A stretch of 64,000 nucleotides of DNA, taken from NCBI RefSeq assembly GCF_015714725.1, contig NZ_WBKM01000331.1, positions 1-64,000 on the forward strand, in the 5' to 3' direction. The translations under genes were made by a program, and so were the position numbers. The notes beneath the pieces were generated by a model. The model ran no database searches. It worked only from the letters and a program-made list of their open reading frames with translations, and was not told the origin of the DNA. Below are positions 1-64,000 of the stretch, piece after piece (positions within the stretch are counted from its first letter, which is position 1; each line of letters opens with the position of its first letter). This DNA is from Nostoc sp. WHI (GTDB lineage Bacteria > Cyanobacteriota > Cyanobacteriia > Cyanobacteriales > Nostocaceae).

Positions 1-144
1 GACCACCCGAATTCAATAAACGACCACCCGAATTCAATAAACGACCACCCGAATTCAATAAACGACCACCCGAATTCAATAAACGACCACCCGAATTCAA
101 TAAACGACCACCCAAATTCAATAAACGACCACCCGAATTCAATA
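1..144. repeat. 21-bp tandem direct repeat, about seven copies
   Basis: Seven head-to-tail copies of GACCACCCGAATTCAATAAA plus C run from the window edge. The sixth copy has one G-to-A change and the last is cut short at position 144. The period is exactly 21 bp and one frame has no stop codon. No gene start follows it, so it looks like an intergenic tandem repeat of the kind common in Nostoc. It may continue upstream of the window. Confidence 0.95.
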
Positions 145-398
145 TATTTATTGCATAAATTCTCAAAACCTTACCTGAAACCTGATTTACTAAGGTTTTA
201 GCTTTAGTTTTACCCCACCCTAACCATCACTGCGATTAAGTAGGTAATCTTTGGGATTTAAGAAGAAATTCGACTTGTGTGTACACGGTAGCGCCTTTAG
301 GCAGGAAAGTGTCAAGAAATTGTATTCGAGATGACTCAGAAATTTCTCGATTAACTTCTACTCTAGTTATTAGAGTAGTTAAGGTCTGAAATCAAGTT
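145..398. other. Intergenic leader upstream of the SDR gene
   Basis: No gene is seen here. The segment is AT-rich; an imperfect hairpin (ACTCTAGTTATTAGAGT, 360-376) lies just before the SDR start and could act in its leader. No convincing -10/-35 pair was identified. Confidence 0.4.
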
Positions 399-1208
399 AT
401 GGATACAACACGTCGTAACCTCATCTTCGGAATGCTGGCAACAAGTTCAGCGTTGGCAGTTACAACTCCAGGAGTTAAGCAAGCTTTATCTCAGATTACA
501 GATATAGTTAACCCAGCGATGCCTGCGGCGGGCTACGCCTACGCTCAAGGCAACACAACCAAAAAATCTGTTTTGATTACAGGCTGTAGTTCTGGAATTG
601 GTCGGGCAACAGCACTTGTTTTTGCCCGCTCTGGATACCAGACAATTGCTTCAATACGAAATCTTCAGACCAAAAACGCCAGAGCAGCGTCTGAATTGCG
701 TAGTATTGCCAAAAATGAAAATTTAGATTTGCATGTGGTTGAAATTGATATCACCAGCGACCAGTCTGTTCGTGAAGGCATTCAAGCTGCCGCCAAAATC
801 AACGGGAATCGATTTGATGTGGTGATCAACAATGCTGGAATTATGCTGCCGTTGCCAGTTGAGCTATTGCCTGCAACTGCGTGGCAGATGACCTTTGACA
901 CAAACGTTATGGGTGCATCACGAATTGGGCGCGAAGTGCTTCCCTATATGCGTATCCAGCAAGATGGCTTGATTGTGCAAATCACTAGCGGAGCCGGGCG
1001 CGTGGTCTTTCCACTGCTTGGCTCTTACTGCGCGAACAAATTTGCATTAGAGGCAATGTCTGATGCAATGCGCTATGAACTCGCACCATTCGGCGTGGAT
1101 GTAGTTGTTGTGCAACCAGATGATACTAAAACACGACTGTTTGCCAATGCACGAAACTATTTGCAGCAAACTTTGAAAGCAATGTCATCATCGGTTCCTG
1201 GTTACTAG
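399..1208 (+). CDS. SDR-family oxidoreductase with twin-arginine leader, C-terminally shortened
   Basis: This is a short-chain dehydrogenase/reductase, NAD(P)-dependent, substrate unknown. The Rossmann motif TGCSSGIG is at residues 61-68, NNAG follows near residue 148, and the catalytic Y-x3-K is in SYCANKFAL. Before the fold there are about 55 extra residues with RRNLIFG and a hydrophobic stretch, which looks like a Tat signal, ending in AYAQ; export is an inference. The protein stops soon after strand six, so it lacks the substrate-loop and C-terminal part of a normal classical SDR. Its stop codon overlaps the start of a DUF1345 fragment, which suggests that a deletion joined two genes. It may still fold but is probably not a full enzyme. 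Positions 518-547 in the leader resemble a dispersed short repeat also present near 61220. Confidence 0.75.
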   Translation: MDTTRRNLIFGMLATSSALAVTTPGVKQALSQITDIVNPAMPAAGYAYAQGNTTKKSVLITGCSSGIGRATALVFARSGYQTIASIRNLQTKNARAASELRSIAKNENLDLHVVEIDITSDQSVREGIQAAAKINGNRFDVVINNAGIMLPLPVELLPATAWQMTFDTNVMGASRIGREVLPYMRIQQDGLIVQITSGAGRVVFPLLGSYCANKFALEAMSDAMRYELAPFGVDVVVVQPDDTKTRLFANARNYLQQTLKAMSSSVPGY

Positions 1209-1495
1209 TGCATACGATGTTTGCAGTGCAATATGCACACAGCTATTACAAATATATTAGTCGTAATAATAGTGAAGAAATCACCGGAGGTTTAGATTTT
1301 CCTCATAACGACTATCCAGACTACTGGGAATTTTTATATTATTCATTTGTAATTGGCATGACTAGCCAAGTTTCAGATGTGGAGACGACATCACGCGAGA
1401 TGAGGCGCTTGACATTGCTACATAGTATATTATCCTTCTTTTTCAATACCACCATTCTGGCTATGAGTATTAATATTATTGCCTCGTTAATCTAA
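1208..1495 (+). pseudogene. DUF1345 membrane protein, C-terminal fragment
   Basis: The 95-residue reading frame (GTG start overlapping the SDR stop) matches the C-terminal half of the DUF1345 integral membrane family: YAHSYY, GGLDFP, PDYWEFLYYSF, GMTSQVSDV and the final SFFFNTTILAMSINIIASL helix are all recognisable. Whole family members are about twice as long, so the N-terminal membrane segments are missing. The abrupt start at the SDR stop codon points to a deletion junction near 1170-1210. Function is unlikely to remain. Confidence 0.8.
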
Positions 1496-1572
1496 AAATT
1501 ATTTCATGGCAACAGAACGAAATAAACTTCCCATGACACTATTCGTCAGACACTAAAAAAAACTACGATATC

Positions 1573-1611
1573 CACTAAGAAAAGCCTGGTTTTTCCAGGC
1601 TTTTCTTAGTG
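1573..1611. terminator. Perfect 17-bp hairpin between convergent genes
   Basis: Arms 1573-1589 and 1595-1611 are exact inverted repeats around a TTTTT loop. It lies between the plus-strand DUF1345 relic and the minus-strand flavin oxidase gene, so it probably acts as a shared two-way terminator. Confidence 0.8.
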
Positions 1612-1638
1612 CAAGCTTTAACTATGATACGTCTTGAA

Positions 1639-3258
1639 TTAAAGGCTTTCAGGCCATTCTTTGCGAAAATCGTATCTGCCAGGAGCAAGTATATTGTTTG
1701 GGTCTAAAGCCTGCTTCAAATCTTGTAGTAATTTTCCATAGTCATCTTTTACGGGTGGTAAAGAATTCATCGTCGAAGTACTTAAGCGATATGGAATATA
1801 ACCCTCTAACATCAACTTCTGCATCATCTCATCCTGACATGCGATCGCACGTTCATCTTCTCCTACCACATCTCTGTCGTAAACAATGGCTACAGTCATA
1901 TCGATACTTCTTTCTGTTACGCATTGCAGTCCTATATTTGGCTCAAACTGATGTAGCTTTGCAGTTTCTTCAATAATTTTCAAAGCTGCTCTCACATGCT
2001 GTCCATCAAAAGGTACGCTTGGAGCCAACCAGATAAGCCCACAGCGATCTCTGTCCGGGTCCATATTTGACGGCACAGGCTCTCGCTTTCTCCAGTAGGT
2101 CATAGAAATAACTTTGTCCGTTGGAATGCCGCGCTGGAGATTTTTGTTATAGAAAAAATCCATGATGTCTCTCAAGTCAATTCCAGTTATCCATTTATAG
2201 ATTGGTCGAATTATTTCGGCTATTCTTGCTTTGCGATCGTCAAAAAAAATAATTTTATTAACTGTTTTTTTCAATGCTCGTTTAATCAACTTTCGTTCTA
2301 TTCCACCCTGTTGTCTGCTAGCAGAATACAAAGCTCCCTCGCCAATCCATAAACCACCACCCCATGTCTTTCTCAATGTCTGCATTAAATCTTCTGAAAG
2401 GGGTGTTTCTCCATCAGTTTCTTTCCAAGGATACTGCTGTTTAGTTGATAGCATTCTATAGTCATTAAATATGACAAAACTGTTTCTTAATAGTCCCTGA
2501 AACTTCAAACTTTGTAGTGTATCTATAAATTCTTCAAAAGCAGAATCATCCTTAAGAGAATAGAAAAAAGATTGGAAATATTGGGGACGTGGAAGTAACC
2601 ACATTGTCATTTGGGTAACAATACCAAGGTTGGACTGAGTAAATATGCCATCGAAATAAGGCCCTATTCCCCAACGGTTAACCTTACCGGCTTTGGCATT
2701 TGGAAAGCGCTCGAATCCAGTGTGAATACATTCTCCTGTTGGTAAGACAACTTCAAGTCCACAGACGTGAGCAAACCTGTCTCCATAAGGCCCTTTAGCA
2801 ATCCCCCTTTCTAAGGTATTTCCCACTAAGCTGGAATCGGCGACGCTGCCAGTTACAGACATCATTAAATTTGATTTCTTCTTTTGCAAAAACTCGAACA
2901 ATTGGCCTTGTGTGACACCAGGCTCTACAGTCACATAAGCCAACTTCTCATTATAATCAACAATTCGATTTAGTCTACCCAACTCCATAATCACACAGCC
3001 ATCTTGAGTTGGAACTTTTGACCCATACCCCCAGTTTTTTCCTTTGCTAACAGGGTAAATTGGTATCTTATATTGATTGGCAATTCTTACACATTCTTGT
3101 ACTTCAGCACAATTGCCCGGTCGAATAATGGCGAGAACCTTCTGAGTAGTAGCGAATGTTGCAGTTTGTGCAGCAAAGATTGATGCTTCATCGACTATGA
3201 CATTCTCTGAACCCAAGATATCTCCATACGCCTTAAGTGTATCTACCAAGTTTTCCAT
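1639..3258 (-). CDS. FAD-linked oxidase of the vanillyl-alcohol oxidase type
   Basis: The protein (539 aa) has the FAD_binding_4 (PCMH) fold in the N-terminal half: PVSKGKNWGYG near residue 75, then VEPGVTQGQLFEFL and GNTLERGIAKGPYGDR. The C-terminal half fits the cap domain of the VAO/4-cresol dehydrogenase family, up to the final DPNNILAPGRYD, which is typical of the group. Such enzymes oxidise para-substituted phenols or benzylic alcohols, and some release small fragments from methoxy groups; the substrate here is unknown. The ATG is preceded by GGAAGGA, a good ribosome site. No signal peptide is seen, so it is probably cytosolic. Downstream lies the shared hairpin at 1573-1611. Family assignment is firm; substrate is not. 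Confidence 0.85.
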   Translation of the reverse strand: MENLVDTLKAYGDILGSENVIVDEASIFAAQTATFATTQKVLAIIRPGNCAEVQECVRIANQYKIPIYPVSKGKNWGYGSKVPTQDGCVIMELGRLNRIVDYNEKLAYVTVEPGVTQGQLFEFLQKKKSNLMMSVTGSVADSSLVGNTLERGIAKGPYGDRFAHVCGLEVVLPTGECIHTGFERFPNAKAGKVNRWGIGPYFDGIFTQSNLGIVTQMTMWLLPRPQYFQSFFYSLKDDSAFEEFIDTLQSLKFQGLLRNSFVIFNDYRMLSTKQQYPWKETDGETPLSEDLMQTLRKTWGGGLWIGEGALYSASRQQGGIERKLIKRALKKTVNKIIFFDDRKARIAEIIRPIYKWITGIDLRDIMDFFYNKNLQRGIPTDKVISMTYWRKREPVPSNMDPDRDRCGLIWLAPSVPFDGQHVRAALKIIEETAKLHQFEPNIGLQCVTERSIDMTVAIVYDRDVVGEDERAIACQDEMMQKLMLEGYIPYRLSTSTMNSLPPVKDDYGKLLQDLKQALDPNNILAPGRYDFRKEWPESL

Positions 3259-3846
3259 ATCTTATCTTCCTTCCTGTATTTCATGGCTTTAAGTTCTTCT
3301 ATATACTGTGTGAAACTTACAGTAATCGTTATTTTTGTTTTAGAGGATTAGGACTTACGCATAAGAGATCCCCCAACTCCATTAAAAAGGGGAGCCACTG
3401 CGCCTTTGCGGTTTCGCGACTTGTAGCAAGTGGCGTGGATTTAGGAGGATCTAGAAAGTGTTGATACCTACAATAGGACTTTTAAAACCTCATCTTAGAC
3501 CCAGACTGTCTAATTAGTACTTTGAAGAATGAAAGAAGCTGTTCTTAGGCTGACTTTTCACGGTATCTGAAGAACCTCTCTCTAAATCTCTCTCCTTTTA
3601 GGAGAGAGACTTTGAATTTTCCCCCTTCCCGTGTCGGGAAGGGGGTTAGGGGGTTAGGTTTTCGTGGACTTATCCACATAACGTGAAAAGTCAGGTTCTT
3701 AGGTGGATAGTGAATAGAAAGAATTATTGAACAATAACTCTTTCTATTCATTCCCCCTGCTCAAGAACAGATTCTTTGGAATAAACTATTTCACAAGAAG
3801 AGAGTCAGGGGTTTTAGACTGAATCTGATTAATTCTGTTGATTAAG
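3259..3846. other. Intergenic region with repeat elements
   Basis: It holds a one-ended copy of the ACTTACGCA repeat at 3350-3460 and a complete inverted-repeat element at 3551-3693. A short minus-strand frame across the second element is made of repeat sequence and is not taken as a gene. Confidence 0.6.
3551..3693. mobile_element. MITE-like element with TGACTTTTCACG ends
   Basis: Terminal inverted repeats TGACTTTTCACG (3551-3562) and its complement (3682-3693) enclose two inner palindromic blocks (CTCTCCTTTTAGGAGAGAG and the CCCTTCCC/GGGAAGGG block). The nine bases GTTCTTAGG occur just outside both ends (3541-3549 and 3695-3703), which looks like a target-site duplication. It has no coding capacity, so any movement needs a transposase supplied from elsewhere. 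Confidence 0.7.
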
Positions 3847-4212
3847 TCAGGGCTTTTGGGCAATCGTAATTTCTCCTGGACATAGCATTAAACTAGTATC
3901 ATGGTCAAAATGAATGCGCCCGTTCAATCTCATCTTACGTGCTCTTACTTGAGCAGCTTGATGTTCAAGATCCCCTCTGATTCTTTCCTTGTCCGAAAAA
4001 TATTGTTGGGCAACGATTGAAGAGTTAATGTTGTAATTAAAAGATTTTTCACCCCTAATGTTAACGAAACCTGCTTCAGTCAACCAACCATATAACTCTT
4101 CTCTGGTGAGAAAATGACGATTGCTTGTCAGATCAGTCATATTGGCGAAAGTATCTTTAACTTTGGCAATCTCGCGTAGTTCGTCCCGTTCTTCTGCGTC
4201 ATCAAACAGCAT
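3847..4212 (-). pseudogene. C-terminal fragment of a SAM-dependent methyltransferase
   Basis: The 121 residues resemble the distal part of a class I (UbiE/methyltransf-type) methyltransferase: a helix, then FLTREELYGWLTEAGFVNI, the usual region after motif III, and a final beta strand ending MLCPGEITIAQKP. The glycine-rich SAM-binding motif that should precede it is absent, and no in-frame continuation is visible upstream of 4212. I read it as a decayed gene. Its original substrate cannot be told. Confidence 0.6.
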
Positions 4213-4829
4213 CCCAAGGTTAACAGGTAAATAAAGTTAAAGGTGCAAGTACCAACCAAGGACATACGCGCTTGCCAAACTTTGTCCAAAACAAAAGTGA
4301 ATTGAGCAAACCACAATCATAATAATTTTGTCCAAAAGCTATTCTATGTTGCCTAGACTGTATTACTATAAGCAAAGTAAAACAGCTGCTAAAACACTTT
4401 ATTCATTGCTTTTGGAATAGCACGTATGTTTTAGTTTCAGTACTACTTACGGGTAACTTACTAGAGTTGTCAAGGATAAATTCATAAATTATGCGAATTA
4501 AAAATAAATTTATATTTTTACTGGCGTTGTTGCACGAATAAGTCTAAGAGTAGGACGAACGGCATCTAAATATTGACGAGCCTGAATAAGAGTAGAATGC
4601 ACCAAGACCGCAATCAGATATGACTTTCAGGAAATTAAATGTTCATCCTCATCATCGCTAAAATCTGAGTGTAAATGACAGCTTTGAGTAGCGCCAACCA
4701 GATTTATGGATAAAATCCTTGTTTAGAGGGACATGACGCTAGCTCGAAAGAAATTATTACACTGAACATCATCCCACCGCTATAATTTCTGTAGGGATGC
4801 GATTAATCGCATCCCTACTCCCTCGATTC
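4213..4829. other. Intergenic region with an unassigned gene scrap
   Basis: No intact gene is seen. On the minus strand, 4515-4600 reads as a clean stretch including LIQARQYLDAVRPTLRLIRA that ends in a stop; it looks like the tail of a lost protein but I do not recognise it. A perfect palindrome lies at 4791-4818. Confidence 0.4.
4791..4818. terminator. 28-nt perfect palindrome, possible terminator
   Basis: GTAGGGATGCGATT is followed directly by its exact complement. It stands just past the stop codon of the minus-strand membrane-protein gene. No T-run follows, so it may instead be a repeat element. Confidence 0.5.
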
Positions 4830-5132
4830 TTAACGCAGGGATTCAATAATTACTACTGTTGTAATTAAACACAACAGAATAATTCCCAGTGGAAGCAAAA
4901 ACTGTTGTAAAATGTACAACAATATGGGTATGATTTGTAAGATACCCAAACCACTTGATAAAACGTAGGCGATCGCAATCCCAAACAGCACCAACAAGAA
5001 ATATTTCAGGGACTTAGAGGCAAAACGGAATAGAAGCGTATCCTGATTTGTATCCATAATTTCACTCCCGAAAGTAGCTGAATTTTTAGCATTCTGATTG
5101 CAATCATGATGACGATCTTTGTCTAACATCAT
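4830..5132 (-). CDS. Small membrane protein of unknown function
   Basis: The 100-residue product has a polar N-terminal part and two long hydrophobic segments (YFLLVLFGIAIAYVLSSGL near 45-63 and LPLGIILLCLITTVVIIESL near 80-99), which suggests two membrane helices with the C terminus close to the membrane. The first ATG has AGGAGGTT five bases upstream, a strong ribosome site; an inner ATG (MDTNQ, residue 26) also has GGGAG before it, so a shorter form is possible. I do not recognise the family. The gene stands alone and faces away from the STAND gene. Confidence 0.6.
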   Translation of the reverse strand: MMLDKDRHHDCNQNAKNSATFGSEIMDTNQDTLLFRFASKSLKYFLLVLFGIAIAYVLSSGLGILQIIPILLYILQQFLLPLGIILLCLITTVVIIESLR

Positions 5133-5419
5133 TGAACCTCCTGTATAGGAAAGACTTACATATTTGGTTGTAAATACGCTCTACAGAATCTAGTTAGTTA
5201 ATATTTACTGCCTGTTTAATAGAGACCACTTTCATGAGTCATTAATATGGAAAGGGAATAAATAACATTTGTGATTTACTAAACTTGCAGTAGTAACGCT
5301 GGTAAAATCTCTCCTCAACCACCTTTTCTTGGCGCTTAACTTAACTTCACCTGTATTAATTACAAGAGTAATACACTCTCTAATCCTTTGCAGTCCGATA
5401 AAGTAAGTTTCCTACCCGG

Positions 5420-5480
5420 TAGGAAAAAGTAGTTTGTAGTATGACGAGTAGGAAAAAGTAGTAAAAATATGGTTATAATG
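5420..5480 (+). promoter_or_regulatory. Promoter candidate with a direct repeat upstream of the STAND gene
   Basis: GTAGGAAAAAGTAGT occurs twice (near 5420 and 5450), 30 bases apart. A consensus-like TATAAT follows at 5474-5479, about 30 bases before the start codon at 5509. The repeat could be a binding site for a regulator; this is inference from position and spacing. Confidence 0.5.
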
Positions 5481-5508
5481 CAGTAAAAAGGATACATCAA
5501 GTTAACAA

Positions 5509-7866
5509 ATGGGTGCAGAAGAAGCCTTAGAGTTTGTAGATAACTTGGTTTTTCTCAAGAAGAGAGAACACCTAGATAAAACTCAAAGGATTATCTTGCG
5601 TCATTTGTGGGAAGATGAAAAACGGACTTACCAAGATATCGCCAATAGCCGTGGTTATACAGAAGCGCATTTAAAAGCAGTTGGTGCAGGGCTTTGGCAT
5701 CTATTATCAGATGTGCTAGGAGAGAAAGTCTCAAAATCAACCTTCCAAGGCGTGGTTCAGGGATTTTGGACAACTCAACAGTCGCAAAAAGTTTCCCATA
5801 TTCCAAATTTAGCGAATAATGGCGCTAAACCCCAAGATATAGATTCTAACTTTCTAGGGCGCGATCGCCAAATAGCCGAACTCCACACCCTCGTCAGAGG
5901 GGGAGCAAAAGTTATTCTTATCCAGGGTGAAGGCGGTGTTGGTAAAACCACCCTAGCACGTAAGTATTTTAAAACTAAAAAATTTAATTTTCTTCTAGAA
6001 CTGTGGATGGCCACAGAAATCCAAAACATTACTCCAGTAGAGAGTGTGGTTGAAGAATGGTTGCGGCGAGATTTTAACGAAGAACCAGGGCGCGACTTTG
6101 GTATCAACTTAGAACGACTACGGCGGAAACTACGACAGCAAACTCCCAAAATTGGGGTATTTATCGACAATTTAGAAACTGCTCTCGATAAAAATGGCAA
6201 GTTCCTTGAATATCGCCGCCCTTACGTTGAGCTATTAAGAGTATTAGCAGATGCAGATGTGCATTCAGTTACTTTAATAACAAGTCGTGAACGCTTACGT
6301 GAGTCTAGTGTAGAGCTTCATCTTTACCCACTAGAAGGTTTAGATGATGAGGCGTGGCGACAGTTTTTTAGCCGCAGCCACATTAATTGTGATTCTACTA
6401 TTCTCAGTGAAATGTGCAGAGCTTATGGAGGTAATGCCAAAGCAATGCAAATTCTCAGAGGAGCAATACTGACAGATTTTCACGGTGATATCCATGTCTA
6501 TTGGCAGGAAAACTGTACAAATTTATTAATAGAAAGAGAGTTAAAAAATTTAGTCACTAGTCAATTTACCCGTCTCCAAGAAAATGACATAGAAGCCTAT
6601 CGTCTCTTATGTCGTTTAGGATGCTATCGTTATCAAGATATTTCTTCTATACCCGTTGAGGGAGTTTTATGCTTGCTTTGGGATGTTCCAGAACAACAAT
6701 CTAAACGTGTAATTAAAGCTCTACAAGATTTGTCTTTGATAGAAGCGAAAAAAGGACAGTACTGGTTGCATCCGGTAATTCGTGATGAAGCGATCGCTAG
6801 GTTAAGGTTAGTCGTTGAAGAATGGGAATTAGTCAACCGAAAAGCCGCACAATTTTGGACACAACAGGTTGAAGTCGTCAAAGATATCACAGATGCCTTA
6901 ACCGCTTTAGAAGCTTATTATCACTATGTAGAAATTAAGGATTTTGAGCAAGCTGGTGATGTAATTTTGCAAGGACGAGGTAAACAGTGGAGTATAGGGT
7001 TGCCTTTGGGTTGTTCGTTTTATCAACTTGGACTGCTCCAGAAAAATTTCTCTGTAATTAAACGGTTAATAGACGATATAAAATCGCAAGAAAGACTAAT
7101 TGAACTTTACAATATTCTTGGGTATACATATCGAATTATCGGGTGTATTAGAGAAGCTATAGAATGCTATGATAAATCAGAAGAAATATTAGACAAGTTA
7201 GATAAAAAGCCAACGAAAATCTCTATTTTGTTTAATACAGGGCTTTGCAAACTTGAATTATGGGAAATAGAAGCAGCCGAAAATTGTTTCAATTCTGTTT
7301 GTAGCCTTGCTGAAGAAAATACCAATCTTGATGATTACATGACTTATGCTCAATGCTGTCTAGCTTTAATTAAATCATGTTCTGGCAGTACAGAATATGC
7401 TTTTCATGTTGCTAAAGAAGCTTTTTCTGCACTGTCATCATCAAATAGAGTGACTTTATGGGGAATAGGGCATAGCTTAGTACAGCTTTGTTTAACTTAT
7501 AAAAATTTAGGTAATCTTAAAAAATCATTTGAGTTGTGCAAAAGAGCTATATCTCATTCTGAAGAAAACAACTTTACTCAGATTAAGGCTAAAGCTATAA
7601 GTTGTCTGGCTGCGCTTTTTGGAGAAGAGGGAGAATTTGACAGAGCGCTTTTTCATCATTTAGAAGCAATAGAAATTCTTGATAAAATAGGTGCTAAATC
7701 AGACTTAGCTGAAGCTTACTATCAAAGGGCATTGACTTATCAAAAAATGGATGAAATCAACATGAGCAGGAAAAATTTTATTCAGGCGATCGCACTTTTT
7801 AACGAAATGCAAGCACCCAGGCAAGTTGAGAAAGTAAAAACAGCAATGGGGTATTTTGAAACATAA
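5509..7866 (+). CDS. STAND-type NTPase: N-terminal vMAP-like domain, NB-ARC, TPR
   Basis: The 785-aa protein begins with a helical DNA-binding-like domain (about 1-90) of the type found in cyanobacterial vWA/MoxR-associated proteins. An NB-ARC ATPase follows, with FLGRDRQI, Walker A GEGGVGKTTLA near 140-150 and Walker B IGVFIDNLE near 215. A winged-helix region and then tetratricopeptide-like repeats (about 490-780, for example YNILGYTYRIIGCIREAIECYDKSEE read in parts) form the sensor half. STAND proteins act as ATP-driven switches that assemble on ligand binding, in signalling or defence. No effector enzyme domain is visible, so it may regulate transcription through its N-terminal domain. 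It is monocistronic. Confidence 0.8.
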   Translation: MGAEEALEFVDNLVFLKKREHLDKTQRIILRHLWEDEKRTYQDIANSRGYTEAHLKAVGAGLWHLLSDVLGEKVSKSTFQGVVQGFWTTQQSQKVSHIPNLANNGAKPQDIDSNFLGRDRQIAELHTLVRGGAKVILIQGEGGVGKTTLARKYFKTKKFNFLLELWMATEIQNITPVESVVEEWLRRDFNEEPGRDFGINLERLRRKLRQQTPKIGVFIDNLETALDKNGKFLEYRRPYVELLRVLADADVHSVTLITSRERLRESSVELHLYPLEGLDDEAWRQFFSRSHINCDSTILSEMCRAYGGNAKAMQILRGAILTDFHGDIHVYWQENCTNLLIERELKNLVTSQFTRLQENDIEAYRLLCRLGCYRYQDISSIPVEGVLCLLWDVPEQQSKRVIKALQDLSLIEAKKGQYWLHPVIRDEAIARLRLVVEEWELVNRKAAQFWTQQVEVVKDITDALTALEAYYHYVEIKDFEQAGDVILQGRGKQWSIGLPLGCSFYQLGLLQKNFSVIKRLIDDIKSQERLIELYNILGYTYRIIGCIREAIECYDKSEEILDKLDKKPTKISILFNTGLCKLELWEIEAAENCFNSVCSLAEENTNLDDYMTYAQCCLALIKSCSGSTEYAFHVAKEAFSALSSSNRVTLWGIGHSLVQLCLTYKNLGNLKKSFELCKRAISHSEENNFTQIKAKAISCLAALFGEEGEFDRALFHHLEAIEILDKIGAKSDLAEAYYQRALTYQKMDEINMSRKNFIQAIALFNEMQAPRQVEKVKTAMGYFET

Positions 7867-7899
7867 GCGATACTATTCAATCTTTTGAATTTTGAATTG

Positions 7900-8496
7900 T
7901 TATCCATGTTCTCGAATCACCTGGCTAAACTCATTGACTGCATCAAACTGATCAGCCATGCGTGAATACTGCGCCAGCAATTCTATATCTAAGTCTGGGA
8001 AAAAAGAACTTTGGGATACTTTTTGATATTCCTCGTCTCGTAAACAATATACCGAAAGTAACCCATCTTCCCAAAACCAGACTTCTGGAACTTTCAGACG
8101 TTTGTATATCTCCAACTTATTAATTCCGCCACTGGTGACAATAATTTCAATAATCAAATCTGGAATCGGTTTTTTAGTTCCAAAGTTATAAGACTCATCT
8201 GGTTCTCGTCGCGTACCATCTTTGCGTTTGCCGAGTGTAGCACTTCCTCTAACGTAGAAACGGATTTTCTTTTCTCTTAAATATGCCTCCAATAAAAGAC
8301 TTGTAATACTTTTAGCATCTTCATGGTCATCGGAAAGTGGAGACATAATTTCTAAAATTCCATCTAAATAAGTTAGTCGCGCACTTGTACCTTCTAAGTC
8401 TACGTCTAGCTTTTCTAGTTGATCCCAACTGACGTTATACAGCAAAACATAGGAAGTCTTTGGAATGACAGATTTGGTGATGACTGGGAAATTCAT
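7900..8496 (-). CDS. Uma2-family (DUF820) putative endonuclease
   Basis: A PD-(D/E)XK-fold protein of the Uma2 family, very abundant in cyanobacteria and of unproven role. The signs are YLDGILEIMSPLSDDHE near residue 50, then KPIPDLIIEIIVTSGGINKLEIYKRLKVPEVWFW, where PD...E-x-(V)...K form the nuclease-like core. I start it at the ATG at 8496, because AGGAG lies ten bases upstream; an upstream extension would lack a ribosome site. It is divergent from a second Uma2 gene, with 85 bp between them. Confidence 0.85.
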   Translation of the reverse strand: MNFPVITKSVIPKTSYVLLYNVSWDQLEKLDVDLEGTSARLTYLDGILEIMSPLSDDHEDAKSITSLLLEAYLREKKIRFYVRGSATLGKRKDGTRREPDESYNFGTKKPIPDLIIEIIVTSGGINKLEIYKRLKVPEVWFWEDGLLSVYCLRDEEYQKVSQSSFFPDLDIELLAQYSRMADQFDAVNEFSQVIREHG

Positions 8497-8581
8497 GGGG
8501 CGATCGCTCCTGGAGAGGTCTATAAGTATTACCATATAGTAATTCTAGGCAAAATAAAGCGATCGCTCCTACAGAGGTTTT
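8497..8581. promoter_or_regulatory. Divergent promoter region between two Uma2 genes
   Basis: The short spacer carries two GCGATCGCTCCT boxes in the same orientation, each followed by a GAGAGGT/AGAGGT sequence that can serve as ribosome site of the plus-strand gene. The repetition suggests local duplication. Confidence 0.4.
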
Positions 8582-9124
8582 ATGTCCCTAACGCTTGAAG
8601 ACTTGGAAAAAATGCAGCAACAGCATCCCGACTTTCGCATGGAATTAGTCAAGGGTAATATTATTGTCATGAGTCCATCAGGATACGAATCAGATGAAGT
8701 CGCAGCAGAAATGGTAGCCCAATTACGTAACTGGGTTAGACCGCGCAAACTGGGACGAACAGCAGCTTCTAGCGCTGGTTTCAGGTTGCCAAATTCAGAT
8801 TTGCGCGCACCGGACGCCTCATTTGTTTTAGCCGAACGCTTGCGTCGCAGTCCCAAGTCTTTTGCTCAATTGGCTCCCGATTTGACTGTAGAGGTGAAGT
8901 CTCCTAGCGATAATTTAGAGGATCTAAGAGCCAAGATTAAAGAATTTTTGAGTTTAGGAACTAAGGTAGGAATTTTGCTCAATCCAGATGAGCGGATTGT
9001 TGAAGTTTACAACTTTGGACAAGAGGCAATAATACTTCGTGATGGCGATGTTTTAACAGTTCCCGAACTGCTCCCAGGATGGGAAGTACCAATTATAGAT
9101 TTGTGGCCTCCAGAATTTGACTAG
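8582..9124 (+). CDS. Uma2-family (DUF820) putative endonuclease
   Basis: A second Uma2-family protein, 180 aa, only distantly like its divergent neighbour. Family signs are MELVKGNIIVMSPSGYESDEVAAEM, LRAPDASFVLAERL (the PD motif), LTVEVKSPSDNLEDLRAKI (the E-x-K motif) and WPPEFD at the end. The ATG is preceded by AGAGGTTTT. All expected core residues are present, so it is probably intact. Role unknown; the family spreads with mobile DNA in cyanobacteria. Confidence 0.85.
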   Translation: MSLTLEDLEKMQQQHPDFRMELVKGNIIVMSPSGYESDEVAAEMVAQLRNWVRPRKLGRTAASSAGFRLPNSDLRAPDASFVLAERLRRSPKSFAQLAPDLTVEVKSPSDNLEDLRAKIKEFLSLGTKVGILLNPDERIVEVYNFGQEAIILRDGDVLTVPELLPGWEVPIIDLWPPEFD

Positions 9125-9348
9125 GATAGTAAAGGGAAACCCATATTTAAAAATAGGGGTTTAAAAGAAGACTATACTGAAATTTTGAACTAAAAAGCCA
9201 CTATTCCCGATTGATAAACCGGGGTTTAATTTCCTAGCAAGACCCTGTTAATTTACTCCTCACTCCCCGAAGAAATTTATCGCCAGAATGATGCTCATTA
9301 GTACTACTAGCATCTAAGCTAGTACGGGTGAACTATATACAGTATGGA

Positions 9349-10794
9349 ATGTCTGACTTAATTCTGTTTTGGCATCGGCGTGATTTACGCATTTCTGATA
9401 ATACGGGACTAGCTGCGGCAAAACGGCAGAGTCCGAAAGTGGTGGGCGTGTTTTGCCTTGATCGGCATATTCTGGAACGGGATGATGTTGCTCCTGTGAG
9501 AGTAACTTATATGATTGGCTGTTTGCAGAAACTCCAAGAGCGATATGCTAAAGTTGGCAGCCAGTTATTAATACTCCACGCCAATCCTGTACAAGCGATA
9601 CCAGCTTTAGCAGAGGCAATAAATGCCAAAGCTGTTTTTTGGAATTGGGATGTAGAGCCTTATTCGCAAGAACGCGATCGCATCATTATAAATGTCCTCA
9701 AAGAAAAAAACATTGAGTTTCTTAATAAAAACTGGGATCAGATCCTCAACTCCCCAGAGGAGATCCGCACGGGTGGTAACAGTCGTTACACAGTTTACAC
9801 ACCCTTCTGGAAAAATTGGATTACCAAACCGAAGAGTCAACCAGTAGAAACTCTGCAAGATGTTGAAGGGTTAACGGAAACGGAACAGGAAATTGCAAAA
9901 CTTGCAGGAGCCTTGACACTACCTTCAGCCAAAGATTTAGGATTTATTTGGGATGGAGAATTAATTATTCCACCGGGAGAAGCGGCGGCGCAAGAACGGC
10001 TAGAGGAATTTACTACTAAAGCTATTACCGAATACCAAGAACAGCGAAATTTTCCAGCAGTAAATGGCACATCGCAACTGAGTGCAGCTTTGAAATTTGG
10101 GGTAATTGGCATTCGCACCGTTTGGCAAGCCACCATAGAAGCGCAAGAAAATAGCCGCAGTGAGGAAGCTGCCACCGCTATCCGCACATGGCAACAGGAA
10201 TTAGCTTGGCGGGAATTTTATCAACACGCAATGTATAACTTCCCCGAATTAGCTGATGGTGCTTTCCGCGACATCTTCAAAAACTTTCCTTGGGAAACTA
10301 ACGAAAAACACTTCCAAGCTTGGTGTGAGGGGAAAACAGGCTATCCCATCGTGGATGCAGCAATGCGCCAGATGAATGAAAGCGGCTGGATGCACAACCG
10401 CTGTCGAATGATTGTCGCCAGTTTCCTCACCAAAGACTTGCTAATTAATCCCCAATTGGGAGAAAAATACTTTATGCAAAAGCTAATTGACGGTGATTTA
10501 TCTGCCAATAATGGCGGTTGGCAATGGAGTGCTTCTAGCGGTATGGACCCTAAACCCGTGCGGATTTTCAACCCAGCCAGTCAAACACAAAAATTTGATC
10601 CAGAAGGGGAATATATCCGGCAATGGGTCTCAGAATTGCGGTCTGTAGATACAGAATATTTAGTTACTGGTAAAATTCCACCTTTAGAACGTCATGCTGT
10701 TGGCTATCCTGAAGCAATTGTGGATCATAAAATACAGCAACAGCAGTTTAAACAGCGTTATCAACAGCAAAAAAACATCAGTAGTGCTGAGTAA
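9349..10794 (+). CDS. phrA: Deoxyribodipyrimidine photolyase
   Basis: A CPD photolyase of cyanobacterial class I (8-HDF antenna type), which repairs UV-made cyclobutane pyrimidine dimers using blue light and FADH. It begins [20 protein letters not shown], the usual N terminus, so I choose the ATG at 9349 rather than the GTG at 9328. FAD-binding and electron-transfer motifs are complete: [33 protein letters not shown] in sections, [17 protein letters not shown], and [15 protein letters not shown] near the C terminus. Length is normal (about 480 aa). The gene is single, with no operon partner. Confidence 0.93.
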
Positions 10795-10849
10795 AATTGT
10801 CAGTTTTTGTACAGTTTAAAGGATTTGCAGATTTGATTGCACTCTTTAG

Positions 10850-11983
10850 TTATTTAGAGTAGAGTTTCCTCCAGAATCCTAAGATAAATAAAGCACTAAA
10901 TTTTAATAAACCTAACACAGGAGTAGGTTCTGGGACAGACGTGAGTTTAATATTATCAACCAATAGTCCAGAATCAAAAATGCTATCTCCTACATTAATA
11001 ACTCCAACTCCCAAACTATATGTTCCTGTATTCGGCAACTTGAAGGAAAAAGTTTGAAAGCCAGTTTCTTCAAAAAACTCTGTCAAGGAAGTTGCCGATG
11101 CAGCCTCGCTCACATCACCCAGTTCTAATAAGGAACTGATTGAGCCATCTGAAGAGGGAGTGATTGAAACAAAGGAGAAATCTGAAAAAGGAACTGGTGG
11201 TAATACCTCATTGGTCAGAAAATTCCAATCGAAACTCAAAATATCTCCAGCTTGACCTGTAAATGTTTGTTGAATAGTGGAGCCTTTAGTAACTTGTCCC
11301 TCACCAAGATCATTCAGACTTCCAGCTTCTAATCCCAGCAATTGTTCTATAATTGAATCATCAAATGTGGCACCCCCAGTTGACAACAAAGCTTGCGAAG
11401 TTCCTTGGGTTGGACCACTGCCAAATGTTGTGGTTTCAATACTGGTAGAACCTAATGTTGTCCATCCAGTAAAATTGCCAGTTTCAAAACCACCGTTTAT
11501 GAGTGTTGCATTAGTAGAGGAACTGGGAAAAGGAAATGTTTTTAATGATAATGTGTATGAACCAGATTCAAAGTGATCACCTATAAGGTTAATGTCTCTT
11601 AAGCCAGACACGGCCAAGTTCAGGTTGCCAGTTGCGGGTATCCTTCCGGTTAGTATGGGTTGAACATTATTGTCAGATTGGTCATCGTTGATTGCTAAAA
11701 TATTACCAAAATTATCCAACTGTCCTAGAAGTGGATCGAATGACTGTGAATTTACCTCTACATTAAATAAGTTTCCGATATCAAAACCTGAGAATGTATA
11801 AAAGTCAGCGTTCTCATTCTTTAGTTGCCCCTCTACACTACTAATGCCAGATGACAGAACGTTTGTGGTAGCAAAAGAGTTATTAGTCTCGCTTTCAGAT
11901 GCCGCATGAACAGGTGGAGCTATAACGAGAAAACTGAGCGAAATTGAATAACTACTAATAGCTAGCGTGGAGAGTAATTTCAT
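10850..11983 (-). CDS. Exported PEP-CTERM protein with PPC-like domain
   Basis: The 377-aa protein has a signal peptide (about 1-27, ending VHAA), then a pre-peptidase-like region (ESETNNSF, ADFYTFSGF, FDPLLGQLDNFGNILAINDD) and a second beta-sandwich region (NGGFETGNFTGWTT) found in sugar-binding or surface proteins. It ends with VPEPTPVLGLLKFSALFILGFWRKL: a VPEP motif, a hydrophobic helix and a basic tail, the PEP-CTERM signal processed by exosortase. It is therefore likely sorted to the cell surface. No exosortase is in the window. Substrate or partner unknown. Confidence 0.85.
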   Translation of the reverse strand: MKLLSTLAISSYSISLSFLVIAPPVHAASESETNNSFATTNVLSSGISSVEGQLKNENADFYTFSGFDIGNLFNVEVNSQSFDPLLGQLDNFGNILAINDDQSDNNVQPILTGRIPATGNLNLAVSGLRDINLIGDHFESGSYTLSLKTFPFPSSSTNATLINGGFETGNFTGWTTLGSTSIETTTFGSGPTQGTSQALLSTGGATFDDSIIEQLLGLEAGSLNDLGEGQVTKGSTIQQTFTGQAGDILSFDWNFLTNEVLPPVPFSDFSFVSITPSSDGSISSLLELGDVSEAASATSLTEFFEETGFQTFSFKLPNTGTYSLGVGVINVGDSIFDSGLLVDNIKLTSVPEPTPVLGLLKFSALFILGFWRKLYSK

Positions 11984-12186
11984 GATATTTACCTTGGAAA
12001 ATTACATTCGATCGCATAAGTGTTTTCCTGCTTACCTGCTTATACCAGGGCAAGCGCACGTAATTTATGAAACCCTTGCTGGATAAAGATATTGATGAAA
12101 AAATGAAATAGTCAATACTTCGTCAAAAATATAGGTAGTCTAGGTTTTGCCAAAACAGCCCAATAAAGAAGTATGCAATACTCTTA

Positions 12187-12334
12187 GAGGATGTTTGAAA
12201 AGTCCTCTTGTCGGTATCAAAAATTTTAGATCCCTCTAAATCTCCCGGTAAATTGGGAGACTTTGATTCCGGTTCCCCCCCTCTTTTTAAGGAAGGTTAG
12301 GGGGGATCTAGCGAAACACTTTTCAAACAACCTC
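12187..12334. mobile_element. MITE-like element with GAGGATGTTTGAAAAGT ends
   Basis: The left end GAGGATGTTTGAAAAGT (12187) and right end ACTTTTCAAACAACCTC (to 12334) are inverted repeats about 148 bp apart. The inside contains the common Nostoc block with CCCTCTAAATCTCCC and GGGGGGATCTAGC. It overlaps the 3' end of the multicopper oxidase gene and provides its last codons. A second copy is at 35404-35548 and one isolated end is near 43169. Confidence 0.7.
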
Positions 12335-14092
12335 ATAGGGCAACATCATTTCATTGTCCTCATGTCCAAGCATATGGCAGTGCCAGACGTAGGTTCCAAC
12401 GAACGAGTTGCCGAAGGGGAGATTCTCTGCTGCTTGAGCTCCAAACGGAACGATCAGACGGGTTACCTCATATGGGTTGGCTAGCACTGTATCCTTCCAT
12501 CCGGCCTCATTGGGCGCCGGTGGTCTTGCCGGACCGATCGCAAAGGGGGTGGGATCAGGTGGTGGATAGCCACCTGGCACCGTCGATCCAGTTAAACTTA
12601 TTCCATGCTTGCTGATGACTGTACGAGGTCCGTTAGCAAAGTATGCTTTTAGATACTTTGCTGGATTAATTTTTTGTCGATTAAGGATCTGGAATGGGAC
12701 TAGATGCAAGTGCATTGGGTGAGAAACAGGCTGAAGATTGATGATGTTCCACTGCTCCACGGTATCCACCTTCGGCCGCTCCATCAGTTCCGGGTTTTTA
12801 AGTGGCTCATCCCAATAGAGATAGTTAAGCAGCAACACAATCGGCCCGGCTGATCCTGCAATCTCCACCAGTGTCAGAAACCTTTGCCGTATCGGTTTAA
12901 CAGCTATCGGCTTTATAAGTGGTTTGTACAGTCGCAGTCTCTTGGGAACTGGCTTGGGGGCAGCAGCACCTGCGTTCACTGTGAATTGCATGATTTCGGG
13001 CAGTTGGGGATTAAATATGATTAAGTTAGCCCTGCCAGATGGATATGGTGAAATAGCGTCATTTTCCAAGATGATCTTGTCTCCCGGCAGACTACTAGAG
13101 AAATCGATCAGCACATCAGCTCGCTCGCCAGGAGAGATCAACAGACGAGACAAATACACCGGGGCGTTTAGCATACCCTGGTCAGTGCCAATTTGAATGA
13201 TTGGCTGCTTCGACGACAGCTTGAGGTTGTAAGTCCGGGCACTTGAGCCATTGACAATTCGGAATCGGTACAAGGTACGGTCTACATTGAGGTTCGGCCA
13301 CGCCTTTCCGTTTACAGTAGCAACGTCAACAACATACTCTATCAACCAGGGGGGCTGTTTGGGGTGAGACACCGAGCCATCGGTGTTGAAAGAACGGTCT
13401 TGTATTACCAGAGGTATTTCATAAGGATCTCCAGCTGGCAGACCAAGTGGCCCATTGCCACCCACGGGATCGTCAATGTCCCTGATTAGGTAAAACCCTG
13501 CTAGACCAGCCAAGACATTTAAACCAGTAATTCCCATCGCATGATCGTGATACCACAGGGTAGCTGCTTCCTGATTGTTGTTGAAGTTGTACAGGTAATT
13601 CTGCCCTGACGTAAACGTGTCCATTGGGTATCCGTCACTTTTGGCTTCAGCGTTGCTACCATGCAGATGCAACGATACCCGCGGATTATTCTTATCAGAC
13701 TCTAGAGTGCCATTTATACCCGTGTCAACTGCTTCCAAGAACGGATGGTTCCCAACGATATTGTTAACCACGTTGAGGCTAAGGGGTGTGCCTCTTGTAG
13801 CTTCAATAGTTGGACCCAGAATTGATAAACCACCATAAGCCAATGTGGGACCTGCCCCTAAGTTGCTGTGGAACGAGTGCGAACTCCGGGCAATCGTCAA
13901 AGTGCTGGGTGGCGGACTGGCGAACGGGGTGGGTAAAGGCTCGGTAAACTTTGTTATCTGTACAGGGTAGTTCGCATAAGTTCTATTTGCTTTAAACATT
14001 GCACCACCAAGAAATGCTGCTCCCCCCCCTGCACTTGCCAAGATGAACTGCCTTCTTGTTAAGAGTGCCACCTTTTTTTTGTAAGTAGACAT
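12323..14092 (-). CDS. Multicopper oxidase, Tat-exported
   Basis: This is a CotA/bilirubin-oxidase-like laccase that couples one-electron oxidation of phenols, metal ions or pigments to O2 reduction. The N terminus has TRRQFILASAGGGAAFLGG, a Tat signal. All copper motifs are present: SLHLHG near 140, LWYHDHAMG near 180, HPMHLHLVPF near 460, and the final THCH-type YVWHCHMLGHEDNEMM, with Met as the likely T1 axial ligand. At 589 aa it is a normal three-cupredoxin length. The last residues EVV and the stop codon are encoded by the end of a MITE-like element. It stands alone, downstream of nothing in the same direction. Confidence 0.92.
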   Translation of the reverse strand: MSTYKKKVALLTRRQFILASAGGGAAFLGGAMFKANRTYANYPVQITKFTEPLPTPFASPPPSTLTIARSSHSFHSNLGAGPTLAYGGLSILGPTIEATRGTPLSLNVVNNIVGNHPFLEAVDTGINGTLESDKNNPRVSLHLHGSNAEAKSDGYPMDTFTSGQNYLYNFNNNQEAATLWYHDHAMGITGLNVLAGLAGFYLIRDIDDPVGGNGPLGLPAGDPYEIPLVIQDRSFNTDGSVSHPKQPPWLIEYVVDVATVNGKAWPNLNVDRTLYRFRIVNGSSARTYNLKLSSKQPIIQIGTDQGMLNAPVYLSRLLISPGERADVLIDFSSSLPGDKIILENDAISPYPSGRANLIIFNPQLPEIMQFTVNAGAAAPKPVPKRLRLYKPLIKPIAVKPIRQRFLTLVEIAGSAGPIVLLLNYLYWDEPLKNPELMERPKVDTVEQWNIINLQPVSHPMHLHLVPFQILNRQKINPAKYLKAYFANGPRTVISKHGISLTGSTVPGGYPPPDPTPFAIGPARPPAPNEAGWKDTVLANPYEVTRLIVPFGAQAAENLPFGNSFVGTYVWHCHMLGHEDNEMMLPYEVV

Positions 14093-14456
14093 AAGTTATA
14101 AAACAAGTTTACATGGATTGGTTTAGAAGACGTTTGCATAAAATGCGCTTTGGAGCTTGGTATCTTCTATCAGGATGAAGACTTCGCCAAGCTTTAGCCA
14201 GTACAATCTAGGTAATCCTGAGGTGGCCTATTGAGTTAGATTTAAGTATAGTTTTCACTTTCAAAAAATTTTTGACCAGATAATATCCTCACGTTAAGGA
14301 AAATTTTAGAGGACGTTTCAGTCCAAGCGGGTCAAAAATCATCAGAGTCGTCAGGGTGAAACTAAATTTCTGGATCGGCCAAGCGGATAGTGGAACGACT
14401 CTGATACACATCCTGAACGACTTGCACAGTAGAAACTACAGCTACAAGGGTAATGG
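14093..14456. other. Intergenic region with a short hydrophobic scrap
   Basis: No gene is firmly supported. On the minus strand 14360-14460 reads VAITLVAVVSTVQVVQDVYQ and on to a stop after LADPEI, which looks like the tail of a membrane protein, but it has no start. Confidence 0.35.
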
Positions 14457-15851
14457 CTACGAATGATTGATAGGCAAACGAATTTGAAAGCGTGTCTGAC
14501 CAGGTTTAGAAAAGCAGCGAATGTCTCCGTTATGCTGAGTCACTACAATTCGATAGGAAATTTCCAGACCTAGCCCTGTACCTGCACCCGCCTCCTTAGT
14601 TGTAAAAAACGGCTCAAAAATTCGAGATTGAATCTTAGAGGGAATGCCCGGTCCATTGTCTACAATCTCAACAATAATATAATCTTTGTCTTTGGAAGTA
14701 CGTACCCAAATATTGCCTTGTTCACCTAAAGCATCGATCGCATTATCAATAAGATTAGTCCACACTTGATTTAATGCACTTCCATGAGCTTCAATACACG
14801 GGAGACTTTTTTCATACTCGCGTGTCACCACAATATTGTGCTTTCTCAGCTTGTAGCGCAAAATCGTCAAGGTATTTTCCAAACCTTCATGTACATCTAT
14901 CTTCAATAGCGAAGCCCGATCCATGTAGGAGTAGTCTTTAATAGCCTTGACTATTTCTGAAACACGAGTAGTACCTTGCTCTAGTACCTTCAACAGTCCG
15001 GTTATAGACAGCGTTGCTTCGAGCCAAATTAGCACATCACTAAACGTATCAGCTGTTAAATACTCGCTAATTGCTTCTAACTTTTCATTGTTTAACCCAG
15101 CAGCCACAAGGACAGGAGCAATTTTCCAAGCATCCCTAACATTGTGTAACTCTAACCAATGCGTTAATTCATCTTCCCAATCAATCTGAATCAAGGGATC
15201 GTGAGGGTTTTGTGTAGCAGCATATGCAGTATGTTCAATAGCATCTTGCCTGAACGTTAAGAGGTGTTTTACTTGAGTTGGTGGGAGATATTGCTCAATA
15301 AATTTGATAGTAACAGCATCCAACGACTTAACTGTATCCTGCAACTGACTAGCAGCCCTATGTGCTGCTGATACTGGATTATTTAATTCATGAGCAAGAC
15401 CAGCAGACAAAGTACCCAAGGCAACGAGCTTTTCGTGTTGCTGAGATAACAACTGCAACTCTTGCATTCGAGAAGCCATATGACCAAGAACAATTTTTCT
15501 AACCGTTGGGCAAATAGTAATCATTTGCCAAAAATCATTTTCGTGTAGACAATACAGATGACTTCTACGCACTACTTGCCCGCTTGCAAGGTGAACTGTA
15601 CCTGCAAGGAGAGGTACTTCACCAAAGAATGTACCAGTACCGTATGTAGCTAATACGATGTTTTGATTACCAATCTCTCGTGAAAGCTGGATTGCTCCGT
15701 CAAATACTACATAGAAGTACTCTACAGTATCTCCTTGGTGAAACAATATATCTCCTGAATCCAGCCATAACTCAGTACCGTTGAGAAAGCACTTAAGTTC
15801 ATTTTCATTTAAGTGCTCAAAAACCGATATTTTACGCAATTTATCAAGCAT
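14457..15851 (-). CDS. Histidine kinase with N-terminal cyclic-nucleotide-binding domain
   Basis: Residues 1-125 form a cNMP-binding/Crp-like sensor (GDILFHQGDTVEYFYVVFDG, GTGTFFGEVPLLAG). The kinase follows: H-box LSAGLAHELNNPVSAAHRA near 150, N-box WTNLIDNAIDAL, G1 VDNGPGIP and G2 GTGLGLEISYRI near 430. No membrane helix is seen, so the sensor is cytosolic. It starts 20 bp after the stop of the receiver-flavoprotein gene, in the same direction, so the two are probably co-transcribed and form a pair. The signal could be a cyclic nucleotide; the usual cAMP-contact residues were not checked by alignment. Confidence 0.9.
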   Translation of the reverse strand: MLDKLRKISVFEHLNENELKCFLNGTELWLDSGDILFHQGDTVEYFYVVFDGAIQLSREIGNQNIVLATYGTGTFFGEVPLLAGTVHLASGQVVRRSHLYCLHENDFWQMITICPTVRKIVLGHMASRMQELQLLSQQHEKLVALGTLSAGLAHELNNPVSAAHRAASQLQDTVKSLDAVTIKFIEQYLPPTQVKHLLTFRQDAIEHTAYAATQNPHDPLIQIDWEDELTHWLELHNVRDAWKIAPVLVAAGLNNEKLEAISEYLTADTFSDVLIWLEATLSITGLLKVLEQGTTRVSEIVKAIKDYSYMDRASLLKIDVHEGLENTLTILRYKLRKHNIVVTREYEKSLPCIEAHGSALNQVWTNLIDNAIDALGEQGNIWVRTSKDKDYIIVEIVDNGPGIPSKIQSRIFEPFFTTKEAGAGTGLGLEISYRIVVTQHNGDIRCFSKPGQTRFQIRLPINHS

Positions 15852-15871
15852 GGTGATTAAGTGGAATATCG

Positions 15872-17533
15872 CTATAAAGATGCAAGATATTGGTGGATTA
15901 ATTGAACTGCGATCGCGCCTTCGCCCACCGCCGAAGCGACCCGTTTAACTGAGTGACAACGCACATCACCGATAGCAAAAATACCCGGCACGCTAGTCTC
16001 AAGAAAATAAGGATCACGCTCTAATGTCCATCCTTTCGGTGACATCCCGTTTCGCATCGTATTATCTCCAGTGAGAATAAAGCCATTTTCATCACGCTCG
16101 ACAACACCTTGCAACCAATCGGTACGCGGCTTTGCACCAATAAAGCTAAACAGGGCATTAGTGGGAATAGTTTCGACTTCACCAGTTATTGAATTCAAAA
16201 GGGTTATTGCTTCCAGCCTGTCTTGCCCAAAAAATTCAGTAACCTCGGTCGATAGCTTGACGTAAATATTATTAATCTCCTCAATCTGCTCAATCAAATA
16301 CTGAGACATACTTTTCTTGAGCGAGTCTCCCCGGACTACAAGAGTAACAGAGTGTGCATATTTAGAAAGATATACAGCTGCCTGTCCAGCCGAGTTACCC
16401 GCACCCACAATAAATACCTCTTCACCTTTACAAGTAACTGCTTCGGTCATTGCAGCTCCATAGTACACACCTGCACCTGTCAATTTTTCACTTCCAGGCA
16501 CATTGAACTTGCGATAGGATACACCAGTTGCAATAATCAATGTATGTGTGCTGAGTTGCGAATTGTCTGCTAAAGTGATAAATCGATATTGATTATCCAG
16601 ACGAATGTCGGTGACTTCTTGTGGCGAAAGAATTTCTGTTCCAAACTTTTGAGCTTGTGTGACAGCACGTTTAGCTAGATCTCCGCCATGAATACCACCC
16701 GGAAAGCCAAGATAATTCTCAATCCGGGAACTAGTACCAGCCTGTCCTCCTGGAGCCTCTCGTTCAATTAACACTGTGCGAAGTCCTTCAGATGCCCCAT
16801 AAACTGCTGCTGCCAAACCAGCAGGGCCAGCACCCACAATAATTAAGTCGTAAAACGGCATTTTGGGGCGTGTTTTTAACCCCATCTTCTCAGCAATTTG
16901 GATATTTGTAGGCTCTACAAGATTTGAACCGTCGGGGAAGAGGAGTATCGGCTGGCGTTTAGTATCAGAGCTAATAGCGTATTTAACAAGGGAATGGGCC
17001 TCATCTAATTCAATGTTTAACCACTGATAGGGAATATGATTGCGGGCTAAAAAATCTTTGACTTGATGCAATCTCGGTGACCAACGGCAACCAACAACGC
17101 GAACACCCTCAAAAGGTGGACGGAAAGAAGCTTGCCAAACCTCAAGCAAATCGTTAAGCATCGGATATAAACGTTCTTGAGGAGGGCTCCAAGGTTTCAA
17201 GAGGTAGTAATCAATCTTTGCCTTGTTGATAGCATGGATAGCCGCGTTAGTGTCTGCATATGCTGTGAGTAAGACGCGTTTGGTCATGGGAAAAATTTCC
17301 ATTGCCTGTTCTAGGAATTCCACACCGGTCATTTGTGGCATTCGCTGGTCGACAAGAAACAGGGCTGTTGACTCGTTACGTAATTTTAACTTTTGCAGCA
17401 CCTCCAGAGCCGTCTTAGCCGAGCTGGCTCGCATTACCCGGAAGCGAGCGCCATACTCACTGCGTAAGTCATGCTCAATCGCTTGCAAAACTTCCAAGTC
17501 ATCATCTAATGTCAGTATTACAGGTTTAGCCAT
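15872..17533 (-). CDS. Response-regulator / glutaredoxin-like / thioredoxin-reductase-like fusion
   Basis: The N-terminal receiver domain has the acidic triplet LDDDL, the phospho-acceptor in LVDQRMPQMTG, LLTAYAD and LLKPW. A middle part (about 155-225) looks like a glutaredoxin fold but reads GCRWSPRLHQ, so it lacks the CxxC pair. The rest is a TrxR-type flavoprotein: IIVGAGPAGLAAAVYG, GGQAGTSSRIENYLGFP, IVGAGNSAGQAAVYL and a final IFAIGDVR. Where TrxR has its CATC disulfide this protein reads YYGAAMTEAVTC, with no CxxC. It therefore cannot be a standard thioredoxin reductase. I start it at the ATG at 17533, which has AAGGA five bases upstream. It pairs with the downstream histidine kinase. 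Confidence 0.9.
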   Translation of the reverse strand: MAKPVILTLDDDLEVLQAIEHDLRSEYGARFRVMRASSAKTALEVLQKLKLRNESTALFLVDQRMPQMTGVEFLEQAMEIFPMTKRVLLTAYADTNAAIHAINKAKIDYYLLKPWSPPQERLYPMLNDLLEVWQASFRPPFEGVRVVGCRWSPRLHQVKDFLARNHIPYQWLNIELDEAHSLVKYAISSDTKRQPILLFPDGSNLVEPTNIQIAEKMGLKTRPKMPFYDLIIVGAGPAGLAAAVYGASEGLRTVLIEREAPGGQAGTSSRIENYLGFPGGIHGGDLAKRAVTQAQKFGTEILSPQEVTDIRLDNQYRFITLADNSQLSTHTLIIATGVSYRKFNVPGSEKLTGAGVYYGAAMTEAVTCKGEEVFIVGAGNSAGQAAVYLSKYAHSVTLVVRGDSLKKSMSQYLIEQIEEINNIYVKLSTEVTEFFGQDRLEAITLLNSITGEVETIPTNALFSFIGAKPRTDWLQGVVERDENGFILTGDNTMRNGMSPKGWTLERDPYFLETSVPGIFAIGDVRCHSVKRVASAVGEGAIAVQLIHQYLASL

Positions 17534-17939
17534 AAGTTCCTTAAAAATGCTGCTTGAAGCAACATCCAGCAAACGACACGATTCTTTTCTATAGTCGGTG
17601 TGTATTCAGTCTCTTCACAAGTGTTATGTGTGAGTCTCTAACTAGCGCTAAAACACAAGCTACATAGGTCAAAAGCACAAAATATGAATTTCCTAAAAGC
17701 CCTGCTACATAAACCTTATCCATCACTTTAGGGTAAAGCCTTAAATCTTCATTGGCTGTATCCTGAAACTCACGTTGATTGATTCGAGAGTAAGGAAAGA
17801 AGGTTATACCAATTTCATTTAAAGATACACATTCTACGATAGATAAAAGCTTAGTATGCAAGGCTTTGAGGAATTATGAAGCTGTGTGCTTCATCTAAAA
17901 TTGGTATTAGTGACAAGTTAAAGAAGTTGTTGCCCTTAC
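17534..17939. other. Intergenic region between signalling pair and epimerase gene
   Basis: A minus-strand frame (17589-17861) from a TTG codon contains one hydrophobic stretch, but it has no ribosome site and no recognised relatives. I see no firm gene; promoter elements for the receiver-flavoprotein gene must lie here. Confidence 0.35.
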
Positions 17940-20111
17940 CTACACGAGGGCCAGTTCAACACTGTCATAATGCTCTAAAACAGTAACACCCTCGCAAAAT
18001 GCGCCTTTCTTCAAGAAATCTAATACATTTTCAGGTGCGCCAACCACATAAATATCAATATTGCTACCCAACTTTTGCTTGGTGAAAATGAGATATCGTA
18101 GACCAGCTGCGCTAATACATTTCAAATCGTCTAACAGCAAGACTAAGCGTTTGATTGACTGGGCTGTTGCTTTCTGCAATTCTTCCTCAAGTAGTCCCAA
18201 AGCATTGGCATCAAGTAAACCACTTAAAGATATTTTAGCAACACCTCCGGTTAATTCTAACAAAGTTGCATTGAAAAATACTTGAGCGGGAAGAAGTCTA
18301 ACTCTAACTTTTAGTTCGTCCTGAGTTAATGGTAGTTTGACTGTCAGGTTTTGGGCATCAAAGTCAGAATAAGGCTGCCCATTAATCCAAACTTCGCCAA
18401 TGTGTACACTGCCAGGTGGTAAAATATCGGGCTGAACTCGTAAAATATTATCTTTGAAACCTCCTTGTTTTGGCTTGAAATACAGATCCATCGGCTTTTT
18501 AGTAAGCAATAGATTAGTATAAACACAAGACAAGTACGCCAGTTCAAACGAGTGGTAACCGCTCATGGAGTGACTACCCTTGCCCCTTTCAGTTCCTAGC
18601 AAGTAGGGAACTCCATTAGCCAAAACATTGAAGTAGATACCCCCATCGGCGTAATCGAGGAACCAAGCATTATAAAAAGCTGCTGATTCCCGCGCTAGTT
18701 TTTGGTACTGAGAATTTTCAAGTGAGCCAGCGAGGATCAGGTAGGCTAGTATGGCCTGTTCCTGCTGCCACCATGCTTTGCGATCATGCCAAACAAATCG
18801 GTGTGTCTTTTGGTTTGGTTCTAAAATGCGCTCTACAACATCGTACCACCCTCCCCGCTGTTGGTCGCTGCCAACAGCGGGCATGATGTCTGCAATTTTT
18901 TCAGCCAAGGCAACATACTTCTCTTTTGGTTTTAGGTGGTGCATCCGCATTAGATTCCAAGCAATTTTGAGATTGTGACCCACAACTGCCCGGTTCTGTT
19001 GCCATCCCCATGTTGTATCATGACTCCAATCTTCATGAAAACGTTCTTGAACAAACGGACTAGAGTCGTAATCTGGAAAATGCTTTTCAATTGCGTCAAA
19101 GGTATACTCAAGTAAATCAGCATATTCATTCTTACCACTCGCCAGCCAAAGATTGATTAAGTATGCTGGGGCATGATCACCTACTGAGTTCCAATTCTTT
19201 TTCGCCCGGTTATGACCCAAGGTGCTACTGTAGGGACTGAGATTAATCGGATCAATGTGTGAGAAAAATCCGCCTTTGTCTGTTTTGTCTAGAAAATAGT
19301 TTTTGAACAGATTCATAGTCAATTCGATATCATTCATGATACCTGGGTCGCCCGTCACCCGATAAGTCTGAGTCAAACCAGCTAGTGCATAAATCTGTTC
19401 ATAAGCTGGTATTGCGTCGTAGTCATCCCCAAATTCTGAGGAAAATATTTTTTGCTCTCTACCGTCTGGTTTAACGTCGATTGCGTGATACCAATAGCAA
19501 ATTCCTTCACCCTCATCCAGAAAACGCATGTGATCGCGCAAATATTCAGTGCCTTTTTCCGCAGCTTCTAAGTAACGGTCATCTCCAGTCATTAGGTAGG
19601 CTGTAGCAAAACCGTAAACTAAACGCGAAATCGTGTCGGTTTCTTGACGATTGCTTATTTCTTTCGCACCAACCAAACCTAAATTAGTGCGATATTTCCG
19701 ATAGTCGATTTCCCCATCTTCAAACTGCATTTTTAAGTAAAAATTGGCAAGGCTCCGTACTTGATTGACCCACCAATCCTGCTTTTCAAATGCATACTCA
19801 CTTTCAGTTTTGCCAAGGAATACAATATGTTTAGCTTCAAACTTATGCTGACTATCCTCAGGATAAAAAGTCCCGTACACGTAAAGGTAGCGATCTGAAA
19901 CCAACATTGCTCTCATTTGAAGAGTGCAATCGTAATAAGGTTCACCCAAATTTCGGACTAGTTCAGCATAGGTCGTATCAGACAGGGCTACTTCAAACTC
20001 CCTTCCATCGGTCGTTTTAAGATTGAATGTCCCAAAAGCTCCATTTTGAGAATTAAAGTTTGTAACATACCCAGCGATTAAATCTGAGAATGGGAAAGTC
20101 ACTGTATTCAT
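17940..20111 (-). CDS. AGE-family epimerase/isomerase fused to a STAS domain
   Basis: Of 723 residues, the first 100 or so form an unassigned beta-rich domain. The central part (about 115-560) is an (alpha/alpha)6-barrel of the N-acylglucosamine 2-epimerase/mannose isomerase family: FATAYLMTGDDRYLEAA, AYEQIYALAGLTQTYRVTGD, AVVGHNLKIAWNLMRMH and WHDRKAWWQQEQAILAYLI. The last 100 residues are a STAS domain (KISLSGLLDANALGLLEEEL, then LVLLLDDLKCISAAGLRYLI), the fold of anti-sigma-factor antagonists; the usual phospho-serine position reads SAAG. I use the ATG at 20111, which has AGGAG eight bases upstream; the longer frame contains a non-coding Nostoc repeat. It precedes nothing but sits next to glgX in the same direction, which suggests a role in carbohydrate use. 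Confidence 0.87.
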   Translation of the reverse strand: MNTVTFPFSDLIAGYVTNFNSQNGAFGTFNLKTTDGREFEVALSDTTYAELVRNLGEPYYDCTLQMRAMLVSDRYLYVYGTFYPEDSQHKFEAKHIVFLGKTESEYAFEKQDWWVNQVRSLANFYLKMQFEDGEIDYRKYRTNLGLVGAKEISNRQETDTISRLVYGFATAYLMTGDDRYLEAAEKGTEYLRDHMRFLDEGEGICYWYHAIDVKPDGREQKIFSSEFGDDYDAIPAYEQIYALAGLTQTYRVTGDPGIMNDIELTMNLFKNYFLDKTDKGGFFSHIDPINLSPYSSTLGHNRAKKNWNSVGDHAPAYLINLWLASGKNEYADLLEYTFDAIEKHFPDYDSSPFVQERFHEDWSHDTTWGWQQNRAVVGHNLKIAWNLMRMHHLKPKEKYVALAEKIADIMPAVGSDQQRGGWYDVVERILEPNQKTHRFVWHDRKAWWQQEQAILAYLILAGSLENSQYQKLARESAAFYNAWFLDYADGGIYFNVLANGVPYLLGTERGKGSHSMSGYHSFELAYLSCVYTNLLLTKKPMDLYFKPKQGGFKDNILRVQPDILPPGSVHIGEVWINGQPYSDFDAQNLTVKLPLTQDELKVRVRLLPAQVFFNATLLELTGGVAKISLSGLLDANALGLLEEELQKATAQSIKRLVLLLDDLKCISAAGLRYLIFTKQKLGSNIDIYVVGAPENVLDFLKKGAFCEGVTVLEHYDSVELALV

Positions 20112-20349
20112 TGAATTGTCTCCTAAAATGTAATGTCGATGACCAAAGCCTTTCGGGGCAAGTGTCAGGGTGTAGGCGAAAGAACTAGCCTTGAAGGATA
20201 TTGAATAGACCTCTTGCAAAAGTCCTTCTTTTCGCTTTTTTCTTTGCGCCTTTGCGTGAGACAAAAAATTATTTATGCAAGAGGTATAATATAAGCTCCT
20301 CAATTTAATGATGGAAAATCAAGGAGATTTTTAGGGGACTAATAAATTT

Positions 20350-20441
20350 AGGACTTACGCACACTCTACGATTCTTCTCGTAGAGAAGGCGTCTTGGCAG
20401 TTCGATAAATTAAGCTTTTCGGCGATTTTTGCGTAAGTCCT
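20350..20441. mobile_element. MITE-like element, ACTTACGCA family
   Basis: The ends AGGACTTACGCA and TGCGTAAGTCCT are inverted repeats 92 bp apart. It lies in the gap between glgX and the AGE-STAS gene. The ends match copies at 27364-27454 and 32083-32173 but the middle differs. Confidence 0.75.
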
Positions 20442-20531
20442 AAAACTGAAAAAAAGGTGCTCTGATTGGATACTGCTAACTTTAGTTATGGGATTTTTCT
20501 ATCCCTAGTACAAAACACATTAACTGCCAAA

Positions 20532-22649
20532 CTATTTGGAAATGAGAACAACGATGCTACGACCTTGAACTAAGCAGAAATCCTCTGGAATTAAAGTCTC
20601 TTGCCCCGATTCCACAATATCCATCGGAGAAGGTTGAGCAGTATCCATGACTTTGTACCATTTCCTAGCTGCAAGAGGAGGAATTTCAAATTTTAGAGTA
20701 TCCCAGTACATATTGAGCATGATGTGAATATCTGATGCTCCTTTAAAGCCTGCTAATGTAAAAGCAAGAATTCTGCCATGAGCCTCGTTCCAAGCTGGTC
20801 TAAACAAATGTAAGCCATGCCAAGAAATGTCTGCCAAACCTCGCTCATTAACTTCGCCGTTGAAGAAGTGGCGGCGGTGTAATGCGTCATGGCAATAGCA
20901 TTTACGGAAATCAATTATCAGTTTGAAAAACCTGTATATATCTGCATTCTTCTCCACAAGATTCCAATCAAACCAGCTGATTTCGTTATCTTGGCAGTAA
21001 GCATTGTTATTGCCATTTTGAGTACGTCTAATTTCATCACCAGATGTAATCATCGGCACACCCTGAGACAGGAAAAGAATAGCTGTAAAATTCTTAATTT
21101 GTCGCCGCCGCAAAGCATCAATTTCGGAATTATTAGTTTCTCCTTCAGCACCACAATTCCAACTCAAATTGTCATTTATTCCATCCCGACTGCCCTCGCC
21201 ATTGGCTTCATTGTGCTTGTTGTTGTAAGAAACTAAGTCATTGAGAGTAAACCCATCGTGGCAGGTAATAAAGTTAACGCTGTTAATTGGTAAGTGTCCG
21301 CTTGCTTGGTAAAGATCAGCACTTCCAGAAAGACGCCTAGCAACTGCGCCTACAAGTCCTGAATCTCCCTTGATAAAGCGTCGAATGTCATCTCGGAAGC
21401 GTCCGTTCCATTCCGCCCAACGATATCCTGGAAAGTAGCCAATCTGATACAATCCAGCAGCATCCCATGCTTCAGCAATAATTTTTGTCTCCGCAAGGAC
21501 TTCCGATGTTTCAATTTGCCAAACTACAGGCGGATGAACCATCGGGTTTCCGTTTTGGTCACGGGATAAGATAGAGGCTTCATCAAACCGGAAGCCATCA
21601 ACGTGCATCTCTTGCACCCAAAACTCTAGGCAATCAACAATTAACTTCTGGACTAAGGGATGGTTGCAGTTAATTGTGTTCCCACACCCTGAGTAATCCA
21701 TGTAGTACTGTTTGTCAAACGGCACAAGGTGATAGAATATACTATTAAAGAACCCTTTAAAGTTAATAGTTGGGCCTTCATGGTTTCCTTCACCAGTGTG
21801 GTTAAAGACTACATCTAAGATGACCTCAATTCCTGCTTTATGCAAGGCTTTTACCATATCCCGAAACTCTGTAATTGGGTTTTTCTCACTGGGAGAAGCA
21901 CAATATGAAGTTTCTGGGGCAAAAAAGCTGTGTGGATTATATCCCCAATAATCTTTCAGTTGCTTACCGTTGACTTCTCGAAGAACTTCCGTTTCATCAA
22001 AGTCAAATACTGGTAACAATTCAACAGATGTGATCCCTAATTCTTGCAGATAAGGAATCTTTTCGATAACTCCAGAAAAAGTACCAGGATTTTTGCAACC
22101 AGAAGAAGGTGATTTAGTAAATCCACGAACGTGTAACTCATAAATAATGGTTTCATTCATGGGTCGGTTAATGGGGCGATCGCCTTCCCAGTCATAATCT
22201 GATATGTCTATGACTACACTACGCATTGAAGTAGCCAAGTTATCTTTCGACCCTAAAGCATCAGTGCGCTTCCATAGCGCAGTACTGTTTCCCTTTGAGT
22301 AAGGATCAATCAGTACTTTATTTTTGTTAAAACGGTGTCCTTTTCCATGTAAATCTTGAGGGCCATCAATGCGATAAGCATAAGCAGCACCAGCTTTTAA
22401 ACCTCTGATATAGATATGCCACAAGAAGAACGTTTTGTTGAGCTTTGGGTCTAACTGAATGATTTCTATGGGTTCTGAGTCATTAGGTGTCTCAAACAAC
22501 AACAATTCGACAGATGTGGCATGTTCAGAAAAGATTGAAAAGTTGACTCCATGTTTGTCGGGCTTGGCACCTAAAGGATATGTACGTCCCAATTCTACTT
22601 GGTAGTTTGTTGTTATTTCAGCTTGATATTGAAGTTGTGTTGTAATCAT
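20532..22649 (-). CDS. glgX: Glycogen debranching enzyme GlgX (isoamylase type)
   Basis: A GH13 isoamylase-type enzyme that cuts alpha-1,6 branches in glycogen. It has an N-terminal CBM48 region (GRTYPLGAKPDKHGVNFSIF) and the four GH13 motifs: DVVFNHT, GFRFDEAS (nucleophile Asp), IAEAWD (acid Glu) and FITCHDGFTL. CQDNEISWFDW is typical of GlgX. Length 705 aa is normal. It follows the AGE-STAS gene's upstream region in the same direction, separated by a MITE. Role: mobilising storage glycogen into glucose phosphates that feed the pentose-phosphate enzymes found elsewhere in the window (inference). Confidence 0.95.
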   Translation of the reverse strand: MITTQLQYQAEITTNYQVELGRTYPLGAKPDKHGVNFSIFSEHATSVELLLFETPNDSEPIEIIQLDPKLNKTFFLWHIYIRGLKAGAAYAYRIDGPQDLHGKGHRFNKNKVLIDPYSKGNSTALWKRTDALGSKDNLATSMRSVVIDISDYDWEGDRPINRPMNETIIYELHVRGFTKSPSSGCKNPGTFSGVIEKIPYLQELGITSVELLPVFDFDETEVLREVNGKQLKDYWGYNPHSFFAPETSYCASPSEKNPITEFRDMVKALHKAGIEVILDVVFNHTGEGNHEGPTINFKGFFNSIFYHLVPFDKQYYMDYSGCGNTINCNHPLVQKLIVDCLEFWVQEMHVDGFRFDEASILSRDQNGNPMVHPPVVWQIETSEVLAETKIIAEAWDAAGLYQIGYFPGYRWAEWNGRFRDDIRRFIKGDSGLVGAVARRLSGSADLYQASGHLPINSVNFITCHDGFTLNDLVSYNNKHNEANGEGSRDGINDNLSWNCGAEGETNNSEIDALRRRQIKNFTAILFLSQGVPMITSGDEIRRTQNGNNNAYCQDNEISWFDWNLVEKNADIYRFFKLIIDFRKCYCHDALHRRHFFNGEVNERGLADISWHGLHLFRPAWNEAHGRILAFTLAGFKGASDIHIMLNMYWDTLKFEIPPLAARKWYKVMDTAQPSPMDIVESGQETLIPEDFCLVQGRSIVVLISK

Positions 22650-22819
22650 TTTGTCTTTGTTCTCATCTGGAGCGTTAATTGATAATTAACTGAACAATTC
22701 CGCAAGACTTAATTGGCTATTAGGGTTAACGTAGTTGCAAACAATCCAACCAGACTGCTCAGAAACTAGCAGCGTTTTTCTTTCCCACATGACAGACTCA
22801 ATTTATTAATCCTAGTACT

Positions 22820-23446
22820 TTACCTGGTAGTTACCTGTAATCTCTGCTCATTAATTGCCTTTAAGAAAATTTCCATGAACTCGGCAACTACTTCAGGATG
22901 TTTTGCTGTGATCAGATTGCCATCAATGTGTAAATTTTTAGTTCCATCTCCATCAAAAATAATGATGCCTCCAGCATTTTGTACGTCACAAAGAATGTTA
23001 TGTGCACAAGTAACTTCACGATTCTTCAGTAGTTCTGGGTCAGCGCAAAGCAGCCAAAGGCTATGACAGATAGTTCCAATCTTTAATTTGCCAGCATCCA
23101 TAGCCTTGACAGCTTTTCGGAGAAATCTGACAGCAGGAGATTGATTGGGTTGACCTTGTTTAGGATACTTTTCATAGCGAAGACGATCCATGGCGTATGC
23201 ACCGATGAGAATAATAGCTTCATAATCGGTAGGTTCAATATCATTTACTTCTACTGTAACAGTCACTTCTTCTATTAAATTAATTCCCTTAAATGTCAGT
23301 TTATCTTGATTCCAAAGATGAGAAATGTACTCTATCTCGTATCCATTATCCGGGAAAAAACTATTAAATGCTCGAAATTCAATTTCGTCAAAATGCTCTT
23401 CGATTAGCACACCTATTTTACCCTGATTCTTAGCATTAACTACCAT
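22820..23446 (-). CDS. DJ-1/PfpI-family protein
   Basis: A 208-aa protein of the DJ-1/PfpI class I glutamine-amidotransferase-like fold. IGVLIEEHFDEIEF is the first strand with the conserved acidic residue, and KIGTICHSLWLL holds the nucleophile-elbow cysteine; ITAKHPEVVAEFM is near the C terminus. The family includes glyoxalase III, deglycase-like and stress proteins. AAGGAGACAC precedes the ATG. It is 72 bp downstream of the CMD gene in the same direction, so they probably form an operon. Confidence 0.87.
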   Translation of the reverse strand: MVVNAKNQGKIGVLIEEHFDEIEFRAFNSFFPDNGYEIEYISHLWNQDKLTFKGINLIEEVTVTVEVNDIEPTDYEAIILIGAYAMDRLRYEKYPKQGQPNQSPAVRFLRKAVKAMDAGKLKIGTICHSLWLLCADPELLKNREVTCAHNILCDVQNAGGIIIFDGDGTKNLHIDGNLITAKHPEVVAEFMEIFLKAINEQRLQVTTR

Positions 23447-23518
23447 GTTTTTGTGTCTCCTTTATACCTATTTACAACAGCCTTTTCTTCATCTTCAATC
23501 TTGTACTAAATCAGTCTG

Positions 23519-23911
23519 CTATTCATTTGAATTGAGAATATCATTCAGAGTACCAAAGCACCCCGCGGCCTTATTAAATCCTGCATAAACGCACATGAAC
23601 AAAAGAAGCTCCTCTATTTCTGCACGAGTAGCGCCTTGTTGCATAGCCATATTTACATGTGTAGCAAAAGGACTGCCAGCCCCAACTTGATCTTGATTGA
23701 CAACATCAATAGCAATTGTTATTAAAGCCTTGGTTTTTTGGTCAATTAACGGAAGACCCCATGCTTCACCTGCTACTCGAGTACAAAAGTCCCCAAATTT
23801 CGGATTGATACTTTTTAAGGCATCTTGAAGTTTTACATTATCTAAAACAGCATTTTTATATACTGTTGTATTGGCATTTTGCTTCAGTGTTGGATAATTA
23901 GGCTGACTCAT
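23519..23911 (-). CDS. Carboxymuconolactone-decarboxylase-family protein
   Basis: A 130-residue CMD/AhpD-like protein. The core reads FCTRVAGEAWGLPLIDQKTKALITIAID, then HVNMAMQQGATRAEIEELLLFMCVYAGFNKAAGCFG, the typical HxxxA...GAT..EI.E pattern. It is closely like the first 120 residues of the six-domain fusion at 36034-39183, so the two share recent ancestry. TGGAGAAAAGAT stands before the ATG at 23911; the upstream extension is not needed. Members act in aromatic catabolism or peroxide defence; it lacks the CxxC of AhpD, so a lyase- or isomerase-like role fits better. Confidence 0.87.
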   Translation of the reverse strand: MSQPNYPTLKQNANTTVYKNAVLDNVKLQDALKSINPKFGDFCTRVAGEAWGLPLIDQKTKALITIAIDVVNQDQVGAGSPFATHVNMAMQQGATRAEIEELLLFMCVYAGFNKAAGCFGTLNDILNSNE

Positions 23912-25938
23912 ATCTTTTCTCCACTTTTTACATAGATTTAGCTTTTCCGCCACCAAAGTTGTTTTGGAATAAAAGCTATTAAGTGCTTTGCTTGTTTAAT
24001 AAAACAGAAAACTTTGATGAATGATTTGCTTTAGCTTTCCATCGATTGTGACAGTGCAGCCGTTACAATGATTATTTGCACTGGATTTTGATAAATCTAG
24101 AAAACTTGTTTCTCTATGTATCTTTAACAATTTAGGAAAGTATTAGCCAGCTAAAATCTTTGAGTTAAGACCAAATTTAAGCTTTTATACTATTACGGTG
24201 GGAGTTTTGTAAAAATTCTCTTATTAAAGCGGCTATTACGGAAAAATAATAACTGACTTATAACTACGCTCTTTTTAACAGACTAATATTTTTGGACTTC
24301 AAGTCCTTTGTACACACATGTTGGACTGTTTTGGAAAGTGATTTCCAGACTGGTCAATTATTTTTGCAATACATCTAATCAATCAACCTCTTGTATAAAT
24401 TAAAAATAATAAGCCCACCCCATAAGTAAGGAGGGTTGGGGGTGGGGTATTAGGGACTTTTGCAAAAAGTCTAATTATGAATCGACTACAAAGTACCTTC
24501 CAACTGCGAAATAGTCTAGACATCTTAATTTGCTAATTCGCTTCAAAGCAAGAAAAGAAGTTATTTAGCAAAATTTTATGGGTAGCTTGGAATTGTGCTT
24601 CCCCAGTTTCGGAAGCAGTGAATTGATTTAACAGCCAGGATTGGAGAAAAAAATAAAAATATTGGCGTTTCTGAACAAGAGTATGAATTTAGTCTCACAC
24701 AAAGACGTAAAAGTAGTTGCACAGAGAAGTCTGAGCGCCGATTTCCCCGGACAGAACTTCGGTGGTCAAGAAATTAAAGAGGAGTTGAGTGACAGTAGAG
24801 ATAAAGCAAGTGTTTCAGCGCTTTTCTTATGCAGTTAAGTTGTTAAGTCTATCCTTAAGTTATCGATGTTCATTTTACAAAACTTTGTAGGGCTGCAAGA
24901 CTCAGTATCAATAAACTTCAGTTCTGTAGGACAATCTATGAAAAGTATTACCTCATAACATACTGGAACTTCAGCCTTTAAAAAGGGCATCCGATTGCTA
25001 TATTAGCATTAAATAATACTAACTCTTCGAGGGCAGTTTTAGATTTATACACTTCGCAGCTTTAAGTTTCTTGTTTCTTAACCTGTTTAACTAGATTGAC
25101 GGGTAACTTGAAGTATTTTATTTCATGCTAGAGGCTTTACCGTCACCATCGCCCCAACCCCCATCAAATAAAAAATGATTTTTTGATTCGCATTTTTAAA
25201 TTTATCTTAAGAAAGGGATGGTGATCTTAACCTAGTCAATAAAGGGTTGAGCGGCCTGAACTAAAGGTCGTTTCCAGCACAGATACCCACTAAAAACCAT
25301 AGACTTGCTTCGCTGTAATCGGCAAAATTACAAAAAATGTCAATACATGTACACTCTTTATCCAAAAATTGTCAGGGCATGATAATATGACTTTGTTGTT
25401 GCAAATAAGAAAGAAAGTTTACCTAAACTTTCAGAAATATTTCTGTAGCTAAGCTTTTTCTAGTTAGCCTACAAACGTTTTTGTCAGTATATGCAATTCA
25501 GTTATAGACCACGATAACTGATAAAGCATTTTATTGCGCTGTGAAATATAGAGCCTCCAAAGTTTTTTTGCTTGAAGCAGATATACGTAAATCGCTTCTG
25601 AGAGGTTTGAAAAGATATATTGGAACGAGCTATTAGTTTGTTCCTTTCTGCAATATAACTTTTAAGTATTGGGAAAATTTTGTTGTGATTAAAATCTCCT
25701 GCTGTGTCATAAAAGTATCATAATGAGTATCAAAGTTCTTTTGAGCTTTAGTACAAAAGGACTTTTTAACTTTTAAACTCAAGACCTTTAAAAAGTACTT
25801 TAGTACTTTTTAAAGGTCTTCAGGAACTACGCGCCAAGAATGCTTTTAGGTGAATAAATCTTTTGCAACAACTGGATTATTGCCACAAGTGACTTTTTCT
25901 CATTCTGTCTGTAGTAACCGCAACTGAGGAAACGAACC
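23912..25938. other. Two-kilobase region without a recognised gene
   Basis: The region is AT-rich with many stops in all frames. A 65-codon plus-strand frame at 24641-24838 starts with TTG and is not convincing. A perfect hairpin is found at 25781-25820. The rest shows no repeat ends or gene scraps that I recognise; it may be decayed sequence or a long regulatory region. Confidence 0.5.
25781..25820. terminator. Perfect 18-bp hairpin upstream of the diiron-like gene
   Basis: AAGACCTTTAAAAAGTAC (25781-25798) and its exact complement (25803-25820) flank a four-base loop. It is 118 bp before the next plus-strand gene. It might be a terminator or part of that gene's leader. Confidence 0.6.
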
Positions 25939-26778
25939 ATGCGTAATGACTTTTTGATTAATACTAAATCCGCGTGTATTCTGTCTGACGAAGTAGTGGT
26001 GGCAACTGCCAAACGCACTTGGATACATCAACCTAATCCTGCGGGAAGCAGCGATCGCACCGCTTCAAAAATAAGTGATGCAGACAGGATCGCTCAAACT
26101 CAGAAGCTTTTAGATAGGGCGATCGCCTATGCTTGGCACACTGTAAAGAGCGATCGCAGACCACCAAAGCTGACTCCTATACGTTGGGTATGGCGAATGG
26201 CAGGTGCGTACCATTCAAGCCGCCATACCTCACGACTGATGGAAGAAGCGGCTCAACGCTTTGCTGCATCTGGTCGCACAAACTTAGCAGAGTGGGCTGC
26301 ACAGAAAGCTAAAGAGGAGGCTGGTCATGACCGACTCGCCCTGCTCGATATTCAGTCAATGGGATATGAAGCTGAGGCTGTAGTGCAAGCACTCGTTCCA
26401 TCTGCTGCGACAGCTTTGGTAAATTACTTCACTCAAAGTGTGCAAGCTCCAGATTCAATTGGTTGCCTTGGCTATTGCTATACTTTGGAACGTCTTGCTA
26501 TGGGTATTGGAGAGAAGTATATTCAGGGAGTAGAAAAATTGCTGCCACAAGAGATTAAGGCTACCCGTTGCCTCTATGTACACAGTCGTTTAGGCAGCGA
26601 GGAAGAGCATATGAAAGGAACAGTTAAGATGATTGCGAGTCTTACTCATGAGCATTTCGTGCCCGTAGTCAGTGCCTGTTACAAAACTGCACTGATATGC
26701 TTTAGCCCACCTAAAGAAGGCTACGTATTGGAGGAGGAACTCCAGAATATATTAAGGCCACTCAAGTCAGTCATATAG
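25939..26778 (+). CDS. Haem-oxygenase-like (TenA/PqqC-fold) putative diiron protein
   Basis: The 279-residue protein looks all-helical and matches the 'iron-containing redox enzyme' group of haem-oxygenase-like diiron oxidases. Candidate metal ligands are E126 and H130 in KEEAGHDRLAL, E184 in YTLERLAMG, H215 in YVHSRLG and E221/H224 in SEEEHMKG. Such enzymes oxidise or cleave small molecules and, in some natural-product pathways, amino-acid side chains. GAGG lies nine bases before the ATG. Directly downstream, in the same direction, are two identical small peptide genes, which makes a peptide substrate possible but unproven. I am fairly sure of the fold, not of the reaction. Confidence 0.7.
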   Translation: MRNDFLINTKSACILSDEVVVATAKRTWIHQPNPAGSSDRTASKISDADRIAQTQKLLDRAIAYAWHTVKSDRRPPKLTPIRWVWRMAGAYHSSRHTSRLMEEAAQRFAASGRTNLAEWAAQKAKEEAGHDRLALLDIQSMGYEAEAVVQALVPSAATALVNYFTQSVQAPDSIGCLGYCYTLERLAMGIGEKYIQGVEKLLPQEIKATRCLYVHSRLGSEEEHMKGTVKMIASLTHEHFVPVVSACYKTALICFSPPKEGYVLEEELQNILRPLKSVI

Positions 26779-26883
26779 GCATGGCATCTCAATGTCAACC
26801 ACTATCAACATGACCTGAAAGCTTAAGATATTTATCTCAGGCACTCTGAACTGTACTTTCTAAATAACCTTTACGAGGATACG

Positions 26884-27069
26884 ATGATGACCATAACAAA
26901 TATCAGCATTGAGCAGCAGTCTTTAAGCCAAGACTCTATAAGCCAGTTCACTGCGATCAGCTCCCAAATCTTGTTGCAAGTCTTGAATGATGTTGAACTT
27001 GAGTTGGAAACAATTTTGGTCACGGAATTTAAGCAGGAATTGTCAGCAGACATTATCCCCTCTTTTTGA
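26884..27069 (+). CDS. 61-aa peptide, first tandem copy
   Basis: The gene has GAGGATACG before a double ATG, a good ribosome site. The product is acidic, has no cysteine, and has a Ser/Gln-rich N half, a helix-like middle (QILLQVLNDVELELETIL) and ends ELSADIIPSF. I do not recognise the family. The second copy codes for exactly the same protein. It follows the putative diiron enzyme by 105 bp. Possible roles: precursor peptide of a modified natural product, or a small partner protein; neither is shown. The antisense frame differs by one amino acid between the copies, which favours the sense strand as the coding one. Confidence 0.7.
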   Translation: MMTITNISIEQQSLSQDSISQFTAISSQILLQVLNDVELELETILVTEFKQELSADIIPSF

Positions 27070-27155
27070 AATATCAGGGCTATTCAATGAAAGCCTAAGA
27101 TATTTATCTCAGGCACTCTGAACTGTACTTTCTAAATAACCTTTACGAGGATACG

Positions 27156-27341
27156 ATGATGACCATAACAAATATCAGTATTGAGCAGCAGTCTTTAAGC
27201 CAAGACTCTATAAGCCAGTTCACTGCGATCAGTTCCCAAATCTTGTTGCAAGTCTTGAATGATGTTGAACTTGAGTTGGAAACAATTTTGGTCACGGAAT
27301 TTAAGCAGGAATTGTCAGCAGACATTATCCCCTCTTTTTGA
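27156..27341 (+). CDS. 61-aa peptide, second tandem copy
   Basis: Protein-identical to the first copy; two silent base changes separate the genes. The same GAGG ribosome site and double ATG are kept. A MITE of the ACTTACGCA family begins 22 bp past its stop codon and marks the end of the conserved block. Confidence 0.7.
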   Translation: MMTITNISIEQQSLSQDSISQFTAISSQILLQVLNDVELELETILVTEFKQELSADIIPSF

Positions 27342-27363
27342 AATATCAGGGCTATTCAATTTC

Positions 27364-27454
27364 AGAACTTACGCAAACAATACCCAAAACCCTGATTTTC
27401 AGGTAGGGGCAATTCATGAATTGCCCCTACACCGTGTAGTTTTGCGTAAGTCCT
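27364..27454. mobile_element. MITE-like element, ACTTACGCA family, 91 bp
   Basis: Ends AGAACTTACGCAAA and TTTGCGTAAGTCCT; an inner palindrome GTAGGGGCAATTCATG with its complement. It is nearly identical in sequence and equal in length to the copy at 32083-32173. Confidence 0.85.
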
Positions 27455-27750
27455 AAACTTGTGAATAGATTAGGCTTGATCTAACAATCGATATTTTCAA
27501 CTTTTTAGCTACAGTAAGTAGGCGTACAAAAAAAATATTTATAGTCATTGCGAACGTTCGTGGAGAGTCTTGTGGAGATGCTACGCGAACATTCCGCTTC
27601 TTTCCATTCGCAATGACATTGTGTAATTGATTTTGTCCCCTTACTTAAAAAAGAGTTAAATGAGTGGCAGCTAACATGGAAATAATACGGTAACTGACAA
27701 AGTTGATAGTGACCCCAAATTAACCGATTAATCGGTTAATTTGGGGTTGT
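27455..27750. other. Intergenic region with a GTCATTGCGA hairpin element and a terminator
   Basis: Inverted ends AGTCATTGCGAA (27543) and TTCGCAATGACA (27618) mark a short palindromic element. A 34-nt perfect palindrome at 27713-27746 stands at the 3' end of the minus-strand WD40 gene. Confidence 0.6.
27713..27746 (-). terminator. 34-nt perfect palindrome past the WD40 gene
   Basis: CCCCAAATTAACCGATT followed at once by its complement. It sits four bases beyond the stop codon of the minus-strand WD40 gene, so a terminator or mRNA-stabilising hairpin is likely. Confidence 0.65.
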
Positions 27751-30700
27751 TCAATCAACTGCCCCTAAGGTTCTCAGCGTCATAATCGTCGCTTCAGTTA
27801 AACCTGCAACTCCCTTAATCTTTATACGCTCGTAGAGTTTCTCAGCTTTTAGAATTTTTAAGCAATCACCTGTTCTAACATCCCAAAGTCTAATTGTCTC
27901 ATCTTCGCTACTGCTAACCAAAGTTTGATTATCCGGGCAAAAGACGACTGACCAGATGCAAGCTGTATGTCCTTGCAAAGTTTTAAGGCATTCATCAGTT
28001 CTGATATCCCATAACTTGACTGTATTGTCAACACTACTCGCTAGTATCCGGCTGTCTGGACTAAAGGCAACTGATTGTATCCAATTTGTATCTAACTGCA
28101 AAATTTTAATGCATTCACCAGTGCTAATACTCCATAATCTTAATGTTCGATCTGGACTTGCACTTACCAGCGTATCACCATCCCCAGCAAAGGCAATTGC
28201 GTAAACCCAGCTAGTATGCGCTTCTAACGTTCTGAGGCACTCACCAGTGCTGACATCCCATAACTTAACTGTATTGTCCCAAGCACCACTTGCTAGCATT
28301 GTCCCTCTGGGGCTAAAGGCAACTGACCAGACTGCATCATGATGTCCTTGGATAATTTTTAAGGTTTGACCTGTAAGGACATTCCACAACCTTATTGTTT
28401 GGTCTTCACTACCACTTGCTACCATACCACTATCAGGACTGAAGGCAACTGACCGGACAGCAGCACGATGTCCCTGGAAAGTTCTCACGCATTTATTATT
28501 GCTAACACTCCATAGCTTTACCATTCCGTCTTTGCTACCACTGACTAAGTTATCGCCCTTTGGACTAAAGGCGACCGAAAATATCTGATTGGAATGGCCT
28601 GTCAAAGTTCTGAGACATTCACCAGTACTGATATTCCATAACCTTACCCTTTTGTCACAACTTCCACTTGCTAGTATCTGTCCATCCGGGCTAAAAGAGA
28701 CTGAGAGTACTTGATTCGTATATCCCTGGAAAGTTCTGAGGCATTGGCCTACGCTGACAGTCCATATCTTTGCCGTTTGGTCGTCGCTGCCACTAACTAG
28801 TATGTCACCCTTTGGGCTAAAAGCAACTGACCAAACCCAGCCCGTATGTCCTTGCAAAATTTTAATGCATTCACCACTGCTGACATCCCATAATCTTACT
28901 GTCTGATCATGACTGCCAGTTGCCAAAGTATTACCTTGTGAGTTGAAGGCAACTGAAAATATACGATGAGAATGTCCCTGGAAAATTCTGAGGCATTTAC
29001 CTGTGTTAATATCCCACAACCTAACTGTGTAATCATCACTGCCGCTCACCAATGTCTGACTGTCAAGACTAACACTGATTGACCGTATCCCATCATCATG
29101 TCCCTGGAAAGTTCTAAGGCATTCGCCAGTGCTGCTATCCCATAACCTGACAGTGTGGTCATCACTACCACTCATCAGCTTTTGACCATCTGAATTAAAA
29201 GTAACTGATAGTACCCAACTTGTATGTCCTTGAAAAATTCTTAAGCATTTACCAGTGCTGATACTCCATGTCCGAACTGTCTGGTCATCACTACCACTCG
29301 CTACCACATCACCATCAGGACTAAAAGCGACTGACCAAACCTCATTACTATGTTCCCTTAAGGTATGAAAGCATTGACCTGTACTGACATCCCATAGCAT
29401 CACAGTATAGTCAGTACTACCGCTAGCGAGAGTACTACTATCAGGACTAAAAGCAAGCGACACGACCCAGTTAGTGTGACCCTTATATATTCTAAGTTGT
29501 TTCCAATCCGAAACTTGGTACAAGTGAATCTCACCATTGGTATCACCCATAGCCAAGAGTTTACCATCAGGGCTAAAGGCTACCGATAAAATACCACCGA
29601 AGATGTCAGCAAAAACAGACCTGTCGAAATTGGCGTTTTGGAAATTTACATCGTGCAATTCTACATTCCGCAGATCTACTTGCCAAACAGTCAGAGAAGA
29701 AAAATCATAGCCGCTGAGGTCAGTTCCCAGATGACAAAGCAGATTCAGGACATTCCCAGCCGTATAACTTTGTTCTAAGGGTGATGTTTCTCGTAGATTT
29801 GCCAAAATTTTGGTTAGGTGATTTTCCAGATTTTTTTTGCTTCTAAAAACACCAAGCGACCCATCTATAACTGGTTGAACAATCAGGCGAATTTGAATAT
29901 CCCTCACGTAGTCTTTCGCCATTGCCTTCATCAAAGCATGACACCTGAACAAATCAATATGATGATTAGCAATTTCTTGACAAACTTGATCTATAAATCG
30001 CTGAGTCATGTACTCCATCACTACAGCTTGTAGCGTGAATAGTCCTTCACTTTTCTCAATTAGCGATCGCCTCACCAGAGACTCTAAAGACTCCAACAAT
30101 CTTTGTGGTGGTATTTGTGATACAATATCGTCCCGTATTTCTGATAGGGAAACTGGCTCCCGATTAATGGCTAGCCAGTACATTGCATCCTTTTCTAAAT
30201 CTGACAAACGCAAAAACTGCTGCTCTAAAAGCTCATGAATATCACCAAAAACAGTTGTTTCTTGTTGTAAAAATTCATCAATTTTACCACAAAATACATC
30301 TTGAATAGTGGTGGCAACTACCTTTAAAGCTAAGGCATTACCTGCATAGCGCTCTACTAGTTTGCTGGATTCTGACTCAGAAGCAGAGACTCCCTTGACT
30401 TTCAAAATTTCTTGCCCATCCGCCGCCTGCAAACCACCGAGAAGAAGTGAACGTACACATAATGTTTCTCCTTCTAATGCTGCTACTTCTTTAGGTTTTT
30501 CTCGACCTGTCAGCAGTAAGCAGCTTTGGTGAGTTACTTCTCCCACTCGTTTGAGCAGATCCCCATAACCTTCATATCCTTCTCGGTAAAGTCCGGCTCG
30601 ACTACCACTTTGCAGAATTGACTCTATATTATCTAGTATCAGCAGACACCTATACTGGCGCAGAAAATCAATCAGTCGGGATATTCTTTCGCCTACACTT

Positions 30701-31269
30701 TCTGGTAAAGAAGCTTCTGTTTCTTGCTCATCGGATAAGAACTGGATCAAGCTAGCTAAAATATTTTTGATGGGCGGAGCTTCTCGCAGCGATCGCCATA
30801 TGATATATTCAAAATTATCTTTAATACGCTCTGTCAGCTTTATAACCAGAGCCGATTTACCAATTCCTCCCATTCCCAACACTGCTACTAACCTACACCG
30901 ATCCTCAAGGAGCAACTGTTCCAATGTGGCTGTTTCTTCTGTGCGCCCATAAAAAACTGATACATTAGTTGCTTCTCCCCAATCTTGGTGTTGAGCTTGG
31001 TCAGAATTGGTGTAGCAATCTTTATCCAGCTTTATATTAAAAGCTTGGAAGAAAAGCTCAATTGTTCGTTTGTCAACTCCGTCTTCGCGAGACAGCACCT
31101 TAGAAATTGTCGCCGTGTTGATTCCAATCCGCTCACTTAAATCTTCAAAGGTATACCTGTTTCCATAATTTTCGTTTGATTCGGCAGCCAGTCTAGCAGA
31201 CTGAAGTTTTTGTAATCCTTCTGGAGTCAGAATAAGCCCACGTTTGCGCTTCTGCTTTGTAAGTTTCAT
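27751..31269 (-). CDS. STAND protein: HTH, NB-ARC ATPase, 14 WD40 repeats
   Basis: The 1172-aa protein starts with a basic patch and an XRE-like helix-turn-helix (about 38-80, FEDLSERIGINTATISKVL). The NB-ARC ATPase follows with FYGRTEE, Walker A GMGGIGKSALV near 133-143 and LLILDNIES as Walker B. A helical stretch and a short pentapeptide-like run (VDLRNVELHDVNFQNANF) lead into fourteen WD40 repeats (from about 560), each with xVxSVAFSPDG and GSxDxTVRLWD-like ends: enough for two seven-bladed propellers. Such proteins are ATP switches with a ligand- or protein-sensing propeller. DNA binding by the HTH suggests a regulator; no effector enzyme domain is seen. Confidence 0.92.
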   Translation of the reverse strand: MKLTKQKRKRGLILTPEGLQKLQSARLAAESNENYGNRYTFEDLSERIGINTATISKVLSREDGVDKRTIELFFQAFNIKLDKDCYTNSDQAQHQDWGEATNVSVFYGRTEETATLEQLLLEDRCRLVAVLGMGGIGKSALVIKLTERIKDNFEYIIWRSLREAPPIKNILASLIQFLSDEQETEASLPESVGERISRLIDFLRQYRCLLILDNIESILQSGSRAGLYREGYEGYGDLLKRVGEVTHQSCLLLTGREKPKEVAALEGETLCVRSLLLGGLQAADGQEILKVKGVSASESESSKLVERYAGNALALKVVATTIQDVFCGKIDEFLQQETTVFGDIHELLEQQFLRLSDLEKDAMYWLAINREPVSLSEIRDDIVSQIPPQRLLESLESLVRRSLIEKSEGLFTLQAVVMEYMTQRFIDQVCQEIANHHIDLFRCHALMKAMAKDYVRDIQIRLIVQPVIDGSLGVFRSKKNLENHLTKILANLRETSPLEQSYTAGNVLNLLCHLGTDLSGYDFSSLTVWQVDLRNVELHDVNFQNANFDRSVFADIFGGILSVAFSPDGKLLAMGDTNGEIHLYQVSDWKQLRIYKGHTNWVVSLAFSPDSSTLASGSTDYTVMLWDVSTGQCFHTLREHSNEVWSVAFSPDGDVVASGSDDQTVRTWSISTGKCLRIFQGHTSWVLSVTFNSDGQKLMSGSDDHTVRLWDSSTGECLRTFQGHDDGIRSISVSLDSQTLVSGSDDYTVRLWDINTGKCLRIFQGHSHRIFSVAFNSQGNTLATGSHDQTVRLWDVSSGECIKILQGHTGWVWSVAFSPKGDILVSGSDDQTAKIWTVSVGQCLRTFQGYTNQVLSVSFSPDGQILASGSCDKRVRLWNISTGECLRTLTGHSNQIFSVAFSPKGDNLVSGSKDGMVKLWSVSNNKCVRTFQGHRAAVRSVAFSPDSGMVASGSEDQTIRLWNVLTGQTLKIIQGHHDAVWSVAFSPRGTMLASGAWDNTVKLWDVSTGECLRTLEAHTSWVYAIAFAGDGDTLVSASPDRTLRLWSISTGECIKILQLDTNWIQSVAFSPDSRILASSVDNTVKLWDIRTDECLKTLQGHTACIWSVVFCPDNQTLVSSSEDETIRLWDVRTGDCLKILKAEKLYERIKIKGVAGLTEATIMTLRTLGAVD

Positions 31270-32082
31270 TCAATCCCCAATCTTGGTAGCTATAAAATAA
31301 CTGGCTTGGTTTTGTGATTAATTTACCTACATTTTGCACCAAAGCACCGAACTACTGAAGTCGCAACGACACAACCGAAATCCGCCTGCGCGAACTGACG
31401 GAAAATCAAGGGTTTGGTAGTCTGCGGATGCACGCTACCAAACCTTACGGGACGCCACGCAAACGGAAACTTACTCCGCATCTGTGTTCGGGTAGCCACG
31501 ATTAAAATCGTTACTTTGGTGCAACATGTGATTTTAGTTACTCTGGAGCAAACTATTTTGGAACTATAGTTTGTTACTTATTTTTTACTGCAACGAAAGA
31601 TATTTAATATAAGAGCAGCAGACGTCTACAAGTATGAATATATCACAAAAAGTCCTTGCGGACTTAAAGACAATATCCGTAAATGAAATTCTCAAGCGAA
31701 GATAATATGTACCCCAGAAAGTAAAAGCTCCAGCAGATACAGTCAGATTAAATGCACATAGCTGGTATATTGAAAAAATCGCTGTTCACTTCAACTGGAC
31801 TCCACAAACAGTGAACAGCAATATTTTGGCTGCATTTGCTCGGATAATTTCCTGATTCTCTTAGCTATTTTCCATAAACTCTGTTAGTGATTGAATCTAT
31901 ATACATAACTACAATTTATAGTTGGTTTCCAAAAATACTTTTATAGCATTTCCTAGTCTACTGAGGTATGTTAGCAACAATGAGTAAGCCAGCTTCGGAT
32001 ATCTTTTAAAGACAGTGTTTAATAGGAAGTTTACCTTTCACTCGTTTGCCTTTGGGCGCAGGAGTAAATACTCGTAGTAAAC
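31270..32082. other. Intergenic region with IS630 scrap and repeats
   Basis: 31370-31500 holds GC-richer Nostoc repeats, including a TTTGGTAG/CTACCAAA hairpin. On the plus strand, 31706-31855 is an IS630-like scrap. On the minus strand, 31998-32080 reads TPAPKGKRVKGKLPIKH and resembles the DDE part of IS630 transposases cut off from the relic at 32174-32653. Confidence 0.5.
31706..31855 (+). pseudogene. IS630-type transposase scrap (helix-turn-helix)
   Basis: The 49-codon stretch contains ADTVRLNAHSWYIEKIAVHF followed by NWTPQTV, the helix-turn-helix signature of a common cyanobacterial IS630 subgroup. It has no start and ends soon after, so only this fragment of the insertion sequence is left. 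Its strand and subgroup differ from the relic at 32174. Confidence 0.6.
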
Positions 32083-32173
32083 AGGACTTACGCAAACAAT
32101 AGCCGAAACCCTAATTTTCAAGTAGGGGCAATTCATGAGTTGCCCCTACAGAGTGTAGTTTTGCGTAAGTCCT
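32083..32173. mobile_element. MITE-like element, ACTTACGCA family, inside an IS630 relic
   Basis: It is 91 bp with AGGACTTACGCAAA and TTTGCGTAAGTCCT ends, nearly identical to 27364-27454. Transposase-like coding sequence lies on both sides of it. Confidence 0.85.
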
Positions 32174-32653
32174 ACTAAAGATAAATTTATACTAGACTCG
32201 TCGATAAATATAAGGTCTTGGGCGAGAATTCCTTGAGCAGTTTGCCAGAATTCTACCCTTAGGGATTGAACTCGTTCACTCTCTTTTTCGGTAGAATGTA
32301 GTCTTTTTTTTGAGATTCAGGTTTAGCTTTTTCAGCATTCTATCTAGGGTTGAGCGACCAATCAAAACTCCGGTTTGTTGTTCTAAAAGTATACAAAGTT
32401 CATTCAAGGTTGCATCATTATGATCCGATACAATCGAAGACAAAACGTTTAATTGTTCCTGCGAGAGCTTTGTTGGCGTTTGTTGTATGCGAACCTTGGG
32501 AGCAATATTTCCAGTCTCTCGATATTGTTTCAGCAATTTTTCCACAAAACTCAAGGTTACTCGAAATCGTTCTGCTAGCTGACGCTGAGATATTTTGTCC
32601 TTAACGTAGGTATCGATTATTTTTTGTCGTAAGTCGAGCGAGTATGCCTTCAT
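32174..32653 (-). pseudogene. IS630-family transposase, frameshifted and interrupted
   Basis: The first 125 codons (from 32653) encode the N-terminal DNA-binding half: YSLDLRQKIIDTYVKDKISQ, QLAERFRVTLSFVEKLLKQY and LLEQQTGVLIGRSTLDRML. After FYRKRE the frame stops, but the next frame continues EFWQTAQGILAQDLIFIDES, with FIDES as the first catalytic Asp region of the DDE domain. This can be a programmed frameshift, as in other IS630 members, or decay. The coding sequence ends at the MITE at 32173. No complete DDE triad remains, so it is not active. Confidence 0.8.
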
Positions 32654-32789
32654 TGCTAGTTAAGTAAAATGATAACTGTAAATATTTTTGTTCATTTACT
32701 TATCTCTGCTGGTTAGAGTATTTTAAATTTAGAAGTATCATAAGCTGCCAACATTTTAATGATCGCTCCTTGAAGAAAAAGTTTTTGAC

Positions 32790-33821
32790 TTACTGATTAA
32801 TCTCCTCGCTTACCTGCGGAATATAAGGTATATTTTTAGAAACAATTGTAATCATCTCTTCAGCATTATTTAGTATCGTGTTGCAAATCAAATCCAAAGG
32901 TAAGTCATTTGGATCATTTCCAAAAGGTTCCTCAATTTCTGAACCAATGTGTTCAATACTTAATAATGTAAAGTTCACAAAAGCTATGACTACACCTGTC
33001 CACCAAGTTAGATAAGTAACTATTTCAAGAGGCAATATTATGCAGTATATTCCGACTAGTAGTCTGAGTTTAATGGCGTATATTAAGGGAAGTGGAGTTT
33101 TCAAAATACGTTCACAGCCACCTAAAATGTTTAACAATTCATCTACTAATGTGTGTAATGTAGTGAGTTGGTAGATATTGAGACAATTGCGGTCATGCTG
33201 ATACTGTAGATAATCCCTAATCCAAAAGGCAATTTGTAATGGAGGATGTTTTGCATCTTTTAGCTTGAAATATTGGCTTTCTGACATCAATGACGCTAAC
33301 TGCTCATTCACTTTTTCTCCCCTGAGATGTATTTTCATGGCGAAAGCAAAAGCAACGATAAGACGAAGAATTGCCTCTTTGTCTCGTCTATCTTTGGGTG
33401 ATTGCTCTTTAATTACTACGTATATGTTTTGGATTAGGTTCCGAACCGTATTAACTAAAGCTCCCCAAAGCTTACGACCTTCCCAGAAGCGTTCATGAGC
33501 TGTATTTGTCCGAAAAACCAATAATAGCGTCAAGCCTATATTAAAACTTAGAACAGCATTAGTAACAACACGATTCCCTTGGGGAAATCCTATAGGCAAC
33601 CCAAAATGGTAAAGTAATGATACTAAGAAACCATAGATGCTAAAAAAGATAACCCAAGGAATGACAATTGGAATGATTGAACTTTCTAGTCGTAAAACAA
33701 CTTTAAGCCAATGCAGTTGTTCACCACTGTAGAGTTGATATTTACCTTTAAACGAATTCTTAACGCGACTAATAAACTTTTTACACTCATACAGTGCACC
33801 ACTATTCTTGGAACGTTTCAT
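32790..33821 (-). CDS. Bestrophin-family anion channel
   Basis: A 343-aa member of the bestrophin/UPF0187 family of anion channels. It shows the family core: a first membrane helix pair (SSIIPIVIPWVIFFSIYGFL, then VVTNAVLSFNIGLTLLLVFRTNTAHERFWEGRKLWG) and the C-terminal pair (GVVIAFVNFTLLSIEHIGSEIEEPFG, where the IGxEIExPFG motif is diagnostic). In photosynthetic organisms related channels pass bicarbonate. Its gene lies 170 bp downstream of a carbonic anhydrase gene in the same direction, which supports a role in inorganic-carbon movement. No ribosome site is evident before the ATG. Confidence 0.9.
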   Translation of the reverse strand: MKRSKNSGALYECKKFISRVKNSFKGKYQLYSGEQLHWLKVVLRLESSIIPIVIPWVIFFSIYGFLVSLLYHFGLPIGFPQGNRVVTNAVLSFNIGLTLLLVFRTNTAHERFWEGRKLWGALVNTVRNLIQNIYVVIKEQSPKDRRDKEAILRLIVAFAFAMKIHLRGEKVNEQLASLMSESQYFKLKDAKHPPLQIAFWIRDYLQYQHDRNCLNIYQLTTLHTLVDELLNILGGCERILKTPLPLIYAIKLRLLVGIYCIILPLEIVTYLTWWTGVVIAFVNFTLLSIEHIGSEIEEPFGNDPNDLPLDLICNTILNNAEEMITIVSKNIPYIPQVSEEINQ

Positions 33822-33991
33822 GTGCTATGGCAATCCGATTTGATTTTGAACTTATCTGTGTAGGCAGGCAAGAGGTGGTCAGTGAGCTTGCCGTTGGCGC
33901 AGCCTCTCGTAGAGAAGTGCAAGAGAAAAGAATGCTCTTTGAGTTTTAGTTGTACGGAGTTTTTTCAAAAATCAAATCATAGTCCTATATA

Positions 33992-34666
33992 TTAGGCGTG
34001 TATATTAGTTAAAGGTAAAGGATTAGGTACAGGGGATAAATTTTCAATTGGCACGAACTGTCCTAGACTGGCGTTGTAAGCGAAAACTCTTCCTATTTCA
34101 ATTTCATACACCCAAGCATGTAGGTACAGTTCACCTGCTCGAAGTTTGGAGCGAATGACTGGATAGGTCTCTAAGTTTTGGATTTGAGTCAGAATGTTTT
34201 CTTCAATTGTGACCCTTAGAAGAGACTCACCAGAACAGTCTTTGTAGTTATCCTCCACAAGGCGACGGGTCGCCTGTCCATGATGTTTTAGCCAATCGTA
34301 GACTAAAGGCATCTGTTCAGAGAGTTTGCCTAGCTGTAACAATCCTTTCATCGCTCCACAATCGGAATGACCGCAAATAATGATATCTTTGACCTTCAAA
34401 GCCTGAACTGCATATTCAATGGCAGCGCCCTCGCTACTTTGAGTTATTCCATACGGTGGAATTATATTGCCAATATTACGAAGGATAAATAGCTCTCCTG
34501 GCTGGGTTTGAGTTAGCAGATTAGGATCAATTCGAGAATCACAGCACGAGATGAAGAGTACTTCAGGAGCTTGGTAATGAGAAAGTCGCTGAAACAACTC
34601 CTGATGTGTGCAGAAGTAGTTTTGACGGAATTCTCTTAAACCTTTAATTAATCCCTTGATTGACAT
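33992..34666 (-). CDS. Beta-class carbonic anhydrase
   Basis: The 224-aa enzyme interconverts CO2 and bicarbonate. Zinc-site motifs are complete: SCCDSRIDP (Cys and the Asp-Arg dyad, residues about 41-47) and CGHSDCGAMKGL (His and Cys, about 98-104). IRNIGNIIPPYG is the usual substrate loop. There is no signal peptide. AAAGGATGG precedes the ATG. It is upstream of the bestrophin gene in the same direction, probably an operon. It is shorter than the carboxysomal CcaA and lacks its C-terminal extension. Confidence 0.93.
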   Translation of the reverse strand: MSIKGLIKGLREFRQNYFCTHQELFQRLSHYQAPEVLFISCCDSRIDPNLLTQTQPGELFILRNIGNIIPPYGITQSSEGAAIEYAVQALKVKDIIICGHSDCGAMKGLLQLGKLSEQMPLVYDWLKHHGQATRRLVEDNYKDCSGESLLRVTIEENILTQIQNLETYPVIRSKLRAGELYLHAWVYEIEIGRVFAYNASLGQFVPIENLSPVPNPLPLTNIHA

Positions 34667-34985
34667 AGAGCCATCCTTTAGTTATTAACGAGTGTTGAAA
34701 AACAAAATTCATGTGAATAGAAATAATTATTAGAATTCAAATCTATTCATTTATGTTTCGGTAATTAGCAATACATGAGAGCGACACACGATTTAAATAT
34801 TGGAAAATTCAATATTTAAATCGTGTGGTTTTTTGGCAACTAAAAATGATGTAATATGCCTTCCAGAATAATGTCACAACCATGAACTGAGTGAAACCAT
34901 ACAAACATATCAGTAAATAAAATAATGCTAAGGCATTTAGCATTATTTAGATATGAACTCCGGTCAAGATAAAGTGGTTCCAATA
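34667..34985. other. Intergenic region with a strong hairpin
   Basis: No gene is seen. A perfect 18-bp hairpin at 34785-34827 is the only clear structure; short repeats of TTTAGCATTATT-type sequence precede the EthD relic. Confidence 0.5.
34785..34827 (+). terminator. Perfect 18-bp hairpin with following T-run
   Basis: CACACGATTTAAATATTG (34785-34802) and its complement (34810-34827) are followed by TTTTTT on the plus strand. There is no plus-strand gene before it; for the minus strand it stands past the EthD relic. Confidence 0.65.
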
Positions 34986-35370
34986 TCAGACGACAACCCT
35001 CGATTTATCGTTGCCAAGCATAAGATTGAGTATGTTGTCCTGTGTTTGATTGGTTGCACCCAGGTTTGCGATAAGTTCCGCTACTGTGGAAGTTCTTTGT
35101 CCAGCTAGGGTTAACTTACCGTTATCGACAAAAGTGTAAGTACCCTCTTCTAAAAAACTAGCAAATTGCTTTATATACTTACCCTGATCTTTCATTACAG
35201 AAGCATACGGTTCTGAATTAAAGAAAGTTTCCATGTCTATCTTATTTTTAAAGGCAATTTCAAATATAGCTATAGAATGTTTGCCAATCTATTTCTTCTC
35301 GCTTTTTAAGAAGTATATATAATACTGTTGTCCCATCTTTGTCATGTGCTGAGTAATTGACCTTTGCCAT
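34986..35370 (-). pseudogene. EthD-domain protein with a large internal deletion
   Basis: An ATG at 35370 with TAGGAG upstream starts MAKVNYSAHDKDGTTVLYIL, the N terminus of the EthD family found in the two large neighbours. After about 36 residues the frame ends, and another frame continues with FEIAFKNKIDMETFFNSEPY up to LAGQRTSTVAELIANLGATN, which matches the C-terminal part of the second EthD domain in those neighbours. About two hundred residues are missing between the two parts, and the joint is near 35250-35265. It is the remains of a third paralogue. The promoter-side end and ribosome site are still intact. Confidence 0.8.
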
Positions 35371-36033
35371 AGTTAATCTCCTAGTAATATGAAGTTTTAC
35401 CTAAGAGGTTGTTTGAAAAGTGTCGGCTTGAGCCTTAAATGCAACTCAGAGAAGTGCTACCAAGTCCCATAACCCTGATTCTCTCGTTTCAACTTTTCGG
35501 TAGCCAGGGTAGTCAAACATACGTTGGATGAATTTTCAAACATCCTCTAAATGAGAGGTGCAATATTGCTGTTAAATTGCTATCGCATAGTTCTTTTGTT
35601 AAAGCCGCAGACTCATAACACCACCTCCAGTTACCTACACTTTCGTCAGATAAATTCATTCGAGCAGAAGTATTCAATCCCAAAATATCTTGTAAAGGAA
35701 TAATCGCCTGATTAGTGACAGAACTATGTGCTAACTGGATTAAATCTGAAAAAAATCTGAAAAGATGAATAACGATTAGCTTATTTTCTTAAAAGAGGAA
35801 GGAAAAACTTGGCATTGCTGAATTTAAGTATGAATCATTCCCAACTATTGCACAAAAGTGCGAAAACTTAATCTTTTCTCTCTGCGTGAGATTTTCATAC
35901 TTTTATTCAGCAATGCTATAAAGTCTTGAGAAACTTCAAGAGCCTTCAGACTTTTTTCGCTATACCTCTGAAAGAAGCAATCAAACTATCTTTATATGGC
36001 TCCTTCTAGCAGTTAGATCACATTTGCTACGGT
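35371..36033. other. Intergenic region with a MITE, an inverted repeat and a VOC-gene tail
   Basis: It holds the element at 35404-35548, an inverted repeat with GCATTGCTGAAT arms (35814 and 35917), and a segment (35890-36033) very like the 3' end and downstream region of the GlcG-VOC gene at 43380-43560. Confidence 0.6.
35404..35548. mobile_element. MITE-like element, GAGGATGTTTGAAAAGT family
   Basis: Ends AGAGGTTGTTTGAAAAGT and TTTTCAAACATCCTCT, about 145 bp apart, matching the copy at 12187-12334. It lies just upstream of the EthD relic's start codon, possibly within its promoter. Confidence 0.7.
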
Positions 36034-39000
36034 TCAGTAAAGAAAACCATCGCTAGTTATTGACCACTTAGGTGGGTTAGCTACTGACCATTTAGGGGCA
36101 AATCCAGTTTGTACCCTTTGTCTTGCTTCAGGATGTTCAGCGAAGTGCTTCTTCATAGTGTTGGGCGGCATTAGTCTTTTACCTTCACTGACAGTAAACA
36201 CAGAGGCGGAATTAGGGACAGTAATTGTAGGATCAAATACAGGATTCACATCCATAAAAATCCGCAGTTCTGAGAATTTATCTCCTTCTACGCGGAAGAT
36301 ATCGAAACAAGGAAGTGTAATAACTGAGCCATCTTTACGCCAGTAGGTAACATCCATTTCCACAAATACTATGTCACCAACTTCCCACATCATTTTGATG
36401 TCGTGGTAGACAGCAGAGATACCATTAAAGAAAGCGTCCCCAGATTTCTTCATTGCTGCTTTATCAAAACACACATCAAAATTGCCAAACTGATAAACTG
36501 GTGTGTCGGTAAAAAAGCTTATGAATCCTTCCGAATCAAACGCTTCACCTCTGGAGAACAGCTGCTTAACTAAGTCTGTTGTTGCACCTGGAAATTTTTC
36601 GGAAGTAGATTGGCTGGCATTTTTACCATTAAAAACTGTAGTTTGTAATCTATTTTCTTGCTGTTCGGCAACAGTTTTTAAGTTCAGAACAACCTGCTTA
36701 ACTGATTGGGCAATATTTTCTTGAATTTTTTGAGCAACCTTTCGACCCTCCTGATTGTAAGGTTCCCAGTCCAAGGTATAACTAATTACCAGAGGTTCAT
36801 GAGGATTGTTACTAGCAGGACGAACAACTGCATTAACTGCCTGACCAATGAATAAAGGATTATTGACTAAGGTGTGTCGGATTTCCCCAGTTTTTTCGTT
36901 CCAAGTTATTTTTTCCTCAACCGTGATATTGAGAACTTTGATTTCACGCAGTACGTCATTGTTATATCTCTCCAGAATTTTGTAATTGTGAGCTTCTGGA
37001 TTGTAGCGTCCTGGGTTTTCAATTGTGTCCAGTAACACATTGCAAACAGTTGATAATGAAGCATTTACAGGACTGCTAAATGTGGCATAAACTCTTTCCG
37101 ATATTCCTATCTGTTGAGAATCTTTAGAATCTAAAACAGCGAAATGTGTATTGTTTACCATGTTATATTCCTCCTGTGCTTTAGTAAAATGTCCTTTAAC
37201 TGTGCGAGTAGCTTGGTTGAATTCTAATTGTTCTCCGTTTGGCCCTTTACAGTAGAACAATGCCCAACCTTCTAGTTCACCAAAGTCTTCCTCTGGTTGA
37301 TCTGCATTTAATGAATCTGGCTCGTGCCAAAATTTAGAAGAATTATATTTGAGGGCTACTTTTCTTCTTTCTTCTTCAGATTTGACTTTAATTACGCGAT
37401 TACAAACAACCTTTTCCATGCCGCGTCTATGGCATTCTTCTTCAAATATTTTGGCGAAAACATTTAAATCCACATCATCTTTTACGTGAAAAGAGAGGTG
37501 CATGGCATTCACATGACCAATGTGGAAAGAAATGCGATCAACGGCTGAATTATGGGAATTTTGTATTGCCGCATCTCGAAAATAAATCAGTTCAACGCAG
37601 GTATTACCAAAGGAGATGAATTTAATATCTAAGGCTTCTTTAGCATCCCTAAGACTGGGGATACCTAAAGTTTTGGGGTTAACTCCTTGGGTTAATGCAT
37701 CTAACTCCTCTTTTTGAAAGAGAGTGTTTTGCATTGTATCTCCCATGAGATTATTTTCTATAACAACTATCTGCCCTCCTAACACCTCTGTGTAAAATTC
37801 GAGGGATTTTTCCATATCTTGAACTGTAACCCCGACGTGTTGCACTCCTTGGAGATAATGACCTAACCCAGGCTTAACAGCTTCTTTACCGTTTAGTAGA
37901 GAAACTATGTCTAACTTTAATTGATTGGTTGCTCCTACTTTCACAATTAAATCTGCAACATTAGAACTCCACTGACCTGCTAAGGTCAATTTGCCGTTAT
38001 ATACAAAGGTGTAAGCACTGCGTTCTCCCAATGGTAAAATCTGCTTCACATATTTAGCTAAGTCTTTGAAAGCAGCAGCGTACTCTGGGGAGGCAAAGAA
38101 TGCTTTCATTTCTAGAGGATTGTCAAACGCAATTTCAAACGCCGCTTGATATTGCTTCTCTAGTGGTTCGGAATGGGACACCCCAGCAACATCTGGGCGG
38201 GAATTGTCTGTTTCATCAAACAAATGCAGTCGGAACTTTAGGACGTTATCACTCTGGACAATCGCTGCGGCAAAGCGCTCTGTCAAATGTTGGTGAAAGG
38301 CTGCTAGATTAACGCTATCAGCTTTCTTGAGCATTACATGGAATTTCAACCCATCTACGTTACCGTTTGGTTCTCCCGTGGGGATACCATCAATGAAGGT
38401 TCGGGAATTGCCATAGTTGGTGTTGTAGCCGACTGCTTTCCTGAATAAGTTATGTTCGTCAGCCATAAGAGGATCTGACGATTGAAAAAAGGCTTGGCGA
38501 TCGCTTTCTGTCTCAAAGGTTAGTTCTGCAATGCCATCAAATTGATCTTCTGTCTGATATGTGTAATTAATCCCTGGAATGCTTGGCCACAAACTACCCT
38601 CATGATTATGAGTCAGGTGAAATTGCCAGTATTGATGCTGACCTGGTAATCGGGCGCAGAGAGGCCCATGTACATTTCTCCAGTAGTCGTCAAAAAGCTC
38701 TAAGGAAATACCTTTTCTTTTCCACAGGAGAACATAGAAGGCTACTTTGCCACTTTGATCTCGGATTGCATAATTGGCTTTTTTTGTTGCTGCTTTCATT
38801 GCAGATATCCTTGATTCAACACTACTCTGGTTAAAAATCTCATTTAGCGTGCCGAAGCAGGCTGCGACCTTATTAAATCCTGCGTAAACGCACATAAATA
38901 AAAGAAGTTCTGTGATTTCCTTACGAGTAGCTCCTTGTTTAAGAGCCATATTTACATGTACTGTAAAAGGATTGCCGGGGCCTTTGTGATTCTGATTAGC

Positions 39001-39183
39001 AACATCAACTGCGATCGCAATTAGCGCCTTAGTCTTTTGATCAATTAATGGTAGACCCCATGCTTTACCAGCTACACGAGTAACAAAGTCACCAAACTTC
39101 GAGTTGAGGTCTTTTAAACCTGTTTGCAGTTCTAAGTCATCCAAAACTGCATTTTTGTATTTCCGATTTTCATCTACTGCCAT
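36034..39183 (-). CDS. Six-domain fusion: CMD, EthD, EthD, VOC, SRPBCC, SnoaL
   Basis: The 1049-aa protein is a chain of small-molecule enzyme folds. Residues 1-125: carboxymuconolactone-decarboxylase-like domain, close to the gene at 23519. About 138-430: two EthD-type ferredoxin-like domains (YVLLWKRKGISLELFDDYW; later KFHVMLKKAD and KQYQAAFEIAF). About 440-665: VOC/glyoxalase domain (GVQHVGVTVQDMEKSLEFYT, ending CKGPNGEQLEFNQ). About 674-845: SRPBCC domain, probably AtaL-like. About 860-1000: SnoaL/NTF2-like domain (GEAFDSEGFISFFTDTPVYQ). These folds often cyclise, isomerise or split aromatic and quinone-like compounds. The last few residues come from a decayed VOC-gene tail. Next gene upstream is 52 bp away. 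Reaction unknown; domain calls are firm except SRPBCC. Confidence 0.85.
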   Translation of the reverse strand: MAVDENRKYKNAVLDDLELQTGLKDLNSKFGDFVTRVAGKAWGLPLIDQKTKALIAIAVDVANQNHKGPGNPFTVHVNMALKQGATRKEITELLLFMCVYAGFNKVAACFGTLNEIFNQSSVESRISAMKAATKKANYAIRDQSGKVAFYVLLWKRKGISLELFDDYWRNVHGPLCARLPGQHQYWQFHLTHNHEGSLWPSIPGINYTYQTEDQFDGIAELTFETESDRQAFFQSSDPLMADEHNLFRKAVGYNTNYGNSRTFIDGIPTGEPNGNVDGLKFHVMLKKADSVNLAAFHQHLTERFAAAIVQSDNVLKFRLHLFDETDNSRPDVAGVSHSEPLEKQYQAAFEIAFDNPLEMKAFFASPEYAAAFKDLAKYVKQILPLGERSAYTFVYNGKLTLAGQWSSNVADLIVKVGATNQLKLDIVSLLNGKEAVKPGLGHYLQGVQHVGVTVQDMEKSLEFYTEVLGGQIVVIENNLMGDTMQNTLFQKEELDALTQGVNPKTLGIPSLRDAKEALDIKFISFGNTCVELIYFRDAAIQNSHNSAVDRISFHIGHVNAMHLSFHVKDDVDLNVFAKIFEEECHRRGMEKVVCNRVIKVKSEEERRKVALKYNSSKFWHEPDSLNADQPEEDFGELEGWALFYCKGPNGEQLEFNQATRTVKGHFTKAQEEYNMVNNTHFAVLDSKDSQQIGISERVYATFSSPVNASLSTVCNVLLDTIENPGRYNPEAHNYKILERYNNDVLREIKVLNITVEEKITWNEKTGEIRHTLVNNPLFIGQAVNAVVRPASNNPHEPLVISYTLDWEPYNQEGRKVAQKIQENIAQSVKQVVLNLKTVAEQQENRLQTTVFNGKNASQSTSEKFPGATTDLVKQLFSRGEAFDSEGFISFFTDTPVYQFGNFDVCFDKAAMKKSGDAFFNGISAVYHDIKMMWEVGDIVFVEMDVTYWRKDGSVITLPCFDIFRVEGDKFSELRIFMDVNPVFDPTITVPNSASVFTVSEGKRLMPPNTMKKHFAEHPEARQRVQTGFAPKWSVANPPKWSITSDGFLY

Positions 39184-39235
39184 TTGGTTTCACTTCTGCT
39201 ACTTGTTTTCGCAAAATTTAAAATCCAAAATGGTA

Positions 39236-40777
39236 TTAGGCAGTTGTGATCAACTTCAGTAGTCCACCGGGAGCAAAAACATCGCGATAGAAGGTCAATT
39301 GTTCTGTTTTGAGATAGCATCCACCTCTATGCCCGCGTCGAATCCAGGTAACATTTCCCTTGGCGAATGTTTCGTTGGTTTCATCATCTACACACTTCCA
39401 TTCAAAGAAGGTAACTTCACCATGAAACATGACGATTGGCCAGCACATAGTCACACCTGGTTGGGCAATTAATGCCCACCAATGTTGCTCACGCTCTTTT
39501 TGTTGCTCCAAACCTTGATAGGGGCCATCCTGACAGAAATAAACCAAATCATCGCGATATTCGCCAGTTAATATATCGCCTCGTCCCTGCCTTAATGCCT
39601 CGCAATGAGTTGGCCACCATTCTCTGTTCTCTTGTTCAATCTGTTCCAGAGTATAATCCAGACCAATTTGTGGCAATGTCCTTTGTTTTATGGCGATAAA
39701 ATTCTCGGCATCTTCTATGAGTTTTTTCGCTACATAAGGAGTTACGAGTCCTGGTCGAGAATAATCTGCTGATAAATCTTTGTAGTAGTTAGTTCGTTTA
39801 TTAATAAATGTGCTGGTAGTATTTTGGGAACCATTCGAGTGATCATTTGAGTTGGAGATAAGTTTCTGTTCTAACATAAGACTAACTACGTCCTCCTTAA
39901 GTTGATTAGTTGCGCCAATATTTGCAATCAGTTCTGCTACTGTGGAACCTCGCTGACCCGCCAGAGTCATTTTGCCGTCGTAGACAAAGGTGTAAGCCGT
40001 TCGCTCAGGAAATGGTAAAAGTCGCTGGACATATTTAGCTTGGTCTTTAATAGCAGCAGCGTATTCTTTGGAAGCAAAGAATGTTTCCATTTCCAGAGGA
40101 TTGGTAAAAGCAATTTCAAAGGCAGCTTGATACTGTTTCTCTGACGATTCGTAATGAGATACTCCAGCCGCATCTGGGCGAGAGTTATCTACTTGCTCAA
40201 ACAAATGCAGTCGAAACTTGAGAACAGAATCACTCTGGATAACAGCTGGTGCAAAGTTATCTGTCATATATCGGCGAAAAGCTTCTACACTCACGGCATC
40301 GGATTTCTTCACCATGACGTGAAACTTAATTACACTTAGTTTGCCGTTAGGATCTCCTGCGGGAATACTATCAATATAGGTTTGAGAATTACCAAAACTA
40401 GTGTTGTAGCCAATTGCTTTGCTGAATATGTTATGCTCATCATCCATGAGGATGGTAGCAGATTGGAACCATATATCACGTTCGGCTTCTGTTTCAAAGG
40501 TTAATTCGGCAATCCCGTTAAACTGGTCTTCTTGTGGACATATGTAGTCAATGCCCCTCATAGTTGGCCACAAACCACCTTCATTTTCAGACAGGTGAAA
40601 TTGCCAATATTGGTGTTGACTTGGTAGTCGTGCACAGACTGGGCCATGAACGTCTCTCCAATAGTTATCAAAAAGGTCTAGAGAAATTCCTTTGCGTTTC
40701 CACAAGAGAACGTAGAAGGATACTTTGCCTTTTTGATCGCGGATTGTATAATTGGATTTTCTAATTGTTGCTATCAT
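39236..40777 (-). CDS. EthD-EthD-SnoaL fusion protein
   Basis: From the ATG at 40777 (AAAGGAAAGTAGCA before it) the protein has 513 residues. Two EthD-type domains (about 1-310) are closely like those in the adjacent six-domain fusion: YVLLWKRKGISLDLFDNYW, KFHVMVKKSD, QAAFEIAFTNPLEMETFFAS. A linker of about 60 residues leads to a SnoaL/NTF2-like C-terminal domain (from about 370: YRDDLVYFCQDGPYQG, VMFHGEVTFFEWKCVDDETN). EthD proteins are small dimeric enzymes or accessory factors in ether and polyketide metabolism; fused pairs mimic a dimer. The substrate is unknown. It shares an operon with the fusion gene 52 bp downstream. Confidence 0.83.
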   Translation of the reverse strand: MIATIRKSNYTIRDQKGKVSFYVLLWKRKGISLDLFDNYWRDVHGPVCARLPSQHQYWQFHLSENEGGLWPTMRGIDYICPQEDQFNGIAELTFETEAERDIWFQSATILMDDEHNIFSKAIGYNTSFGNSQTYIDSIPAGDPNGKLSVIKFHVMVKKSDAVSVEAFRRYMTDNFAPAVIQSDSVLKFRLHLFEQVDNSRPDAAGVSHYESSEKQYQAAFEIAFTNPLEMETFFASKEYAAAIKDQAKYVQRLLPFPERTAYTFVYDGKMTLAGQRGSTVAELIANIGATNQLKEDVVSLMLEQKLISNSNDHSNGSQNTTSTFINKRTNYYKDLSADYSRPGLVTPYVAKKLIEDAENFIAIKQRTLPQIGLDYTLEQIEQENREWWPTHCEALRQGRGDILTGEYRDDLVYFCQDGPYQGLEQQKEREQHWWALIAQPGVTMCWPIVMFHGEVTFFEWKCVDDETNETFAKGNVTWIRRGHRGGCYLKTEQLTFYRDVFAPGGLLKLITTA

Positions 40778-41113
40778 TGCTACTTTCCTTTGTCCACATT
40801 TACTGTCTTGACTAAGGCATTTGTTGAGTTTAGCGATAGCGATCGCCCTATTCATGACAGGTTAAACCCCCGATCCCTAAAACCTCAGTGAGAGCCTTGC
40901 TCTCCCGCCGGTCAATAAATTGCGATTTAAGAGCTAAAGTGTTTTTCAACGCACTGAAATTAAAGAAATTAAGATGGATTGGTGCTGATGGGTTACACGC
41001 ACTGTCAATTCCTCAACACTGTCATATAATTCGCTACTACACAATCAAAATCCTTTTACAATCCATGTAAGTGGGTTTCGACTGTGTAAAAGCGATTTCT
41101 AGTCAGGAGCATC
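40778..41113. other. Intergenic region with repeat remains
   Basis: The segment 40900-41060 resembles, in inverted order, parts of the element at 45362-45550 (GTGCGTT, CAATTTATTG-type blocks), so it is probably a decayed copy. No gene seen. Confidence 0.4.
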
Positions 41114-41290
41114 TCACGTACTAAAAAAATTTGGGATGCTCTTTTTTTTGTAATCCTCACCAAAGAACTGGAGTAGCTTTTCAACCAGGTACTCCAGTTC
41201 TTCAGGAATAAAATGTCCGCAGCCTTCAATGACTGTACCGCGAACATTTTCAGCAACTGCCTCCATCGCCTTAATTGGGCGATCGCCTAA
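41114..41290 (-). pseudogene. C-terminal fragment of an alpha/beta-hydrolase
   Basis: Past the HPS stop codon the sequence reads LGDRPIKAMEAVAENVRGTV, then IEGCGHFIPEE with the catalytic His, then YLVEKLLQFFGEDYK: the last strand and helix of an epoxide-hydrolase-like alpha/beta-hydrolase. The nucleophile and the rest of the fold are missing. A second, shorter copy of the same tail occurs at 47437-47522. Confidence 0.75.
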
Positions 41291-41297
41291 ACAGTCG

Positions 41298-41936
41298 TTA
41301 TCCTTTTGAGTTAATCTTTTCCCGTAAAATACGGGCGGCTTCGGCAGGAGACTTAGCACTGTAGATGGCAGCACCAACTGCTGCTACATCGGCTCCTGCT
41401 GCTTCTACTTCCTGAATTGTTTTCTCATTAATGCCCCCGGCAGCCGAAAGAGAAATTGAGACTGCGCTTCGTATAGCCGTGAGATCATCTACCGTAGAAG
41501 CGCACAGATGATGAGCCTGTTCGTCCAGTCCGCAGTGTAGTTCCAGGTAATTAACTCCTAGCTTTTCTAAGCTGCGCGCACGTGACACACGATCTGAAAC
41601 AGAAATCATATCAGCAGTGACGTACTTTCCGTATTTACGAGCAGCAGTAACAGCACCCTCAATCGTGCTGTCATTCGATACAGCTAGGACTGTTGTGAAG
41701 TCCGCTCCTGCTTTGAATGCCATCTCAGCCTCTAAGCTTCCAGCGTCCATCGTCTTCATATCTGCAAAAATCAGCTTATCGGGAAAATATTGTTTGAAAG
41801 TTGCCAAAACCTTCAGTCCCTCTTGCTTAATAAGAGGAGTGCCTGCTTCAATTATATCGACATAAGGAGAAACTTCTTTGAGTAAGTTCATTGCCTGCTC
41901 TAATGACAACAAATCTACAGAAACTTGTAACTTCAT
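41298..41936 (-). CDS. hxlA: 3-hexulose-6-phosphate synthase
   Basis: HPS joins formaldehyde and ribulose 5-phosphate to give 3-hexulose 6-phosphate, the first step of the ribulose-monophosphate path. The 212-aa protein has the OMP-decarboxylase-type barrel: VSVDLLSLEQAM, IEAGTPLIKQEG, FADMKTMDAG (the Asp-Lys-Asp metal/phosphate set), YLELHCGLDEQA and AAGGINEKTIQEV with GAAIYSAKSP as phosphate loops. Related 3-keto-gulonate-6-phosphate decarboxylases have a similar frame, but the adjacent upstream PHI gene (63 bp away) favours HPS. GAGGTTGTTTT stands before the ATG. TGTACTTTAGTACA (41964-41977) lies in the leader. Confidence 0.9.
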   Translation of the reverse strand: MKLQVSVDLLSLEQAMNLLKEVSPYVDIIEAGTPLIKQEGLKVLATFKQYFPDKLIFADMKTMDAGSLEAEMAFKAGADFTTVLAVSNDSTIEGAVTAARKYGKYVTADMISVSDRVSRARSLEKLGVNYLELHCGLDEQAHHLCASTVDDLTAIRSAVSISLSAAGGINEKTIQEVEAAGADVAAVGAAIYSAKSPAEAARILREKINSKG

Positions 41937-41999
41937 AAAACAACCTCATTTTTGTGGGAATTTTGTACTTTAGTACAGTCTAGGAAGACTTTGATTTAG

Positions 42000-42596
42000 T
42001 TACTCAAGATTGGCGTGTAAAGACCAAAGAGTTTCAGAACTTTTGCTTGAATTCTGAGACATAATATGAAACAAAGCATCAAATATTAACAAGGATGATT
42101 GCTCGAATAAAGACCCACTAAATTGTTGTGAATGTTGATGGCTATGATCTTGTTTAGCTGCCGCTTCAATTATGATTAGAAAATCTGCAATTTTAGCTAA
42201 AGGAGAGTCTGTTTGGGTTGTAATACTAGCAACATATGCACCAATTTTTTTTGCTTTGTGAGCAATTCCTAAAACATATTCTGTCGTACCCGAACCAGAA
42301 AAATTAATCAGTAAATCCCCTTGCTGAATTGCCGGAGTAATTGTTTCACCCACCACATAGACCTGACGGCCTAAATGCATTAACCGCATAGCAAACATCC
42401 GAATCACTAAGCCACTGCGACCTTCACCAATGACAAAGATTCTTTGGGCATTCATAATTGCTTGCCCAAGCTGGTCAATTGCTGGGTAGCTGATTTTTTC
42501 TAAAACGCGTTTGTTCTCGATTAACACTAATTCAATGGCTTTACCAAGACCTACCTTGATGTCTGTGTTAGTGACAGTTTGAGCAATATTAGCCAT
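42000..42596 (-). CDS. hxlB: 6-phospho-3-hexuloisomerase
   Basis: PHI converts 3-hexulose 6-phosphate to fructose 6-phosphate. The 198-aa protein is one SIS domain: IFVIGEGRSGLVIRMFAMRLMHLG, VYVVGETITPAIQQGDLLINFSGSGTTEYV, and the C-terminal SSLLIFDALFHIM. Length and the GEGRSGLV and SGSGTT phosphate loops fit PHI. A His/Gln-rich insert (KQDHSHQHSQQF) near 150 is somewhat unusual. It directly precedes the HPS gene in the same direction, as in other HPS/PHI operons. GAGAGGAAAAG stands before the ATG. Confidence 0.9.
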   Translation of the reverse strand: MANIAQTVTNTDIKVGLGKAIELVLIENKRVLEKISYPAIDQLGQAIMNAQRIFVIGEGRSGLVIRMFAMRLMHLGRQVYVVGETITPAIQQGDLLINFSGSGTTEYVLGIAHKAKKIGAYVASITTQTDSPLAKIADFLIIIEAAAKQDHSHQHSQQFSGSLFEQSSLLIFDALFHIMSQNSSKSSETLWSLHANLE

Positions 42597-43517
42597 GATT
42601 ATCTTTTCCTCTCAAATACTAAAGTTTGATACTCATGCAACCAACTGCTACCATAGTTGCAAAAAACTCGTTACTGTGATGTATGGCATTGGAGAAGAGA
42701 AATGGTATAGCTATTATTATTTAGTTTCAGGACTGTCTTCACCACCAAAGATCTGCACGTTATTACTGAAGTTAAGGCTGTTAATCAAGTCCCATCATAA
42801 ATCTGACTTTTCTGCATCCTATGAAAAGTGATGAGAACGAGAAAAACTCAGTAGTTTACAAAGTTTTTTAGAAGTCCTACCACATAGACATTTCTTAAGG
42901 TGCCCCCAGATTATTCAAACTTTTGACATTCTCGGTGAAATCAAAAAAGTAAACCGATAATCCCACAAATATTTCAGCGTAATGGCATTAAGTTAAGCCT
43001 AAAAGTAGCCAGCATAAGGGTTGGACAAGGGAATTTCTATCACTTGCGCCTTCACATCTGGAACTTCTTCTTTCTCCCCCTGCTGCTTCGATTATTTTTC
43101 TTATCTTAGTGCCATTCGGTTTCAGAGTTAGCGATCGCGTTCATAAAAAATGGATAAAGTCAAGTTTGGAGGATGTCTGAAAAGTATTGGGAGAATAGAA
43201 TGAGACTGTTGGTAAATGAGTGAGGGATATTAAGCTGTTACGTATACAACTTGCATTATCAGGGCGGGCAAGATGCTGACCTAAAATCATATTTAAAAAA
43301 TATTAGTGCAAATTAAAGACGCAACAGCTTACCCACTGACTGTCTAATGAAAAATCTTCCTTTAACTTGTCCTAATGGTACAAAAGTACAAGAATTCAAT
43401 CTTTGTCTAGGTGTAAAATTTTCATACTTTCATTCAGCAAGTCTAAAAAGTCTTGAGAAATCTAGAGAACTTTAAGACTTTTTTAGTATACCCCTAAAAC
43501 AGGCAATCAAACTATCT
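42597..43517. other. Gap of 0.9 kb with several gene scraps
   Basis: No intact gene. The plus strand at 42715-42795 reads LLLFSFRTVFTTKDLHVITE and onward, a segment also present inverted at 52437-52515. The minus strand at 43008-43090 reads QVIEIPLSNPYAGYF and a stop, the tail of an unrecognised protein. One-ended copies of two MITE families are near 43169 and 43202. A terminator hairpin for the next gene is at 43445-43484. Confidence 0.55.
43445..43484 (-). terminator. Hairpin past the GlcG-VOC gene
   Basis: AAAAAGTCTT and AAGACTTTTT form the stem, and a related, weaker hairpin stands at the same distance behind the six-domain fusion gene (35920-35956). Confidence 0.6.
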
Positions 43518-44360
43518 TTATATAGCTCCCTCTAGCAGTTCTAGTACATTCCCATCCGGATCAGTAAAGCAAACGATAGTAGCATCTGTTCCAGGCAATT
43601 TTTGAGGCTCAGACAAGAAATTTACACTCTGTGTCTTTAAATTTTCGTATACCTGATCGATGTTGCTGGTACGAAGACAGATGCGAGCCACTCCAGTATG
43701 GTTTAGATTAGGATAAGGTTGTCCTTCTGTTTTCGGGTCAAGAAATTCAACGAGGTCAATTCGAGTTGCTTTTGGATCATTTTCTAATATCAAGTGGACT
43801 CCTCGAAGTTTTGCATATGGTAATCCAAATGCCTTAGCCATAGCTGTGCTACTCATCCCTTTGCTGAAGTCAGCTATAACCTTAAAGCCAAGCATTTCGT
43901 AGAACGGCAGTGAGCGATCAAGATCAGTGCAATTCACGTTGCAGTGGAAGATTCCTTCAATGATTGTCAAAGCTGCAACCCCAGCTTCGGCAACTTCTTG
44001 GTCTTGCTCACCAGGACCACCGCTTACACCAATAGCTCCAACAATTGTACCGTTTTGCTTGAGGGGAATCCCACCGGCAAAAATCATCACTTTGCCATTG
44101 TTAGATGCATGAATCCCAAAAAATTCTCCACCACATTGACTGTGTGCTGCTAATTCTTTGGTTGAGATATTGAAGGCGCGAGCAGTATAAGCCTTCTTAA
44201 TGGCAATGTCAACACTGCCAATCCAGGCTCCATCCATACGCACATGAGTAATTAAGTTTGCCCCATGATCTACCACTGCTATATTCATTGGCTGACCAAT
44301 TTCAATAGCTTTTTGTTCCGCAGAAGCAACTATTTTTTGTGCATCTTTGAGTGTAAGCAT
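43518..44360 (-). CDS. GlcG/HbpS-like domain fused to a VOC domain
   Basis: Residues 1-135 are a GlcG/HbpS (haem-degrading-like, DUF336) domain: AVVDHGANLITHVRMDGAWIGSVDIAIKKAYTA in sections, GGIPLKQNGTIVGAIGVSGG and DQEVAEAGVAAL. Residues about 140-280 are a glyoxalase/VOC domain (CNVNCTDLDRSLPFYEMLGF, then HTGVARICLRTSNIDQVYE and FTDPDGNVLELLEG). It has no signal peptide, unlike HbpS of Streptomyces. VOC enzymes use a metal to isomerise, cleave or detoxify small molecules. The fusion stands in the SDR/EthD/HPS array and likely acts in the same pathway; the substrate is unknown. Confidence 0.85.
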   Translation of the reverse strand: MLTLKDAQKIVASAEQKAIEIGQPMNIAVVDHGANLITHVRMDGAWIGSVDIAIKKAYTARAFNISTKELAAHSQCGGEFFGIHASNNGKVMIFAGGIPLKQNGTIVGAIGVSGGPGEQDQEVAEAGVAALTIIEGIFHCNVNCTDLDRSLPFYEMLGFKVIADFSKGMSSTAMAKAFGLPYAKLRGVHLILENDPKATRIDLVEFLDPKTEGQPYPNLNHTGVARICLRTSNIDQVYENLKTQSVNFLSEPQKLPGTDATIVCFTDPDGNVLELLEGAI

Positions 44361-44447
44361 GACAGTTAGTTATTCCAAATTTTGCTGTTTTTTGTTATCT
44401 TTAGGTGATCAGTCCAACCTTACTCTTCGTATCTGTGTTTTTCTGCT

Positions 44448-45221
44448 TTACCAAGATTCTTCAAGCACAGATGTCAGACCACCATCTACAAACAGTTGCG
44501 TGCCAGTAATGAAAGATGCCTCCTCACTAGCAAGGAAAGCAGCAGCATTACCGATATCTTCAGGAGTACCGAGGCGCTTCATCACCTGCCTTTTTTCGAC
44601 TATATCTCGTTGTTGAACTGGGTTGTCATAGCTATTGAAGAGGTTTTCAATCAGAGGTGTCCATACCCAGCCAGGAGCAATTGCATTGACCCGAATGGTT
44701 GGGCCATAGTCAATAGCCATACTACGGGTTAAGGCAGTCATTCCACCTTTAGAAGCTGCATATGGTGCCACATTGTTAACTGTGGCATGAGAGTGGACTG
44801 AAGACATATTGATAATTACACCTTTCCCGACAGCCTGCATATGAGGAATCGCATATTTGGAGCAGAGAAATGCACCTTTAAGGTCAATAGCTAAACAATG
44901 ATCCCATTCCTCGCTTGTTGTCTCCAATACTGACTTGTAAATCCCAACACCTGCGTTATTCACTAAAATGTCTATTTGACCATAAGTATCAATGGTCGAA
45001 ACAACCATTGCTTTAACTTCTTCTTCGTTGGAAATATCGCAGGGGATGAAGATAGCTTGACCGCCTTTATAGCGAATTTCCTCAGCTGTTTGCTCACCCG
45101 CTTTAGCATCCCGAGCCACAACAGTAACTTTGGCTCCTTGCTTGGCAAAAACTGTAGCAACTCCCCAGCCAATACCCTTTGAACCACCAGTGACAATGGC
45201 AACTTTATCTTTTAGCTTCAT
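44448..45221 (-). CDS. SDR-family oxidoreductase (glucose-1-dehydrogenase-like)
   Basis: A complete classical SDR of 257 aa: TGGSKGIGWGVA for cofactor, VNNAGVGIY, the Ser in INMSSVHS, catalytic YAASKGG, NAIAPGWVWTP, and the usual C-terminal ASFITGTQLFVDGGLTS. It is most like glucose/ribitol dehydrogenases and 3-oxoacyl reductases; the substrate cannot be told. GAGGTTGAATC precedes the ATG. It is 87 bp upstream of the GlcG-VOC gene in the same direction. Confidence 0.9.
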   Translation of the reverse strand: MKLKDKVAIVTGGSKGIGWGVATVFAKQGAKVTVVARDAKAGEQTAEEIRYKGGQAIFIPCDISNEEEVKAMVVSTIDTYGQIDILVNNAGVGIYKSVLETTSEEWDHCLAIDLKGAFLCSKYAIPHMQAVGKGVIINMSSVHSHATVNNVAPYAASKGGMTALTRSMAIDYGPTIRVNAIAPGWVWTPLIENLFNSYDNPVQQRDIVEKRQVMKRLGTPEDIGNAAAFLASEEASFITGTQLFVDGGLTSVLEESW

Positions 45222-45553
45222 GATTCAACCTCACTAAATTCACAATTTATAAGGATTAGGACTTACGCATCTGAACAAAAAAATCAGGGCTTTGGGAGTC
45301 GTGGAAATAGCGATCGTATCTCGATTCACTACCTGTAATTTGCTGTAAATCCTATTATTATGAGACTGTTAGCGAATTGATAGGGAGTTTAACCCATCAG
45401 ATCCAATCAATCCTATATTTATTTAATTTCGGTGCGTTTCAACCCACTTTAGCTATTAGCCCGCAATTTATTGTAGGGCGGGAAAACAACGCAAAATCAA
45501 GATTTTAGGGGGTGGGGGGTTTAACCCATCGTGAATTCACCAACAGTCTCTTA
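45222..45553. other. Gap filled with two repeat elements
   Basis: A one-ended ACTTACGCA copy begins at 45258 and a complete MITE-like element fills 45362-45550. They separate two genes that otherwise look like operon members. Confidence 0.55.
45362..45550. mobile_element. MITE-like element with GAGACTGTT ends
   Basis: GAGACTGTTAGCGAATT at the left and the complement of GAGACTGTTGGTGAATT at the right, 189 bp apart. The right end touches the 3' end of the aldose-epimerase-like gene. A single similar end is found near 43202 and a decayed relative near 40900-41060. Confidence 0.65.
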
Positions 45554-46621
45554 TTATTGCTCTACAATTCCATCGGGAGTAATACGTTTTACACCTTCTC
45601 CTTGGTAAGCAACAGCAATTAATTCCGTTTCAATCACTTCGCCTGGTTTCATTGTCAATGCTGTACCGTTTTTAACAGCATTCTTAATCCCAGAAGGAGG
45701 AAAACTAGTGAATGGCTCAAGAGCACAATTATATGTACGCCCATACCAAGGATAATCAGTATGTCCACCGTAAACCTGCCACATCCAAAGATATTTAAAC
45801 AGATCTTTGTCCCAAACCATCCCAAAGCCTACACGTTTTCTTTGATTAGTTAAACCGTACCAACCTTCGGTTAATTCTTTGAAAAAGACGACATCAACCG
45901 ATTCAGTTTCCCTAGAGAGTATAGAGGTAATGTCTTGCATAACTCCGCTACGTCGGTTTTTGACTTGAGGGAAATCATAATCTCCTCCTGGTTCCCACAG
46001 ACCATTTTTATGGTAAGCCATCACTTCAACTTTGGAAGCTGGGGTCTGAACGACGCAACTATCATCCAGGAATGGCTCTCCAATAGCAGGATGATGACCC
46101 CACATAATGGCAAATTCACCTATTGATTCGTTGACAAGACGTTCGTGAATAAACAAAGCAGCAATATCGCGTTTGAGTGACATCGTGCGCTCAAGTATTA
46201 ATGGTGAACGGTAAAGACGTACACGCATATATAAAGTGACTTGTTCTTTAGTGTCTTCAGAGATAGTAGCCTCAAAAGGGAGGAGTGATAATTCACCATG
46301 CAGACCTTGAGAAGCGCCCATATAGGGTTCTGCCGCCCATCCTGCTGAAGGTAATATTTCCTGCCAACCACCGTAGTAGTTATCATGGAAAGCTCCTTCG
46401 GGTAGCGCACTAGTCGCAACAAAGGGGCGTCGCATGGGAATCGGTGATTGCCACATGAAGTCCAAGTTGTAAGGCTTGTAGGTGAAGTCAAAGATGTCTG
46501 CACCTTTTTCCAATAGTATTCCGACCCGCAGTAATTCGTTCTCTAAGTATGCAATTTGCATACTCTTGTAGGTGTAATCCAAACTAATGCGACAACCCTC
46601 TTTTCTTCCGTGCGTGTACAT
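45554..46621 (-). CDS. Aldose-1-epimerase-like (DUF4432-type) protein
   Basis: A 355-aa protein of the galactose-mutarotase-like beta-sandwich fold: LENELLRVGILLEKGADIFDFTY at the start, GGWQEILPSAGW, HGELSLLPFEA, MWGHHPAIGEPFLD and NCALEPFTSFP near the end. Conserved His residues suit a mutarotase-like site, but it belongs to the poorly studied DUF4432-like branch. A start at an inner ATG (46561, MQIAYLENE) is equally possible since neither has a clear ribosome site. It is 36 bp downstream of the SnoaL gene, so they share an operon. Confidence 0.75.
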   Translation of the reverse strand: MYTHGRKEGCRISLDYTYKSMQIAYLENELLRVGILLEKGADIFDFTYKPYNLDFMWQSPIPMRRPFVATSALPEGAFHDNYYGGWQEILPSAGWAAEPYMGASQGLHGELSLLPFEATISEDTKEQVTLYMRVRLYRSPLILERTMSLKRDIAALFIHERLVNESIGEFAIMWGHHPAIGEPFLDDSCVVQTPASKVEVMAYHKNGLWEPGGDYDFPQVKNRRSGVMQDITSILSRETESVDVVFFKELTEGWYGLTNQRKRVGFGMVWDKDLFKYLWMWQVYGGHTDYPWYGRTYNCALEPFTSFPPSGIKNAVKNGTALTMKPGEVIETELIAVAYQGEGVKRITPDGIVEQ

Positions 46622-46657
46622 AAGTTCGACTCTATGTCTTTCTATAAGTTCGGAAGG

Positions 46658-47320
46658 TTATACCTTAACAAGCGACCATTTAGACGATTCTTCAGACCAT
46701 TTGGGGACAAATCCTGCTGCTACACGTTGTTTTCCTTCATCATGTTCGTTGAAGTACTTTTTCATGATGCCTGGTGGAGTTATTTTATGTCCTTGGCTTA
46801 TAGTCAATACAGAAGATGTGCTAGAAACGGGAATGGTCTGGTTAGATACAGGATTCGCATCCATAAAAATCCGCAATTCTGAGAATTTGTCGCCCTCTAA
46901 CCTGAAAATATCGCAGCAAGGAAGTGTGATTACAGAGCCATCCTTGCGCCAGTAAATCACATCCATTTCAACGAATACTACCTCACCAACTTCCCACGTC
47001 ATCTTAATTTCGTGGTATAAAGCAGAAACCTGATTGAAAAATGCATCCACAGATTGCTTGATGGTAGCCTTAGTAAAACATGGCGCATAGTTGCCAAACT
47101 GATACACTGGGGTATCGGTAAAGAATTCAATAAATCCTTCCGAGTCAAATGCTTCGCCTCTAGCAAATAAGCGCGTTACAATCTCTGACGCTGTTCCTGG
47201 TAGTCTCTGTGAAATATTTCTTTTCTGGTCTGAAGTTTCACTAAAAACGCTATTATTTGAAACTGAGAGTTCGGACTCGATATTATGTTTATCGTTGGAG
47301 AGAGAAAGTTGAACGCCCAT
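46658..47320 (-). CDS. SnoaL/NTF2-like protein, paralogue of the fusion's C-terminal domain
   Basis: The 220-aa protein is closely like the C-terminal domain of the six-domain fusion: both read ARGEAFDSEGF or SRGEAFDSEGF, FFTDTPVYQFGN, YHEIKMTWEVG or YHDIKMMWEVG, VIYWRKDGSVITLPC and KFSELRIFMD. Even the C-terminal tails (TPPGIMKKYF, FVPKWS) match. The first 60 residues are low in order and unique. SnoaL-type domains bind or cyclise polyketide- or steroid-like molecules. It seems to be a stand-alone copy that arose by duplication. Confidence 0.85.
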   Translation of the reverse strand: MGVQLSLSNDKHNIESELSVSNNSVFSETSDQKRNISQRLPGTASEIVTRLFARGEAFDSEGFIEFFTDTPVYQFGNYAPCFTKATIKQSVDAFFNQVSALYHEIKMTWEVGEVVFVEMDVIYWRKDGSVITLPCCDIFRLEGDKFSELRIFMDANPVSNQTIPVSSTSSVLTISQGHKITPPGIMKKYFNEHDEGKQRVAAGFVPKWSEESSKWSLVKV

Positions 47321-47402
47321 AACAAAAACTATTTCCTTCTTCAGTTGATTGATTGGATCGATACTTGTGATTAACCCCGCCTGAAGCTAAATTATCAATG
47401 CT

Positions 47403-47906
47403 CTATGTAAGAGTCACAAACCTAGAATTAGGATTTGTAATCCTCACCAAAGAACTGAAGTAGCTTTTCAACCAGGTACTCTGGACGTTCTTCAGGAATA
47501 AAATGTCCGCAGCCTTCAATTGGGGTACAAGAAGCTGAATTACCCGCACCATAGAAATCACGTTAGCGTTATAGACTTTAGCCCATTCCTCTGGCTTACT
47601 ATCAATCCAGCTGTGGTCTTCGTATGAGCCAGCATTATTGACCAAAATTTCCACACCATCAAGAGTTGATAGTATTTTTTGGGCGACTTGACTTGCGCCT
47701 TCATTGGTTGTCAAATCTCCAATAGCAACAACAGCTTGTCCGCCATTTTTACTGATCTCTTGAGCCACTTTATTGGCTTGCTCTTCCTTTCGTCCGTGTA
47801 TGACAACGATCGCACCTTCTTTTGCTAAAGCTTTAGCGATCGCTGCACCAAGCCCACTACTACTACCAGTAATAAGAACTCGCTTATCACGTAAATGTAA
47901 ATCCAT
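47403..47906 (-). pseudogene. SDR truncated and joined to an alpha/beta-hydrolase tail
   Basis: From 47906 the protein is a normal SDR: VLITGSSSGLGAAIAKALA, VVIHGRKEEQA, LVNNAGSYEDHSW and NANVISMVRVIQL. After about 130 residues it runs into DNA that in another frame encodes IEGCGHFIPEERPEYL and VEKLLQFFGEDYK, the end of an alpha/beta-hydrolase; the SDR frame then reads nonsense to a stop. The catalytic Y-x3-K is therefore missing. The junction is near 47520. It is the first gene behind the palindrome at 47946-47968. Confidence 0.8.
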
Positions 47907-47945
47907 GAACTGACCTCATGGTTATATTTTTGTAGCCTCTATAAC

Positions 47946-47968
47946 TTTGTTCCATATTATGGAACAAA
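47946..47968. promoter_or_regulatory. Perfect 11-bp inverted repeat, operator candidate
   Basis: TTTGTTCCATA, one T, and the exact complement. It stands 40 bases before the first start codon of the minus-strand array (47906). Length, symmetry and place fit the binding site of a dimeric regulator; no regulator gene is next to it. I saw no second copy in the window. Confidence 0.65.
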
Positions 47969-48640
47969 TAAGACGAACCTTAGGTCGACTAATATTTTAA
48001 TGAACCGATAAGATGTCTCTATTCAACTTTGTAGTAATTCTCAGTCACGAGAATCTGTGTTGAATTTATCTATTCTGAAAAATAATCACCATCAAAGTTC
48101 AGTATTTTAAGAATAAACTTATAATATTTTATTACAAAGTCTTAAACGTAAGGTTCAGTTTATAGCGGTTCCCATTCAGATGCGGTACAATGTCATACTC
48201 CAGGGTGTCGTAGGGGCAAGGCATACCTTGCCCCTACGGATGTACCTTACGTAAAGGAGAACTGCTATATCTCCAATTTTAACTACATAATGGTTAGAAA
48301 ACACAGATATAAAAAAGAATACAGTACAAATAAAATATTTTTTAAGTATGATGAAACCGAAGTTAGTAATTTTTAGTAAAAGTAGCAATTTTTACTCATG
48401 ATTGAAACCTAGATATATTAAGAAAACAAGCAAAACGATGTAAAAGTCTCTCTGTATATATAAGGCTTTCTTGGGTGTTTTTTGTCTAAGTTCCACTATC
48501 AGCTACTGGCTTCAGTAATTTTTCCAAAAATTAAAGCATCTTAAGTTACTTTTTCCGTAAAAGCATAAGTTTTTCTTAAAATCGTGAACTTGACTGGTTA
48601 AATTTACGAAAAATAGTCAAAGTAAATTTACATCTTAATT
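47969..48640. other. Divergent intergenic region
   Basis: AT-rich, with a MITE at 48161-48269. It must hold the promoters of the minus-strand array and of the plus-strand SnoaL gene. No gene seen. Confidence 0.5.
48161..48269. mobile_element. MITE-like element, TATAGCGGTTC family
   Basis: Ends TATAGCGGTTCCCATT and GGAGAACTGCTATA; an inner palindrome with GTAGGGGCAAGGCA and complement. It is the same type as 52337-52440. Confidence 0.75.
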
Positions 48641-49066
48641 ATGAAAGTTTCAATGTCAAATTTAGCGGTTAAATCAACTAAAACACAAATAATTAAAACT
48701 CTGTTTGAAGCACTGGAATCTGTACCAAATTCTCCAATCGAGTCCTCAGAAAAATATGTTACTTTCCTCACCGAAAGCGCAAAATTTAGGTTTGGAAACT
48801 TAGATACTTTAGTTGGACACAAAGCCATCAAGGACTCTTTAGTTGATTTTTGCCAACAAGTAAAGAGTATATATCACGACATCAAGGAAGAATGGGAGAT
48901 TGGAGATGTGGTATTCCTAAAGATGGAAGTTACTTACTACCGTCTTGATGGCATTGCCGTGACACTTCCTGTGATGGATTTCATTCAATTTAAAGGTGAC
49001 TTAATCCAAGAACTGCAAATTTTCATGGACATTAATCCAGTATTTGCCTCATTGGGTAAAGGCTAA
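48641..49066 (+). CDS. SnoaL/NTF2-like protein
   Basis: The 141-aa protein is a single SnoaL-like domain related to, but clearly diverged from, the SnoaL parts of the minus-strand array: KYVTFLTESAKFRFGN, IYHDIKEEWEIGDVVFLKMEVTYYRLDGIAVTLPVMD and QELQIFMDINPVF. The latter ending matches FMDVNPVF in the fusion protein. It is transcribed away from that array from a shared intergenic region, so it may be co-regulated. It may also start at the second ATG (MSNLA, residue 5). Confidence 0.8.
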   Translation: MKVSMSNLAVKSTKTQIIKTLFEALESVPNSPIESSEKYVTFLTESAKFRFGNLDTLVGHKAIKDSLVDFCQQVKSIYHDIKEEWEIGDVVFLKMEVTYYRLDGIAVTLPVMDFIQFKGDLIQELQIFMDINPVFASLGKG

Positions 49067-49139
49067 AAGTTTGGGAGTATCCCAAATGTGCAATATCTGC
49101 CAGTTGCGTAAGTTCTAAAACCATAAAAATACTTTCCAA

Positions 49140-49172
49140 AAAATTTGAGCCAATTTTATTGGCTCAAATTTT
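49140..49172 (+). terminator. Hairpin past the SnoaL gene
   Basis: Fifteen-base arms (AAAATTTGAGCCAAT and complement) around a TTT loop, 74 bp after the stop codon. The 3' arm ends in TTTT. Confidence 0.75.
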
Positions 49173-49387
49173 AAACACAGTGTAATAAATTGTCAAATTT
49201 GTTGTAAGACAAACAAAAGTTCCTGGTTTCTATATTCATGGGCGATTCCCCGACCAATTATGGCTTTCGTTATTTAGCCTAGATTATTCTCTTCATAGAG
49301 TCATGAAAGCTATTTACGAGCGATCGCCATTATTAATAAAATCAACAAGTCAAATCTTCTTCCCTTTTGCCTTACTTCATAGTTCTA

Positions 49388-50035
49388 TTAACGGCGTAAC
49401 ACTTTTAACGCGACGTTTGGGAACATGCCTGTTACAACAGCCATTTGCACCCAAATAGTCGCCAAAGACTCTAAAGTGCGTGCTGTTTTGAGTGGTCCGG
49501 CATCGATAGCTTCGTACCCGCTCTCCTTGATTAGTTCCGCAGTCACGTACTTAGCCTGTTCGTCATCACCACAATAGAAAACACTCGCCTGCTCGGAACC
49601 AAACTGCCGCGATTCAGATTCCAAAATCTCTGCAAATGTCAGGTTAAACGCTTCTACTACTTTGGCTGTTGGAACCAACTGGGCAATTGTTTCCGCAGCA
49701 GAAATTTCTAAGAATGCTGTTATACCTGTCGTTAATCCCTCAAAATCCGGTTTCAGAGGACTGACACATGTGATCAGTACTTTGCCATCGAGTGACCCGG
49801 CAGCACTGAGCGCATCCTCTACTGCCACCCACGGCACCGCAAGAAAAATTACTTCTCCAAACTGTGCCGCTTCAGCAGGCGTACCAACTAAAGCGCTGGG
49901 AGCGATGGAATCAACAAGAGCACGGAGATTGTTTGGCTCACGGGAGTAGCTGAATAGCACTTTGTGACCTTTGTTGCTCCAGATTTTTCCCAAGGCTCTG
50001 CCCATATTTCCTGAACCAATAATTCCAATATTCAT
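49388..50035 (-). CDS. NADPH-dependent F420-reductase-like oxidoreductase
   Basis: A 215-aa Rossmann protein of the NADP-oxidoreductase, coenzyme F420-dependent group: MNIGIIGSGNMGRALG at the start, SYSREP, EVIFLAVPWVAVEDAL and VVEAFNLTFAEIL. It starts at the ATG at 50035, with AAGGAG six bases upstream. Cyanobacterial members usually act without F420 on unknown substrates. The gene is 27 bp downstream of the ScyD/ScyE-like gene in the same direction, so the two are likely one operon. Confidence 0.83.
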   Translation of the reverse strand: MNIGIIGSGNMGRALGKIWSNKGHKVLFSYSREPNNLRALVDSIAPSALVGTPAEAAQFGEVIFLAVPWVAVEDALSAAGSLDGKVLITCVSPLKPDFEGLTTGITAFLEISAAETIAQLVPTAKVVEAFNLTFAEILESESRQFGSEQASVFYCGDDEQAKYVTAELIKESGYEAIDAGPLKTARTLESLATIWVQMAVVTGMFPNVALKVLRR

Positions 50036-50062
50036 GCAATCTCCTTCGATCAATTACAAAAT

Positions 50063-51280
50063 TTAACTTACAATCTTAATCTTGACTACTTGCCCAATTC
50101 CAGCATATGAGCCGTAGTTTGAAACATAGATGGCTCCATCTGTACCAATAGTCATAGCGGTTGGGAAAACTAGCCCATCGCTAACCAGAGTCTTACGTTG
50201 CCCAGAAGGTGACAAATGAATAAGTATTCCGGTTGGGTCACCTGACAACAGAGAGTGGAAGGCGTATTCGAGAACATATAGACCGCCGTCAGGGGCGGTA
50301 GCGATATCTATTATTTGAGTGAAACCCTCAGCATAAACTTGTGGCGCTTGACCTCGCTTCAAGCGGAAGATACGTGCAACATTTTCTAAGAAAGGAAATC
50401 CAGAGAATTCACCTACGTAGTAGGCTCCGTCTAAACCAAGTGTGATAGCTGTAGGTACTGATTGCACGGGGAAATCTATGTTGGGAAAGTAACGGGGATT
50501 AAAAACAGCCTCTGTTGAGATATCCCCCTTTTGATTCACGCGTAGAAGATCGTTAGCACCTCCATCAACGACCAAAGTATCGTTGCCTTGGATTAAAAGA
50601 GAGCAGGGATCACTAACCAGATCGTCATTAGATGGATTTGCCTGTGATTCATACTGTGCGAAATCGGCGATTTTTTTGATCGACACGACTTTACCCTTTG
50701 GGGTTAAGTTTATCTTGAGAAGTGAAGGTAGATTTGCACCAGCTTCACCCAGGTTGCTTCGATAAATTGGATTAGTAGCATAACCAAGGACAATATAAGC
50801 ATCTCCCTTTCGATCAAATGCTATGTCACTAACACCGAAAGTTTGGCTGCTGCCATTGACAGACGGCGTTAGCTGGGTACCTCTCGTCTCTACTGTTATC
50901 GATGGCAAATCGGTGATGATCCGTTCTTGGACTCCTTGATAAAGGCGAGTCACTGAGCCATGCGAGCCGAAATCTAAAATCACACCTGGCGCTGGTCCCG
51001 GAATTTCTATTCCTTGCTCATTTATACCAGCTTCTGTAATATAAAGTGCGCCGTCAGACTTGAAAGCAAGTCCTCGGGGATTATTAAGGTTTCTAGCAAC
51101 TACGCTCATCTTTACTTGCGAGTTGGTAGATGTAAGGCTTTCCTGTGCATTTACAGTTGGTATTAGCACCCCAGAAACTAGCATAGGTACTGCGACTGCT
51201 AAACCTAGAGACAGTAAAGATATTAACAATAGCTTGCTAGTCTTTTTTTCAACCCAATGATACCATCTCGACATTTTCAT
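50063..51280 (-). CDS. ScyD/ScyE-family exported NHL-repeat protein
   Basis: The 405-aa protein has a signal peptide (hydrophobic core LLLISLLSLGLAVAVPMLVSG, cut near VNAQ) and a beta-propeller built from NHL-like repeats: NNPRGLAFKSDGALYITEAG, VSDIAFDRKGDAYIVLG, TAITLGLDGAYYVGEF and TAMTIGTDGAIYVSNYG. This arrangement defines the ScyD/ScyE family, first named in the scytonemin sunscreen cluster; members are periplasmic or extracellular. No scytonemin genes (scyA-C) are in the window, so this is a stand-alone relative. A reductase gene follows 27 bp downstream. Confidence 0.88.
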   Translation of the reverse strand: MKMSRWYHWVEKKTSKLLLISLLSLGLAVAVPMLVSGVLIPTVNAQESLTSTNSQVKMSVVARNLNNPRGLAFKSDGALYITEAGINEQGIEIPGPAPGVILDFGSHGSVTRLYQGVQERIITDLPSITVETRGTQLTPSVNGSSQTFGVSDIAFDRKGDAYIVLGYATNPIYRSNLGEAGANLPSLLKINLTPKGKVVSIKKIADFAQYESQANPSNDDLVSDPCSLLIQGNDTLVVDGGANDLLRVNQKGDISTEAVFNPRYFPNIDFPVQSVPTAITLGLDGAYYVGEFSGFPFLENVARIFRLKRGQAPQVYAEGFTQIIDIATAPDGGLYVLEYAFHSLLSGDPTGILIHLSPSGQRKTLVSDGLVFPTAMTIGTDGAIYVSNYGSYAGIGQVVKIKIVS

Positions 51281-51500
51281 GTTCTTTTTAAGGTGATAAA
51301 AATTTTATATTCAGGATGTATCTCGTTTGACTTGGTTAAACATGTATTGCTTTTATTGTTGTTATGAAAAATCTTCTATTCACGTGTAAACTTTACAGTT
51401 TTGGTTATCACTAACTGGAATTCGAGTATCCGTGCTATGGATTTATTTTTCGTTATTGTTTGATCTTTGCTTTTGATAACAGATTGTTTCGCCCTAATGT
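51281..51500. other. Intergenic region
   Basis: The 220 bp between the CDSG-type iron-sulfur gene and the ScyD/ScyE gene are AT-rich; nothing recognisable is seen apart from the presumed promoter of the latter. Confidence 0.4.
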
Positions 51501-51782
51501 TTATAGATTATGGTGAGAACCGTCACAAAATGGAGCCTTATTCGTGTATTTACACTGACAAATAGCAACGCGCTGTTTTTCCGTAATCTCAAATTTAATT
51601 GGTTTGAATCCAGTTCCTTTATGAGCACCATTACAGAAAGGTTGATTACTGGAGTACCCAGATTTGCACCAGAGATATGTACCAGGTTCCAGTTCCATTA
51701 CTATTGGTTTTTTGTCAACGATAATAGGTTCATTTGGAATAGGTTCATTTGGTTCTTGATTGACCGATATTGTTTCACTCAT
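51501..51782 (-). CDS. CDGSH iron-sulfur domain protein with one altered ligand
   Basis: The protein (93 aa from the ATG at 51782, AAGGAG upstream) has two CDGSH-type zinc-finger-like motifs that bind 2Fe-2S clusters by three Cys and one His. The second motif, CQCKYTNKAPFCDGSH, is complete. The first, CKSGYSSNQPFCNGAH, has Ser where the second Cys should be and CNGAH for CDGSH, so it probably cannot bind a normal cluster. The N-terminal 25 residues carry a PNEPIPNEPI repeat. Function is likely electron transfer or redox sensing. The upstream extension of the frame is MITE sequence. Confidence 0.87.
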   Translation of the reverse strand: MSETISVNQEPNEPIPNEPIIVDKKPIVMELEPGTYLWCKSGYSSNQPFCNGAHKGTGFKPIKFEITEKQRVAICQCKYTNKAPFCDGSHHNL

Positions 51783-51847
51783 CGTGTTCTCCTTATTAAG
51801 GTGTGATTGATTAGAAACTGTCTTTGTGTGTTGAATAAGAACGTCGA

Positions 51848-51945
51848 TATAGCGGTTCTCGGTTGAGTGAGGTACAAGAATCCCACCCCCTACCCGCAAG
51901 CAATGCGGGGAGTACGATGTACTCATGTGATTAGGAAACGCTATA
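51848..51945. mobile_element. MITE-like element, TATAGCGGTTC family, type 2
   Basis: Ends TATAGCGGTTCTCGG and GGAAACGCTATA; the inside (GAGTGAGGTACAAGAA, CCCACCCCC) matches 52595-52692 more than the type-1 copies. Confidence 0.75.
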
Positions 51946-52336
51946 TAAGCAGCAATAAAGCCATAAACAGACATGCCTTAATCAGTTTTTGTGTCCAGCT
52001 AGTTTGTTAAACTGCCTTAACCAAGATAAATAATTCTTGACTTTTTCTCAATTTTTGAGTATGGAAGATCGATAAATTAAGGATAAATTTAAGAATATAG
52101 ATTTAAAAAAATGCAAAATTCTGGGACTGGAGTTTAGTGGTTCATGAATTTAACAGGCTAACCACATCACAATGATTATCATTCTTGAATAAATGGTATT
52201 TCTTGAGTTTCTTTTGGATAATTTATTCTTTGGAAGTCCCCTTATAGGGGTTCTCACTCGTATGAAGTACACAAAAACCTTTACCCAACAAGAGATTTAG
52301 TTCTAAGAGTGGACATCACCTAGACAATAAACGCTA

Positions 52337-52440
52337 TATAACGGTTCCCACTTAGATGCGGTACAACATTATGTTGCGAGTAGGGGCACGGCAGTGCCGT
52401 GTCCCTACGAGTGTACCTCACGTAAACGAGAACCGCTATA
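52337..52440. mobile_element. MITE-like element, TATAGCGGTTC family, type 1
   Basis: Ends TATAACGGTTCCCACT and CGAGAACCGCTATA; same layout as 48161-48269, with an inner GTAGGGGCACGGCA palindrome. Confidence 0.75.
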
Positions 52441-52594
52441 ACAGCCTTAACTTCAGTAATAACGTGTATATCTTTGGTGGTTAAGATAGGCTTGAAACTA
52501 AATAATAATAACCATAGGACTCCGATTTGGTTTTTGAAATCCACGTAGGGTGTGTTGACAGAAAGTAAGCCATTATTCTAAGCTTTCAGTGCTT

Positions 52595-52692
52595 TATAGC
52601 AGTTCTAGGTTGAGTGAGGTACAAGAACCCAACCCCCGCCTCGCAAGCGAGGCGGGGGCTACGATTAACTTATGTGATTAGGAAACGCTATA
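52595..52692. mobile_element. MITE-like element, TATAGCGGTTC family, type 2
   Basis: Ends TATAGCAGTTCTAGG and GGAAACGCTATA; inner CCCCGCCTCGC hairpin. Sister copy of 51848-51945. Confidence 0.75.
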
Positions 52693-53161
52693 TGCTCCCC
52701 TAACACACCCTACAAGACTACTTAAGATTTTTTCAAAAACAATTTATGATTCCTATATACTATTTCTTTTCTTTAATACCATATACCACAGTAAGGCAGC
52801 AATTCTAAATTTAAGAATTGACAAGGGACATACAGCAATCAGTCCAAACTACGTGAAGAATGTATTTGACGAACTGCTCCCAAAGAAAGAGCTAATGATT
52901 GAAGTGTTGGGTTTTGCCATTCTCCTCGGATAATTACATACTGCGATCGCCAAGCAGACTTGTTTGAACCTAGTGGGATCGCGTAGTTAGGCGATGACCT
53001 CTGTAGTAGGCAAAGGATGTGTGAATTAACACAAAAAAAGGCTTCCATTACATCTTTCTTTGCTTGTCAGAGTCTCACATTTAAAGAAATTTGGCTTCAT
53101 TCCTGAGAATATCTTTTTCCTAGTCAAGGTGCAATGAGCAAAAGCTTAAGGAAACTAAATC

Positions 53162-56038
53162 ATGACCGTTTCGCAAACTATAACCAATCCTTTGCAAGCA
53201 TTACAAAATTATGGACAGTCTATATGGCTGGACTATATCCGGCGCAGTCTGATTACTAGTGGCGAACTGCAACGCCTAATTGATGAAGATGGTGTAAGAG
53301 GGGTTACATCTAACCCAGCAATTTTTCAGAAAGCCATTGCTGGTAGTACTGACTACAATGATGCCATCAAGACAATTGAGGATGGTGAGGATCAAGATGC
53401 TATTTCGCTCTATGAAAAGTTAGCAATTGAAGACATCCAAGCCGCAGCAGATATCCTGCAACCTATTTACCAGCAAACCAACAGACAAGATGGTTACGTC
53501 AGTCTGGAAGTTTCACCCTATTTGGCTCACGACACTCAGGAAACCATTTCAGAAGCACATCGGCTTTGGCAAGCGGTAAAAAGACCTAACCTGCTGGTTA
53601 AAGTTCCCGCTACAGATGCAGGTATCCTTGCCATTCAACAACTGATTAGCGATGGCATTAATGTCAATGTGACGCTGCTGTTCGCCCAAGAAGCCTATGA
53701 GCAGGTTGCAAATGCCTACATCGCCGGACTAGAGGCACTTGCTGCTAAAGGTGGAGATGTTAGTCAAGTGAATAGTGTTGCCAGTTTCTTCATTAGCCGG
53801 ATTGATACCGCCATTGATAATCTGATCACTGCTCAACTCAAAACAACAAGTAATAAAGATGAGCGGGGATTACTTGAGGTGATGCTTGGGAGAATAGCGA
53901 TCGCCAACGCTAAACTAACTTATCAACGCTACCAGGAGATTTATCAAAGCGATCGCTGGAAAAAACTTGCTCGATTGGGTGCTAACGCCCAACGACTTCT
54001 ATGGGCAAGCACAGCTACTAAAAATCCCCAATACAGTGATGTTTTGTATGTGGAAGGATTAATTGGTCAAGACACCGTGAATACAATTCCTCCTACGACT
54101 TTGGCAGCTTTTGGCGACCACGGACAGCCTCGCCCTAGCTTGTCAGAGAACGTTGACATCGCTTCCGAGATGATGCTGAAGCTGCAAAGGGCAGGTATTT
54201 CCTTTAAAAGTGTCACAGATCAATTGCTGGTTGAAGGATTAGATTTATTTTCCGATGCCTTTGACCAATTGTTGGGTTCAGTAGAGAAAAAGCGAGAAAT
54301 CGTTTTGGGGGCAAAACTTGACTCCTTATCCTACAAACTGCCAGAAGACCTTGCTACTAAAGTTAAAGTACATCTAGAAGACTGGCGTGTTAATGGCAAA
54401 ATCCGCAGACTGTGGTCGCACGATGCTTCTCTGTGGACGGGCGCGGATGAAAATCGCTGGTTGGGTTGGCTTGGAATTACTGAAGATCAGTTAGCGCAAA
54501 TTGACCACCTCAAACAGCTAGCACAAGAAGTTAAAAACTTAGCTTTCTCTCACGTTGTGCTGCTTGGTATGGGTGGGTCGTCACTCTGCCCAGAGGTAAT
54601 GAAGCTCACTTTTGGGAAAATTGCAGGTTATCCAGAACTATTAGTTCTAGATTCAACTGACCCAGCTCAGATTCAGACGCTTTTAAATCAAATCAACCTG
54701 ACCACAACCCTGTTTCTTGTTTCTAGTAAGTCTGGCAGCACCCTAGAACCAAACATCTTCAAGCAATATTTCTTTGATCAGGTGCAGCAAATTCTTGGGG
54801 AAGAATCAGCAGGAAACCGTTTCATCGCGATCACAGACCCTGGTTCCCATCTGCAACACATTGCTGAGGGCGACAACTTCCGCCATATCTTCTTTGGTCT
54901 GCCTAGTATTGGTGGTCGCTATTCTGCCTTATCTAACTTTGGGATGGTTCCAGCTGCGGTAATGGGTGTTGATGTTGCCAAGCTGCTAGACTCTGCTGAA
55001 GAGATGGTTCATTCCTGCGCTCCTTCGGTTCCAGCAGAGGATAATCCTGGTGTCGTTCTCGGAACTATTCTAGGTGTATTGACAAACCAAGGAAGAGATA
55101 AAATTACGCTGATTACCTCGCCCTTAATTGCAGATTTGGGTGCATGGCTAGAGCAATTGCTGGCGGAGTCTACAGGTAAAGATAACTTGGGATTGATTCC
55201 AATTGACCATGAATTATTAGGAGAACCAAAAGTATACGGTAGCGATCGCCTGTTCGTATACATTCGTCTGGAATCTGACCCTGATCCAACTCAAGATGCT
55301 GCCTTATTAGCGCTAGAACAAGCAGGACAGCCCATTGTCCGCATTTCTGTTGCTAATCCATACCAGCTAGGACAAGAGTTTTTCCGTTGGGAAATTGCCA
55401 CTGCGGTTGCTGGGTCAATTATTGGCATCAATGCCTTTAACCAACCTGATGTGGAAGCTAGCAAAATTGCTACTCTTCAATTGACGGCTGAATATGAAAA
55501 AACTGGGTCATTGCCACCCGAAACACCAATTTTAACAGAAGCAGGCATTAAGTTATTCACTGACCCCAAAAATGCTGTATTCCTGTCCGAAGCAACGGGA
55601 CATGACCAATCTCTAGTTGGTTATTTAGGCGCTCACTTGAATCGACTCGAAGCTGGAGATTACTTTGCATTGCTAGCTTATGTCGAAATGAACGAATCCC
55701 ACAAAGCGCAATTGCAAGTTATTCGGCAGTTAGTTCGTGACTCAAAGCAAGTTGCAACCTGTTTGGGCTTCGGCCCCCGCTTTTTGCACTCCACAGGACA
55801 GGCGTACAAAGGTGGGCCAAACACTGGCGTTTTTCTACAAATCACCAGTGATGATGCCGTTGATTTACCTGTAACTAATCAAAAATACACCTTTGGAGTT
55901 GTAAAAGCAGCGCAAGCAAGGGGTGATTTCCAGGTATTAGCAGAGCGAAATCGTCGAACTTTAAGATTACATTTTGGTAAAGATGTCCAAGCAGGTTTAG
56001 ACCTATTACAGACACTTATCAAGCAAGTTTTGGTCTAA
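53162..56038 (+). CDS. Bifunctional transaldolase / glucose-6-phosphate isomerase
   Basis: The 958-aa protein joins transaldolase (about 1-370) and glucose-6-phosphate isomerase (about 385-958). Transaldolase signs: WLDYIRRSL, GVTSNPAIFQKAI and LLVKVPATDAG with the Schiff-base Lys. Pgi signs: LLGMGGSSLCPEV, SSKSGSTLEPN and GGRYSALSNFG. The first half moves a three-carbon unit between sugar phosphates; the second interconverts glucose and fructose 6-phosphates. AAGGAAACTAAATC precedes the ATG. It opens a plus-strand cluster with gnd and zwf. The fused form occurs in several cyanobacteria and actinobacteria beside separate housekeeping copies. Confidence 0.93.
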   Translation: MTVSQTITNPLQALQNYGQSIWLDYIRRSLITSGELQRLIDEDGVRGVTSNPAIFQKAIAGSTDYNDAIKTIEDGEDQDAISLYEKLAIEDIQAAADILQPIYQQTNRQDGYVSLEVSPYLAHDTQETISEAHRLWQAVKRPNLLVKVPATDAGILAIQQLISDGINVNVTLLFAQEAYEQVANAYIAGLEALAAKGGDVSQVNSVASFFISRIDTAIDNLITAQLKTTSNKDERGLLEVMLGRIAIANAKLTYQRYQEIYQSDRWKKLARLGANAQRLLWASTATKNPQYSDVLYVEGLIGQDTVNTIPPTTLAAFGDHGQPRPSLSENVDIASEMMLKLQRAGISFKSVTDQLLVEGLDLFSDAFDQLLGSVEKKREIVLGAKLDSLSYKLPEDLATKVKVHLEDWRVNGKIRRLWSHDASLWTGADENRWLGWLGITEDQLAQIDHLKQLAQEVKNLAFSHVVLLGMGGSSLCPEVMKLTFGKIAGYPELLVLDSTDPAQIQTLLNQINLTTTLFLVSSKSGSTLEPNIFKQYFFDQVQQILGEESAGNRFIAITDPGSHLQHIAEGDNFRHIFFGLPSIGGRYSALSNFGMVPAAVMGVDVAKLLDSAEEMVHSCAPSVPAEDNPGVVLGTILGVLTNQGRDKITLITSPLIADLGAWLEQLLAESTGKDNLGLIPIDHELLGEPKVYGSDRLFVYIRLESDPDPTQDAALLALEQAGQPIVRISVANPYQLGQEFFRWEIATAVAGSIIGINAFNQPDVEASKIATLQLTAEYEKTGSLPPETPILTEAGIKLFTDPKNAVFLSEATGHDQSLVGYLGAHLNRLEAGDYFALLAYVEMNESHKAQLQVIRQLVRDSKQVATCLGFGPRFLHSTGQAYKGGPNTGVFLQITSDDAVDLPVTNQKYTFGVVKAAQARGDFQVLAERNRRTLRLHFGKDVQAGLDLLQTLIKQVLV

Positions 56039-56249
56039 GTTCCAGGGTATGTAGCGATTCTGATCTCAATTGCTAACACACCCTACGGATATTTCAAAAA
56101 TCGGCGTTGCTGAATCAAGGGATGATTCTTGTAGGGTAGGCAAGATGCCCATCCCAGAAAACTAGCAAAATCATCCTGCTTTCTCTGCAACGCCCAAAAA
56201 TCTACATAGTGCATCTTCATAGCAAGTATTTAGTCAACAGAGGAGAAAA
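56039..56249. other. Spacer with a GGCGTTGC inverted-repeat element
   Basis: Inverted ends GGCGTTGCTGAATC (56104) and TCTCTGCAACGCC (56194) frame a short repeat between the tal-pgi and gnd genes; AACACACCCTAC-type repeat precedes it. Confidence 0.5.
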
Positions 56250-57230
56250 ATGATGCAAATTGGTGTAATTGGTCTTGGGCGCATGGGTGCAAATATCGTT
56301 AGACGGTTAATGCACTATGGACATGAGTGCGTAGTCTTCAACCGCACCCCCGACAAAGTTCGGCAGTTAGAAGGCGAAGGTGCCACAGCAGCCACCTCAC
56401 TTGATGATTTTGTAAATCTACTCGCAAAGCCAAGAGTTGTTTGGGTAATGTTACCTGCTGGGGATGTAACCGAGGAAACGATCGCTACTTTGGCTGAAAA
56501 GCTGGAACCAGGTGATATAGTTATCGATGGTGGCAATTCCTACTATAAAGATGATGTCCGTCGTGCCAAATTAATCAACACAAAAGGTATCAACTACGTT
56601 GATGTCGGTACGAGCGGCGGTGTATGGGGATTAGAGCGGGGTTACTGCCTGATGATTGGCGGCAAACCAGAGGTTGTCAGCTACCTCGATCCCATTTTCA
56701 AATCCCTGGCTCCGGGAACAGGAGATATTCCCAAGACACCTGGAAGAGAAGACCTCAGAAGCACTGCCGAAATGGGCTACTTACACTGTGGTTCTTATGG
56801 AGCAGGACACTTCGTCAAAATGGTGCATAATGGCGTTGAGTATGCACTAATGCAGGCATACGCCGAAGGGTTTGACATTTTCCGCAATGCCTACTCTGAG
56901 GAACTGGGTGAAGATTATCGTTATGACCTAGATGTGGCAGACATTGCCGAAGTCTGGCGGCGGGGCAGTGTAGTGGGGTCGTGGTTGCTAGACTTGACTG
57001 CAATGGCACTGGCAGAGAATCCCACACTTTCTAACTACAGTGGGTATGTGCAGGACTCAGGCGAAGGACGCTGGACAATTATCGCAGCGATCGAAGAAGC
57101 TGTCCCGACTGATGTACTATCGGCTGCCCTGTATACTCGTTTCCGCTCCCGACAAGAGCATACTTTTGCGGAGAAAATCCTGTCTGCCATGCGCTACAAG
57201 TTTGGCGGACACGTTGAGCAACACAGCTAA
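56250..57230 (+). CDS. gnd: 6-phosphogluconate dehydrogenase, decarboxylating (short form)
   Basis: The enzyme turns 6-phosphogluconate into ribulose 5-phosphate and CO2 and makes NAD(P)H. The 326-aa short type has [16 protein letters not shown] for cofactor, [25 protein letters not shown] and [21 protein letters not shown] with the catalytic Lys. NRTP after the second strand is an Arg-containing loop that usually prefers NADP, although short-form enzymes often use NAD; this cannot be settled here. GAGGAGAAAA stands before the double ATG. zwf follows after 20 bp. Confidence 0.93.
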
Positions 57231-57250
57231 GGGATATTACTTATAAAACC

Positions 57251-58804
57251 ATGACTTTTGCAAAAGCAAATAACCTGACTAAATTGCCAGACCAACCAGC
57301 AAATCCCTGTGTGATAGTGATTTTCGGTGCAGCTGGAGACTTAACTAAGCGCAAGCTGATCCCTGCCCTGTACAACTTGGCATCCAATAACTTGCTGCCT
57401 GAGGAGTTTGCCATTGTGGGTGTCACTCGTGCCCCCATGAGCAGCGAAGATTTTCGTACCCAAATGAGTCGGGATATCGAAGAATTCTCCACTAACAAGA
57501 TTGACCCCCAACTTTGGCAGTGGTTTGAGAAACGGCTGTATTACCTAGCAGGTGATTTCCAGGACACCCACACCTACAATCAGCTCAAAGAATTGCTAAT
57601 GCAGGTTGATCAAGAGTGTAGCACCCAAGGCAACTATCTCTACTACCTAGCAACTGCGCCGAATTTCTTCTGCGACATCATCTGGCAACTAGGCTCTGTT
57701 GGACTCACCCAAGAAGACGGTAATTGGCGGCGTGTCATTATTGAAAAACCTTTTGGACACGATCTGGAATCTGCTCAGGCTCTGAACAAAAACATCACCA
57801 CAATTCTCAAAGAAAGTCAAATATATAGGATTGACCACTACCTGGGTAAGGAGACGGTGCAGAACATTCTCGTCTTCCGCTTCGGCAACGGACTGTTTGA
57901 GCCAATTTGGAATCACCGTTATATCGATCATGTACAGATTACAGTTGCTGAGACTGTTGGGGTAGAACGCAGAGGTGGCTACTATGAAGGAGCGGGGGCA
58001 ATCCGCGATATGGTTCAGAACCATATATTCCAACTGGTGGCGATGATGGCGATGGAGCCACCTGTTTCCTTTGAAGCAGATGCGGTGCGGGATGAAAAGT
58101 CAAAAGTACTCAAGGCAATTCAACCCCTAACACACCATGATGTACTGACTCATACCGTTCGCGGGCAGTATGGCGAAGGGATAGTGAAGGGAGAACACAT
58201 ACCTAACTACCGTTCAGAGTCTCGCGTTGCTCCTGACTCTGGGACGGAAACCTTTACGGCTATGAAGTTGCTGATTGATAACTGGCGGTGGGCGGATGTA
58301 CCTTTTTACTTACGTACAGGTAAGTGCCTACCACAGCGAGTCACTGAAATTGCCATCCAATTCAAGCGAGTACCGTCCTTGCTTTTTCACCAAACCTCCG
58401 TTGATCAGCTAGTTCCCAACTTTCTGGTGATTCGGATCCAACCTAACGAGGGAATTAGTTTGCAATTTGGGGCAAAAGTTCCTGGGCCGACGGTGCGAAT
58501 GGGTGCGGTGGATATGGATTTTGCTTACACTGACTACTTTAATAGTACGCCTAGTACGGGCTATGAAACCTTACTCTATGACTGCATGATTGGTGACGCT
58601 ACCCTGTTTCAGAGGGCAGATAATGTGGAATTGGGCTGGAAGGTCGTCAGTCCGATTCTGGATGTCTGGAAAGCTTTGCCACCGCGCAACTTTCCCAACT
58701 ATGCCGCAGGTACTTGGGGTCCAAAAGATGCAGATGAGTTGTTGCAACGCGATGGTCGGCAGTGGAGAACAAGTGCCGATATGAGTCCCCCAGTCAAGCA
58801 TTGA
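57251..58804 (+). CDS. zwf: Glucose-6-phosphate 1-dehydrogenase
   Basis: Oxidises glucose 6-phosphate to 6-phosphogluconolactone with NADP. The 517-aa protein has [39 protein letters not shown] (the active-site His-containing motif) and [15 protein letters not shown], all normal. It lies 20 bp behind gnd, so they form an operon. No opcA (the allosteric partner found next to zwf in many Nostoc genomes) is present, which suggests that this is a second, differently controlled copy. Confidence 0.95.
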
Positions 58805-58842
58805 GTGAATGCGACCCTCTAAAGAATAAGAGTGACAGGATT

Positions 58843-59766
58843 ATGAATCAAACGAGTCAGTTCAAACAATCTAAAATTTCTTTGCTGGTTGCCGATGTAG
58901 ACGGCACTTTGGTTAATCGTGAAAAGATATTGACAAATCGCACCTGTACAGCTGTCCAAAAGCTAAATGAGGCTGGGATTATCTTCACCATCACTAGTGG
59001 TCGCCCGCCCTTGGGGATGAAGATGATTGTGGATGCACTTAACCTGACTGCCCCGATCGCTGGCTTCAATGGTGCAGTGTTTTTTAATTCTGACTTTTCC
59101 ATTATTGATCAGAATGTCCTGACTCAGGCGATCGCTCAAAAGGTCGTTGAAATCATCACTGCTCACGGTCTGGATGTTTGGATTTATCGAGACAACGATT
59201 GGTTTGTACATGAGCGGCATGGTTCTCACGTTGATCGCGAAGAAGGGACGGTTAAATTCTCACCAACCGTTGTATCCAACTTTGATGGACTGCTAAACAA
59301 CGTCGCCAAAATAGTCGGCGTCAGTGATGACTTGGAAGCAGTAGCCCGATGCGAGGTTGATGTGCAGCGAGAATTCAGTGAACAAGTCTGCTGTGAGACG
59401 GGCGCGAGTTCCCGTGATGGCGAGCAAGTTTCTGCCGCGCGCTCTCAGCCCTACTATTTAGATGTTACCCACCCTCGCGCTAACAAGGGAGAAGTGGTAA
59501 AGCGCCTTTGTGAACTCCTGACAATTCCGGCTCACGAGATTGCCACCATTGGTGATATGCCCAACGATGTACCAATGTTTAAACAAAGCGGTCTGAGCAT
59601 TGCTATGGGCAACGCCAGTATCGAAGTGCAGCGCCAGGCCCAATATGTAACGACTTCCTATGAAGAGGAAGGATTTGCCAATGCAGTGGAACAGTTCATT
59701 TTGGGTAGTAACGGCTCACAGCGACTACTCGATCAAAGCTCAAGGCAGTCAGCAGCTACTAATTAA
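58843..59766 (+). CDS. HAD-superfamily (Cof/IIB type) sugar phosphatase
   Basis: A 307-aa HAD-IIB hydrolase: LLVADVDGTLVNREK (nucleophile Asp), FTITSGRPP, the cap domain, a basic VKRLCELL stretch and IATIGDMPNDVPMF (the DxxND motif), then AMGNAS. Cof-type members remove phosphate from sugar phosphates or flavin-like compounds. I place the start at the ATG at 58843, 38 bp after zwf, with GACAGGA before it. Its place after tal-pgi, gnd and zwf makes a sugar phosphate a likely substrate. Confidence 0.85.
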   Translation: MNQTSQFKQSKISLLVADVDGTLVNREKILTNRTCTAVQKLNEAGIIFTITSGRPPLGMKMIVDALNLTAPIAGFNGAVFFNSDFSIIDQNVLTQAIAQKVVEIITAHGLDVWIYRDNDWFVHERHGSHVDREEGTVKFSPTVVSNFDGLLNNVAKIVGVSDDLEAVARCEVDVQREFSEQVCCETGASSRDGEQVSAARSQPYYLDVTHPRANKGEVVKRLCELLTIPAHEIATIGDMPNDVPMFKQSGLSIAMGNASIEVQRQAQYVTTSYEEEGFANAVEQFILGSNGSQRLLDQSSRQSAATN

Positions 59767-59785
59767 ATCCAGATCAACCCTTGAG

Positions 59786-59923
59786 GTGAAAAATTGTCCT
59801 TACTGCTCTCATAAAATGCTGCAACATATTCGGAATAACCATATTTATTGGTTCTGCCGTAGATGTTGGCATGAAATGCCGTTGCTAAATCCAATACCTT
59901 CGCCAAAAACAGAGGTAGTCTAA
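59786..59923 (+). CDS. Small zinc-ribbon protein
   Basis: From a GTG at 59786 the frame encodes 45 residues with KNCPYCSHKMLQHI and YWFCRRCWHEMP, two CxxC knuckles of a zinc ribbon. Peptides with this pattern are found in many Nostoc genomes. The ribosome site is weak (GAGG overlaps the start), so translation may be coupled to the HAD gene. A longer frame overlapping the HAD gene is less likely. Confidence 0.45.
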   Translation: MKNCPYCSHKMLQHIRNNHIYWFCRRCWHEMPLLNPIPSPKTEVV

Positions 59924-60125
59924 CTTTTGCCAAGACAGCCTAATATAGTGACTCAGTTTTTTGACATAAGGCAAAAAAAGCATGTATTACCTGGGTCTGC
60001 TCTATGTCAATACTCGTAAATTGGCGAAGGTATTGTAAATGTAAAAACCTGTAATTCATTCTCAGCTTCTCTTGTCAGCAGGTCATTAATTAAAAGAAAA
60101 AACTGATTTATTTTGGAGAATTAAG
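59924..60125. other. Leader of the aldolase gene
   Basis: Sequence around 59924-59946 (CTTTTGCCAAGACAGCC) resembles 12143-12162 (TTTTGCCAAAACAGCCC), a dispersed repeat. No gene seen. Confidence 0.4.
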
Positions 60126-61073
60126 ATGAGTCAACAAGTCAAAGAAATTCTTAGTTGGTATGGCAGCGATAATCCAGGAACCCTAACCAACTTAGCACGA
60201 CTACTCAATCATGGTAAGTTAGCAGGCACTGGTAAACTAGTTATCCTGCCCGTGGATCAAGGATTTGAACACGGGCCTGCCCGGAGTTTTGCCGTTAACC
60301 CACTTGCCTACGACCCTCATTATCATTTTGAGTTAGCAATCGAATCAGGCTGTAACGCCTATGCAGCACCTTTAGGATTCCTAGAGGCGGGTGCAAGAGA
60401 TTTTGCAGGTGGCATCCCCCTGATTTTGAAAGTTAACGACCATGATGTACTGATAGATGAAAAAGATCCCAGCCAAGCCTTGACCGGGAGTGTTCAAGAT
60501 GCCTTAAGACTAGGTTGTGTGGGAATTGGTTTCACTATCTATCCTGGTTCAGCTCATCGATTAGAGTTATATGAGCAAATTCGCGCCTATGCTGAAGAGG
60601 CAAAACGCCACGGCTTAGTAGTGATTATTTGGTCTTACCCGCGTGGCTCCGGTCTGAGCAAATTGGGAGAAACTGCAATTGACGTGACGAGCTATGCTGC
60701 CCACATTGCTGCCCAACTTGGTGCCCACATTATCAAGGTGAAGCTACCAAGTGCTCATATTGAGCAAGAGGCAGCTCGTAAGGTCTATGAAAAAGAGCAA
60801 ATTCCAATTGCTACGCTCGATGAGCGAGTACGGCACGTTGTGCAATGTACGTTCAATCGTCGGCGGGTCGTAATTTTTTCAGGTGGCGCCACTGAAAGTG
60901 ATGATGTATTACTTGATGAAATTCGTGCTATCCACAAGGGCGGTGGATTTGGCTCTATCATTGGGCGCAATTCATTCCAACGTTTTAAACCAGATGCACT
61001 ACGGTTACTGACTGCAATTACAGATATTTACTCTGATGAATTCGCTCCGATTCCTACCCGAGTACTTGTTTAG
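60126..61073 (+). CDS. Class I fructose-bisphosphate aldolase
   Basis: A 315-aa aldolase of the DhnA/FbaB-type class I family, which splits fructose 1,6-bisphosphate into two triose phosphates. Signs: ILPVDQGFEHGPARSF, GGIPLILKVNDHDVL, VVIIWSYPRGSGLSK, AHIIKVKLPS with the Schiff-base Lys, and VIFSGGATESDDVLL. GGAG stands eight bases before the ATG. It ends the sugar-phosphate cluster, 200 bp past the zinc-ribbon gene, and may have its own promoter. It is distinct from the class II enzyme that serves the Calvin cycle. Confidence 0.92.
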   Translation: MSQQVKEILSWYGSDNPGTLTNLARLLNHGKLAGTGKLVILPVDQGFEHGPARSFAVNPLAYDPHYHFELAIESGCNAYAAPLGFLEAGARDFAGGIPLILKVNDHDVLIDEKDPSQALTGSVQDALRLGCVGIGFTIYPGSAHRLELYEQIRAYAEEAKRHGLVVIIWSYPRGSGLSKLGETAIDVTSYAAHIAAQLGAHIIKVKLPSAHIEQEAARKVYEKEQIPIATLDERVRHVVQCTFNRRRVVIFSGGATESDDVLLDEIRAIHKGGGFGSIIGRNSFQRFKPDALRLLTAITDIYSDEFAPIPTRVLV

Positions 61074-61808
61074 TACTCGACTCGACCAAAATTGCCGATT
61101 ATGTGGCAAGCAGGGGAGCAACAGGACAAAGGCATCTTAATTAGTCTTGACAAAAACTTTAGTTAGCAAATTAACGAAATAACAAGATTTACCGTTTGAT
61201 TCATTTTCACTCGTGTCAAAGCGATGCCTACGGCGGGCTACGCCAACGCCTAAAATATTGTCAATGAGTAGGTAAGTGGTTAGGCAAAATTATTTATGTC
61301 ATTGCGAGCTAAATAAAATGTAGCGAAGTAATCTCTAATTAATTTTGCATAACTACTTAATTAATGCGATTCTTTTAGACTTTATTGAGATTAGGATAGT
61401 TGTATTTTTAAGAATGTTAAGGTACTACATCTCCAAAAGTATGAGTAAAATTAACTCAGAAGTAAAAGCTTTTGTTTGCAGCTTTTTCTGAGAAAAATGT
61501 GGCGGCTAATCCTTAATAATTATCAGGCAAAATTTTATTTAAAAAGCCAAAATTCATCGATTAATCTCACCTCAAAGGGACATTTTTGCCACTCAAGCGA
61601 TAGTAAAACACTTGATCAAAACCAAGCGATAAGCGTCAAAATCTTGATGATTCTATCTTTTTGGAATGTCTCACCAAGATAAATTTTAGTACAAACCAAT
61701 CGTAATACTGTCACAAAAATAAATTTCGTTCTCAGTATTGACGATTGGCGATCGCTCAGAGTTTGGGGTCAACAGCATCGACTGCTCATTTACCCCCATC
61801 CATCCTAA
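61074..61808. other. Intergenic region of 0.7 kb
   Basis: It holds a dispersed repeat at 61220-61252 (GCCTACGGCGGGCTACGCC) and one end of a GTCATTGCGA repeat (61297). A 68-codon plus-strand frame at 61476-61682 has no ribosome site and no known relatives. No gene supported. Confidence 0.5.
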
Positions 61809-63608
61809 CTAGAAAGAGAAGACCGTCCGGACAGTACCTGTAATAATCGTACCATTGGCATTCTGGTTGGCAGAATTAGTAATTACCTGAATTAAAGGAC
61901 TAACTTGAATGTTGTCACTCACTCTAAAGTTGTAGAATGTTTCAAAGTTGGTTTGAGTAGTATTACCAATTTCACTAGCAATAAAGGGTTGACCAACTGC
62001 AATACCAGCCAAAGCGCCTGGGGAAAACAAGTCTCGGAACGCCACCCCCGCCATCCAATAGTTGGGTTTGATGTCACCAAAGGTACTGTTATTGTAATTA
62101 CCGTAGCCATAGCGACCAAATACGCCAAGTTTCGGTGAAAAAGCTAACTCAAAATTTGCGCCAAATGCGTCATAGCGGTTATCAAATAATTCTCCACCAC
62201 TGTATTGGAGGCGTATGGCAAAAACTTTCGATGGCGCATACTCTAGTTCAACAGTACCCTGATATGTATCGCCAAATAAACCTTGTTCGCCACCACCAGT
62301 AGGATACAACAATCGAGTAAACGGCGCTGTACCTCTGATAATTCCTTGATTACCTGGATTGGCTGCTTCTGCTGCTGCATACAAAGCCCGTACAGTCAAT
62401 GCTCCTGCTCCTGGCTTCCAATCAATTGCTGCACCTGCACTTGGACCGTTGACAGGGAAAAGAAGGTAGTTATTTACAAATGCCAAAGTGCTAAAGTCTC
62501 GAAAGCTTAGGTAAGCGTAACTATTGCGGTCAACATAATCTGTAGTACGAATCTCAGGGCCCACAGATACCGTGAAGTTTTTGAATGGCTGAAAAGTGTA
62601 GTATAGCCGTGCCAGTCCAAGGTCGTTATTAGTGGGTGGTTTGATTGAGTAGTCTAGAACACTACCAAAGGTCGGCTCTAAGAATCCTGCCGCATTGTCA
62701 GTACCATTAAAGCTGCCTGTATCAAGACGGATTTTTAACTGGTCTGTGCCAAAAAAGCTTGTATCTAAGTCTATAGCAGCTCGATAAAGTACCGTAGTAT
62801 TCGGGTCAGAACCAGCAATTTCTTCACCTGTAGGGCCAATGATGCGTTCTCCATCAAATGTTCCTGAATTCACCGCTATGATTACTTGACCACTGAGCTT
62901 GGTGGTTGTGGAAAACTGATTTGTCTCTAGTTCGATACTACGGGCTTCTAAAGTATCTATACGGCCCCGCAACGTAGCCATCTCTGCTGCAAATTCCTTT
63001 TGCAAACGTTTAATTGTAACTAAATCTTCTGTGGAAACTAAGTCAGAAGTTGCCGTTGCAATCACTTCGTTGATTCGCTCCAAACAAGCATTTAACCCAG
63101 CTGCAAACTCATATCTTGTCAAGGCTCGATTGCCCCGGTAGAGATTTTCTGGATACCCTGCAATGCAACCATATCGCTCAACTAAAGACTGTAACGCACC
63201 AAAAGCCCAATCTGTTGGTTGTACATCTTTTAGCTGAGACACAGAAGTGACTTGTGCCATTGGGGCATCATTACCTGTGTTTGTTTGCACCTTTTGAACA
63301 AGAATAAAAGAAAGTGGTAGACTGTCACTTTCATGAGCAGGCGTTGTTGTTAAGCCAAAGACAGACTGGTTGTTAGAAGTAGCAACGAGAGCAGCCTGAT
63401 TTTCAGAAGTACTGACTGGGGCTAGCTGGGACAGTTGAGTAACACTCCCTGGAATTGTTTCGGTAACAGTGTCATTAATGGTAGCCTGTTTAAGCCGGGT
63501 GTTCGTAGGTTCTGATATTTCAGCTAAAACAGGAACACATAGAACAATTAAATTGAGGATACTCATCCCACTGACTAGATTCAAACGTATCTTTAAGGTT
63601 CGCATCAT
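61809..63608 (-). CDS. SLH-OprB outer-membrane porin (iron-uptake-porin type)
   Basis: A cyanobacterial outer-membrane porin of about 599 aa. After a signal peptide (core LVSGMSILNLIVLCVPVLA) and a linker of about 110 residues comes one SLH domain (QLKDVQPTDWAFGALQSLVERYGCIAGYP, RALTRYEFAAGLNACLERI) that ties the barrel to peptidoglycan. A coiled-coil (KRLQKEFAAEMATLRGRIDTLEARSIELE) follows, then an OprB-type beta-barrel that ends in Phe, as needed for outer-membrane insertion. It may pass sugars, ions or iron. I begin it at the ATG at 63608; a TTG at 63659 is an alternative, and neither has a clear ribosome site. Confidence 0.9.
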   Translation of the reverse strand: MMRTLKIRLNLVSGMSILNLIVLCVPVLAEISEPTNTRLKQATINDTVTETIPGSVTQLSQLAPVSTSENQAALVATSNNQSVFGLTTTPAHESDSLPLSFILVQKVQTNTGNDAPMAQVTSVSQLKDVQPTDWAFGALQSLVERYGCIAGYPENLYRGNRALTRYEFAAGLNACLERINEVIATATSDLVSTEDLVTIKRLQKEFAAEMATLRGRIDTLEARSIELETNQFSTTTKLSGQVIIAVNSGTFDGERIIGPTGEEIAGSDPNTTVLYRAAIDLDTSFFGTDQLKIRLDTGSFNGTDNAAGFLEPTFGSVLDYSIKPPTNNDLGLARLYYTFQPFKNFTVSVGPEIRTTDYVDRNSYAYLSFRDFSTLAFVNNYLLFPVNGPSAGAAIDWKPGAGALTVRALYAAAEAANPGNQGIIRGTAPFTRLLYPTGGGEQGLFGDTYQGTVELEYAPSKVFAIRLQYSGGELFDNRYDAFGANFELAFSPKLGVFGRYGYGNYNNSTFGDIKPNYWMAGVAFRDLFSPGALAGIAVGQPFIASEIGNTTQTNFETFYNFRVSDNIQVSPLIQVITNSANQNANGTIITGTVRTVFSF

Positions 63609-63769
63609 GAGATTTAAGTCTGAAATACCAAATTCCTTTCGTAGCTTGAATATGAGCAAGTACTGATTTGATTTTATGGAGGCGAAATATAGTGATTGCT
63701 ATCGAATCACTAGCATAGCCCGGCCACCAATAATCATCGGTATTAATACTACATGACTATGATTGATAA

Positions 63770-63985
63770 TTATTTTTTAATTATTAATATACTATATTTT
63801 GAAGTGCGGAATATGGGTTTTATCTTCCCAGAACATATTTTCCAATCGATGGAGTTAACCCCAGCAGCTTGCACGCGGATCAGCACTTCGCCCTCACTTG
63901 GTTCAGGACGTAGAGCATTTTCATAGGTAATAATTTCTGGACTACCATAAGAATGAATATGCACTGCTTTCATTGTCGTCATCAT
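63770..63985 (-). pseudogene. Zinc-less alcohol dehydrogenase/quinone oxidoreductase, N-terminal fragment
   Basis: The frame starts at an ATG at 63985 with GAGGAG upstream and reads MKAVHIHSYGSPEIITYENA and GEVLIRVQAAGVNSIDWKI, the GroES-like N terminus of a medium-chain quinone-oxidoreductase-type enzyme. It turns to unrelated sequence after CSGKIKP and stops at 63770, 72 codons in all. The Rossmann domain is missing, so this is a remnant. The junction is near 63820. The ribosome site and start are intact. Confidence 0.8.
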
Positions 63986-64000
63986 GAATCTCCTCTTCAC

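Follow-up and report, generated by a model that had tools for sequence, protein, structure and literature searches.

The 64-kb stretch of Nostoc sp. WHI DNA analysed here (the window) contains an open frame of 1049 codons in which six parts follow one another in the order CMD-EthD-EthD-VOC-SRPBCC-SnoaL. The frame and its parts are as follows.

36034..39183, minus strand: whole fused ORF, ATG start, open frame, 1049 aa
38794..39183, minus strand: CMD part, residues 1–130 (PF02627, 49 bits, cut-off 23)
38389..38766, minus strand: EthD part 1, residues 140–265 (PF07110; alternating strands and helices in the model)
37978..38370, minus strand: EthD part 2, residues 272–402 (PF07110; alternating strands and helices in the model)
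37114..37866, minus strand: VOC/glyoxalase part, residues 440–690 (PF00903, 34.3 bits, cut-off 20.6)
36625..37098, minus strand: SRPBCC part, residues 696–853, aromatase/cyclase-like fold by fold comparison (PF08982 below cut-off)
36229..36594, minus strand: SnoaL/NTF2-like part, residues 864–985 (PF12680; Z up to 17.6)

The CMD, EthD, VOC and SnoaL parts were recognised by Pfam and the SRPBCC part by its fold, which confirmed the claim of the initial annotation that six parts share one frame. The Pfam match of the CMD part spans residues 30–111 above the curated cut-off, and this part is 70% identical to the stand-alone CMD at 23519. PF07110 scored 65.2 bits (cut-off 22; match at residues 157–246, in two stretches), and both EthD units were separately above the cut-off (38446–38715 and 38047–38313). 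The Glyoxalase/VOC match, also above the curated cut-off, covers residues 447–540, and H449, E531, H562 and E654 of this part, which we take to be candidate metal ligands, were conserved in 18 of 18 alignment rows. SnoaL_2 (PF12680) scored 31.8 and 34.7 bits against a cut-off of 27, with the match at residues 875–972. The AtaL model PF08982 matched residues 714–832 weakly (18.8 bits, and 23.9 when the part was excised, below the curated cut-off of 27); two plasmid relatives are annotated as AtaL-like protein. The fused CMD shares family PF02627 with PcaC but is far below the cut-off of TIGR02425 (41.2 against 155.7 bits), and is therefore not a PcaC. None of the fused parts scored above the cut-off of any listed named-reaction model, PcaC and AtaL being among those scored.

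The AlphaFold2 model of the fusion has a mean pLDDT of 55.5. Its SRPBCC part matched WhiE ORFVI best (Z 16.9, 2.2 Å over 151 residues), and the aromatase-cyclases WhiE ORFVI, ZhuI and TcmN share its fold at Z 16.2–16.9, although the identity is only 13–16% and none of the scanned window proteins was recognised as a polyketide synthase. The SnoaL part (residues 864–998; best Z 17.6, 1.8 Å over 120 residues) folds like limonene epoxide hydrolase, which matched with Z up to 17.6, and KSI. Both predicted folds are directly backed by this comparison. The fold-match lists were dominated by one or two domains, and the absence of CMD, VOC and ECT (see below) matches from them is therefore uninformative. 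The predicted fold of the EthD pair is backed by secondary structure (pLDDT 83–89 in the first half of part 2), by the tandem-barrel structure 3f44 at Foldseek rank 31 (a row of 246 columns whose model range is not given) and by the model of the neighbouring gene at 39236. The second EthD unit of that neighbour shares the fold of EthD/Dabb barrels (Z 12.0, 3.2 Å over 109 residues), its matches being 4-methylmuconolactone methylisomerase, OAC, CTB10 and WhiE-ORFI; the window EthD differs from these barrels in having two tandem units in one chain and in its 16% identity. The EthD parts of the window gave no sequence match to solved EthD proteins. Structure prediction, proposed earlier as a check on the six folds, thus bore out SRPBCC, SnoaL and the EthD pair, and the CMD fold is backed by sequence and by the all-helical secondary structure of its model only; the VOC part remains assigned by sequence only.

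The genes related to parts of the fusion are listed below.

39236..40855, minus strand: adjacent upstream gene for a 539-aa protein that combines an EthD pair with a 190-aa domain (ECT, 39239–39808)
34986..35234, minus strand: 82-aa frame, probably what remains of another EthD gene
23519..23956, minus strand: stand-alone CMD
46658..47320, minus strand: stand-alone SnoaL paralogue, 62% identical to the fusion
48641..49066, plus strand: second stand-alone SnoaL paralogue, 44% identical to the fusion
43518..44360, minus strand: HbpS-like domain fused to a VOC domain

The EthD pairs of the upstream gene and of the fusion share 63% identity. The paralogues named earlier for the CMD, EthD and SnoaL parts were thereby recovered, and the VOC domain at 43518, named with them, did not appear when the fusion was matched against its own genome. 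ECT is strongly conserved. A profile search of the PDB yielded no convincing structural relative, its one match being at chance level, and this domain is poorly modelled in the prediction for the 539-aa protein (mean pLDDT 40.3). Its assignment as an NTF2/SnoaL domain gained no support: its profile, built from few effective sequences, had no match to the SnoaL group.

Further along the same strand, the following genes were found.

22820..23446, minus strand: DJ-1/PfpI protein
20532..22649, minus strand: GlgX glycogen debranching enzyme (TIGR02100, 713.9 bits, cut-off 640.9)
17940..20303, minus strand: AGE-type epimerase fused to a STAS domain
15872..17572, minus strand: response regulator fused to a thioredoxin-reductase-like enzyme
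14457..15851, minus strand: cNMP-binding histidine kinase

Thus, CMD, DJ-1, AGE, STAS and GlgX genes lie together at 17940–23956, the grouping also present in the icfG operon (slr1852–1862) of Synechocystis sp. PCC 6803. The window departs from that operon by containing the EthD-pair gene and the fusion, by having its STAS domain fused to AGE, by carrying the adjoining histidine kinase and response regulator, and by lacking both the IcfG PP2C phosphatase and an Rsb-type kinase (tblastn of the 64 kb, E up to 0.01). Because these two are absent, the setting is a derivative of the icfG carbon-regulation operon rather than a member. In 52 loci, each gathered because it matched the fusion or ECT, AGE and DJ-1 were each found in 42 and GlgX in 39, all three in 39; CMD was found in 42, a count partly selected for by the way in which the loci were picked. 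The PP2C family occurred in 18 loci and the kinase in 12. AGE, DJ-1 and GlgX were all absent in 10 loci, some of which end at a contig end or at the end of the fetched stretch; G008, G261 and G300 lack them with no visible cut. The core genes also occur in icfG-type operons of genomes of 2.1–3.8 Mb, whose size suggests unicellular cyanobacteria. The order ECT-CMD-DJ1-AGE-STAS-GlgX-STAS-PP2C-kinase, read directly in one 3.8-Mb genome (G122), fits slr1855–1861 as described in the available parts of PMC8670252 and PMC12329169; slr1853 is annotated as CMD in the available part of PMC3564720, and from gene order slr1852 would be the ECT protein.

The remaining neighbours include sugar-phosphate and redox enzymes.

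41298..41936, minus strand: 3-hexulose-6-phosphate synthase, HPS (TIGR03128, 243 bits, cut-off 200)
42000..42596, minus strand: 6-phospho-3-hexuloisomerase, PHI (TIGR03127, 235.2 bits, cut-off 160)
44448..45221, minus strand: SDR
45554..46621, minus strand: DUF4432, aldose-epimerase-like, in 8 of 52 loci
12323..14092, minus strand: multicopper oxidase, a neighbour in 8 of 52 loci

The window also encodes TAL-PGI (1474.7 bits, cut-off 712), 6PGDH (402.1, cut-off 297.2) and G6PDH (666, cut-off 400.6), and the predicted enzymes of a dissimilatory RuMP cycle (HPS, PHI, PGI, G6PDH and 6PGDH) were therefore all above their cut-offs. With an E limit of 1e-25, one of 148 relatives had HPS and four had PHI, with five copies, and HPS/PHI was rejected as a generally fixed part of the system. 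In four of the five cases PHI is no more than 3 kb away from ECT. HPS was found in L028, and at L145 a 26% HPS match stands beside PHI, in a genome (G033) with no ECT match.

The same domain order was sought in other genomes, as had been suggested, and was found: the EthD pair was fused to further parts in 30 of the 52 loci (30 proteins; ECT was left out of the architecture table), all co-linear. The carriers include Nostoc, Komarekiella, Mastigocoleus, Phormidium, Argonema and two Pleurocapsales. Versions with separate genes were also observed, one (L082/L083) having an EthD pair, CMD, VOC, two SnoaL-like genes, a further gene, ECT and DJ-1, and another (L129) having VOC and an EthD pair near PP2C, ECT, CMD, GlgX, AGE and DJ-1. 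Six CMD-less relatives retain a CMD stub of 15–42 residues (one weakly), so the window keeps a part that those relatives lost, perhaps because a stand-alone CMD remained. In the trees, fused CMDs needed three changes and fused EthD pairs twelve, and no single origin was shown. Repeated fusion or gene conversion would explain these numbers, as would uncertainty in the trees: the CMD tree had few columns and left 30 of its 58 inner forks unresolved, and bootstrapping of the EthD tree had not converged. The EthD pairs of the fusion and of the neighbouring gene are alike within single genomes, and the two copies show what looks like gene conversion in four or five genomes, a reading that we prefer over separate recent fusions or duplications. 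In the open-licence literature, no paper on the fusion was found.

The explanation that we favour, with somewhat better than even confidence, is that the ORF encodes a genuine multi-enzyme of the cytosol, formed from fused neighbouring icfG-type genes, whose predicted reaction handles an unstable polycarbonyl or aromatic intermediate beside glycogen metabolism. The fusion is regarded as genuine because there is one open frame, the order of parts is constant, separate-gene versions occur in a like neighbourhood and single parts were lost in relatives. The idea of an assembled multi-step enzyme gains support from the same separate-gene versions and constant order, and from closest fold matches that act on aromatic, polyketide or lactone molecules. 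The parts would act on one unstable intermediate: CMD and EthD may decarboxylate or isomerise it, VOC may perform a metal-dependent isomerisation, SRPBCC may close or aromatise a ring, and SnoaL may remove water or isomerise further. The fusion would keep a reactive polycarbonyl from diffusing, although channelling is not proven by the fusion of adjacent genes. The product of 39236–40855 may co-assemble with the fusion through barrel-forming EthD units, and the substrate may derive from carbon freed by glycogen breakdown, as the GlgX, the AGE epimerase and the sugar-phosphate enzymes of the cluster suggest. Much more tentatively, and on the doubtful side, the icfG cluster may encode, besides regulators, the biosynthesis of an undescribed metabolite linked to carbon status, with the fusion and its neighbour forming a mixed complex via EthD pairs that gene conversion keeps similar; the unfused operon of small genomes would then be the simple form and a seven-part chain the most elaborate.

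Alternatively, the cluster might clear reactive aldehydes and 1,2-dicarbonyls arising from glycogen and sugar-phosphate turnover, the fusion being a broad-range isomerase/decarboxylase for by-products. This is possible, though unlikely. The DJ-1 family, the VOC family and the formaldehyde-fixing HPS/PHI are grouped here, PHI is rare and mostly close to ECT, and a transcript table in the available part of an ethanol-stress paper gives ratios of 1.6–2.7 for slr1853 and 1.8–2.1 for slr1854 (PMC3564720). However, the aromatase/cyclase and KSI-type folds, and the FAD halogenase-like and O-methyltransferase genes of a sister cluster, fit biosynthesis better, HPS is seldom found, and a single cluster type accounts for three of the four PHI copies linked to ECT, leaving about two independent cases.

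The initial annotation had proposed pigment or sunscreen metabolism. A pigment is conceivable, since some versions of the cluster carry multicopper oxidases, an O-methyltransferase, a FAD halogenase-like enzyme and a ScyD/ScyE-family protein. The fusion would then cyclise and decarboxylate an aromatic polyketide-like precursor, and a secreted multicopper oxidase would couple the product in the sheath. The SRPBCC part resembles the spore-pigment aromatase WhiE ORFVI and has a 42% relative in a PKS cluster of Crinalium, the EthD unit is near WhiE-ORFI, CTB10 and OAC, and EthD proteins act beside laccase in fungal pigment pathways according to the available part of PMC10890192. Multicopper oxidases recur, the 12323 type as listed above and a long type near the cluster in 6 of 52 loci; in most loci, however, neither type was found. 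With the lack of a recognised polyketide synthase among the scanned window proteins and the presence of the core genes in small genomes, we consider this reading rather unlikely. A sunscreen is not supported, because the core operon also occurs in small-genome cyanobacteria, and its neighbours are glycogen and sugar-phosphate enzymes.

The SRPBCC and NTF2 folds include pure binders, and the parts might serve as non-catalytic metabolite-binding domains that signal carbon status to a STAS/kinase/phosphatase switch. The icfG-type setting agrees with this, the STAS proteins of the Synechocystis operon being kinase targets and one a phosphatase target (available part of PMC12329169). The invariant candidate VOC ligands and the lack of PP2C and Rsb-type kinase in the window argue against it, making a sensor very improbable. 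That separate genes were joined by misassembly, a doubt raised with the initial annotation and fed by a fragmented genome (390 contigs, 6.64% contamination), or by chance read-through has practically no probability; numerous other genomes, some of them assembled in few contigs or just one, carry co-linear fusions and rule it out.

The multi-enzyme reading is retained, and the locus probably encodes a real assembly line for a small molecule beside sugar-storage genes. The fusion suggests which enzymes belong together, and the pathway thereby becomes testable in Synechocystis.

The fusion at 36034–39183 starts with ATG and runs without a stop over 1049 codons, which confirms the single uninterrupted frame of six parts (CMD-EthD-EthD-VOC-SRPBCC-SnoaL) claimed in the initial annotation. 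It begins 52 bases past the stop of the neighbour gene. The surrounding features are as follows.

34986–35234: remains, probably, of a third EthD gene
36034–39183, minus strand: the fusion, 1049 aa
39236–40855, minus strand: the neighbour gene, 539 aa, EthD pair with the 190-aa ECT domain (39239–39808)
43518–44360: VOC domain joined to an HbpS-like domain
47403–47906: SDR gene of 167 aa, against 267 aa in two relatives; probably truncated

The domain matches were over the Pfam cut-off for CMD, both EthD, Glyoxalase/VOC and SnoaL_2, but not for the fifth part, whose match to AtaL fell below it. The structure of the fusion was modelled from a 19-row alignment (A1) with a mean pLDDT of 55.5, and of the six folds anticipated, the expected secondary structure was seen for the CMD, both EthD, SRPBCC and SnoaL parts; VOC lies within residues 387–695, which the model does not cover. 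Residues 696–853 were aligned by VIA with the aromatase/cyclases WhiE ORFVI, ZhuI and TcmN (Z 16.2–16.9), and residues 864–998 with limonene epoxide hydrolases and ketosteroid isomerases (Z 15.8–17.6 among the matches listed). The EthD fold was compared using the predicted model of the neighbour gene, which is poor overall (mean pLDDT 40.3) and reaches 82–85 in parts of the second unit; its EthD unit gave a Z of 12.0 with 4-methylmuconolactone methylisomerase.

Some part of the fusion was matched in 33 of 148 related genomes, that of Nostoc sp. WHI included, and a single match of at least 580 residues was found in 12 of them; the corresponding numbers in the phylum sample were 27 and 5 of 386 genomes. 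A scan of genome contigs for the fusion gave 21 loci. Neighbourhoods were compared in 52 loci (51 and the window), each included because it matched either the fusion or ECT. Nine scan loci lie outside this set, namely L030, L035, L040, L041, L043, L046 and L047, with contigs as long as ones already in it, and L032 and L033, both additional seven-part cases; L094, L140, L141 and L143–L148, mostly fetched later, are also outside. An EthD pair was joined with at least one of VOC, SRPBCC and SnoaL in a single protein at 30 of the 52 loci. The domain order sought in other genomes was constant in all 30 fused proteins; the exact six-part set occurred once.

Architectures of the 30 fused proteins, with number of proteins
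CMD-EthD-EthD-VOC-SRPBCC-SnoaL-SnoaL: 8 (in one, G017, CMD is a 25-residue piece)
CMD-EthD-EthD-VOC-SnoaL-SnoaL, the seven-part form minus SRPBCC: 6
EthD-EthD-VOC-SRPBCC-SnoaL: 4
CMD-EthD-EthD-VOC-SnoaL: 3
EthD-EthD-SnoaL-SnoaL: 3
EthD-EthD-SRPBCC-SnoaL: 2
Three further architectures: 1 each
CMD-EthD-EthD-VOC-SRPBCC-SnoaL, the form in the window: 1

The four closest relatives are without CMD. The last 22–24 CMD residues are kept ahead of EthD in loci L009–L011 (tblastn), and 15 residues were weakly matched at this place in L028 (tblastn, E 0.052); the CMD stub has 42 residues in L018 and L041 and 28 in genome G056. No stub was found in six shorter VOC-less forms (G058, G087a, G094, G100, G461 and NIES-3756), which may never have had CMD. 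The trees needed three changes for fused CMDs and twelve for fused EthD pairs, and a single origin of the fusion is not proven by these sequence phylogenies.

The EthD pairs of the fusion and the neighbour gene of the same genome are sisters on the EthD tree in L038, L042, L036 and L133, and those of L134 fall in the clade of L133. The DNA identity of the two pairs in 20-codon stretches reached 0.98–1.00 in L038, L042, L133 and L134 and 0.95 in L036, and was 0.50–0.82 in the window. Past the EthD stretch it drops to 0.23–0.50 wherever the alignment continues. Gene conversion is the likely explanation of this within-genome likeness, and the fusion and neighbour-gene proteins may co-assemble.

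ECT was present in 40 of 148 relatives and 25 of 386 phylum genomes, with 66–94% identity to the window copy in most; a second group (56–64%) comes chiefly from genomes of the same genus, and in G008, its sole member inspected, the gene lies away from the cluster. This G008 paralogue (~60% identical) adjoins, within L132 9835–17594, a WD40 gene and a 280-aa gene of no assigned family, with relatives at 25939–31269 of the window. Among plasmids, ECT occurred in five records, all cyanobacterial. A Nostoc plasmid has it without other cluster genes. ECT was found once in an Ignavibacteria MAG, which may reflect transfer or mis-binning; that locus (L048, 4393–13850) carries DJ-1, ECT, an EthD pair, CMD, GlgX and AGE.

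Neighbour frequency, number of the 52 loci
AGE 42; DJ-1 42; stand-alone CMD 42; GlgX 39; EthD-pair genes 37
STAS 26; stand-alone ECT 25; PP2C 18; kinase 12

AGE, DJ-1 and GlgX were all there in 39 loci and all missing in 10 (Amaz28, Amaz45, G008, G010b, G058, G084a, G084b, G261, G300 and HT58), some of which are truncated or carry the cluster elsewhere, on a different contig or stretch. G008, G261 and G300 carry ECT, two of them also CMD, with none of the three across 20 kb. The parts also occur as separate genes: a 2.6-Mb genome (L129) has VOC, EthD pair, PP2C, ECT, CMD, kinase, STAS, GlgX, STAS, AGE and DJ-1, with outer-membrane efflux and alpha-amylase genes interspersed among the first and neither SRPBCC nor SnoaL seen at the locus, and L082/L083 have a run of EthD pair, CMD, VOC, two SnoaL-like genes, one of no assigned family, ECT and DJ-1. 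This gene content is that of the Synechocystis icfG operon (slr1852–slr1862) in excerpts of PMC8670252 and PMC12329169, and slr1853 is annotated as CMD in an excerpt of PMC3564720; slr1852 would be the ECT protein. The order in G122 (ECT-CMD-DJ1-AGE-STAS-GlgX-STAS-PP2C-kinase) agrees with this operon. Divergently from these, G122 encodes an ABM protein, two unassigned products, an enzyme resembling psicose-3-epimerase (scoring under the cut-off of that model), and then a hydrolase, a deacetylase-type protein and an HbpS protein; the ketose-3-epimerase-like Sll1305 is in an operon listed together with slr1852–1862 in the excerpt of PMC8670252. The window differs from the icfG operon, as PP2C and the Rsb-type kinase gave no match in it (tblastn, E up to 0.01).

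An icfG-type sister cluster lies on another stretch of the Nostoc sp. WHI genome (C30, L122; 5620–18000) and in G024 and G069, with PP2C, VOC, ECT, DJ-1, PHI, DJ-1, AGE, a FAD halogenase-like enzyme and an O-methyltransferase, and with STAS and GlgX as far as the fetched stretch extends. In Nostoc sp. WHI the FAD gene is split over two frames of 208 and 269 aa, against longer single frames in G024 (488 aa) and G069; the G069 protein scored 277.7 bits against the NCBIfam cut-off of 900 for halogenase CmlS and 193.5 against 240 for QhpG. A Gloeothece ECT neighbourhood contains an O-methyltransferase, KAS III-like and thiamine-diphosphate enzymes, a multicopper oxidase and a halogenase-like protein. 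The O-methyltransferase and halogenase-like tailoring genes of the sister cluster point to a small-molecule product. Separately, an NHL-repeat protein of the ScyD/ScyE family (307.9 against a cut-off of 80) is encoded at 50063–51280, and a Crinalium plasmid cluster (L051, 6286–22195) has a type I PKS and an aromatase/cyclase, together with a relative (42%) of the SRPBCC part.

The window also encodes HPS, PHI, TAL-PGI and the dehydrogenases of 6-phosphogluconate and glucose-6-phosphate, each scoring above its cut-off (41298–42596 and 53162–58804), which on paper would make a complete formaldehyde-oxidising RuMP cycle. PHI occurred in 4 of 148 relatives in five copies, four of them at most 3 kb from ECT and three of these four in one cluster type. 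HPS was found in Nostoc sp. WHI alone among the 148 (E up to 1e-25) and also in L028, and L145 has a 26% HPS match adjoining PHI. HPS and PHI therefore look like a local addition outside the core cluster.

No published work on the fusion was found in the open-licence literature searched, and none of its parts scored above cut-off with the listed named-reaction models. According to PMC10890192, EthD proteins of fungi act as decarboxylases or in pigment formation. The reading of the fusion as a pigment enzyme is weakened because the core genes are found in small genomes too. Carbonyl damage control as the role of the cluster is likewise weakened, because versions of it carry tailoring genes. All assigned parts fall in isomerase, cyclase, decarboxylase or glyoxalase families. 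The most economical reading is that the fusion handles one unstable intermediate.
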